Shown here: positions 1 to 36,550 of the stretch, piece by piece
How positions within the stretch are numbered: position 1 is the stretch's first letter
Layout of the letters: the number at the start of each line of letters is the position of its first letter
From: Candidatus Kapaibacterium sp.
GTDB taxonomy: Bacteria > Bacteroidota > Ignavibacteria > Kapaibacteriales > UBA2268
Assembly: GCA_026418625.1 (NCBI GenBank)
Contig: JAOABA010000050.1
Span: 1 to 36,550, forward strand
DNA: 36,550 nt
Direction: 5' to 3'
Notes under the pieces: generated by a model
Database searches by the model: none
Told to the model about the DNA's origin: nothing
What the model saw: only the letters and a program-made list of their open reading frames with translations
Translations under genes and position numbers: made by a program

Positions 1-42
1 AATTGTAACTTAGTTCAGGAATTAATAAAATTAAGAGTATAG
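1..42 (+). CDS. 3' end of an upstream gene (partial, uncertain)
   Basis: Frame 1 is open from the first base and ends at TAG 40-42, giving 13 residues that end in QELIKLRV. It could be the tail of the gene preceding the heparinase-like gene, which would then overlap or closely abut it. The stretch is too short to assign a family, and it may be chance open frame. It matters mainly because it limits where the next gene can begin. Confidence 0.3.
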   Translation, partial: NCNLVQELIKLRV

Positions 43-185
43 GTTTAAAAATTGTTTTTCTAAAAGCAATCGATAAGCTAATCAAACCTTTTGCTCAATA
101 CAAAAAAAGGAAACTTCTATCCAATAAATCATCTTTTGCTAATTCACCTGATTGGTTAAATGATATTCCTTTTTCTTATCTATTT

Positions 186-2162
186 TTGAATGATTATTTA
201 AAAAGTAATGACAATGTTATTCAAGACACACATAAAATCAAGCTAAACCTTAATCACAAATTTAATTTACTTGGTTCTGATAACCTAAACTGCAATTATG
301 AAAACATAAGTAATATCAAGGAGTTAATTAAATTTCTTGAAAATAACGAAGCAATTAATTCTGCAAATATTGATAATTCAATTAAAATATTAAAATTAAT
401 TGATACTGAATATCAACCAATAAATTGGCAATGTGATTTTAAATCAAATTATTGCTGGAAAGCAAACCAAATTTCTAATGATATAGTTTATGGAAATGTT
501 GAAAATGTGGATATAAAAGTTCCTTGGGAATTGGCAAGGTTTAATGATTTTACTTATCTATCTTTGTTTCATTTAGTTACAAAAGAAGAAGCACAAAAAA
601 AAGAGATTGAATTTGAGTTCAGAAACAGAATTTTGGATTTCATTGCGATGAATCCTCCCAATTTTGGGGTAAATTGGATAAATGCAATGGAAGTAGGAAT
701 AAGAGCAGCTAATTGGCTTGTTTCTTATGATATTCTAAGACTGTCAGGAGCTAAATTTGATGATGATTTTAAAAAAGTGTTCCTGTCAAGTATTTATTCA
801 CACTATAAATTCATCATTGAAAATCTCGAATGGTCTTCGGGAATGAGGGGCAATCATTATTTTGCCAATATTGTTTCTTTAATCATAATTACAGCTTACT
901 TACCAAACTACGAAGAGACGATAGAGGTCCTTCAGTTTTCTATTAATGAATTAATTCAAGAGGTTTTCTATCAGTTCAATGAAGATGGTAGCAATTTTGA
1001 AGCTTCAACCTATTATCATTGTTTTGTAGTAGAATTACTTTTATATGCTTTGTTCTTTATTCAAAAATTGCCAAAAGACAAAGTAATAGCTTTATCTGAA
1101 GTTAAAACAAATAGAATTAAATTGGGAAGTATCTCAAAGTCCATAATTCCTGTTAAATTTAAAAATAATAATGAAAAAATTGATTTCGACAAAGAATTTT
1201 GGTTTAGACTTATAAAAATTCTTGAATTCACAGATAATATTTTATTAGAAGATGGTGCGACAATCAACATTGGTGATATGGATAGCGGGCGATTCCTGAA
1301 ATTCTCATCGGAAAATTATTTATGGCTAAGAGATTTCATTAATAAAATTTTTTATAACAATATTAATAATAATGAATTAGATGATAATCTTGAAAATTAT
1401 ATTTTCTCTGATTTAATTAACAAATTGAAATTTGAATTGAATAGCTTAAATATTGATTTAAAAGGTTTTAGTAAGTCTTTGTATTTATATAAAGATTTCG
1501 GGCTTTACCTCATAAAAAACGAGAATTTTCAAATTTATTTCCGGTGTGGTTCAATTGGTCAAAAGGGTAAAGGTGGTCATGCTCATAATGACCAATTATC
1601 AATTATAGTGCTTGTTAATAATTACCCTGTTTTTATTGATAGTGGAACTTATGTTTATACCGGCAATCATAAATTGAGGAATAAGTTCCGTTCAACTGAA
1701 ATGCATAACACATTGTCAATTAAAGGTTTTGAGCAAAATCAATGGAATGAGGGAAAAAAAGATGATCTGTTTTGGTTGAATGATACTTCAAAAGCTAAAA
1801 TATCTAAGATTAGCGAATATGAGCTAGAGGGTGTTCACTTTGGATTTGGTAAACCTACTATTAGGAGAATAAAAATTAATGATAACACTATAATTGGAGA
1901 AGATTTAAATGAATTGAGCATAGAAAAAAAAGTTATTTTCCATCTAAATCCTCTAATTACTAATATCCAAAGAATTAAAGATAATACAATCGAAGTTTCT
2001 TATGATAGGTTTATATTGCAGATTTTTTCGGATGATGGTGACATTATCATTGAAGAAAGTGATTGTTCGCCAGAATATGGTAAACTTATTAAAAATCAAA
2101 AAGTTATTATAAATTCCTTAAAGCAAAAAATACAATGGACAATTACCGTAATTAAACAATGA
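186..2162 (+). CDS. Heparinase II/III family polysaccharide lyase-like protein (start uncertain)
   Basis: This looks like a secreted or envelope polysaccharide lyase of the heparinase II/III family, commonly found in exopolysaccharide and O-antigen clusters. Numbering from the TTG at 186, an alpha/alpha-toroid N-terminal half holds NHYFAN at 223-228 and EASTYYH at 272-278, the regions that carry catalytic Asn, Tyr and His in the family. The C-terminal beta-sandwich (about 435-620) carries GHAHNDQLS at 464 onward, FIDSGTYVYTG and EMHNTL, classic Hepar_II_III signatures. No signal peptide is visible. TTG 186 is the first usable start, but the same frame is open and protein-like back to base 9 (see the matching finding), so the real protein is probably longer by up to about 59 residues. 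The stop overlaps the ATG of the flippase gene (ATGA), suggesting translational coupling. The substrate cannot be read from the sequence. Confidence 0.85.
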   Translation: MNDYLKSNDNVIQDTHKIKLNLNHKFNLLGSDNLNCNYENISNIKELIKFLENNEAINSANIDNSIKILKLIDTEYQPINWQCDFKSNYCWKANQISNDIVYGNVENVDIKVPWELARFNDFTYLSLFHLVTKEEAQKKEIEFEFRNRILDFIAMNPPNFGVNWINAMEVGIRAANWLVSYDILRLSGAKFDDDFKKVFLSSIYSHYKFIIENLEWSSGMRGNHYFANIVSLIIITAYLPNYEETIEVLQFSINELIQEVFYQFNEDGSNFEASTYYHCFVVELLLYALFFIQKLPKDKVIALSEVKTNRIKLGSISKSIIPVKFKNNNEKIDFDKEFWFRLIKILEFTDNILLEDGATINIGDMDSGRFLKFSSENYLWLRDFINKIFYNNINNNELDDNLENYIFSDLINKLKFELNSLNIDLKGFSKSLYLYKDFGLYLIKNENFQIYFRCGSIGQKGKGGHAHNDQLSIIVLVNNYPVFIDSGTYVYTGNHKLRNKFRSTEMHNTLSIKGFEQNQWNEGKKDDLFWLNDTSKAKISKISEYELEGVHFGFGKPTIRRIKINDNTIIGEDLNELSIEKKVIFHLNPLITNIQRIKDNTIEVSYDRFILQIFSDDGDIIIEESDCSPEYGKLIKNQKVIINSLKQKIQWTITVIKQ

Positions 2163-3463
2163 AAGTTCAGGAAAATATAGATAAAATTGCTTGGTCTTTA
2201 GCTGATAAAGCCCTTTTTGTGATGTATGGCTTTATTCAACTATTTCAGATTAGGAATCTGGAACCGGAAGAGTTTGGACTATATGCCTTATTAATCGGAA
2301 TACACACTTGGATATTTAACATTTCAGATTCATTTGCTTTAAATAACATAATTCAATTTGGAATGAGAAAGGAGTCTCGAAAAAAGGTCAATTCTTTGGC
2401 TCTAATAATCCATTTAATTATTGTAATTGGTTCTGCATCGATTTTTTATATACTAACAGACTTTTGGATTGATATTTTTAATGAGGAAAATTTCTATCTG
2501 GTTACTAATTCTCTCGTTGTGTTGACTTTATTAACAATACCCCGAACTTATTGCCTGAAATTTTTCTATAGAGATCACAATATGAAAGGGCTGTTTTTGA
2601 CTGACCTTGGATTTTTTGGTTCGATGTCTGTCTTAACTATCTATATTTTGATTTCTTATAAAACATTCAGGTTCGAGGATATGGTTAATATCTACTATGT
2701 CGGTATGGCATTAAGTTCTCTTATATCATTATTTCTAACCAGAAAAAATTTAATTTTCGGTTTGAAAGGAGATACAAAAATCAAAGAATTACTAAAATTC
2801 AGTTTTCCAATGACTCTTTCAACATTAGGTCATTCCATTCCTAAAAACTTAGATGTGGTTTTTCTGAAACTTTTCTTCCCTTCTGCAACTATTGGAGTTT
2901 ACGGTTCGGCGAAAACACTTTTCAGGTTGTTTGATGAAGCAAATAATGCGGCTTATGGACTGATTTACCCTGCCGCTGTCAGGCAAGTTGAAAAAAATGA
3001 TATGAAAGCTTTATCGGATTTAATGACTAAGTCTGTTTCATTTTTATTAATCATCTATGCTTTTGCTGTTTTATTACTCGAACTCGGGCTAAGCGATTTT
3101 TTCATTAAATTATTTTTTCCTGAAAAATACTATTTTTCTATAAGTCATTTTAATATACTAATCCTTAGTGCTTTATTCCTTCCCTTTGTCATTTTATCTG
3201 TGATTATTAATGCTCAAGGAAAACCATTTATTGTTTTTAGCTTTGTATTCATATCTGTAGTTTTGTTTTTCATAGTAACTTTATTAGTCGGTTTGAGTGG
3301 TTCAGAAAGATTAATTCCTTTGGGATATTTAGCATACACAATGTCTCTGGGAATACTTAGTTATATTTATATTAAACGCCACATTGGTTTCAAGCTGCTT
3401 TACCTATTGAGAGGATTCAATGATACAAAATCCTTCATAATTGAAAAATTAAAAAGAAAATAA
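2159..3463 (+). CDS. Oligosaccharide flippase family protein (Wzx-like)
   Basis: This is a polytopic membrane protein of 434 residues with roughly 12 hydrophobic segments, the size and profile of MATE/MOP-superfamily flippases that move lipid-linked oligosaccharides across the inner membrane. The N-terminus (IDKIAWSLADKALFVMYGF) and the RNLEPEEFGLYAL segment resemble the usual start of polysaccharide biosynthesis proteins. A central segment (FSFPMTLSTLGHSIPKNLDV) matches the start of the second half of these proteins. It overlaps the heparinase-like gene by four bases, so both are probably in one operon for surface glycan assembly and trimming. The glycan is unknown, and no glycosyltransferase is visible in the window. 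It could be a lipid II or O-antigen type flippase; I cannot tell which. Confidence 0.8.
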   Translation: MKVQENIDKIAWSLADKALFVMYGFIQLFQIRNLEPEEFGLYALLIGIHTWIFNISDSFALNNIIQFGMRKESRKKVNSLALIIHLIIVIGSASIFYILTDFWIDIFNEENFYLVTNSLVVLTLLTIPRTYCLKFFYRDHNMKGLFLTDLGFFGSMSVLTIYILISYKTFRFEDMVNIYYVGMALSSLISLFLTRKNLIFGLKGDTKIKELLKFSFPMTLSTLGHSIPKNLDVVFLKLFFPSATIGVYGSAKTLFRLFDEANNAAYGLIYPAAVRQVEKNDMKALSDLMTKSVSFLLIIYAFAVLLLELGLSDFFIKLFFPEKYYFSISHFNILILSALFLPFVILSVIINAQGKPFIVFSFVFISVVLFFIVTLLVGLSGSERLIPLGYLAYTMSLGILSYIYIKRHIGFKLLYLLRGFNDTKSFIIEKLKRK

Positions 3464-3510
3464 CTTAATATTTGTTGAAGGTTTAAAATACATTTATAAA
3501 TTACTTTTTT

Positions 3511-4821
3511 ATGCAATCATCAAACAAGAAAGAGAGAATAGGCTGGTATTTTTATGATTGGGCAAATTCTGCCTTTTATACGATTGTCATAACAGTATTT
3601 CTTGGACCTTATTTATCAAATATAGCATTAAATGCAGCTGATGCCGAAAAGAACGTTTATATTTTCTCTATTCCTATTTATGCCGAGTCTTTATTTGCTT
3701 TCACTATTTCATTTTCAGTCATATTACAATTTTTTTTACTTCCATATTTAGGCTCAATTGCAGATTATACAAAATCAAAAAAACTATTACTCGGTTTTTT
3801 TGCTTTTCTTGGTTCCTTTTCTACTATGGGTTTATATTTTCTTGAAGGGAGCAATTATCTGCTTGGCAGCGTCCTGTTGGTTATAGCAAATCTAAGTTTT
3901 GGTGCTTCGGTTGTGGTTTATAATTCATTCTTGAATGACATAGCAGAAGCTGATGAAAGGGATAAAGTCTCATCTATCGGTTGGGCATTAGGTTATATAG
4001 GAGGTGGGCTAATTCTCCTGATAAACATATTGCTTTATTCAAAAGCAGAGAATCTAAATATTTCTGCAGGTTATGCAATTAGAATAGCTTTGTTTTCCGC
4101 TGGTTTCTGGTGGGCTGTTTTTACTCTAATACCTCTTAAACTACTCAAAGACAGAAAAAATAATCATTATCATTCTGATAAATCTGTATTTATTGGTGGA
4201 TTTAAAGGATTAATTCAATCAACTAAGGATATAATTAAACATCCTCAGACATTACTTTTTTTGATTGCATATTTATTTTATAATGACGGTGTTCAGGCTG
4301 TAATAGCAGTTGCAGGACAATTTGCTAAATTCGAGTTGGATATGGAACTCAGTTCTATAACCAAGATTATTTTGATGGTGCAATTTGTTGCTTTTTTTGG
4401 GTCCTTACTTTTTATGCTTGTTGCTAAAAAGACAGATACTAAATCTGCAATAATTATCAGTCTTTTAATATGGATAGGTGTTATCTTTTACTGTTTTTAT
4501 TTTTTAACCACTGAATTGGAGTTTTTCGTTTTAGCAATGGTCATTGCAGTGGTGATGGGTGGTTCACAAGCTTTGAGTCGTTCGCTTTTCGCAAACTTAA
4601 TACCGAAAGGACAGGAAGCAAGATATTTCAGCTTCTATGAAGTTTCTGATAGAGGAACAAGCTGGCTGGGTCCTTTCCTTTTCGGGTTAGGACTTCAGCT
4701 AACACAGTCATATAGATACGCTATCTTATCTTTGATGGTATTCTTTGTATTAGGGTTGATTCTACTCCTATTTCTAAACCAGAAAAAAGGAATGGAATCA
4801 GTTGGGAACCTCAAAGGTTAA
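3511..4821 (+). CDS. MFS transporter, UMF1/Atg22-like permease
   Basis: This is a 436-residue, about 12-TM permease. The N-terminal WYFYDWANSAFYTIVITVF is the signature of the UMF1 family of the major facilitator superfamily, related to yeast Atg22. The loop GSIADYTKSKKLLLGFFAF matches the MFS loop 2-3 motif (G-x-x-x-D-x-x-x-x-R/K). The C-terminal half contains GGSQALSRSLFANLIPKG and the YFSFYEVSDRGTSWLGP segment seen in family members. The likely role is uptake or efflux of a small metabolite, possibly amino acids by analogy with Atg22, but the bacterial substrate is not established. It follows the flippase gene after 47 bases, so co-transcription is possible but not required. Its 3' end converges on a large minus-strand gene 19 bases away, with no obvious terminator. 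Confidence 0.88.
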   Translation: MQSSNKKERIGWYFYDWANSAFYTIVITVFLGPYLSNIALNAADAEKNVYIFSIPIYAESLFAFTISFSVILQFFLLPYLGSIADYTKSKKLLLGFFAFLGSFSTMGLYFLEGSNYLLGSVLLVIANLSFGASVVVYNSFLNDIAEADERDKVSSIGWALGYIGGGLILLINILLYSKAENLNISAGYAIRIALFSAGFWWAVFTLIPLKLLKDRKNNHYHSDKSVFIGGFKGLIQSTKDIIKHPQTLLFLIAYLFYNDGVQAVIAVAGQFAKFELDMELSSITKIILMVQFVAFFGSLLFMLVAKKTDTKSAIIISLLIWIGVIFYCFYFLTTELEFFVLAMVIAVVMGGSQALSRSLFANLIPKGQEARYFSFYEVSDRGTSWLGPFLFGLGLQLTQSYRYAILSLMVFFVLGLILLLFLNQKKGMESVGNLKG

Positions 4822-4840
4822 TCTTTATTTTATATAGGCT

Positions 4841-7459
4841 TTACTTCTCAATTACAACTTTTTTAAATTTGACCTGATCGTTCGAAACAAGGAAAATTAA
4901 ATAATTTCCGGATACAACTCTGTGACCCGAAAAGTCAGTTAAATCCCATTTGATTTCATTAACATTATTTGAAACATCAAATTTTTGAATTAGTTTTCCC
5001 TCGATGTCATAAATTAAAACATTAGAGTTATGATTGCTCGTATTGAGTTCTATCATCAAATATTTTTCAGCAGGATTAGGATATACTTTTAAATCAATAT
5101 TATATGAAAGGTGAAGCTCATCAGGTTTTGAAAGCACTTCCTCTATCTTGAAATCCCAAATACCACGACCATAAGTAACAAAACGTGCTGTCCTCAGATT
5201 TGGAATATACTCCACAGACCAATAAGTTTGATCTGGTGAATTTTTACTTGCAAGGGTAAACCATTTGTTTTGTTCGACAATGAATACATAAGGACCAGCT
5301 TCGGTTGCTGCAAAAATGTATTTCTCATCATCAGAAATTGCAATTTTATAAATCAAAGTCTTTGGAAGCCCCTCATCAATGGGTATAAATGTCAATCCAT
5401 TATCGGTAGAGACAAAAGCTCCAGAAGTAGAATACCCACTACCGGCTATATAAATTTTTCCAAATTGCAACTTTGAAGGAATAATGGAAGAACCGTAGAA
5501 ATAATGACTTTCCGGACCTTTGAGCGAGTCATTTTTTATCCAATCATTTCCCTTATTTGTTGAATAATAGAACTTCCCCGTATTAGTTAGAGCATAAAAG
5601 AAATTTTTATTTATTTGGGAAATTGCTATCGCTGAAAGCCTTGAGCCATCTTCACCAAAATTAAATGGAAGAACCTTATGCTTAATAGTATTATCAACTA
5701 ATTCAAGATAAACTAAGTATGAACAATTATCTCTTACAGGGCAGTCCTTTCCGCCAGCTGCGACATAGGCTGCTTTAGGATTTAAGGGATCTGCTAAGAT
5801 AGGTGGCATCCAAAGCCAATTAATGAAATTATATGTGCTAAAGTTCCAATAAAAAGCTGAATAATTGATTTTATATGCATTCTGATATAACATTGCGAAG
5901 CCGGGATACACCGACCAGAGATTATCTCCACCATCAGATGAAGTCAAATGACCATAATCACCGCTTATTGTTTGTTCGAAACCAAGAACTTTACCGGAGT
6001 CATTTAGGCATCTTTGAAAACCTTGATCTTGAGAACCAGCGAAAATTATTCCATCGGCATTTTGATATGTATAAGAGCTATAATATTGACTGACATTCAA
6101 ATCATTCAAAGAGAGATTTTCTACGCTTCGCATATTATCATAAGATTGATAAATACCACCGTCGGTGGAAATTAGTATCAACTCCTCGTTGTCGGGTGTT
6201 TTGAAACTTTGTATACCGGGAATATCTGCGTGAAGTTTATTAAGAGGATCGCCATAATATTCCGACCAACCGTTGACTTTCGTCCAATTTAATCCTCTAT
6301 CAAAGCTTCTATAAGCATCAACTTCGCCAAAATACCAGATATCAGGATTAGCATAAGACACTTCGAAGCTGTTTTTATCGAAGGGTCCAAAGTTTAGGCT
6401 TCCCCTTTTTTGCCAAGTTTTTCCGGCATCGGTAGAAGCAAAGAAATATGTATTTCTTGATTCATTAGTAAGCATAATTGCCAAAAAGTCATCGGGAGTT
6501 CTATAAATCCCCTTTAATTGAACTTGAGAAATAGTCTTAAACTCATCGAAATTACTAAAAGTTCTGATTAATTTAGACTCAAGCAAAGAATTTAAAAGGA
6601 ACAGAGAATCTTTGTTGATAAAATAGAACTCAAAATTTTCTGAGTTTTTGAATTTTGGTGAAAAAATATCACAATGACTGACATTGGTATTACTAAAAGT
6701 GTAACATAATGAAAAATTCTCTCCATAATCTCTTGATATATAGATTGATGTTACAGGTTTCCAGTTGTCATAATCCCATTCAAGTGCGAGAAGATAAAAA
6801 ACGGGTGTATCACCGATTCTAATGCCTCTGATAAGACCACCCCATCTTGCAGCTTTTTCCAAACCTTTTGATTTTTGCCAGGTTCTACCCTCATCATCTG
6901 TAAAATAACAAGCAGATGGGCTATTACCAACCACGAGAACCCTATCTACTTTTCCTTTTTTAATTAAGAAAATAGATCTAATGTTACTGATTTTTAGTGA
7001 ATTGTTAAGGCAAACCCAATTCGAACCATCTAAGTATCCTCTCCAAACATTACCTCCGGAGGATGCGGCATAAATCAATCCTCTTTCGAAATCTACATCT
7101 GCCAAGTGGATTCTACCTGCTTGATTGTTACTGCCTTTTTCAATCCACTTCCCTTTTAGGTAGCCACCTGCAACTATTTCACTTTCTTCTTGTAAGAAAG
7201 GATATTTCTGGTTGTTCATTGATTGCATTTGTTTTAGAAGATACTCCGATCGAGCAATTGAATTGGCTTTTTCAATGACTCGCCAATTAACACCGGGTTC
7301 AGTCCGGTGCATATCTTCCAGCCATTTTTCTCTTTCCCGTTTGAATTCCGAACTTTCTTCCTTTTTTAGTTGTTCTAAAATATCAGGTGGGATTGTTTGA
7401 GAATTTAAGAAATAGACAGCTATAAATAAGATAAACAATGATTTGATAATAGTATTCAT
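4841..7459 (-). CDS. T9SS-exported BNR/sortilin-like beta-propeller protein (872 aa)
   Basis: This is a predicted secreted or surface-attached protein. Starting at ATG 7459 it has a signal peptide (MNTIIKSLFILFIAVYFLNS, then Q), which an ATG 99 bases upstream would bury. A good AGGA ribosome site precedes 7459. Many Asp-box-like repeats follow (TDDEGRTW, STDAGKTW, SFDRGLNW, STNKGNDW, STDNGLTF), typical of VPS10/sortilin-type propellers. The last 81 residues (from VYPNPAEKYL near 792) form a type A T9SS sorting domain ending in VSGNYLIFLVSNDQVKFKKV, which directs outer-membrane export and cleavage. It is the last gene of a minus-strand run (lipoprotein, alkyltransferase-like, DUF6485-like), 10 bases behind the last. 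Function beyond export is not deducible; a binding or adhesion scaffold, or a protease-associated propeller, are options. Confidence 0.88.
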   Translation of the reverse strand: MNTIIKSLFILFIAVYFLNSQTIPPDILEQLKKEESSEFKREREKWLEDMHRTEPGVNWRVIEKANSIARSEYLLKQMQSMNNQKYPFLQEESEIVAGGYLKGKWIEKGSNNQAGRIHLADVDFERGLIYAASSGGNVWRGYLDGSNWVCLNNSLKISNIRSIFLIKKGKVDRVLVVGNSPSACYFTDDEGRTWQKSKGLEKAARWGGLIRGIRIGDTPVFYLLALEWDYDNWKPVTSIYISRDYGENFSLCYTFSNTNVSHCDIFSPKFKNSENFEFYFINKDSLFLLNSLLESKLIRTFSNFDEFKTISQVQLKGIYRTPDDFLAIMLTNESRNTYFFASTDAGKTWQKRGSLNFGPFDKNSFEVSYANPDIWYFGEVDAYRSFDRGLNWTKVNGWSEYYGDPLNKLHADIPGIQSFKTPDNEELILISTDGGIYQSYDNMRSVENLSLNDLNVSQYYSSYTYQNADGIIFAGSQDQGFQRCLNDSGKVLGFEQTISGDYGHLTSSDGGDNLWSVYPGFAMLYQNAYKINYSAFYWNFSTYNFINWLWMPPILADPLNPKAAYVAAGGKDCPVRDNCSYLVYLELVDNTIKHKVLPFNFGEDGSRLSAIAISQINKNFFYALTNTGKFYYSTNKGNDWIKNDSLKGPESHYFYGSSIIPSKLQFGKIYIAGSGYSTSGAFVSTDNGLTFIPIDEGLPKTLIYKIAISDDEKYIFAATEAGPYVFIVEQNKWFTLASKNSPDQTYWSVEYIPNLRTARFVTYGRGIWDFKIEEVLSKPDELHLSYNIDLKVYPNPAEKYLMIELNTSNHNSNVLIYDIEGKLIQKFDVSNNVNEIKWDLTDFSGHRVVSGNYLIFLVSNDQVKFKKVVIEK

Positions 7460-7464
7460 AGAAT

Positions 7465-7471
7465 TTCCTTT
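7465..7471 (-). promoter_or_regulatory. Ribosome binding site deciding the start at 7459
   Basis: On the minus strand AAAGGAA lies five bases upstream of ATG 7459. It overlaps the stop codon of the Cys-rich small gene (TAA 7472-7470), so translation of the big secreted protein may be coupled to it. The longer reading frame from 7558 would run through that gene and put 33 residues before the signal peptide, so 7459 is the start. Confidence 0.7.
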
Positions 7472-7664
7472 AGTTTGAGTTAAGTTTAATAAAATATCTA
7501 ATACTGCGATTATAAGTTGCTTCTGCCTTTGAATCGAAATAACAAGCGGGAAGCTCATTATTTCTTCTGTGATAGGCTAAGCATTCGCAACAAAGTCCCT
7601 TGCGAGAGCAAGGTTCATAAGTGCAATTACACGATTTAAGATTTTTAGTTTTGTTACATTCCAT
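7470..7664 (-). CDS. DUF6485-like small cysteine-rich protein
   Basis: This 64-residue protein has eight cysteines (C3, C12, C14, C19, C25, C26, C28, C41) in the pattern [20 protein letters not shown], with a conserved ELPACYF and a RSIRYFIK tail. I recognise this as the small DUF6485-type family found in anaerobes and FCB bacteria, whose members probably bind a metal or Fe-S centre; the biochemical role is unknown. There is no signal peptide, so it is cytoplasmic. It lies 25 bases after the alkyltransferase-like gene and 10 bases before the secreted propeller gene, on the same strand, so co-transcription is likely. The cysteine spacing makes a genuine gene much more likely than a chance frame, although a longer frame of the neighbouring gene overlaps it. 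Confidence 0.82.
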
Positions 7665-7689
7665 TTTGCATCTTTGAATATTAATAAAT

Positions 7690-8145
7690 TCACTGATTAA
7701 ATTTATCGGATACTACAAATAAATTTTTCCCTTTTTGCTTTGTTTTGAAACCTTCTTTTTCGAGCAATTCGGCTTGATGAGACTGTCCTCCGGGAAATTT
7801 ATCAATAAGGCAGCCATTATCACGAACGACTCTCCAATAAGGTGTTATATTTCGTTTTCCTGAAGCTCTATCTTCTTCGGCAGCTTCAGCTGATATTCTG
7901 AGAAAGATACCTGTCGTCAATGGGCAAGTAACATCAGCATTATATTCTTCAGCTAATGATTTTCTTATTTCGCTAATGGTTATCAATTGCCCTTTGGGTA
8001 TTTTTCTAACAAAATCATCTATGATTTTTGGAGTAGCAATAAGCATTTTACCCGTTCCAAATTTTTGCATACCTTCAGGAGTGTCCACAATTTTTATTTC
8101 CTGTGGTTTTTCTAATTTTTCTTTCCAAGAAGTTTTAGTTTTCAT
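7690..8145 (-). CDS. MGMT-family alkyltransferase-like protein lacking the catalytic Cys
   Basis: This 151-residue protein carries the DNA-binding fold of O6-alkylguanine-DNA alkyltransferase. [12 protein letters not shown] (49-60) corresponds to the helix-turn-helix entry, and [10 protein letters not shown] (102-111) with KFPGG and AELLEKEGF corresponds to the active-site loop region. In true alkyltransferases this loop reads PCHRV; here the Cys position is Tyr, so methyl transfer cannot occur by the usual route. Alkyltransferase-like proteins bind alkylated bases and flag them for nucleotide excision repair; that role here is inference. ATG 8145 is chosen over TTG 8154 because it is the canonical codon and the upstream residues add nothing. 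It lies 29 bases after the lipoprotein gene and 25 bases before the DUF6485-like gene, so it probably belongs to the same operon. Confidence 0.82.
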
Positions 8146-8174
8146 ATTATTCAATTTATGATTAATAACAGAAA

Positions 8175-8777
8175 TTAATCACATTTGGCTAAAGGTTTAT
8201 AAATAGAATTTGGATATTTTTGATTAAATTCATCAAAAATTTTATAAGCTCGTTCCCTTGCATTCAAGATACAATATAGCTGCCCCAAGCGAACTAAGAC
8301 CTTTTCTGAAATTGATTCGGGTTTGTTTTCTATATTTCTTAAGTCATTAAGGAGTATTTCGGCAACCGAGTAATCATTATATTCAATTAAGCATTCAGCA
8401 TAGAAAAACGAAGCTTCAAGTTGAAGGGAATCGCCTTTCTCAAGCGTGTTCATTAGTAATTTAAAGTCGTTACAGGCATTTTTAAAATCCTTCCTGTCAA
8501 ATTTTTCTAAAGCATTATCAAAAATTTCAGAAAGATAGTCATAGTATTCATTTTTTGTATTACTGTCGGTATTATCTAATTTTATCTCTTTATCTTGATT
8601 GAGTAAAATATCTTTTTTTTGTTGAGGGATGGGTTCTTCATCAATTATTTTTTTCGACTTATCATCAATAACCTCATTTGTTGTATCTGTTTTATTAGTT
8701 ACTACAGGATATCTTGTTCTGACGGGAGAACAAGCATAAATAACAACAAGAAAAAATATAGTAAAAAATATTTTCAT
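8175..8777 (-). CDS. Lipoprotein with TPR-like C-terminal region
   Basis: This 200-residue predicted lipoprotein starts with MKIFFTIFFLVVIYACSP: a hydrophobic signal followed by a lipobox-like IYAC, so Cys16 would be lipidated. A low-complexity, charged linker (about 20-75) precedes a helical region (about 78-200) with tetratricopeptide-like helix pairs, for example FDNALEKFDRKDFKNACNDF and ASFFYAECLIEYNDYSVAEI. The layout resembles YfiO/BamD-like or YbgF-like TPR lipoproteins but is shorter than BamD, so I do not assign it to the BAM complex. It is the first gene of the minus-strand run ending in the T9SS propeller gene. A TATATTTG -7 box lies about 33 bases upstream. Location is inferred as the outer-membrane inner face or periplasm. 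Confidence 0.75.
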   Translation of the reverse strand: MKIFFTIFFLVVIYACSPVRTRYPVVTNKTDTTNEVIDDKSKKIIDEEPIPQQKKDILLNQDKEIKLDNTDSNTKNEYYDYLSEIFDNALEKFDRKDFKNACNDFKLLMNTLEKGDSLQLEASFFYAECLIEYNDYSVAEILLNDLRNIENKPESISEKVLVRLGQLYCILNARERAYKIFDEFNQKYPNSIYKPLAKCD

Positions 8778-8809
8778 AAATTTTAAATTAATTAACTAAA
8801 TTTAAAATA

Positions 8810-8817
8810 CAAATATA
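8810..8817 (-). promoter_or_regulatory. Putative Bacteroidetes-type -7 box (TATATTTG)
   Basis: TATATTTG on the minus strand matches the TAnnTTTG -7 consensus of Bacteroidetes sigma-A promoters and lies 33 bases before the lipoprotein start. No TTG at the usual 17-23 base spacing is seen, so this is a partial match in AT-rich DNA. Confidence 0.35.
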
Positions 8818-8853
8818 AAACCAAATGAGATATTAATTTATCGGGTAATTAAA

Positions 8854-9954
8854 ATGAATATTAATGAAATTGATACACCGGCATTATTGATTGATTTTTC
8901 TAAATTAAAAGATAATATCAAAAAGATGCAGGATTTTTCAGATTTAAAGGGAATTAAATTAAGACCTCATATAAAAACACACAAGATGCCTTCAATAGCT
9001 AAAATGCAAATTGAAGCTGGTGCGATTGGTATAGCTGTTGCAAAATTAGGCGAGGCAGAGGTCTTTGCTAATGAAGGTTTTGATGATATTCAAATTGCTA
9101 ATATTATTATTGGTGAGAAAAAGATAGATAGATTATTTCATTTAAATGGAAAAGTCAGAGAACTTTCAGTATGTGCAGACTCCATCGAAGGAGTTAGGCA
9201 ACTTAACGAAAGATTTAAAGATAGCGGTAAACAAATGAATGTAATGATTGAGATTGATTCTGGTTTGGGTAGAAGCGGATTGAAGGATAAAACAGAAATT
9301 TTAAAATTAGCAAAAGAAATCGAGGGGTGTAACGGATTAAAATTTAACGGGATTCTAACTCACGCCGGGCAAGTCTATTCGGCAAATACATTTGACGAAA
9401 TTCAAAATATAGCCAATTTTGAAGTCTCATTTATGACTGATATTGCTGAGTTTCTAAAATATAACGGAATTGAAACACCAAATGTAAGTATTGGCTCAAC
9501 GCCAGCTGCGAATGCGAATGAATCACTTGATAGTATAACGGAAATTAGACCCGGCAATTATGTTTTTTATGATATGATACAAGTTTCTTTGGGAGTTGCA
9601 AAAATTGAACAATGTGCTTTATCAATCCTTACAACAGTCATATCGAAACCTTCGAATGATAGAGTTATAATAGATGCCGGTAGCAAAGCACTTCATACCG
9701 ACAGAGGTGCTCACGGAAATGACAAGATTAAAACTTACGGGAATGTTTTAAATAAAAACTGCTCCATTCTGAGACTTTCGGAAGAACACGGATTTATCTA
9801 TCATAATGGGGAGCAATTCAGTATTGGTGAGAAAATCAGGATTATACCAAATCACGCCTGCGCTGTTTGCAATCTGTTTGATTATGCATATTTAATCGAA
9901 GATAATAAGGTAAAAGACATTATTGAAATTTCAGCCCGAGGAAAGATGACTTAA
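8854..9954 (+). CDS. D-serine dehydratase / D-threonine aldolase-like PLP enzyme
   Basis: This is a fold-III (alanine racemase-like) PLP enzyme of 366 residues. The motif RPHIKTHK (37-44) supplies the Lys that forms the Schiff base with PLP, most likely K41. An alanine-racemase N-terminal barrel follows (EIDSGLGRSGL, GILTHAGQVY, VSIGSTPAAN). The C-terminal beta domain has HACAVCNLFD, with H334 and C336 in the metal-site position. An His-x-Cys pair is typical of the Zn-dependent D-serine dehydratase branch, while His-x-Asp is typical of the D-threonine aldolase branch, so D-serine deamination is favoured (inference). It is preceded by 76 bases that it shares with the divergent lipoprotein gene. 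Its stop is directly followed by the end of a tiny opposite-strand ORF. Confidence 0.87.
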   Translation: MNINEIDTPALLIDFSKLKDNIKKMQDFSDLKGIKLRPHIKTHKMPSIAKMQIEAGAIGIAVAKLGEAEVFANEGFDDIQIANIIIGEKKIDRLFHLNGKVRELSVCADSIEGVRQLNERFKDSGKQMNVMIEIDSGLGRSGLKDKTEILKLAKEIEGCNGLKFNGILTHAGQVYSANTFDEIQNIANFEVSFMTDIAEFLKYNGIETPNVSIGSTPAANANESLDSITEIRPGNYVFYDMIQVSLGVAKIEQCALSILTTVISKPSNDRVIIDAGSKALHTDRGAHGNDKIKTYGNVLNKNCSILRLSEEHGFIYHNGEQFSIGEKIRIIPNHACAVCNLFDYAYLIEDNKVKDIIEISARGKMT

Positions 9955-10020
9955 TCACCGGAGATCAATAACTTCCATATCTTTACACGTTTTTCCAAAA
10001 CAAAAGCAATTTGTGCACAT
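9955..10020 (-). CDS. Possible 21-residue Cys-rich minigene
   Basis: A minus-strand ORF starts at ATG 10020 and ends at TGA 9955-9957, one base from the stop of the convergent PLP-enzyme gene. Its 21 residues include C2, C5, C7 and C12 (CTNCFCFGKTC), a pattern suited to metal binding. A strong Shine-Dalgarno-like AGAAGGG at 10027-10033 (minus strand) sits six bases before the ATG, better than that of most genes here. I do not recognise the peptide. It is short enough to be chance, so it is offered as a candidate only. A promoter is not evident. Confidence 0.4.
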   Translation of the reverse strand: MCTNCFCFGKTCKDMEVIDLR

Positions 10021-10170
10021 AATAAACCCTTCTAATAAATATTATTCAGAATCACTGCAAATGATAGCGATTATTCATTTATATTTGATTTAAATTTAGT
10101 TTGATTAAATTTTTGAACAGTTATAATAGTAAATGATTGATAAAGAATATATTTAACAAAATTTAAAATT

Positions 10171-10200
10171 TTGATTTGTAAAAATAATTTTTTATGTTTG
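10171..10200 (+). promoter_or_regulatory. Putative Bacteroidetes-type promoter for the AraC regulator
   Basis: TTG at 10171-10173 and TATGTTTG at 10193-10200 are separated by 19 bases, matching the TTG-N17-23-TAnnTTTG consensus. The start codon at 10293 is about 92 bases downstream, leaving a long leader. This is the best promoter-like match in the window by eye, but AT-rich background makes chance hits common. Confidence 0.5.
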
Positions 10201-10292
10201 TCTAACTTATTAAAAAATTTGTTTGATTTTATTATTTAATTATATAGTATTACTATGGATAGTCTAAGAAGTGAAATTTCTTTTATAAACTG

Positions 10293-11105
10293 ATGATTCA
10301 AAAATCATACATATACTATCCATCTAATGATCTTGAAAAGTTGTTATTTAAGTTTATTTGGAAAATTGAAATTCATCATAACACTCAGAAGATTGAACAA
10401 ATTTTACCAAAAGGGACTGCTGAATTAATTTTCAATTTAAGTGAGGATGTCCATTATTTCACTGATGATATATCAAAATCAAAACCTGTTTATAAAAGTT
10501 TTATTAATGGGGTTAATACAAAATCTCATTACTTGGTGAAAACCGGATTACAGACTTTTATTGGAATACAGTTCCATCCCTGTGCCATTAAATATCTTTT
10601 CAAAATTCCTGCCAATGAGTTTATTGATAAAATCATTGATTCATTTCATGTCTTAAGATCAACAGTGGAAGTATATCAACTATTGAGGTCTGATGATAAT
10701 TTTCAAAATCAGGTAAAAATTATAAAAAAATGGTTGTTGAAAGAGGTTAAATTTTCTTCTTATCAAATTGAACGAAACAAAATGTTCAATCTTCTTAATT
10801 TTAATGATCCTTTTTTATTTTCAATTAAGTCTATCTGCGATAGATATAATATTTCTGACAGACAATTAAGAAGAATTTCTGAGGAATACATTGGTCTTAA
10901 ACCAATTGATTGCATTACTTATCGAAGATATTTGCATTCTCTCCATGAAATTCATTATAAGAATGATACATTGACACAGACAGCCTATGTATGTGGTTTT
11001 TATGATCAATCTCATTTTATCAGAGTATTCAAAGAATTCACCGGTTTATCCCCAAAGTTTTATAAGAAAAATAAAAGTAAATTAATCGGTCACATATTTT
11101 ATTAA
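10293..11105 (+). CDS. AraC-family transcriptional regulator
   Basis: This 270-residue protein has a DUF6597-like N-terminal domain (about 1-115), with QILPKGTAELIFNLSE and IGIQFHPCAIKYLF typical of that domain. A C-terminal AraC HTH domain spans about 170-265. The first helix-turn-helix is around SIKSICDRYNISDRQLRRIS and the second around LTQTAYVCGFYDQSHFIRVF. FKEFTGLSPKFYKK is the canonical AraC tail. It probably controls itself and/or the cytochrome c and membrane-protein genes that follow 106 bases downstream on the same strand (inference from position). The inducer is unknown; the N-terminal domain is not the sugar-binding AraC cupin in any obvious way. Confidence 0.9.
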   Translation: MIQKSYIYYPSNDLEKLLFKFIWKIEIHHNTQKIEQILPKGTAELIFNLSEDVHYFTDDISKSKPVYKSFINGVNTKSHYLVKTGLQTFIGIQFHPCAIKYLFKIPANEFIDKIIDSFHVLRSTVEVYQLLRSDDNFQNQVKIIKKWLLKEVKFSSYQIERNKMFNLLNFNDPFLFSIKSICDRYNISDRQLRRISEEYIGLKPIDCITYRRYLHSLHEIHYKNDTLTQTAYVCGFYDQSHFIRVFKEFTGLSPKFYKKNKSKLIGHIFY

Positions 11106-11116
11106 TATATGTCCGA
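11086..11116 (+). terminator. Stem-loop across the end of the AraC gene (possible attenuator/terminator)
   Basis: TCGG-TC-ACATAT is followed by a nine-base loop and ATATGT-CCGA, giving about ten pairs with a two-base bulge. It spans the stop codon. A short T-run (11126-11130) follows after a gap. It could be a weak terminator separating the regulator from the cytochrome gene, or a chance hairpin in AT-rich DNA. Confidence 0.3.
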
Positions 11117-11211
11117 CTGATACAATTTTTATATCTGCATAAATAATAAGTTAGCATTATTAAAATATTATTTTAAGAATTATTATTTAATGTTTCAAAG
11201 GGATTTGTTAA

Positions 11212-12210
11212 ATGAAGAAATTTTTTAAAATTGTTCTTTGGATTTTCGGAATCCTTCTTGTTGTCGTTCTTGGTCTTTTCGCATATATTGAATTATCATG
11301 GAATAAAACTTATGATGCTCCATATCCTAATATAATAGCAAGTACTGATTCTACCCTTATTGAGCGAGGTAGATATTTGATACATGGTCCCGGACATTGC
11401 GGTGGTTGTCATATCCCAAATAATCAAGTAAGAGATTGGGATGAAGGAAAAGAATTACCATTAATCGGTGGTTGGAATATTTCATTTCCGGGTTTAGGAA
11501 CATTCCGTGCTCCTAATCTTACACCTGACAAAGAAACTGGTATTGGAGATGTTACAGATGGTCAATTAGCACGTGCTGTTAGGTATATGGTATCACATGA
11601 TAATAGAGGTCTAATGGGATTTATGAGATTTCAAAATATGAGCGATTATGATGTTACTGCTATTATTTCTTATCTCAGAGCTCAACAACCAATTAAAAAT
11701 AAAATTGAGAAATCTGACTACGAACTTATGGGAAAAGCCTTATTAGCTTTTGGCTTGATTAAACCTGAGGGACCAACCGGAACTCCCCCAAATTCAGTCA
11801 AAATAGAACCAACTGCTGAATATGGGAAATATGTCGCAAACTCAGTCGCTAATTGCTATGGATGTCATACTGAATTTGATCCTGCCGCTGGAAAATATAT
11901 TGGAAAACCTTATGCCGGTGGTTCAACTTTCCCACCAGATGAATTTTCAGAGGGTTATGCTTTTAAATCACCTAACTTAACACCCGACAAGAAAACAGGT
12001 GTAATAGCTAATTGGACTGAAGACCAATTCATATCGAGATTTAAATCTGGCAGAATACAAAGGGGAAGCCCTATGCCTTGGGGGGCATTCTCAAGAATGA
12101 CTGAGGTTGATTTAAAAGCTTTGTATCGTTATTTTATGTCTCTCGAACCGGTAAACAATAAAATTCAAAAGACTGTATTCGCTCCCGGAGAGGACTTCAG
12201 CAAAAAATAA
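11212..12210 (+). CDS. Membrane-anchored dihaem c-type cytochrome
   Basis: This 332-residue electron carrier has an N-terminal uncleaved-looking transmembrane anchor (FFKIVLWIFGILLVVVLGLF, 4-23) and two c-type haem sites, CGGCH at 63-67 and CYGCH at 215-219. Each begins a cytochrome domain with a repeated APNLTPDKETG / SPNLTPDKKTG segment, as in the cytochrome c subunits of alcohol and aldehyde dehydrogenases (adhB-like). Candidate Met axial ligands include those in GFMRFQNM and GSPMPWGAF. It faces the periplasm and would pass electrons from a dehydrogenase or peroxide or quinol reaction to the respiratory chain; the partner enzyme is not in the window. It follows the AraC gene and precedes a small membrane protein by 47 bases. 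ATG 11212 follows an AAAGGG site. Confidence 0.88.
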   Translation: MKKFFKIVLWIFGILLVVVLGLFAYIELSWNKTYDAPYPNIIASTDSTLIERGRYLIHGPGHCGGCHIPNNQVRDWDEGKELPLIGGWNISFPGLGTFRAPNLTPDKETGIGDVTDGQLARAVRYMVSHDNRGLMGFMRFQNMSDYDVTAIISYLRAQQPIKNKIEKSDYELMGKALLAFGLIKPEGPTGTPPNSVKIEPTAEYGKYVANSVANCYGCHTEFDPAAGKYIGKPYAGGSTFPPDEFSEGYAFKSPNLTPDKKTGVIANWTEDQFISRFKSGRIQRGSPMPWGAFSRMTEVDLKALYRYFMSLEPVNNKIQKTVFAPGEDFSKK

Positions 12211-12257
12211 TTGGAATTATGTTTAATTAGTTTTTTCATCAATAAGGAGTACTTTTT

Positions 12258-12665
12258 ATGAGTAAAAAAATGTTACTAGCTTGGATAGTTGGTTTTGTTA
12301 CATTCTTCCTTGTTGGCTGGGTTGTATATGATGTAATCCTGAAATCATTTTATGCAAACTTTATGGCTCAACTTGGTGATTGTATAATCAAAGAGCCACC
12401 GATTTTACCAATTATTATTGCACATATTTGTTTTTCTTTGATTTTAACATTGTGGCTTATTAAAAACGATGCAAAAACCTTCTTTGAGGGAATAAGTAAA
12501 TCAGTTTTTGTTGTTGTATTAATTTTGGTTTGGTATGAAGCTTGGATGTTTACTTTTTTACCACAAATGAATTTAACAATTGCAATTGTGGATGTTTTAT
12601 CAAATACTTTTATTACATTGGTAGGAACTGGATTAATGGGTTTGATATTAGGGAAAATCAATTAA
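12258..12665 (+). CDS. Small four-TM membrane protein of unknown function
   Basis: This 135-residue integral membrane protein has about four hydrophobic segments: LAWIVGFVTFFLVGWVVYDV, the IIAHICFSLILTLWLI region, VVLILVWYEAWMFTF, and the C-terminal VGTGLMGLILGKIN. The GWVVYDVILKSFYANFM stretch is reminiscent of DUF1761-type inner-membrane proteins, but I do not have a firm match. A strong AAGGAG ribosome site at 12244-12249 precedes ATG 12258. It sits 47 bases after the cytochrome c gene and just before a terminator, so the two are likely co-transcribed. It may serve as a membrane partner of the cytochrome (inference). No catalytic motif is seen. Confidence 0.75.
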   Translation: MSKKMLLAWIVGFVTFFLVGWVVYDVILKSFYANFMAQLGDCIIKEPPILPIIIAHICFSLILTLWLIKNDAKTFFEGISKSVFVVVLILVWYEAWMFTFLPQMNLTIAIVDVLSNTFITLVGTGLMGLILGKIN

Positions 12666-12685
12666 AAACCTTTGTTGCTGAAATA

Positions 12686-12716
12686 AAAAAAAATCCTGCA
12701 TCAAGCAGGATTTTTT
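12686..12716. terminator. Strong bidirectional intrinsic terminator
   Basis: AAATCCTGC (12691-12699), loop ATCAA, GCAGGATTT (12705-12713) forms a perfect nine-base-pair stem, flanked by A-runs upstream and a T-run downstream. It therefore works for both the plus-strand membrane-protein gene and the convergent minus-strand secreted-protein gene. It is the clearest terminator in the window. Confidence 0.9.
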
Positions 12717-12729
12717 TATTTCTGGCTAA

Positions 12730-15700
12730 TTAAAATTTAATTAGTTTATCATTAAACTCAATACCTTTTGATCTTATGACAATATAATATACACCGCTGG
12801 GTATGTTTGTCAAATCAACTGTAAATGAACTTTGATTAATGGAGAAATATTTAGAGTAAAAAACTTGTTTGCCTAAGATGTTTGTAATTTCAATAACAAA
12901 TTCATCTTCAATAGGTTTCGATAAATGTATAAAAAATCTGCCACTACTTGGATTTGGTGTGATTTGAATTATATTATTATCTATTAAATCATTTACATTA
13001 GAAATAATATTATAAGGTTCAGATAAATTAGAGCAATTATTCTCGTCGAATATCTCAACTGAATAATCTCCTAATTCAGTAATAGTAATTGTTCGAGATG
13101 TTGAGTCTTTAATAGGTTTTCCATTAAAATACCATTGATAAGATTTAGCTTCAGATGATTGTAGAATTACTGGAGATAATCTTGTAATAGTTGGTTTTTG
13201 TGGTTTTGGAGCAGTCACCACATTAAATTTTGCAATAGCTTTGCACCCTTCACTTGTAGTAGCAGTCAATGTGTATTCGCCCAGAGATTTTATCTGAATT
13301 CTTCGAGTTTTTTCACCAGTTGACCATTCATAGCTTGTAAAACCAAGAGAACCAGAAAGTTCAAGATTGATGCTATCTCCTTCGCAGACAGGATGTTTTC
13401 CAACTGTTCTGATAGTAAGATCAGGTAATGGAAGAACAGTAACCTCTATTGACTGAGATCGAGATTTGCATCCGCTACCATCATCAATCGTGAGAGAATA
13501 AGTCCCGCTCTCCTTTATGATAATCCTTTTTGTTGTCTCCCCGTTTGACCATTGGTAAGTCGGATAATTATCTTCAGCTTCGATAATAACCGAGTCACCC
13601 TTGCAAATCTTTGTTTCACCAATTATTCTTACTTTTGGTTGAGGAACATTACATTCAATTATTGGAGCTTCCCAAATTCCCTGACCATAAGTTGCAGCTC
13701 TAATTTTCTTTGTTGGATAATGAATTTCCAGCTCAGAAATAATCAAATAAGGCATCCCTTGCCCATAAGGTTCCCAGAAAGCTGAACCATAGTCTGAATA
13801 GAAAACTCCAATATCGGTTCCAATGTATAATCTATCAGGTGAGTTATTTTGATAGACAATTGTGTTAACAGGAACATTAGGTAAATTCCCAGAAATATTT
13901 TTCCAAGTTGTGCCATCATATTCGAAAACTTTGCTACCAGCAGAGTAACCACCGTTAGTTATCCAAATTCTTTTATGATTTTTTTGATCTACAGCAATAT
14001 AAGTAATTAAGCTTGTTTGTGGATTAGTAATATTTTTCCAAGTTGTGCCACCATCATAAGTAACGTAGATAGTGTTCAGTGTAGCAGCATAAATTGTATT
14101 ACTATCACTAGGAGCGAAAGCTAATGATCTTAAAGTAGAGCCTGAAAAATTAGAAATCTTTTTCCATTGTCTTCCATTATTCCAAGAAGCCCAAACATTG
14201 CTGTATCCTGCGATTAATTTATCTGGATTATGAGGACTAATAAGAAATGGAGTAACCCAAGCACCATTTTCACCAGTTGTGCTTCTACTAAGCATTGTAG
14301 AAAAAGTTGATCCATTCGAAGTTCTGTAAAGATTGCCATTATAGATTGATAGATAAATATTATTTGCATTTGTAGGGTCAATAGCACATTCCATACCATC
14401 ACCACCATACATCTTTTTCCAAGACCCATTAACTAACATACTCGTTCCATTATCTTGAGAACCAGCTATTATCATATTAGGATTTGTATAAGAAACCCCT
14501 AATCTATAAAATTGAGTAATATTCATACCTTCATCAACTGTTATCCATCTTTTACCGCCGTCAGAGGTTCTATCAATACCTCCGTCATTGGTAGCAAACA
14601 AGTCCCCAGAAACTTCATCATAGATTAAATAGTGAATATCAGCATGAACTAAAGGTTTATTATATCCGCCATACCAGTGGGTAATATGTTCCCAATTGAA
14701 ACCACCATCTTTAGATTTCCAAATATTAATTCCACCAACAAAAATTTCCTTATCATCCCAAGGTGCCACGGCAACGCACAAATCATACCATCCTTGACCA
14801 ACATTTCTATCATTTCCCGTTCCATCATCCCTTCCTAAAATATTAGGAGTATTACCAGAGTTTGAACTTGCAACAGTCCAAGTAGCTCCTTCATCATAGG
14901 AAACACGAAATGAATGGAAAGGCGTGGTTGAGCATAATGCATAAATATTTTTATTATTTGCTGGAGTAACTGCCAAAGCTATTCTATTAGCTCCATTTAC
15001 CTGATGAACTGAGTTCCAAGTTTCGCCCATATCAGTTGACTTGTAAATACTTGGATTGCTTCCATAAGTTGCAGCATATAATACATTTGGATTACCGGGT
15101 TTAGCAACTAAATCTTTGAAATAACCTTGATTATTTTTATTTATCCAAGTTATACCACCGTCAGTCGTTTTATATATACCACTGCTTGTAGCAGCAACAA
15201 CAATGTTAGGATAATTTGGATGAACAAATAACTTTGCTACAACCTGCTGACTGTTTAAAGAAAATGCAAGATTTGTAACAGTCCAACTCGCACCCTCGTC
15301 AGTTGTTTTTAAAACACCAATGGAATAAGAATTTCCTCCACCACCTCCGATTCCATTAGCATCACCAGTAGCGACATAAGCAATTCTTGGATTATCCTGA
15401 CAAAATTGAATATCAGAGATTCCAAGTGAAAGAAATTGAGTAAATGGAAACTCAGCCCAAGTTCTACCAAAGTCATTGGAATACCATAAACCGCCAGATG
15501 CTGCACCTGCCCAAATTGTTCTTGGTTTTGTTGGATGAAATCTCATAATGTTGACCCTTCCAACACCTTTATCGTCACCACCTGAAGGAGGAGGTGGGTT
15601 TGTAAATGGTCCCAATGCTTTCCATTCAACTTTTGAAAGTAAAGAGTTTCTCTTACTATTATTAATGAAATCAAAGTAAGAGTTCAAATACTTTGCTACA

Positions 15701-15963
15701 TTAGGAATAGTTCCATCGGGATTAAGTCTTGTCTCCCAGAAGTGCTCCCAACGCTTGAATTGTTTCCAGCCTCCCTTTCTTAATGTATCAGGAATATCTT
15801 TCCAAATTTCTTCTATTTTATCTCTCATTTGATAAAAATTGTCATTTTTACTGAGTTGGACTGATTGAAGACTTGGCTGAGCCTTAATTTCGTTGGATAA
15901 CTGGAAAAAGGTTAAAATTGATAAATTAATTAATATGATTAATTTAGTAAGATTTTTTAACAT
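12730..15963 (-). CDS. T9SS-exported giant BNR protein with Ig-like modules (1077 aa, copy A)
   Basis: This is a predicted surface or secreted protein. The N-terminus has a signal peptide (hydrophobic core near 8-22, IKAQ near 29). The conserved region WKALGPFTNPPPPSGG to GRVNIMRFHPTKPRTIW leads into a beta-propeller of Asp-box repeats (TTDEGASW, TTDGGITW, STDMGETW, SDGGKRW, TYDGGTTW). Two Ig-like or PKD-like modules follow (about 790-960), each with ICKGDSV-like and WSNGETTKR-like motifs, and a third PKD-like segment carries YQWYFNGKPI. The last 77 residues, from ITPNPSSGRF at 1001, form the T9SS type A sorting domain, ending SGVYYIVIRSKGIEFNDKLIKF-like. It is paralogous to the next gene along the minus strand (16074-19295), with which it is tandem. 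The molecular role is unknown; adhesion or glycan binding is plausible. Confidence 0.9.
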   Translation of the reverse strand: MLKNLTKLIILINLSILTFFQLSNEIKAQPSLQSVQLSKNDNFYQMRDKIEEIWKDIPDTLRKGGWKQFKRWEHFWETRLNPDGTIPNVAKYLNSYFDFINNSKRNSLLSKVEWKALGPFTNPPPPSGGDDKGVGRVNIMRFHPTKPRTIWAGAASGGLWYSNDFGRTWAEFPFTQFLSLGISDIQFCQDNPRIAYVATGDANGIGGGGGNSYSIGVLKTTDEGASWTVTNLAFSLNSQQVVAKLFVHPNYPNIVVAATSSGIYKTTDGGITWINKNNQGYFKDLVAKPGNPNVLYAATYGSNPSIYKSTDMGETWNSVHQVNGANRIALAVTPANNKNIYALCSTTPFHSFRVSYDEGATWTVASSNSGNTPNILGRDDGTGNDRNVGQGWYDLCVAVAPWDDKEIFVGGINIWKSKDGGFNWEHITHWYGGYNKPLVHADIHYLIYDEVSGDLFATNDGGIDRTSDGGKRWITVDEGMNITQFYRLGVSYTNPNMIIAGSQDNGTSMLVNGSWKKMYGGDGMECAIDPTNANNIYLSIYNGNLYRTSNGSTFSTMLSRSTTGENGAWVTPFLISPHNPDKLIAGYSNVWASWNNGRQWKKISNFSGSTLRSLAFAPSDSNTIYAATLNTIYVTYDGGTTWKNITNPQTSLITYIAVDQKNHKRIWITNGGYSAGSKVFEYDGTTWKNISGNLPNVPVNTIVYQNNSPDRLYIGTDIGVFYSDYGSAFWEPYGQGMPYLIISELEIHYPTKKIRAATYGQGIWEAPIIECNVPQPKVRIIGETKICKGDSVIIEAEDNYPTYQWSNGETTKRIIIKESGTYSLTIDDGSGCKSRSQSIEVTVLPLPDLTIRTVGKHPVCEGDSINLELSGSLGFTSYEWSTGEKTRRIQIKSLGEYTLTATTSEGCKAIAKFNVVTAPKPQKPTITRLSPVILQSSEAKSYQWYFNGKPIKDSTSRTITITELGDYSVEIFDENNCSNLSEPYNIISNVNDLIDNNIIQITPNPSSGRFFIHLSKPIEDEFVIEITNILGKQVFYSKYFSINQSSFTVDLTNIPSGVYYIVIRSKGIEFNDKLIKF

Positions 15964-16012
15964 TGTAATATCTCAAATTAATATAAACGAATTTTTAACA
16001 TAACTATTTCGC

Positions 16013-16033
16013 AATAATGTATAACACATTATT
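16013..16033. promoter_or_regulatory. Inverted repeat upstream of the 15963 gene (possible operator)
   Basis: AATAATGT-ATAAC-ACATTATT has perfect eight-base arms and a five-base centre, about 50 bases upstream of the copy-A start and in the 110-base gap between the two paralogues. It could be an operator or a hairpin. AT-rich composition makes chance palindromes fairly common, so confidence is low. Confidence 0.35.
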
Positions 16034-16073
16034 CATACAAATAGTTACACGGAACACCAAAAAATGTTGGATT

Positions 16074-19000
16074 TTATTTGTTTATAAGCAGCTTATCTAC
16101 AATTATTTTACCTGAAATATTTAATTGTAAAATATAAATTCCAGAGTTCAATTTTTCTGTGTCAATCATCAAATCATTATCGATAAATCCAATATGATTG
16201 TATTCAAACACTTTTAGACCGGTTAAATTGAATATTTTTATATTAAATTCTTTATCCTGCAAAAATTCTTTTCTAATAAAAATGGTATTATCTGTTGGGT
16301 TAGGATAGAAAAATTTGTTATCAGAAAATATATTTTCTTCAACTGAAGTCATTTTGAAATAATATTTATCTGAGATATTTTTACAGTTTTCCTGATTAGT
16401 GATTTCTACTTGATAATAACCATCCTTTTTGGGCGTATAAGTCTTACTTCTTGCCAACGGAATAATACTTCCATCTAAATACCATTGATAAGCAAAAGCA
16501 TCACTTGATATTAAAACATTATCTGATTGAGTAATAGTTGGTTTTTCAGGAGCTGGTTTCATTGTAATGTCAATGAATGCAGTCCTTTGACAATTTTGAC
16601 TTGTAGTAGCAGTAACAGAATATCTTCCGGGCTTAGTAACTGTTATTCTTCGGGATGTTTCTCCAGTTGACCATTTTATAGAAGTATAAATTATCTGAAT
16701 TCCTGAAATTTCAACATTTTCACCCTCACAGGCATTATCTGATGGTGTTGCTTTCAAAGTTATTTCTGGTGCGGGATTTACTTCTATAGTGATATCAAGT
16801 GAGCGAGCTGAACAACCCTCTTTGTCTGTAACGAAAACATAGTATGTCCCTGCAGTTTTAACCCATATACTCTTAGTGGTTTCTCCATTTGACCAGCGAT
16901 ATGCGGCATAATTGCCAGTGCATTCTATTAAAACCGAATCACCTTCACAAATTGATTTATTTCCTTTTAAGGAAATTTCTGGAATAGGTATATTACAATC
17001 AATTATTTTTGTCTGCCAAAGTCCTCTGCCATAAGTTCCAGCTCTTAATAGACCACTACCTGAGGGAATTTCGAGGTCATTAACAATTACATTAGGAAGA
17101 CCATCATTAAAAGGAACCCAATAAGGTTTCAAATTATCCCTTGTAAAAACACCAATGTCTGTTCCAATAAACATTCTACCGGGAGAATTTTTTTGATAAA
17201 CTATGCAGTTAACTGGCACATTTGGTAGTGAATCACCAATGTTTGTTTGTTGAGTTCCTTCAAACTCATATACCTTATAATCCTGATTATAACCTGAAAA
17301 TGTAAGCCAAAAACGCATTGGAGAAAGTGGATCAACAGCAATACCAGTTATAGCAACAGGTGCTCTGAATACTTCAGTCCAAGAAGTTCCCCCGTTAGTT
17401 GTTCTAAACATTTGATTGAATGCACCAGCGTAAATTACATTAGGATTAGAAGGAGCTACTGCCAGTGTCCTAAAATTTCCTCCAACGAAATTTGATATTT
17501 TATTCCAAGTTAGCCCTCTATCGGTTGATTTCCAGATATTTTGCAATCCAACAAAAAGTATTTTGGGGTCGGTTGGATGAATTACAATTGGAGAAACCCA
17601 AGCTCCTTTCTCTTTAGAAATATTTGAGTCAAGCATAGTAGTGAAGGATAATCCGCCATTAGTTGACCTTGTGAATTCACCATAATATAGAGACGCATAC
17701 ATATATTTAGGGTCTGAATAGTCAATAAGACAACTCATACCATCACCACCTTGAACATTTTTCCAAACAGCGTCACCATAAATATGAGTTCCGTTATCTT
17801 GTGTCCCTCCTATTAAAATATTTGGATTTGTAGCAGAACTATTGATTTTATAGAATTGAGAGACATCAAGACCATTACTAATATCAGTCCAACTAATTCC
17901 ATCATTTGTTGAATACTGAACACCCCCATCATTGCAGGAAAAAAGAATATTGTTATAATCATAACCAAGAAAGTGATGGTCGGCATGAACCCAAGGATGA
18001 ATTTTATTATCTCTCCAACTTGTTAAAAGCTTCCATTGAACACCGCCATCAGTGCTCTTCCAAATATTAATGCCTCCAACATAAATTTCGTTCATATTTC
18101 TATTTGAAACCGCTATACATAAATCATAAAAACCCTGACCACCGGGAGATTTACCATCATCCTCGAAGCTAAGAATATTTGGTGAATTCAGTCTATTAGA
18201 TGGATTTGTCCAGTTGTTACCGCTGTTTGTAGATAGCCAAAATGAATGAAATCCTCCATCCATAGCAGCCGCAACGGCATAAACATAGTTAGGGTTAGCT
18301 TTAGAGACTGTCAAAGCAATACGGGAAACGTCAGTAAATTCGAGAACCTTATTCCAAGTGTTGGTTGCAGTGCTGAATTTTTTTATAGTGTAAGTATTTG
18401 GTGGAGTGATAAAAGCACCATAGAGAGTAGCAAATTCATTTGGTTTAAATTCCAAATCTCTACAGTATTCATTAGTTAACATTGTCCAATTCTGCCCACC
18501 ATTTGTTGAAGCATAAACACCAGCATTTGACGCAATAACGACTATGTCTGGATTTGTTGGATTCACTAATACTCTATTAATCAAAACAAAATTATTTAAA
18601 TTTGCTATTAATCCAGTTCTCGACCAAGTGTTTCCACCATTAGTTGTTTTTATAACTCCGATACTGAAACCAAAATTTTGTCCCATAACCCCGGCAGCGT
18701 TTGCATCACCGGTTGCAGCATAAACAATATTAGGATTTGAGGGAGCAACAGCTATGTCTGAAATACCTATAGAAAGAAACTCAGTGAATGGAAAGGTCTG
18801 CCAAGTCATACCTCCGTTATTTGTTTTCCAAACACCACCAAAAGCAGCCCCAGCCCAAATAATATTAGGATTCAACGGATCGAAAGCAACACAGTTGATA
18901 CGACCAAGACCAGAAGGTGCTAACTGAGGATGTTTCTGAGGCATTCTGTTTGGACCTAATGGTTTCCAATCGGCTTTGTTTTGTAATAAAATGTCAGTCT

Positions 19001-19295
19001 TTTGATTTTCGCTTAGTTTTTCATAATCTAGAATTATTTCAACAAGATTTGGAATTTCGCTATTTGGAAATAACCTCTGTTCAAGGAAGTATTCCAGTCT
19101 CTTGAACTGCTTCCAACCTCTGCCTTTTGACGGAATTTTATCTGACCAATAATTATTAAAATCATTTTGTATTGTTTCAAATTTTAGTTGATTGTGGTAA
19201 TAGTTTCCGTTCAACCAAGGTTGAGAAGATAAAGTGAGATTTGTAAAAATTATAGCAAGAGTTATTAAAAAAATTGAAGTTATTATTTGTTTCAT
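16074..19295 (-). CDS. T9SS-exported giant BNR protein with Ig-like modules (1073 aa, copy B)
   Basis: This is a tandem paralogue of the 1077-residue protein, with the same order of parts. There is a signal peptide (IITSIFLITLAIIFTNLTLS, then SQ), the block WKPLGPNRMPQKHP to GRINCVAFDPLNP, and Asp-box propeller repeats (TNNGGMTW, TTNGGNTW, STNGGQNW, STDGGVQW, TTNGGTSW). Two Ig-like modules with ICEGDSV and RWSNGETTKS follow, then a YQWYLDGSII PKD-like segment. The T9SS sorting domain begins at FYPNPTDNTI (996) and ends in the SGIYILQLNISGKIIVDKLL region. It is 110 bases upstream of the other copy. The 152-base 5' region toward the divergent 205-residue gene contains a -7-like TATATTTG on the minus strand. 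Both copies probably have related ligands; which ones is unknown. Confidence 0.9.
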   Translation of the reverse strand: MKQIITSIFLITLAIIFTNLTLSSQPWLNGNYYHNQLKFETIQNDFNNYWSDKIPSKGRGWKQFKRLEYFLEQRLFPNSEIPNLVEIILDYEKLSENQKTDILLQNKADWKPLGPNRMPQKHPQLAPSGLGRINCVAFDPLNPNIIWAGAAFGGVWKTNNGGMTWQTFPFTEFLSIGISDIAVAPSNPNIVYAATGDANAAGVMGQNFGFSIGVIKTTNGGNTWSRTGLIANLNNFVLINRVLVNPTNPDIVVIASNAGVYASTNGGQNWTMLTNEYCRDLEFKPNEFATLYGAFITPPNTYTIKKFSTATNTWNKVLEFTDVSRIALTVSKANPNYVYAVAAAMDGGFHSFWLSTNSGNNWTNPSNRLNSPNILSFEDDGKSPGGQGFYDLCIAVSNRNMNEIYVGGINIWKSTDGGVQWKLLTSWRDNKIHPWVHADHHFLGYDYNNILFSCNDGGVQYSTNDGISWTDISNGLDVSQFYKINSSATNPNILIGGTQDNGTHIYGDAVWKNVQGGDGMSCLIDYSDPKYMYASLYYGEFTRSTNGGLSFTTMLDSNISKEKGAWVSPIVIHPTDPKILFVGLQNIWKSTDRGLTWNKISNFVGGNFRTLAVAPSNPNVIYAGAFNQMFRTTNGGTSWTEVFRAPVAITGIAVDPLSPMRFWLTFSGYNQDYKVYEFEGTQQTNIGDSLPNVPVNCIVYQKNSPGRMFIGTDIGVFTRDNLKPYWVPFNDGLPNVIVNDLEIPSGSGLLRAGTYGRGLWQTKIIDCNIPIPEISLKGNKSICEGDSVLIECTGNYAAYRWSNGETTKSIWVKTAGTYYVFVTDKEGCSARSLDITIEVNPAPEITLKATPSDNACEGENVEISGIQIIYTSIKWSTGETSRRITVTKPGRYSVTATTSQNCQRTAFIDITMKPAPEKPTITQSDNVLISSDAFAYQWYLDGSIIPLARSKTYTPKKDGYYQVEITNQENCKNISDKYYFKMTSVEENIFSDNKFFYPNPTDNTIFIRKEFLQDKEFNIKIFNLTGLKVFEYNHIGFIDNDLMIDTEKLNSGIYILQLNISGKIIVDKLLINK

Positions 19296-19326
19296 TTTTT
19301 CTTTTCCAGATAATTTCTAAAACATT

Positions 19327-19334
19327 CAAATATA
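19327..19334 (-). promoter_or_regulatory. Putative -7 box (TATATTTG) for the copy-B secreted protein
   Basis: The TATATTTG element on the minus strand lies 32 bases before ATG 19295 and matches TAnnTTTG. No convincing TTG at the expected distance was found, so it is a partial promoter match. Confidence 0.35.
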
Positions 19335-19403
19335 ATAAAAAAACTGAATAAAAACATTGAAATTACATAAATTCAGGTCCAAATTTTAAGGATATTTTAA
19401 AGA

Positions 19404-19432
19404 TTGACGATAATTCTAATTGACTTTATTTG
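19404..19432 (+). promoter_or_regulatory. Possible promoter for the 205-residue gene
   Basis: TTG (19404-19406) and TTTATTTG (19425-19432, one mismatch to TAnnTTTG) are 18 bases apart. The start codon follows only 15 bases after the -7 box, which would leave a very short or nearly absent leader, so the call is weak. Confidence 0.25.
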
Positions 19433-19447
19433 GAGTGTTAAAAATAA

Positions 19448-20065
19448 ATGAGAAGGAAACCAAGGAACCCTGATGAATATGTTTTTTACGAGGGGATTGA
19501 TAATTTAGATTTCCCCGTCATAAGTAATTTAGAAGCTGATGAAAACCAATTAGGAAGAAGAGAGAAAGTATCAAAAAAAGATATTTATCGATTTGAGAAA
19601 AATGAAGAATTTGCTAATGATACAACAGGCAAGATAAATTACAATTTGCAAGATATATTTGATAAAACCGATGACTATCTGAGGAATGAAGATTTTGCTG
19701 ATTTTGTAACTGATAATAAATTTATTCTTACATCAGAGGAGGAATTCAGGCAAAAGAATTTTAAAGATTTTCTTGAATTGAAATACGAAACTAAGCTACC
19801 GAAATCATTCTCAAGCTCCTTTGTAATACCTGCAGAATCAATCAAACAAACTGATGAAATTGTTGAAATACACGACGACCCATCTAAATTAACAGGGACA
19901 AACAAGCACAGGGCTACTGTGCTGATTAAAAAAGATAATAATGACGTAATCCAGGGCATACAGGTTATATGCGTATGCGGTGAAAGAATAAATATTTCCT
20001 TTGATTACCAAGATGAAGAAATCAATACTCAATCTGAGTATGAAGAGCAATCTCCTCAAGAATAG
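19448..20065 (+). CDS. Hypothetical acidic protein (205 aa)
   Basis: I do not recognise this protein. It is rich in Asp, Glu and Lys, with no signal peptide or transmembrane segment, so it is probably cytoplasmic. The first half (NPDEYVFYEGIDNLDFPV, then ENQLGRREK) looks flexible and charged. The most structured part is at about 150-190 (HRATVLIKKDNNDVIQGIQV, then ICVCGERINISFDY), with a C-x-C that might be metal- or redox-related. Its last 44 bases overlap clpS on the opposite strand, so both stops lie inside the other's coding sequence. The frame is continuous and uninterrupted over 205 codons with strand-consistent composition, so I think it is real. Confidence 0.65.
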   Translation: MRRKPRNPDEYVFYEGIDNLDFPVISNLEADENQLGRREKVSKKDIYRFEKNEEFANDTTGKINYNLQDIFDKTDDYLRNEDFADFVTDNKFILTSEEEFRQKNFKDFLELKYETKLPKSFSSSFVIPAESIKQTDEIVEIHDDPSKLTGTNKHRATVLIKKDNNDVIQGIQVICVCGERINISFDYQDEEINTQSEYEEQSPQE

Positions 20066-20327
20066 AGCTTACACGAAGACATTCATTCAAATCGCCCTCA
20101 AAAACGCAAGCTTTACCTTTATTGTGAACTTCAAAAGCAAGTGACTCAGCTTTTTCGTAAGAACAATTTATGGCTTTTATCAATTGTTCGATTACTTCAT
20201 CAAATGAGTGAATATCGTCATTGAATAAAATTACTTTGGCAGATAGATCAATGCCATCAATTACCCCAATTTCAGGTTCATCGAATGTCTCGGTTGAACT
20301 ATATATATTTAAAATTTTAGATTCCAT
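20022..20327 (-). CDS. clpS: ClpS-like adaptor of the Clp protease
   Basis: This 101-residue protein has the ClpS fold signature. KVILFNDDIHSFDEVI (31-46) carries the conserved N36-D37-D38 that bind the free alpha-amine of N-degron substrates. VHNKGKACVFEGDLNEC (67-83) matches the family's conserved VHxxGxAVVxxG, with H68 in the substrate pocket. The N-terminal 30 residues are acidic and flexible, as usual. ClpS docks on ClpA/ClpC and delivers N-end-rule substrates to ClpP. No other clp gene is in the window. The start at ATG 20327 is unambiguous. Its 3' end overlaps the convergent 205-residue gene. Length is close to the usual 95-110. Confidence 0.85.
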   Translation of the reverse strand: MESKILNIYSSTETFDEPEIGVIDGIDLSAKVILFNDDIHSFDEVIEQLIKAINCSYEKAESLAFEVHNKGKACVFEGDLNECLRVSSILEEIALHTQIEY

Positions 20328-20541
20328 AATAAGCCCAAAAGAGTTTTCTGAAACATAAAAATAAATTGTTTACAGAAAAATTTCAATGGAAAATAACAAA
20401 ATAATGTTAAAAATATTTTACAATTAAAAAGAATTTTACAATCAATTTCTAACTTTTATCTTTTTTCGTTGTTTTGTGAAAAAGTCTTTTGTAATTTTAA
20501 AGTTTAGATTTTTATCAGATTTTAAGTTAGAGTTTTTGATT

Positions 20542-22530
20542 ATGTATGATTTGGTAATTTTTATACCTTTAATACCGTTTCTTGGCTTTTTGATAACAGG
20601 ATTGTTCGGGACAAAACTTAAGAATGAAACTCTGATAGGAACAATTGCAAGTGCAGCCGTAGGAATTTCATTTATCTTATCCTGCATTCTATTTTATTCA
20701 CTTCTAAATCAGCATATTGAAAATCCAGTTATTGTTCCAGTTTACACTTGGATTAGTGCTGGCAGCTTTAGCGTGAATATTTCCTATCAGGTTGACCATC
20801 TTTCAGTTCTTTTTTCTTTAATTGTAACTGGGGTTGGTTTTCTTATCCACGTTTATTCTATTGGATATATGCACAATGACAGAAGTTTTGCTCGCTTCTT
20901 TGCATATCTGAACCTATTTATTTTTATGATGCTGAATCTTGTGCTTTCAAGTAATTTTTTACTCACATTTTTAGGTTGGGAAGGTGTTGGATTATGTTCT
21001 TACCTTCTAATCGGATTTTGGTATGACCGTAAATTTGAAGGGACAAGAATTATCTGGACTGGGGATGCCGGTAACAAAGCATTCATAGTCAACCGCATAG
21101 GAGATTTTGGCTTCATAATTGCGATGTTCATCATTTATGTTACATTTAATAGCCTTGAGTATCAAACAGTTACTGAATTAGCTTCAGGTTCCTATGCAAC
21201 TTATTTTAATACTGGAATAATGACCGCTATTACATTATTACTTTTTTTAGGATGCACAGGAAAATCAGCCCAAATACCTCTTGCAGTTTGGCTTCCAGAT
21301 GCTATGGCAGGACCAACACCTGTTTCCGCTTTAATTCACGCCGCAACGATGGTAACTGCTGGTGTATATTTGGTAGCAAGGACATCTGTTCTATTTGCAC
21401 TTTCTCCGGTTAGTATGACTGTCGTAGCAATTGTTGGTGTTCTCACAGCATTTTTTGCAGCTACAATTGGTTTGGTCCAAAATGATATTAAAAAGGTTTT
21501 GGCTTATTCCACCGTAAGCCAATTAGGATTTATGTTTATAGCACTTGGTGTTGGTGCCTTCTCAGCTGGGGTATTTCACGTTATGACTCACGCGTTTTTC
21601 AAGGGTTTATTATTCTTGGGAGCAGGTGCTGTTATTCACGGGCTTCATGAAGAACAAAACATCAAAAGGATGGGAAATCTAAAATCATATATGCCAACTA
21701 CTTATAAAACTTTCCTTATAGCAACATTGGCAATTTCTGGTATTCCATTTTTCAGTGGTTTCTTTTCTAAGGATGAAATTCTCTGGTATGCATTTAGTAA
21801 AGGTCATTGGTCATTATGGTTGATTGGTGTAACAGCAGCCCTCTTCACAGCTTTTTATATGTTTAGATTATTATATTTAGTGTTTTTTGGAAAAGAGAGG
21901 TTTGATCATCATCATATTCATCCACACGAAGCACCTAAAACTATGACTGTCCCATTGCAGATTTTAGCAGTTTTATCTGCTATTGGTGGTTTTCTCGGGA
22001 TCCCCTATGCTTTAGGATTCTGGTTCAGTTCTCATCCAAATATGTTAGAGAATTGGCTTGAGCCTGTTTTCAAGAACGCTCAATTTATTATTTATAAAAC
22101 ATCAACGCATATTGAAATTGGTCATAAAATCCATATTGAAGAATATATATTAATGTTAATCTCAGTAGGTGTTGCTTTATTGGGTATCAAATTAGCCACT
22201 GATTTTTATAAAAAAGACGAATTATGGACCGTGCCCCGTAAATTAGCAACAAATAACAAAAGAACTTTCTCTTTATTATATAACAAATATAAATTAGATG
22301 AGTTCTATTTTGCAGCCGTTGTTGATCCCTTAATGCTTGCTGCCAAGAGTTTCTTCTGGCAAGTATTTGATATTAAAATTATTGATGGTATAGTTAATGG
22401 TCTCGGAGCATTAACAAAAGATATTGGTAATTATGTAAGAAAAATCCAAACAGGAATAGCACAAAATTATGCTCTTTTGATGATGGCTGGAATCATAGTC
22501 ATCATTGCTGTTATTATTTTTTCAAGTTAA
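20542..22530 (+). CDS. nuoL: NADH-quinone oxidoreductase subunit L
   Basis: This is an antiporter-like membrane subunit of complex I (662 residues from ATG 20542), at the distal tip of the membrane arm, where it pumps protons. Motifs present are GWEGVGLCSYLLIGFWY, DAMAGPTPVSALIHAATMVT, and KVLAYSTVSQLGFMFIALG followed by THAFFKGLLFLGAG. About 14-16 hydrophobic segments are seen, and the HHHIHPHEAP loop and long C-terminal segment fit the lateral helix. A GTG at 20476 would add 22 residues (KKSFVILKFRF...), which do not resemble NuoL starts, whereas MYDLVIFIPLIPFLGF is typical. It is followed by nuoM after 25 bases and nuoN after 30, an operon. The other nuo genes are not in the window. Confidence 0.94.
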   Translation: MYDLVIFIPLIPFLGFLITGLFGTKLKNETLIGTIASAAVGISFILSCILFYSLLNQHIENPVIVPVYTWISAGSFSVNISYQVDHLSVLFSLIVTGVGFLIHVYSIGYMHNDRSFARFFAYLNLFIFMMLNLVLSSNFLLTFLGWEGVGLCSYLLIGFWYDRKFEGTRIIWTGDAGNKAFIVNRIGDFGFIIAMFIIYVTFNSLEYQTVTELASGSYATYFNTGIMTAITLLLFLGCTGKSAQIPLAVWLPDAMAGPTPVSALIHAATMVTAGVYLVARTSVLFALSPVSMTVVAIVGVLTAFFAATIGLVQNDIKKVLAYSTVSQLGFMFIALGVGAFSAGVFHVMTHAFFKGLLFLGAGAVIHGLHEEQNIKRMGNLKSYMPTTYKTFLIATLAISGIPFFSGFFSKDEILWYAFSKGHWSLWLIGVTAALFTAFYMFRLLYLVFFGKERFDHHHIHPHEAPKTMTVPLQILAVLSAIGGFLGIPYALGFWFSSHPNMLENWLEPVFKNAQFIIYKTSTHIEIGHKIHIEEYILMLISVGVALLGIKLATDFYKKDELWTVPRKLATNNKRTFSLLYNKYKLDEFYFAAVVDPLMLAAKSFFWQVFDIKIIDGIVNGLGALTKDIGNYVRKIQTGIAQNYALLMMAGIIVIIAVIIFSS

Positions 22531-22555
22531 TTTAGATTTGTAAAATTGTAAATTG

Positions 22556-24130
22556 ATGGTTATGATTTATTTTTTCATTGTTTTGTTTTTGCCATTACTT
22601 GGGTCGGTATTACTTTTATTTTTTAACAAAAAAGACAAATTAGCTATTAAATCAACTGCTCTTGCGTTTTCAATAGCAACGTTTATTATATCTGTTCTTC
22701 TGTTTCTTAGTTTTGATTATAATAATCCTGGCTTTCAATTTTATTTCGAAGCAGTTTGGATACCACACTTTGATGCAGGATTTAGAATTGGTCTTGATGG
22801 AATGTCAATGTTGCTTGTTATGTTGACAACTTTCATCTCCCCTATTACTATTTTATCATCATTTTCGGCAATAGAAAAAAGAGACAAAGAATATTATGTA
22901 ATGATTCTCCTGCTTCAATTTGCTATGACGGGAGTTTTTGTTTCGCTGGATTTGTTCTTATTTTATATTTTCTGGGAATTAATACTCATACCAATGTATT
23001 TTATTATTGGTATATGGGGTGGTAAGGATAAATTATATGCAACTGTCAAATTTTTTCTTTTTACGGTTGTAGGTTCTTTATTTATGCTTGTTGCTGTTGT
23101 CTGGCTTGGATTCTATGTTGGCACTGAAATATTAAAAACAGAATCAGGATTTACAACAAATTTCATTGCAATCAAGGAAGCTATTAATTTTCACCAGATA
23201 CCCATTGATATTCAGAAATGGATGTTTTTAGCTTTTGCATTATCATTTTGCATTAAAGTCCCATTGTTCCCATTCCATACTTGGTTGCCTGATGCTCACA
23301 CTGAAGCACCAACCCCCGGTTCGGTTATTTTAGCCGGAGTTTTGCTAAAAATGGGAACATATGGCTTAATTAGATTTAACTTAGAGCTTTTCCCGCTTGC
23401 CTCATTCGAATATGCACCACTGATTGCATTTTTATCAGTAATTGGCATTATCTATGGTGCTTGGATGTCTATGGTTCAAAATGACGTTAAACGACTTGTT
23501 GCTTATAGCTCTGTCAGCCACCTTGGCTTTGTCGTTTTAGGGATTTTTTCTATGACATCCGAAGGCATTCAGGGGGCAATTATTCAAATGGTAAATCACG
23601 GGTTATCAACAGGAATGCTTTTTCTCTGCGTAGGTATGCTTTATGAAAGAAGACACACCCGTGAAATTGAAGAATTTGGCGGAATTGCAAAGGTTATGCC
23701 GGCATTTACCGTGTTTTTTGCTATTGCAATGTTAGCATCAGTTGGATTACCCGGCTTGAACGGTTTTGTTGGGGAATATCTGACACTCTTGGGAGCATTT
23801 AAATCCCCATTTTTAAATTCTTGGGCTTATACAATTTTTGCTGCAACAGGAGTTATTTTTGCAGCCGTTTATCTTTTAACAATGTTCCAAAAAGTTATGT
23901 TTGGAACTATAAATAATCCACATAATCTTAATTTAAAAGATATTAATAAAAGAGAATGGATAACTCTGATACCAGTTGTCATATTCATAGTTTGGATAGG
24001 TGTTTATCCACAAACATTTCTTAAAGTATCAGAGAAATCAACAACAGCATTAGTAAATAAACTTCACGAAAAGAAATTTGGCGGAAAGCCTTATGTTTTA
24101 AAGTTGGATAACATTAATAAAAAATATTGA
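22556..24130 (+). CDS. nuoM: NADH-quinone oxidoreductase subunit M
   Basis: This is the second antiporter-like subunit of the complex I membrane arm (524 residues from ATG 22556). The key Glu region is FWELILIPMYFIIGIWG, and the Lys region is CIKVPLFPFHTWLPDAHT, followed by EAPTPGSVILAGVLLKMG. A second conserved block is NDVKRLVAYSSVSHLGFVVL, then NHGLSTGMLFLCVGMLYERR. The C-terminal tail is GVYPQTFLKVSEKS. All are standard NuoM features. ATG 22556 or 22562 could be used; a TTG at 22553 is unlikely to be the start. It is the middle gene of nuoL-M-N with short gaps, so the three are co-transcribed. Confidence 0.94.
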   Translation: MVMIYFFIVLFLPLLGSVLLLFFNKKDKLAIKSTALAFSIATFIISVLLFLSFDYNNPGFQFYFEAVWIPHFDAGFRIGLDGMSMLLVMLTTFISPITILSSFSAIEKRDKEYYVMILLLQFAMTGVFVSLDLFLFYIFWELILIPMYFIIGIWGGKDKLYATVKFFLFTVVGSLFMLVAVVWLGFYVGTEILKTESGFTTNFIAIKEAINFHQIPIDIQKWMFLAFALSFCIKVPLFPFHTWLPDAHTEAPTPGSVILAGVLLKMGTYGLIRFNLELFPLASFEYAPLIAFLSVIGIIYGAWMSMVQNDVKRLVAYSSVSHLGFVVLGIFSMTSEGIQGAIIQMVNHGLSTGMLFLCVGMLYERRHTREIEEFGGIAKVMPAFTVFFAIAMLASVGLPGLNGFVGEYLTLLGAFKSPFLNSWAYTIFAATGVIFAAVYLLTMFQKVMFGTINNPHNLNLKDINKREWITLIPVVIFIVWIGVYPQTFLKVSEKSTTALVNKLHEKKFGGKPYVLKLDNINKKY

Positions 24131-24160
24131 GTTAACATTAATAATTTTCGGAACTTGATA

Positions 24161-25630
24161 ATGGAATACATTCTTGCTTCACCTTTAATTTCGATACTAT
24201 TCTTCTCTGTATTTATTCCTGTTGTAGATGGAATAACAAAAAATAGGACTACTGTTTTCGTTCTTACTTTATTAGGCTTAATTATCACTGGAATTTTAGC
24301 CATTTATACACTCCTTATTCCGGTTGAAACTATACAAGCATTAGACAGTAGCAAAACAATCACCAAAAATATGATAATGTTTGGTGGATTCTCGGCATAT
24401 TTTGATATTTTATTTTGTTTAGCAGGGATTTTGGTTATTCTGGCTTCAAGAAACTATCTAAATAGAGAGTATGGTGAATACAAAGAATATTATTCGCTTA
24501 TAGTAGCATCGATTTGTGGAATGATTTTGATTGCTCACTCCAATAATTTATTAGTCCTTTTTATTGGAATTGAAACAATGTCAATTCCCTTTTATATCTT
24601 AGCCGGATTTTTCAGAACTAATCAAAAATCAATAGAAGCCTCAATTAAATACTTCCTTTTGGGAGCTTTTTCAACCGGTTTTTTGGTTTATGGAATTGCG
24701 ATGGTTTACGGTGCCACAGGAAGCTTGGATATTTCAATCATTTCATCAAAAATTCAAACAGGACAAGCAATTGAGATATATTTGAAAATTGGATTGGCAC
24801 TGCTTATCATAGGTTTATGCTTCAAAGTAGCCATATTTCCATTTCATCAGTGGGCGCCAGATGTATATGACGGTTCCCCAACTGTTGTTTCAGCTTTTAT
24901 GAGCACTGCGGGAAAAGCAGCCGCATTAGTTGGGTTTATTATCATTGCAAAAGGTTTTCTTCCTAAAAATAGTTTCAATGAAGTATCGAGCTTGCTTAAT
25001 ACCAATTTCAAGTTGATATTGGCAATTCTCTCAGCAATAACAATGATAATAGGCAATATTACTGCTTTAGTTCAAAAAAATGTGAAAAGAATGCTCGCTT
25101 ATTCTTCTGTAGCTCACGCAGGATATCTATTAATGGGAATTGCATCAAATAATCAGGATGGATGGAGCGGTATTATATTCTATTCCACCGCATATCTTTT
25201 TATGCAAATCGGTGCTTTCATCGTAGTTTCTGTCTTAGAAAGACAAACAGAAAATTTTGTTACTTATGAAGAATACTCTGGAATACACAAATCTCATCCC
25301 TTTTTGGCAGCTGTGATGTCAATGTTTATGCTTTCTTTAGCTGGTATTCCTCCATTTGCAGGATTTTTTGGAAAATATTATTTGTTTGTTGCCGCAGTTA
25401 AAGCCGACCTTCTCTGGTTAACAGTTATTGCTGTTATTGCCTCAATTATTTCAATGTATTTTTATATTGGACTAATTTTGCAAATGTATTTCAAAGAGCC
25501 ATTATCCAAAGAACCTGAATCCGATACTGGATTGGCAAAGATTACTTTGGTGATTTCTGCAGCAGGAATTTTGTTCTTTGGTATTTTCCCACAAATAATC
25601 GTAAATTTCACTGAAAATTTATTTAAATAA
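24161..25630 (+). CDS. nuoN: NADH-quinone oxidoreductase subunit N
   Basis: This is the third antiporter-like subunit, close to the quinone site end of the membrane arm (489 residues from ATG 24161). It has IGIETMSIPFYILAGFF with the conserved Glu, CFKVAIFPFHQWAPDVYDG followed by SPTVVSAFMSTAGKAAALVG, and VQKNVKRMLAYSSVAHAGYL. IPPFAGFFGKYYLFVAAV is also diagnostic. TTG 24155 gives two extra residues and is not preferred. It ends the nuoLMN run; 67 bases later a separate T9SS-secreted gene begins on the same strand. The rest of complex I (A-K) must lie elsewhere. Confidence 0.94.
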   Translation: MEYILASPLISILFFSVFIPVVDGITKNRTTVFVLTLLGLIITGILAIYTLLIPVETIQALDSSKTITKNMIMFGGFSAYFDILFCLAGILVILASRNYLNREYGEYKEYYSLIVASICGMILIAHSNNLLVLFIGIETMSIPFYILAGFFRTNQKSIEASIKYFLLGAFSTGFLVYGIAMVYGATGSLDISIISSKIQTGQAIEIYLKIGLALLIIGLCFKVAIFPFHQWAPDVYDGSPTVVSAFMSTAGKAAALVGFIIIAKGFLPKNSFNEVSSLLNTNFKLILAILSAITMIIGNITALVQKNVKRMLAYSSVAHAGYLLMGIASNNQDGWSGIIFYSTAYLFMQIGAFIVVSVLERQTENFVTYEEYSGIHKSHPFLAAVMSMFMLSLAGIPPFAGFFGKYYLFVAAVKADLLWLTVIAVIASIISMYFYIGLILQMYFKEPLSKEPESDTGLAKITLVISAAGILFFGIFPQIIVNFTENLFK

Positions 25631-25662
25631 ACAATATGTAACTTTTATTGAAAATTTTGTTA

Positions 25663-25670
25663 TATATTTG
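25663..25670 (+). promoter_or_regulatory. Putative -7 box (TATATTTG) for the YCF48-like secreted protein
   Basis: TATATTTG lies 27 bases before the start codon of the 773-residue gene, matching TAnnTTTG. A TTG at 25648-25650 is only 12 bases upstream, closer than the usual 17-23. The box implies the secreted gene can be transcribed apart from nuoN. Confidence 0.4.
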
Positions 25671-25697
25671 ATTGAGTTCTAAAAAAAAGAGAACAAA

Positions 25698-28019
25698 ATG
25701 AAAAAATATACCATTAAATTAATTCTGCTAATTTTAATTTTTTTTTCCTACCAAAATTCTCATTCACAGGTTGGTAGATGGAGAATGTTAATTGACAAAG
25801 CAACTTTTGATGTTGCTGTAAATCCTAAAAATTATAATACAATCTACGCTGGAGGTGAGGGTGGGAATTTTTATCGTTCCTACGATGGAGGACTTACTTG
25901 GACCAACCTCAGAGCTGATTTTACATTTCAATCATCAAGATTAAATAATGTCATTCCCCATCCAGAAGATACAAATCGAATTCTCATAGGAGGCTTACTT
26001 TTCGGAAAAGTTCAAATGACAACAAATCAGGGAAATACTTGGAAGACGGTTCTAACTTCAGAAACTCCTATTGAATTAAACGGAAAATCGATGCACTTCA
26101 AACCCGGTTCGAAGGATACCGTTTATGCCGGAGATGTTCGTCGCGGAGTAATTTATCGCAGTATTGACGGGGGAAGTAATTGGGACTCAATTTCAGTAAT
26201 AACAAGGAAGTATCGCTATAGAAATCAAAGTGGTGAGTGGGTATCTGCTATTCTCCCATCAACTATAGGTGCTTTTAATATTAGGACAGACAGTGCAAAC
26301 ATAATAGTTGTTGGTAGTATGTCGGGTGAGGTTTTTATTTCAACTGACGGCGGCTTTACTTGGAATTTTACCGACCAATTAACAAAAATCATTTATCCCC
26401 CCTTTGATAAAGACTGCGAAGTAACGAGAGTAGTTTTTAGTGATCGAGACCCACGAGTTGGCTATATCGTAATTACATACTTGATTAAAGGTAATTTCCC
26501 TAATGGTGGACTTCATAAAACCACTGACGGTGGCTACAATTGGGATTTAGTAGCTTTCCCTGACACAAGTCTTTGGGCTTGTGACACAAGAAAATTTGGC
26601 GACGAAGATGAAGTATTTATTGGTGGCTACACTGAGCATTTTTTTGTTCCTGAATCTCAAAGGGTTCCGGGTGCTGGAATACTGAGAGGTTCACAAGATG
26701 GCGGAAAGACTTGGGCAAATTATGACAACTTAATTAACTGGGCTATCGATTCTTCACATAATGCCTCACTTTTTGGAATGCATTTCCCTTCAAATGATAC
26801 AGGATTTGTTGTTGGCGAAAAAGGACGAATATTAAGAACTCGAGACGGTGGGAATAACTGGTCTGATGTTGATGTAATTTCTACAAATACTTTAAAAACT
26901 GTATATTTTTTGGATGGAAGAAAAGGCTTCCTTGCTGGAGAAAATGGTTTAATAATGTCAACTGAAAACGGCGGGATCACTTGGAAAAATCTAAATTCAG
27001 GTGTCACAGATAAAATAAATAACATTAAATTTACTAACTTTAATTCAGGTTTTGCTGTTTGTGATAATGGAACTATTTTAAAAACAACTGATTCAGGAAA
27101 TAATTGGTTTAAACTGAATTCAGGCACAAACGAAAATTTATTTTGTGCTTATTTTCTTAACGATAACATTGTTTTTGCTTCGGGTAATAATGGTGTTTTA
27201 TTAAAAACAGTAGATGGTGGAAATAATTGGCAAAGAATTGATTTACAACGAACTGATTCATTAAATTCTATTTACTTTACAGATTCAAAAACTGGTTATA
27301 TTTGTGGTCAAAACGGTTTAATACTCAAAACAACTGATGGTGGCGATAATTGGCAAGCTCTGGATACTCAAACCAACTTGGGTTTATATTCAATTCATTT
27401 TCCAACAAAAAGTATTGGATTTGCGGGGGGAGTTAAGGGTTTAATTTTCAAAACTACTGATGAAGGTGATACTTGGACTTCTATTGAAACAGAATTCGAA
27501 GGGAGAACTATTTATTCCTTACATTTTTCTAATGAAAACTATGGAACAATCGCTGGTCATCTTTTCTCTTTGTCTATGACTACAAATAGTGGCAAGACTT
27601 GGGAAAATAAACGCTGGGGGTATAATCATATTTCAAATATGTGGTCATTTAGATTTTTTGGTGAACCGGGTAGAGAAAAACTCTATCTCGCATCAGAAGC
27701 AGGATTATTTGTTCTTGATTATTCCACAGATATAGATTCAAGAAGATTAATTTCAAAAGATGGGTATTTAAAAATTTATCTGACAAAAGATAATTACTTA
27801 TTTCTCAAATACCATAGAAATGATTACATTTCAAATGAATTTATTAAATTCAGAATAGTTGATATAATGGGCAGAGAGGTCTATTCCAAACAATTTTTCA
27901 ATACAAATTCCAATGATTTTGAATCTTTTATCAAAATACCTAATCTGGTTAATGGGGTTTATATTTGTCAATTGTTCGATAAAGACCTAATTTTTACCGA
28001 AAAAATAATAATTGAATAA
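25698..28019 (+). CDS. T9SS-type secreted protein with YCF48/BNR propeller repeats (773 aa)
   Basis: This protein is exported by its signal peptide (KYTIKLILLILIFFSYQ, then SHSQ). The middle is a propeller of repeated units with a GFVVGEKGRILRTRDGGNNW form: GFLAGENGLIMSTENGGITW, GFAVCDNGTILKTTDSGNNW, GYICGQNGLILKTTDGGDNW and GFAGGVKGLIFKTTDEGDTW. These match YCF48/photosystem-II-stability-factor-like repeats. Earlier Asp-boxes (SYDGGLTW, STDGGFTW, TTDGGYNW) form a first propeller. The last 85 or so residues resemble the T9SS sorting domain (FRIVDIMGREVYSKQFF, LVNGVYICQLFD, EKIIIE), but the usual YPNP entry is absent. It sits 67 bases downstream of nuoN, so readthrough is possible. The stop is three bases from the convergent purF stop. 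Role unknown. Confidence 0.87.
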   Translation: MKKYTIKLILLILIFFSYQNSHSQVGRWRMLIDKATFDVAVNPKNYNTIYAGGEGGNFYRSYDGGLTWTNLRADFTFQSSRLNNVIPHPEDTNRILIGGLLFGKVQMTTNQGNTWKTVLTSETPIELNGKSMHFKPGSKDTVYAGDVRRGVIYRSIDGGSNWDSISVITRKYRYRNQSGEWVSAILPSTIGAFNIRTDSANIIVVGSMSGEVFISTDGGFTWNFTDQLTKIIYPPFDKDCEVTRVVFSDRDPRVGYIVITYLIKGNFPNGGLHKTTDGGYNWDLVAFPDTSLWACDTRKFGDEDEVFIGGYTEHFFVPESQRVPGAGILRGSQDGGKTWANYDNLINWAIDSSHNASLFGMHFPSNDTGFVVGEKGRILRTRDGGNNWSDVDVISTNTLKTVYFLDGRKGFLAGENGLIMSTENGGITWKNLNSGVTDKINNIKFTNFNSGFAVCDNGTILKTTDSGNNWFKLNSGTNENLFCAYFLNDNIVFASGNNGVLLKTVDGGNNWQRIDLQRTDSLNSIYFTDSKTGYICGQNGLILKTTDGGDNWQALDTQTNLGLYSIHFPTKSIGFAGGVKGLIFKTTDEGDTWTSIETEFEGRTIYSLHFSNENYGTIAGHLFSLSMTTNSGKTWENKRWGYNHISNMWSFRFFGEPGREKLYLASEAGLFVLDYSTDIDSRRLISKDGYLKIYLTKDNYLFLKYHRNDYISNEFIKFRIVDIMGREVYSKQFFNTNSNDFESFIKIPNLVNGVYICQLFDKDLIFTEKIIIE

Positions 28020-28022
28020 ACT

Positions 28023-29510
28023 TTATTCCTCAGTTGAAAATTTTGTGTGGTTTTCTTCTATTTCAACTGGATAATTGCCTGTGAAACAAGCAGTGCAATA
28101 ACCAACATTTTTATCTTTTGGCACTGAGTCAATCAATTTTTCAATAGATAAATACTTCAAATTATCTACTCCAATAGCTTTTCCTATCTCTTCTTCAGAT
28201 TTATGATGATTGGCAATCAGTTCTTCTTTACTCGGAAAATCCATCCCATAATGGCAGGGAAACTTAATTGGTGGAGAAGTAATTCTCATATTTATTTCTT
28301 TAGGATTAGCCTCTTTAATTAAACTTATTAAAGAACGTGAAGTTGTTCCTCTAACGATAGAGTCGTCAATTACAACAATTCTCTTTCCTTCGATAACACC
28401 TTTAACAGTATTAAACTTGACTTTAACCTTGAACTCCCTATTATCTTGTCCGGGAGAAATAAAAGTTCTTCCGACGTAATGGCTCCTTATCAAACCAATA
28501 TCATAATCAGTTGGATTACCTTTTTCAGTATTGATCTTTGCAAAGCCTAAAGTAGCTGTATTTCCACTATCGGGAACAGCAAAGGCAGTAAGCTTATCTT
28601 CTTCAGTTGCTTCAACAGGACTTTCGTCAGCAAGTGCTTTACCTAATTTTCTGCGAACCTTATCAACGTTGTGATTAAAAATCTTACTATCCGGCCTTGA
28701 AAAATATATATATTCAAATATGCAATGTCTCGATTCTGGTGTTTCTTCAACAATTTTATAAGTTTTCATTTCACCTGTTTTTATAGTATCGTTATTAATC
28801 ACAACAATTTCGTTATGATTAACAGATCGAATATATTCCGCTCCGATGATATCAAATGCACAAGTTTCGGAAGCAACTATGTAAGAATAGGTATCATTAT
28901 ATTTCAATCTGCCTATACTAAGAGGTCTAAAACCAAGTGGGTCTCGTGCTGCTATCAGAGAATCTTCTGTTAAAATCACTAAAGAATAAGCTCCTTTTGC
29001 TTGTCTTAGAGCTTCAATGATTTGATCAATTTGATTCTTTTGCTTGCTTCTTGCAATTAAATGAAGCAAAATTTCAGTGTCAGTAGTAGTTTGAAATATC
29101 GCACCCTCAGAATCAAGATAATTTCTTAGGGTCATTGTATTAGTTAAATTACCATTGTGCGATAATGACAATATACCACCATGATAAGTTATAGTAAAGG
29201 GTTGAATATTTGCTCTTGTGGAGGAGCCAGTAGTAGAATAACGGTTATGCCCAATAGCAGAATCACCTTTTAATACGTTAGTTAGAATATCTGGATTTGA
29301 ATATACTTCCAAAACCAGACCTTCCCCTTTATTATATGCATATTTTTTCTTTTTTTTCTTTTCGTCATAATAAAAAGATGTTATTCCAGTAGCTTCCTGT
29401 CCCCTATGTTGTAAAGAATGAAGAGCATAGTAAGTTAATATTGCAGCTTTTGGGTGATTAAAAACTCCAACAATACCACAATTAGACTTGGGTTTATCAA
29501 TTTCAGTCAT
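28023..29510 (-). CDS. purF: Amidophosphoribosyltransferase
   Basis: This enzyme catalyses the first committed step of purine synthesis, PRPP plus glutamine to phosphoribosylamine. The 495-residue protein begins with a ten-residue propeptide, then Cys11 (CGIVGVFNHP), the N-terminal glutaminase nucleophile after processing. LSHNGNLTNT and HNRYSTTGSS are glutaminase motifs. The PRPP loop is VVIDDSIVRGTTS (379-391). C263, C419, C472 and C475 (GYCTAC) are in the 4Fe-4S positions of the Bacillus-type enzyme, so this is probably an iron-sulfur PurF. A run of six lysines at 51-56 is unusual. The gene is convergent with the secreted-protein gene (three bases apart) and divergent from the W-repeat genes, with a palindrome between. 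Confidence 0.96.
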   Translation of the reverse strand: MTEIDKPKSNCGIVGVFNHPKAAILTYYALHSLQHRGQEATGITSFYYDEKKKKKKYAYNKGEGLVLEVYSNPDILTNVLKGDSAIGHNRYSTTGSSTRANIQPFTITYHGGILSLSHNGNLTNTMTLRNYLDSEGAIFQTTTDTEILLHLIARSKQKNQIDQIIEALRQAKGAYSLVILTEDSLIAARDPLGFRPLSIGRLKYNDTYSYIVASETCAFDIIGAEYIRSVNHNEIVVINNDTIKTGEMKTYKIVEETPESRHCIFEYIYFSRPDSKIFNHNVDKVRRKLGKALADESPVEATEEDKLTAFAVPDSGNTATLGFAKINTEKGNPTDYDIGLIRSHYVGRTFISPGQDNREFKVKVKFNTVKGVIEGKRIVVIDDSIVRGTTSRSLISLIKEANPKEINMRITSPPIKFPCHYGMDFPSKEELIANHHKSEEEIGKAIGVDNLKYLSIEKLIDSVPKDKNVGYCTACFTGNYPVEIEENHTKFSTEE

Positions 29511-29682
29511 AAGAAATTTTCAGTTTTTTAACAGATTTTTAAGAATTTCCATTTTTTAAAAGATAAAAATATTAAAATAATCTGAAAAAAAATAGTATCA
29601 TATATTTTGTTATTTAATGAATATTTCATTAAATTTAACTGTATTTTTTAGCCTTTTTCCATCAGCTTAATAATATTTTGTT
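29511..29682. promoter_or_regulatory. Divergent control region, purF / W-repeat genes, with palindrome
   Basis: The 172-base divergent spacer contains TTTAATGAA-TAT-TTCATTAAA at 29613-29633, a perfect nine-base inverted repeat with a three-base centre. It lies about 103 bases before the purF start and 50 before the plus-strand gene, so it could serve as an operator for either. It does not resemble the E. coli PurR box. No clear TTG-N-TAnnTTTG promoter is visible. Confidence 0.45.
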
Positions 29683-30597
29683 ATGTTATTTTCTGACATT
29701 TATAAACTTTCGAGAAAACATCCTGAATCCACTGAAATCTGGATTTATGAGAAACACAAAGAAGACAATACCATAGAATTTGAAAAGCTCATTGCAAAAT
29801 ATAAAAACTATAATCAATTACAGGAAAAAATCATACAGAAATCAATAAAAGATGATTTTTTAAATGATTATCGTTTCGTTTATGATTATGATGTAAATGG
29901 TAATGAGATTTCCGTTCATAGTTATAATTGGGTTGAAAATGATTGGATAAATAACACTAAAACCATAAAAAATTACAATAGTGAAGGATTTTTAGAAGAA
30001 ACCACAATGTTTTTATGGGACGGAAATGAATGGATAAATCAACTCAAAACAAACTACGAATACGAAGAAAACGGTTTAATATCTTTAGTTAAAGTTTTTT
30101 CTTGGGAAATGAATGAATGGAAATTAAAATATCAAACTTATTATAATTTTATATCTGGTAGTGAAGTTGAAAAGGTTACTATAAAACCTAACCAAAACGA
30201 TTTTGTTTATTCTGAAAAAGAAATCACAAAATTTGATAACAATGGCAATGAAATTGAAAAAAGCTTCTTTGAGTGGAAGGACGAAGAATGGAATGAAAAA
30301 TCTATGGAAGAAAAAATTTACTATCCAAATGGACTGATAAAAGAATGGATTATCAGATTATTTATGGATGATATGTGGGTTAATGATGAAAAAGAAGAAT
30401 ATTTTTATGATGACTTTGGAAGATTGATTGAATGGAAATCATCAAAATTAGAATTTGATGAATGGATTTATCAAACAAGATGTAAATATAATTATAATGA
30501 AGATGGTGAAATAATTGAATTCTTTACTGAAGATTATCGTAATGATGTTTGGATATTGACTTTTAAAGGCATTAGACAAAATCTTATAACAAATTAA
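29683..30597 (+). CDS. W-repeat protein without export signals (304 aa)
   Basis: This protein contains tandem repeats of roughly 35-40 residues built on a Y-x-NNGNEIE / W-x-(D/N)-x-W-x pattern, for example NGNEISVHSYNWVENDW, GFLEETTMFLWDGNEW and NGNEIEKSFFEWKDEEW, similar to secreted YD-like/W-repeat proteins of Bacteroidota. The N-terminus is MLFSDIYKLSRKHPESTEIW, with no signal peptide, and the C-terminus ends without a sorting domain, unlike the paralogue that begins 11 bases later. It therefore looks like a truncated or cytoplasmic copy from a tandem duplication. The start is at ATG 29683; no plausible upstream leader exists in another frame. Co-transcription with the next gene is likely. 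Function unknown. Confidence 0.72.
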   Translation: MLFSDIYKLSRKHPESTEIWIYEKHKEDNTIEFEKLIAKYKNYNQLQEKIIQKSIKDDFLNDYRFVYDYDVNGNEISVHSYNWVENDWINNTKTIKNYNSEGFLEETTMFLWDGNEWINQLKTNYEYEENGLISLVKVFSWEMNEWKLKYQTYYNFISGSEVEKVTIKPNQNDFVYSEKEITKFDNNGNEIEKSFFEWKDEEWNEKSMEEKIYYPNGLIKEWIIRLFMDDMWVNDEKEEYFYDDFGRLIEWKSSKLEFDEWIYQTRCKYNYNEDGEIIEFFTEDYRNDVWILTFKGIRQNLITN

Positions 30598-30608
30598 CTG
30601 GTGTTCAA

Positions 30609-31838
30609 ATGAAAACAATTTTAAAAACAACTGCCGTTTTCTTTTTTTTGACACAATTAGTGCTTTTTTCAAATGAAAAGCAACTTAATAATTTTTCGAA
30701 TGTTTGGTATTCTCAAGTATGGGAATTCGAACAGTGGAAACATCAGGCAAAACATACAAGGGTCTTTAATGATAATGGCAATATAATTGAGCATATTATA
30801 CAAGAACCAGATGTAAAGAATAATTGGATAAACAAATACAAAATTGAATATGGTTATAATGAAAAAGAACTTTTAACTAATATCATTACTTATGTTTGGG
30901 ATAATGAAAACTGGAGAAGCTCAACAAAGCTCGACATAATTTATAATGATAAAGACCTCATTAAAGAAAGAAACTTCAAATTATTTAAAGATGATAAGTG
31001 GGAAAATGATGTTCAATTTGCTTATGAATATTCCCAAACAGGTAAAGTTACACTCGAAACATTTTCAAGATGGAATGACAACGATTGGCAACCATACACC
31101 AAATTAATCTATCAGTATGATTCTTTGGATTTAAACACTGAAATTCTCAATACTAGATTTTTAGATTCAGTCTGGGTCAATTATGGTCTAACTCTAAACT
31201 TCTACAATTTGGAAAAATTATTAGTTAAGTCAACTTTGTTTGGTTGGGATTTATCAAAAAAGGCTTGGTTAAATTATGAACAAAATCTTTATAGTTATGA
31301 TGACAAATCAAGGTTAATAGAATGGATAAATCAACAAGGTGATAATGATGTCTGGTTCAATACCACACGTGAAACCTACGAATATACTGATTTTGGAAGC
31401 TTGTTTCAAATTGTCAAGTATCGCTCAGGAAACGATGAATGGAAAAACTCAATTCGTATAACGTATCTTTATGACAATAAAGGAGATAGCTTAATCATTT
31501 TGATGGAAGAATGGCAATTTGATAATTGGGTAAATAAGGAACGAAGAATAAGGGAAGATATGATTTCAACTGTTTATGAAGAGAATGAGCATTTCGTTTT
31601 GATTTATCCAAATCCTACAGATAAAGAATTTAGAATAAATTTCGGAAATCAATTTTATCCATATAAATCTTATGAAATTTTTAATTTATCAGGTGAGAGC
31701 GTTCAAAAGGGAAATTTAGATTATTTTTCACCATCAAGTAGTCTCATAAATGTTTCAAATCTAACTTCAGGCATTTATCTAATAATTCTCAAAAGAAACG
31801 GGCTTGAAAGAGCTTTAAAATTTTACATTAACAGATAG
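30609..31838 (+). CDS. T9SS-exported W-repeat protein (409 aa)
   Basis: This is a predicted secreted protein. The signal peptide is TILKTTAVFFFLTQLVLFS, followed by about seven W-repeats with WINK/WRSS/WQPY/WVNY/WFNT motifs and tyrosine-rich turns (YGYNEKELL, YEYSQTGK, YSYDDKSRL). The C-terminal 78 residues, from IYPNPTDKEF at 332, form the type A T9SS sorting domain, with SGIYLIILKRNG at the end. It is a paralogue of the preceding 304-residue protein, which lacks both export parts. It ends one base before the convergent GNAT-like gene. No catalytic motif; repeats of this sort may make a rod-like binding surface (inference). Confidence 0.82.
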   Translation: MKTILKTTAVFFFLTQLVLFSNEKQLNNFSNVWYSQVWEFEQWKHQAKHTRVFNDNGNIIEHIIQEPDVKNNWINKYKIEYGYNEKELLTNIITYVWDNENWRSSTKLDIIYNDKDLIKERNFKLFKDDKWENDVQFAYEYSQTGKVTLETFSRWNDNDWQPYTKLIYQYDSLDLNTEILNTRFLDSVWVNYGLTLNFYNLEKLLVKSTLFGWDLSKKAWLNYEQNLYSYDDKSRLIEWINQQGDNDVWFNTTRETYEYTDFGSLFQIVKYRSGNDEWKNSIRITYLYDNKGDSLIILMEEWQFDNWVNKERRIREDMISTVYEENEHFVLIYPNPTDKEFRINFGNQFYPYKSYEIFNLSGESVQKGNLDYFSPSSSLINVSNLTSGIYLIILKRNGLERALKFYINR

Positions 31839-31839
31839 G

Positions 31840-32970
31840 TTAAATATCCTTTTCATAAAGCCTATATACTTTATATCTTTCAGCATTCATTGATATGGTT
31901 AAACCCTTTATCATAGGCTCGTTGTCTTCCAAAACCCACGAAGCTTCAGCCCATTTAAATCCGGCTTTTACTCCTCTTTCCCCAAGTTCATAATATATAA
32001 CCCCATCAATTCCACTTTTCTGATATTCAGGTATCAAACCGAGTGCTAAAATTCTCATTGATTGAATTTTGTTTTTATAGAGCATTGATAAAAATAATGC
32101 TCCTAAAAGGCTGCCTTTTTTATTTTTAATCAAATATTCATTTATATTTGGAACAGCAATACCAAATCCAACAGGGGTTGAATTTACTTCAGCTATTATA
32201 ACAAGTGATGGATTTGCAATCATTTTCAAATCATCAGCAATAAAGTTAAATTCTTCATCGGTCCATTTGACAAAACCCCAATTAGGAACCCAAGCTTTGT
32301 TATAAATTTCTTTAAATGTTGAGATATCCTTCATAAATTGGGCTTTGTTTTTCATATCAAGCTCTCTTATAGTCAAATTATATCTTTCCCGAATTATTGC
32401 CTGAAGTCTTTGGACTTTATCGGTTTTGTAGCTTGAGGGTGTCAGTTTAAATGCATACAAATCCTTTGCTTTTTTATACCCACTATTTTCAATCAAGTTT
32501 ATGTAGTATTCAGGATTATATGTTGATAAAATAACCGGTGGAGAATCAAAAGCGTTAATCAAAAGACCTACTTCATCATTCATCGAGGGGTTCTCCGGTC
32601 CGATAACTTTGTTTTTACCTTTTTCTTTTAACCAGCTTTCAGCATAAGAAAAAAGCTCATCAGCGACATTCTGATTATTAATACATTCAAAAAAGCCAAA
32701 AAATCCTGTATTATCATTATGTGTCTTGTTATGATTATCATTTGTTATTGCTGCAATTCTACCAACAACATCTCCATTATTATTTTCGGCATAGAAAAGT
32801 TGAATCTCTGAATGTTGATAAAAAGGATTTTTTTTAATATTGAGCAGCTTCTTCCTATCAAATATAATAGGAGGAACCCAATTTTTATCGTTTTTGTAAA
32901 AATTCCATTGTGATTTTATAAAAATATCTTTTTTCTTTTCTGAATCGACTTTCACAATCTTAAAATTCAT
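31840..32970 (-). CDS. GNAT-like N-acetyltransferase family protein
   Basis: This 376-residue protein is related to the E. coli YghO-type family, which carries a degenerate N-terminal half and a GNAT acetyltransferase fold. The N-terminal block is WVPPIIFDRKKLLNIKKNPF, then PENPSMNDEVGLLINAFD. The C-terminal acetyl-CoA-binding-like segment is ALGLIPEYQKSGIDGVIYYE. The substrate is unknown. It is the last gene of a minus-strand run with the asparagine-synthase-like and DUF985 cupin genes, 26 bases behind the latter, and has a good AGGA site 8-9 bases before ATG 32970. Its role with these is unclear; peptide or amino-sugar modification is possible (inference). Its stop is one base from the convergent T9SS gene stop. 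Confidence 0.78.
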   Translation of the reverse strand: MNFKIVKVDSEKKKDIFIKSQWNFYKNDKNWVPPIIFDRKKLLNIKKNPFYQHSEIQLFYAENNNGDVVGRIAAITNDNHNKTHNDNTGFFGFFECINNQNVADELFSYAESWLKEKGKNKVIGPENPSMNDEVGLLINAFDSPPVILSTYNPEYYINLIENSGYKKAKDLYAFKLTPSSYKTDKVQRLQAIIRERYNLTIRELDMKNKAQFMKDISTFKEIYNKAWVPNWGFVKWTDEEFNFIADDLKMIANPSLVIIAEVNSTPVGFGIAVPNINEYLIKNKKGSLLGALFLSMLYKNKIQSMRILALGLIPEYQKSGIDGVIYYELGERGVKAGFKWAEASWVLEDNEPMIKGLTISMNAERYKVYRLYEKDI

Positions 32971-32996
32971 AATTATTTCCTGTTATTTTAAATAAG

Positions 32997-33518
32997 CTAC
33001 TCATTAGAAAAAATAATAATCAAATCATATAAATGAGGATAATTTTTGAGCATAAAATCTCGGTTTGCTATTTCAAGGTCCGAAAACTCAAAACCCGGAG
33101 CGACTGTGCAACCAACAAGAGAATATGAATTATCAAAAATTGGGGTTGCAGCTATCCAAGAATTAGCAGGAATACCAACCTGAAATATTTCGTTTTTCTC
33201 AAAATCATTGCCTAATATGAAAGTATGAAATTCATTATTTGGATATATAGATAATAATTTTAGGGGTGAACCTGCAAAAAAATGCCAAATTTCATCAGAT
33301 TTTATTTTATGAAACAGTGATTTCTGACCACTTTTTAGTAAATAATAAATTGAAGTGAGGAAACACCTATCGGAATTATAGGAATTTGGTAAGTTTTCTT
33401 TTTTTATAGTATTTTTGCTTCTATATATCTCAGTAAAATAACCACCTTCGATATGTTGTTGTAGTCTGAGCTTTTCAATCCAATATTCAGCATTTTTTAA
33501 TGAGTTTATCTCATTCAT
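32997..33518 (-). CDS. DUF985 (Cupin_5) family protein
   Basis: This is a small cupin of 173 residues. The family features are EYWIEKLRLQQHIEGGYFTE at the N-terminus, TSIYYLLKSGQKSLFHKI, DEIWHFFAGSPLKL, and GCTVAPGFEFSDLEIANRD near the C-terminus. His and Glu residues in FHKIKSDEIWHFF may bind a metal. The RmlC-like fold suggests a sugar or metabolite-binding role; the substrate is not known. ATG 33518 is used rather than TTG 33521: an AAAAGGA site lies seven bases before the ATG. It overlaps the upstream asparagine-synthase-like gene by eight bases (ATGAATGA), so the two are coupled. Confidence 0.87.
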   Translation of the reverse strand: MNEINSLKNAEYWIEKLRLQQHIEGGYFTEIYRSKNTIKKENLPNSYNSDRCFLTSIYYLLKSGQKSLFHKIKSDEIWHFFAGSPLKLLSIYPNNEFHTFILGNDFEKNEIFQVGIPANSWIAATPIFDNSYSLVGCTVAPGFEFSDLEIANRDFMLKNYPHLYDLIIIFSNE

Positions 33519-35349
33519 CAATTAATCCTTTTCTAAATAACTCAAATGCTAATAACCAGTCCATTTCCCTCTCTGCTTTTGGTATGCCCCTTTTAAAATC
33601 TAAATATATTTTGTTAATTTTTTTCTTATCATAAAACTCAAAATTAACAAAAGTTAAAGAATTAATTAAATCTTGAATAAATTCATTCAGTTCATTCAAT
33701 AACAAATTTCTATAAGAAAAGGTTTTGTGAGGAAAATATGAGAAAATTTTCTTTTTAAGAGATATAGACAAGGATGAGTAAGAAAAAGGAATTTTAATTC
33801 CACCCGCATTTAGAGGGTATTTATCTAATCTTCTTCTATTTTTTTTGAATACTTTTTTTAATAGACTTCCATTTCTTTTAATTTTTGGATTAGAAGAAAA
33901 AATTAAATCAAAAAAATCAGGTTGAACAAATGGTGAAAAGCTTCTTACTAAATTATCTATTCTTGTTTGCTCTATTCCCACTAGATTCGGTTGTTTGGTT
34001 CTGATAGCAAAAAGATCCAGCCAAGAATCCAAAGTAAAATTATCAAAATCAGGCATTTGAGAAAGGCATCTTTCTAAGTGCTCTAAAGCTCCTTCTTTAA
34101 AAGTTCTATTTATTTCTTCATTGAAAATATCAGAATGAGGATACTGCATATAATCAAAGAAAACATTTCCATTTCTATTAAAAATGTCATTTCGAGCAAA
34201 TGTTATTAGTCGTTTGAAAAGTGATCTACGAGTTATTTCCCCCCAGCAACCATCAATAATAATAAAATCTTGATTTGTGAAATAGTTATAATTTCTCTTT
34301 AATAAAAATTCTGAGGCTGGAAATGTTAATTTAGTATTTACAATAAAATTCCTTAAATCAGATATAGTATTATCATTTAATTTAAAGTCTTCAAATAATA
34401 CTTGATGCTTAAACCCAACTTTCTTACTTATTTCAGAGGGAATTTCTATATCTAAGTCGTTAGGAAGACCAAATGAAAAAGTATCAAAAAATGAATAATG
34501 ATAATACTCAAAAATATTTTTATAATCGAAAATATCCTGCAAGACCGACAGTAAAAGCCTTGAGTCCATCCCCCCTGACAATGCTAAAAAAATTTGTAAA
34601 TTTTCATTAATAGGCAAAGAAACCAATTCAAAAAGCTTTTGATAGAGTGTCTCTTCATTAATATCAAAATATATTTTTGGTGTCCAAGGCTTTTCTTCGT
34701 AAGATATTTCGAATTTGTTAATGAATTTTGCTATTATTTTACCGGAACTTGTTAATCTTTTTATTTTTTTAATAAAACTACCAGTATTTATTTGACTCTC
34801 AAGAAGCCATAAAGAGCCCATTTCTTTAAAATCAAACTCGATTTTTCCTAAGTATTTTGTAAGAAATTCCAATCTTGTCGAAAAAATAAAATGATCATCT
34901 GTTTGATTAAAAAAAACATCCCTTGTGCCTAATTGATCTGTGAAAATTCTGATTTCATTATCATTAAAAATTATTGAACAGAAATGACCATTAACCTCAG
35001 AATAATTATCGTGGGTATTTTTGAAAAAATCTATCCAATCCTTTTCTTTCATTAATGTATATGAACCACTATCATTTAAAATCCCAAGTCCAGCAGAGAC
35101 CCAATGATAAATGTGAGCTTGTTCATCATAAAAATCTTTTTCTATTTGAAATTCGGTATTTGAGAAAGGAAAATCACCATAAAAAAGTGTTTTACCGTCA
35201 CTACCGGCAGCTATCCAAAAATTTCTTCCTTCTAATTTAAAGTTAGTTTTTGAATTAGAATGAAATTTCGATTGACCTTTTATTATTTGCTCTAATTTAT
35301 TTTTTATTTTATCATCAATATTTCCAAATGCACCAAATATCCAACTCAT
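33511..35349 (-). CDS. Asparagine-synthase-like protein with a glutaminase domain lacking Cys2
   Basis: This 612-residue protein has an AsnB layout. The N-terminal half (about 1-190) matches the class II glutaminase domain, with GHFCSIIFND and FTDQLGTRDVFF, and the C-terminal half is the ATP-pyrophosphatase/synthetase domain. The PP-loop SGGMDSR is at 258-264. The glutaminase normally begins MCGI with Cys as nucleophile; here it begins MSWIFGAFG, so it cannot hydrolyse glutamine by the standard route and may use ammonia or have another acceptor. Several EPS-cluster and peptide-modifying enzymes are of this type. Cupin and GNAT-like genes overlap or follow it. A TATATTTA box with TTG 23 bases upstream precedes it (weak). 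The exact acceptor is unknown. Confidence 0.85.
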   Translation of the reverse strand: MSWIFGAFGNIDDKIKNKLEQIIKGQSKFHSNSKTNFKLEGRNFWIAAGSDGKTLFYGDFPFSNTEFQIEKDFYDEQAHIYHWVSAGLGILNDSGSYTLMKEKDWIDFFKNTHDNYSEVNGHFCSIIFNDNEIRIFTDQLGTRDVFFNQTDDHFIFSTRLEFLTKYLGKIEFDFKEMGSLWLLESQINTGSFIKKIKRLTSSGKIIAKFINKFEISYEEKPWTPKIYFDINEETLYQKLFELVSLPINENLQIFLALSGGMDSRLLLSVLQDIFDYKNIFEYYHYSFFDTFSFGLPNDLDIEIPSEISKKVGFKHQVLFEDFKLNDNTISDLRNFIVNTKLTFPASEFLLKRNYNYFTNQDFIIIDGCWGEITRRSLFKRLITFARNDIFNRNGNVFFDYMQYPHSDIFNEEINRTFKEGALEHLERCLSQMPDFDNFTLDSWLDLFAIRTKQPNLVGIEQTRIDNLVRSFSPFVQPDFFDLIFSSNPKIKRNGSLLKKVFKKNRRRLDKYPLNAGGIKIPFSYSSLSISLKKKIFSYFPHKTFSYRNLLLNELNEFIQDLINSLTFVNFEFYDKKKINKIYLDFKRGIPKAEREMDWLLAFELFRKGLIDE

Positions 35350-35364
35350 TCTTAAAATTTTAGC

Positions 35365-35372
35365 TAAATTTG
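35365..35372 (+). promoter_or_regulatory. Possible -7 box (TAAATTTG) for tatC
   Basis: TAAATTTG fits TAnnTTTG and lies 68 bases before the tatC start, in the divergent spacer. No TTG at the correct spacing was seen. Confidence 0.3.
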
Positions 35373-35440
35373 TAATTCTATAAAATTAAATATAAAGAAT
35401 ATTATCATTTATTATTACAATAACTTGAAAATAAATTCCA

Positions 35441-36205
35441 ATGACCGAAGAGCTGCAAGATAAAAGCGAAAATCCAGAAGAAAATCAAAAGGAAATGAGC
35501 TTTTTTGATCATTTAGAGGAATTAAGATCTAAAATTATCTGGTCACTGGTAGGTTTAATTATTGGATGTATCATTGCAGGTATTTTCATTAATCAAATAA
35601 TGGATAATTTCCTTCTTCGTCCTGCTGTCTCAGTTGGATTAAAACTGCAGAACCTAAGACCCTTTGGACAACCATTTTTCTATTTTAAAGTAATATTGGT
35701 TTCTGGGATAATTATATCATTTCCCTTTATGATTTATCAGCTTTGGTCATTTATTGAGCCGGGACTTTACACAAGGGAAAAAAGATGGGCAAAAAGAATC
35801 ACTTTTTTTACCAGTTTATGCTTTCTTTCTGGAGTAGCTTTCTCCTATTTTGTTATGATTCCTTCGATGCTGAATTTTGCTGCTATGTTCGGGTCGGATA
35901 AAATAGCCAACATAATTGATATTAACGAATACTATAGTTTTATCGTTATGATTTTACTGGCAGCTGGCATACTTTTCGAAATGCCGATGGTGGCATTTGT
36001 TTTATCAAGGTTCGGGATAATATCAGTTAAAACAATGAAAAGGTATAGAAGACATTCAATAGTTGCAATTTTAATACTCGCAGCTGTTTTAACCCCAACC
36101 CCCGACCCTATCTCCCAATTAATATTTGCCTCACCTTTATTTATTTTATACGAAATTAGTATTGTTATTGCCAAAATTGGAGAAAAAAAATACCTTAAAG
36201 GTTAA
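35441..36205 (+). CDS. tatC: Sec-independent protein translocase TatC
   Basis: TatC is the receptor subunit of the twin-arginine translocase, which exports folded proteins such as cofactor-containing redox enzymes. The 254-residue protein has the conserved SFFDHLEELRSKIIWSL N-terminal block, a ring of about six transmembrane segments, the FWxF-like IYQLWSFIEPGLYTREKRW motif, and AGILFEMPMVAFVLSRFG with its conserved Glu. The C-terminal PTPDPISQLIFASPLFILYE is also diagnostic. There is no tatA or tatB beside it. The 20-residue charged N-terminus is a normal extension. It is followed, 112 bases later, by a polyprenyl synthase gene. Confidence 0.95.
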   Translation: MTEELQDKSENPEENQKEMSFFDHLEELRSKIIWSLVGLIIGCIIAGIFINQIMDNFLLRPAVSVGLKLQNLRPFGQPFFYFKVILVSGIIISFPFMIYQLWSFIEPGLYTREKRWAKRITFFTSLCFLSGVAFSYFVMIPSMLNFAAMFGSDKIANIIDINEYYSFIVMILLAAGILFEMPMVAFVLSRFGIISVKTMKRYRRHSIVAILILAAVLTPTPDPISQLIFASPLFILYEISIVIAKIGEKKYLKG

Positions 36206-36317
36206 CTTAAAAACTTAAGCTCTTTGAACGGCTTGATAAGTCAATTGTTCAAACTTAGGCTAATTATGATTAAAAAAAATGTTAAATTGCTTTTTTTTTA
36301 GAAACTTTTTGCTTTAA

Positions 36318-36550
36318 ATGACAATTAATGAGATAATTCAGCCGGTAGAAAAACACATTGATGATTTTGACAAGTATTTTAAAAAGCTGATGAAGTCTAA
36401 GGTTTCACTCTTAGACATAATTATTCAATATCTCAATAAACGTAGAGGCAAAAGAATAAGATCTTCAATTGTTTTTCTTGTTTCTGAACTATGTGGAGGT
36501 GTTAATGACCGTTCCTACGATGGTGCAGCAACTGTCTCTTATACACATCT
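36318..36550 (+). CDS. Polyprenyl diphosphate synthase (5' part, truncated by the window end)
   Basis: ATG 36318 opens a reading frame that continues to the end of the window (77 codons). The translation has LNKRRGKRIRSSIVFLVSEL, the conserved GKR/R block of trans-prenyltransferases, and ATVSYTHL, which leads toward the expected HDDVVD metal-binding motif beyond the window. It would make the octaprenyl or longer diphosphate chain for quinones, or undecaprenyl-type lipids. It follows tatC by 112 bases. The first Asp-rich motif is not visible, so the exact chain length is unknown. Confidence 0.85.
   Translation, partial: MTINEIIQPVEKHIDDFDKYFKKLMKSKVSLLDIIIQYLNKRRGKRIRSSIVFLVSELCGGVNDRSYDGAATVSYTH

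Follow-up and report, generated by a model that had tools for sequence, protein, structure and literature searches.

The locus and its open reading frames

Do three closely spaced genes in Candidatus Kapaibacterium sp. form a single pathway, or have genes of unrelated function come to lie side by side? The genes sit on the minus strand of a 36,550-nucleotide stretch (the whole of the DNA analysed, hereafter the window), and an earlier note had read them as one pathway. We consider it most probable, at roughly 0.6, that they are two unrelated modules lying next to each other: a cupin with a bacterial ceramide synthase (bCerS) acyltransferase, and an orphan amide ligase found across FCB phyla. 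This account draws on homologies, predicted folds, conserved residues, pathway genes and synteny counts, from which we infer both enzymatic activities, co-transcription and the meaning of the adjacency. The features concerned are as follows.

28023..29510, minus strand: purF-like gene with GATase and phosphoribosyltransferase domains (domain search)
31840..32970, minus strand: N-acyltransferase of the YghO / bCerS/Aca family, 376 aa, tandem-GNAT predicted fold
32997..33518, minus strand: small DUF985 / Cupin_5 cupin, 173 aa, from an ATG start (alternative TTG start at 33521)
33511..33518, minus strand: 8-base overlap of synthase stop and cupin ATG, ATGAATGA (from the sequence)
33511..35349, minus strand: Cys-less protein of the asparagine-synthetase superfamily (the synthase), 612 aa, with an Ntn-fold glutaminase-type domain and an ATP-pyrophosphatase/synthetase domain
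33805..33807, minus strand: synthase Ala515 (gcg), at the family Lys column of the 75-sequence alignment
34225..34254, minus strand: synthase motif DGCWGEITRR, residues 366-375 (family consensus DGGFGEIxRR)
34558..34578, minus strand: SGGMDSR ATP-pyrophosphatase loop, synthase residues 258-264 (position computed from the ORF start)
35441..36205, plus strand: tatC, divergent neighbour of the synthase (domain search)

The three minus-strand ORFs are real. Their coding reading is not due to chance, since homologues of synthase, cupin and acyltransferase are all present in other genomes and the synthase has a pN of 0.25 against a pS of 0.68 between the window genome (G000) and G001. The eight-base overlap of synthase and cupin that had been described is exact when counted from the cupin ATG (11 bases from the TTG), and the gap from the cupin to the acyltransferase gene is 26 bases. 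Proteins with a Por_Secre_tail domain are also encoded within the window.

The synthase is a Cys-less relative of AsnB

The earlier note held that the synthase had lost the glutaminase nucleophile and kept the ATP-pyrophosphatase loop, and both statements are borne out. The protein begins Met-Ser-Trp, and residue 2 of the family is Ser in 64/75 aligned sequences, Gly in 8/75 and Cys in 0/75. In the hhalign runs covering these positions Ser2 lies opposite the AsnB Cys, and Gly87 (Gly in 73/75) lies opposite AsnB Asn74. In the SGGMDSR loop S258, G259, G260, D262, S263 and R264 are each found in 75/75 sequences, 74 of which came from a scan seeded on this motif, and in 11/11 members of alignment A1, which was not so seeded. 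A second motif, DGGFGEIxRR, is likewise conserved (D366 and G367 75/75, E371 71/75, R374 74/75, R375 68/75), and those hhalign runs that cover D366 align it with the first Ser of AsnB SGEGSDE. With an 11-row profile only the N-terminal half and the PPi loop aligned to AsnB; with 75 rows most of the length did, the C-terminal part shifting between settings.

The Asn_synthase Pfam match of the synthase scores 22.7 bits against a cut-off of 21. A profile search of the PDB recovered AsnB, a hydroxyamidotransferase and CarA, and a single-sequence PDB search with the synthase and the acyltransferase gave no relevant match. The best structural match of the predicted whole-length fold is TsnB9 (PDB 7ylz, a hydroxyamidotransferase by entry title; Z 24.9 over 523 residues, 12% identity), and further matches are AsnB (PDB 1ct9; Z 20.8), CarA (20.7) and beta-lactam synthetase (20.1). 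The two-domain fold, as modelled, and the SGGxDS loop are common to AsnB and the synthase and place the latter among the N-type ATP pyrophosphatases. Beta-lactam synthetase and CarA (PDB 1jgt, 1q15; Z about 20) resemble it further in having an asparagine-synthetase fold with a retained glutaminase domain from which the Cys nucleophile is absent, whereas they share only 11-13% identity with it over the structural alignment, and DGGFGEIxRR is a feature of the synthase family. No genes for clavam or carbapenem synthesis were noticed in the vicinity of the synthase. Beta-lactam synthetases form an intramolecular amide, according to a passage of PMC6594144.

An ordinary AsnB, which would have told against the earlier note, was rejected: the synthase reaches 35 bits against a TIGR01536 cut-off of 267.1, and the genome has a separate AsnB-type gene (C28) whose match starts at the Cys end of AsnB. 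These comparisons support a distinct glutaminase-less branch of the asparagine-synthetase superfamily, separate from ordinary AsnB. Since the synthase appears to be such a Cys-less branch, glutamine-independent, ATP-dependent amide formation is a plausible reaction class for the family. To this extent the ATP-dependent amidation or condensation proposed earlier is reasonable; the acceptor shared with the other two genes that went with it is not supported. In the proposed mechanism the glutaminase domain would be retained as a fold only and the SGGMDSR loop would bind the pyrophosphate of ATP. A carboxylate would be activated as acyl-AMP, which an amine or free ammonia would then attack, in the manner of beta-lactam synthetase and CarA.

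One motif-seeded scan of 84,980 species, with one genome per species, gave 174 candidates for the family, which is present in Kapabacteria, Ignavibacteria, Rhodothermia, Balneolales, Calditrichota and Cloacimonadota. The family is unnamed in the sense that no specific Pfam or NCBIfam model is among its matches and that it is absent from the matches listed in a literature search on asparagine synthase or amidotransferase in Ignavibacteria, Kapabacteria or Rhodothermales. Among the amide-forming ATP-pyrophosphatases it is a conserved, widespread branch with a distinctive DGGFGEIxRR motif, and identifying its substrate would uncover a metabolite or envelope component that contains an amide and is common to several FCB phyla.

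Other assignments were weighed. A macrolactam cyclase of the albusnodin/ikarugamycin type was rejected, as NF033561, the sole cyclase model among four NCBIfam matches of the synthase, scores 14.5 bits against a cut-off of 300. A defence system was likewise rejected, none of the three proteins having a match in a PADLOC search at E up to 0.1. A further candidate comes from Porphyromonas gingivalis, where the relevant part of PMC7468200 describes WbpS (PGN_1234) as an asparagine-synthase-type amidotransferase required for the linking sugar of type IX secretion (T9SS) to carry its uronamide and assigns its relatives to TIGR03108. That the synthase similarly amidates a sugar acid of such a linking sugar is suggested by this precedent and by the Por_Secre_tail proteins of the window. 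We find it barely credible: the synthase has no glutaminase nucleophile, and TIGR03108 (eps_aminotran_1) is absent from its four NCBIfam matches at E up to 0.1, on which ground identity with WbpS was rejected. In a genome-wide search the best place for this model was C28 (486 bits, cut-off 816.9), with the synthase unmatched at E up to 0.001.

A lysine column departs from the family

The window synthase deviates from its family at one of the 34 columns conserved at 93% or above. This is column 515, Lys in 71/75 members and the only conserved lysine in its C-terminal stretch, where the window copy has Ala. According to a section of PMC6748925, AS-B depends on an essential lysine close to the C-terminal end of its active site, Lys-466 in human ASNS. 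The equivalence of K515 and AsnB K449 is unsettled. Motif spacing, counted by eye, favours column 515 (22 residues after an NGK-like motif vs 25 in AsnB), and one hhalign run places Lys519 of the window copy opposite K449, which elsewhere pairs with other residues or none. Two members (L107 and L141) combine Arg at 515 with Lys at 519, so Lys519 may substitute, yet four members with K515 likewise carry Lys or Arg at 519. Unless Lys519 takes over, the window synthase may have an altered activity or none.

The synthase might on these grounds be a decaying or pseudo-enzyme that lost its glutaminase long ago and now a conserved lysine, persisting as a binding or structural protein. It also changes faster than tatC between G000 and G001 (dN 0.30 vs 0.065); synonymous sites in this pair are near saturation and no dN/dS ratio is therefore given. 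We judge decay unlikely, though the strongest of the alternatives considered, given that a frame of 612 codons is open, pN lies far under pS and the departure is confined to that single column.

The acyltransferase is best explained as a ceramide synthase

The description of the third protein as GNAT-like stands for its predicted fold, which resembles tandem GNAT enzymes, but the protein has no Pfam match itself and is best placed in the YghO / bCerS family. Among its alignment members 17/18 match Acetyltransf_1 at E up to 0.1 (best 1.8e-9), and a profile search of the PDB gave weak GNAT matches only (E 0.08 and up). Homology to E. coli YghO extends over the full length (34-35% identity; 35% over 372 aa), and a portion of PMC9386255 gives yghO as the gene that corresponds to aca/CC_1154 in dihydroceramide synthesis. 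In E. coli 300709 yghO lies beside spt and genes for an acyl carrier protein, an epimerase/dehydratase-family protein and a fatty acyl-AMP ligase. A homologue with 48% identity, from Melioribacteraceae (L148), sits in a cerR-spt-bcerS cluster.

Moreover, the partner enzymes are encoded elsewhere in the window genome. Its Spt is 66% identical to that of L148, with serine palmitoyltransferase CFB as best NCBIfam model at 481 bits, under the cut-off of 640. Its CerR-like protein is recognised solely through the L148 homologue, to which it is 44% identical (313 bits, against 41 for the runner-up in the genome); the L148 cerR gene in turn shares no more than 24% identity with the epimerase-like gene of E. 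coli. The window acyltransferase shares with YghO and C. crescentus CC_1154 the presence of sphingolipid genes in the same genome, and differs in lying beside a DUF985 cupin and unclustered with spt or cerR. Judged by homology, a bacterial ceramide synthase is the best explanation for this protein, in preference to the acetylation of the ligase's acceptor suggested previously. Spt would make 3-ketodihydrosphingosine, the cytoplasmic bCerS would transfer a fatty acyl group onto its amine, and the CerR-like reductase would finish the ceramide.

Across the 60 genomes of the order, Spt matches above 240 bits occur in 57 and acyltransferase matches above 200 bits in 55, with both in 54, which points to sphingolipid-making potential in Kapabacteria. 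These counts, and the cluster in L148, argue against the acyltransferase being a YghO-family enzyme for another amine (an amino acid, an aminolipid or a capnine-like base). An acyltransferase paralogue in the window genome would fit such a role, as would the occurrence of an acyltransferase without a strong Spt match in G047 and the reverse in G001, G023 and G038; we regard it, too, as unlikely. The paralogue, at C47 and 30% identical to the window copy, could carry part of the activity.

The cupin pairs with the acyltransferase in one lineage

The assignment of the small protein to DUF985 was correct, PF06172 (Cupin_5) matching at 165 bits against a cut-off of 25. Its PDB relatives (1yud, 3loi, 1znp, 3m3i and 1xe7) are listed as hypothetical or uncharacterised proteins. 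The matches listed for DUF985 in the literature include none on sphingolipids, and the word cupin is absent from those listed for cupins together with bacterial ceramides. The cupin gene is found immediately upstream of the acyltransferase gene in ten genomes of the window's family (f1), that of the window among them. Seven of these are among ten cupin-bearing genomes (G000, G011, G012, with its cupin divided between two contigs, G019, G022, G025 and G033; not adjacent in G002, G020 and G034), and three are further pairs (G207, G214 and G215). Outside f1 the two were adjacent in 0/7 cupin-bearing genomes of other families, and a phylum sample of 148 genomes, inspected by eye, held no close pair beyond the window's among the matches listed. 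A general functional link between the cupin and bCerS was thereby ruled out beyond this family. The pair is real but lineage-limited, and hints at a context for DUF985 within that lineage. The cupin is probably a small accessory co-transcribed with the acyltransferase, and is missing from most bCerS-bearing genomes examined.

Synteny separates the synthase from the pair

Among 60 genomes, the window's own included, the acyltransferase occurs in 56/60, the cupin in 17/60 and the synthase in 16/60. In 11/11 assessable relatives the gene 3′ of the synthase is neither the cupin nor the acyltransferase; this count leaves aside G001, G011 and G014, where a contig break hides that gene. The intact order of three genes was found in no other genome looked at, these three aside, and the single pathway proposed earlier, which stood or fell with its conservation, is not upheld. 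In G214 and G215, where contigs run through, the synthase lies in the purF...tatC place and the cupin-acyltransferase pair on another contig. Because the synthase is followed by neither gene in 11/11 relatives, the pair lies apart in G214 and G215, and the occurrences (56/60 and 17/60 vs 16/60) differ, we favour two modules.

We think that the adjacency in the window reflects a common purF-tatC neighbourhood and not a shared function. Genus g25 keeps the synthase in this place, with a purF-like gene near, and has neither cupin nor acyltransferase beside it. The divergent neighbour of the synthase is tatC in G000 and in its only congener, G001, and it is tatC also in G025, G214 and G215, with a flippase-like gene between tatC and the synthase. 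In G001, where the contig ends inside the synthase, neither a cupin nor an acyltransferase homologue was found. Furthermore, in five of 29 other loci looked at, these five belonging to other families, the acyltransferase has a purF-like gene next to it or one ORF away, and in G011 the two are adjacent.

What would favour one operon and pathway, in which the ligase would form an amide on a sphingolipid or on its precursor, with the acyltransferase adding a fatty acid and the cupin assisting, is the operon-like look of the 8-base overlap and 26-base gap. In G011 an acyltransferase-cupin contig and a synthase contig break at the right ends and in the right orientation, compatible with the window order. 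In L148 the synthase lies one gene away from cerR-spt-bcerS, but the intervening gene is on the opposite strand, and chance would give 0.31 such loci (1.10 Mb of total flank, assuming a 3.5 Mb genome) against the one seen. Among the best 80 of 174 synthase loci, L148 was the only one with bCerS, Spt or CerR homologues (E up to 1e-20) in its flanks. Set against the 11/11 relatives, genus g25 and the far wider occurrence of the acyltransferase, one pathway seems improbable. More doubtful again, and in our view very improbable, is that the ligase has been drawn into sphingolipid synthesis here, coupling a carboxylate such as an amino acid to the sphingoid amine or head group from one operon with the cupin and ceramide synthase; if true, this would yield an amide-modified sphingolipid of a kind yet undescribed.

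Homologues of the window cupin occur in the flanks of two of the best 80 loci (L153 and L158), several kb off, and no partner is constant among these 80 of 174. The commonest immediate same-strand partner, upstream in 10 of the 80, is a pyruvate-phosphate-dikinase-like gene, so named from its sequence, without a domain scan. Six of these 10 loci are titled Rhodothermales, Rhodothermia or Rhodothermaceae, and the next partner cluster comprises 4 loci.

Gene order around the synthase

All three ORFs lie where the earlier note had placed them:

33511-35349, minus strand, Cys-less asparagine-synthetase relative (synthase, 612 aa)
32997-33518, minus strand, cupin
31840-32970, minus strand, acyltransferase

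The synthase stop codon and the cupin ATG overlap by eight bases (ATGAATGA, 33511-33518), 26 bases separate cupin and acyltransferase, and AAGG/AGGA stretches resembling ribosome-binding sites stand, by eye, ahead of the cupin and acyltransferase starts. The array is real and had been correctly described; its joining into a single pathway is, on present evidence, not upheld, since neither cupin nor acyltransferase is the next gene after the synthase in any of 11 assessable relatives (G007, G008, G010, G012, G015, G016, G025, G031, G050, G214 and G215). The acyltransferase is assigned to the ceramide synthase family, the cupin stays a DUF whose partner is limited to one lineage, and the synthase belongs to an uncharacterised amide-ligase family.

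Synthase matches occur in 16 of the 60 nearest genomes; restricted to the family, the count is 16 of 54 (both counts including the window's own genome, G000). For synteny we used the union at E up to 1e-20, comprising 15 genomes, 14 besides G000; in three of these (the only congener G001, G011 and G014) the contigs break there. A weaker match in G036 (3e-12), outside this count, likewise has neither cupin nor acyltransferase as a neighbour. Matches in G005 and G022 were counted as ordinary AsnB because E. coli AsnB also matched the same ORFs.

In G011, purF (directly beside the acyltransferase), acyltransferase and cupin reach one contig end, which interrupts the cupin, and the synthase 3′ end reaches another; the orientation fits the window order, and no exact overlap was found between the two ends. 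In the genus of G025, G214 and G215, purF is followed by three genes and then the synthase, and beyond it come divergent flippase-like, tatC and polyprenyl-synthetase-like genes; this was read from G214 and G215, whose contigs run through, and from G025, where contig ends split it into two pieces. Here the synthase does not share a contig with the cupin-acyltransferase pair. purF adjoins the acyltransferase, or is separated from it by one ORF, in 5/29 other acyltransferase loci (L043, L051, L055, L058 and L059). Both modules thus appear to have separate histories around purF, and their meeting in the window would need no shared function.

The cupin is assigned by Pfam to DUF985 with certainty. 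In ten genomes, all in the family, it immediately precedes the acyltransferase in the same orientation, and this adjacency was absent outside the family in the samples examined; therefore the pair is a lineage trait. The gene upstream of the cupin differs, being peptidase-like in G019, G033, G207 and, judging by eye, also the genus of G025, IspD-like in G022 (both names from sequence), divergent in G012 and the synthase only in the window.

The acyltransferase as a probable ceramide synthase

The acyltransferase had been read as a GNAT-like protein and a possible acetylator. Homology to YghO and the sphingolipid genes of G000 instead place it in the ceramide synthase family. E. coli YghO is 35% identical over 372 aa, and in E. 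coli 300709 yghO neighbours spt, an acyl carrier protein gene, an epimerase-family gene and a fatty acyl-AMP ligase gene. A rhodobacterial sphingolipid paper (PMC9386255) names aca, the acyl-CoA N-acyltransferase of dihydroceramide synthesis, as yghO ECD_02850 alongside Caulobacter CC_1154, and PMC11087976 describes bCerS as a cytoplasmic, peripheral membrane enzyme acylating 3-ketodihydrosphingosine; combining the two papers, we read CC_1154 and bCerS as one gene.

On a Melioribacteraceae contig (L148), the window protein has a homologue (48% identity) that directly follows spt, which is preceded by a cerR-like gene. G000 carries an Spt 66% identical to that of L148 (contig C15) and a CerR-like protein 44% identical to its counterpart (contig C25; 313 bits, next best 41). 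The window acyltransferase scores 206 bits against YghO and 351 against the L148 protein, versus 159 and 198 for a paralogue on contig C47. The three ceramide genes of G000 lie apart, as in sphingolipid-producing Bacteroidota, where they are reported to be not closely spaced (PMC11334938). Among the 60 nearest genomes, G000 included, 55 carry the acyltransferase (>200 bits), 57 Spt (>240 bits) and 54 both; one has the acyltransferase without Spt (G047), three the reverse (G001, G023 and G038) and two neither (G028, and G014 with an Spt fragment of 113 bits). The predicted acyltransferase model is confident (mean pLDDT 88.1), and its top Foldseek matches include glucosamine N-acetyltransferase and tandem GNAT proteins, spanning both halves.

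The compact cerR-spt-bcerS-like cluster of L148 (4872-8314; MAG contig JALSTI010000059.1) is a useful reference for Ignavibacteria sphingolipid synthesis. The C47 paralogue (L172:8708-9841) shares 30% identity with the window protein; a short-chain reductase lies upstream of it, and a MORN-repeat/caspase-domain (Peptidase_C14) protein is encoded one ORF downstream.

The synthase family

The Pfam match of the synthase is marginal (22.7 bits, cut-off 21), and its predicted fold (mean pLDDT 85.6) matches TsnB9, AsnB, CarA and beta-lactam synthetase across both domains. When 84,980 species, each represented by one genome, were scanned for the degenerate pattern (L/I)(S/A/G)LSGG(M/L)DSR, 174 relatives were recovered, the best 80 of which come, by title, from Ignavibacteria, Melioribacteraceae, Kapabacteria, Balneolales, Rhodothermales, Calditrichota, Cloacimonadota, KSB1 and others. 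We aligned the window protein with 74 ORFs of at least 500 aa, leaving out eight shorter ORFs of the 82-member cluster. Motif invariance in these 75 rows is partly by construction, as the scan seeds on the pattern; S258, G259, G260, D262, S263 and R264 are invariant too in an 11-row alignment from the genome search, which used no motif seeding. D366, G367 and D300 are conserved in 75/75 rows, E371 in 71, R374 in 74 and R375 in 68.

Loss of the glutaminase nucleophile, proposed earlier, is confirmed: in the glutaminase domain, hhalign places Ser2 opposite the AsnB Cys (Cys in 0/75). Gly87 (Gly in 73/75) is opposite AsnB Asn74. Together these substitutions make glutamine hydrolysis by the synthase unlikely, and the nucleophile would probably be an external amine or ammonia. 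G000 has a separate AsnB-type gene on contig C28 (486 bits to TIGR03108, under the 816.9 cut-off). In two uncultured Ignavibacteriae loci (L153 and L158) the synthase ORF occurs as two adjacent pieces, perhaps a frameshift or split gene.

Among 34 columns with conservation of 93% or more, the window synthase departs from the family at one, with Ala for Lys515, a possible defect in this copy. We take human ASNS Lys-466 to be the counterpart of AsnB K449. Lys-466 touches the adenylate phosphate and is termed essential in AS-B (PMC6748925). The evidence on whether column 515 holds the K449 lysine points both ways. In favour, it is the sole conserved lysine in its stretch, 22 residues after the NGK-like helix by eye (25 in AsnB). 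Against, Lys519 faces K449 when hhalign takes the window as master, and under other settings or masters K449 has a different partner or lacks one. Lys519 is not conserved (5/75), though it is shared by L107 and L141, both of which have Arg at 515. Between G000 and G001, whose contig stops short of residue 515, the synthase changes faster than tatC (dN 0.30 versus 0.065); its pN (0.25) is nevertheless well below pS (0.68), and it is therefore constrained.

Remainder of the window

The last 19 bases (36532-36550) are an exact, single match, at the contig end, to the Nextera/Tn5 adapter; the contig thus ends in adapter read-through, and the ORF at 36318 has a non-genomic 3′ end. Other features are:

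29683-31838, plus strand, two tandem ORFs in which W/Y-rich units recur (by eye), separating purF from the acyltransferase; no Pfam match in the first, Por_Secre_tail (type IX secretion sorting) and DUF3836 in the second
4841-7558, 12730-19295 and 25698-28019, large repeat proteins; Sortilin-Vps10, BNR and Por_Secre_tail (Pfam) in 4841-7558, the others alike in appearance
186-3463, heparinase II/III-like protein (PF07940/PF16889), then polysaccharide biosynthesis (flippase-like) protein (PF01943); likely the end of a surface polysaccharide locus
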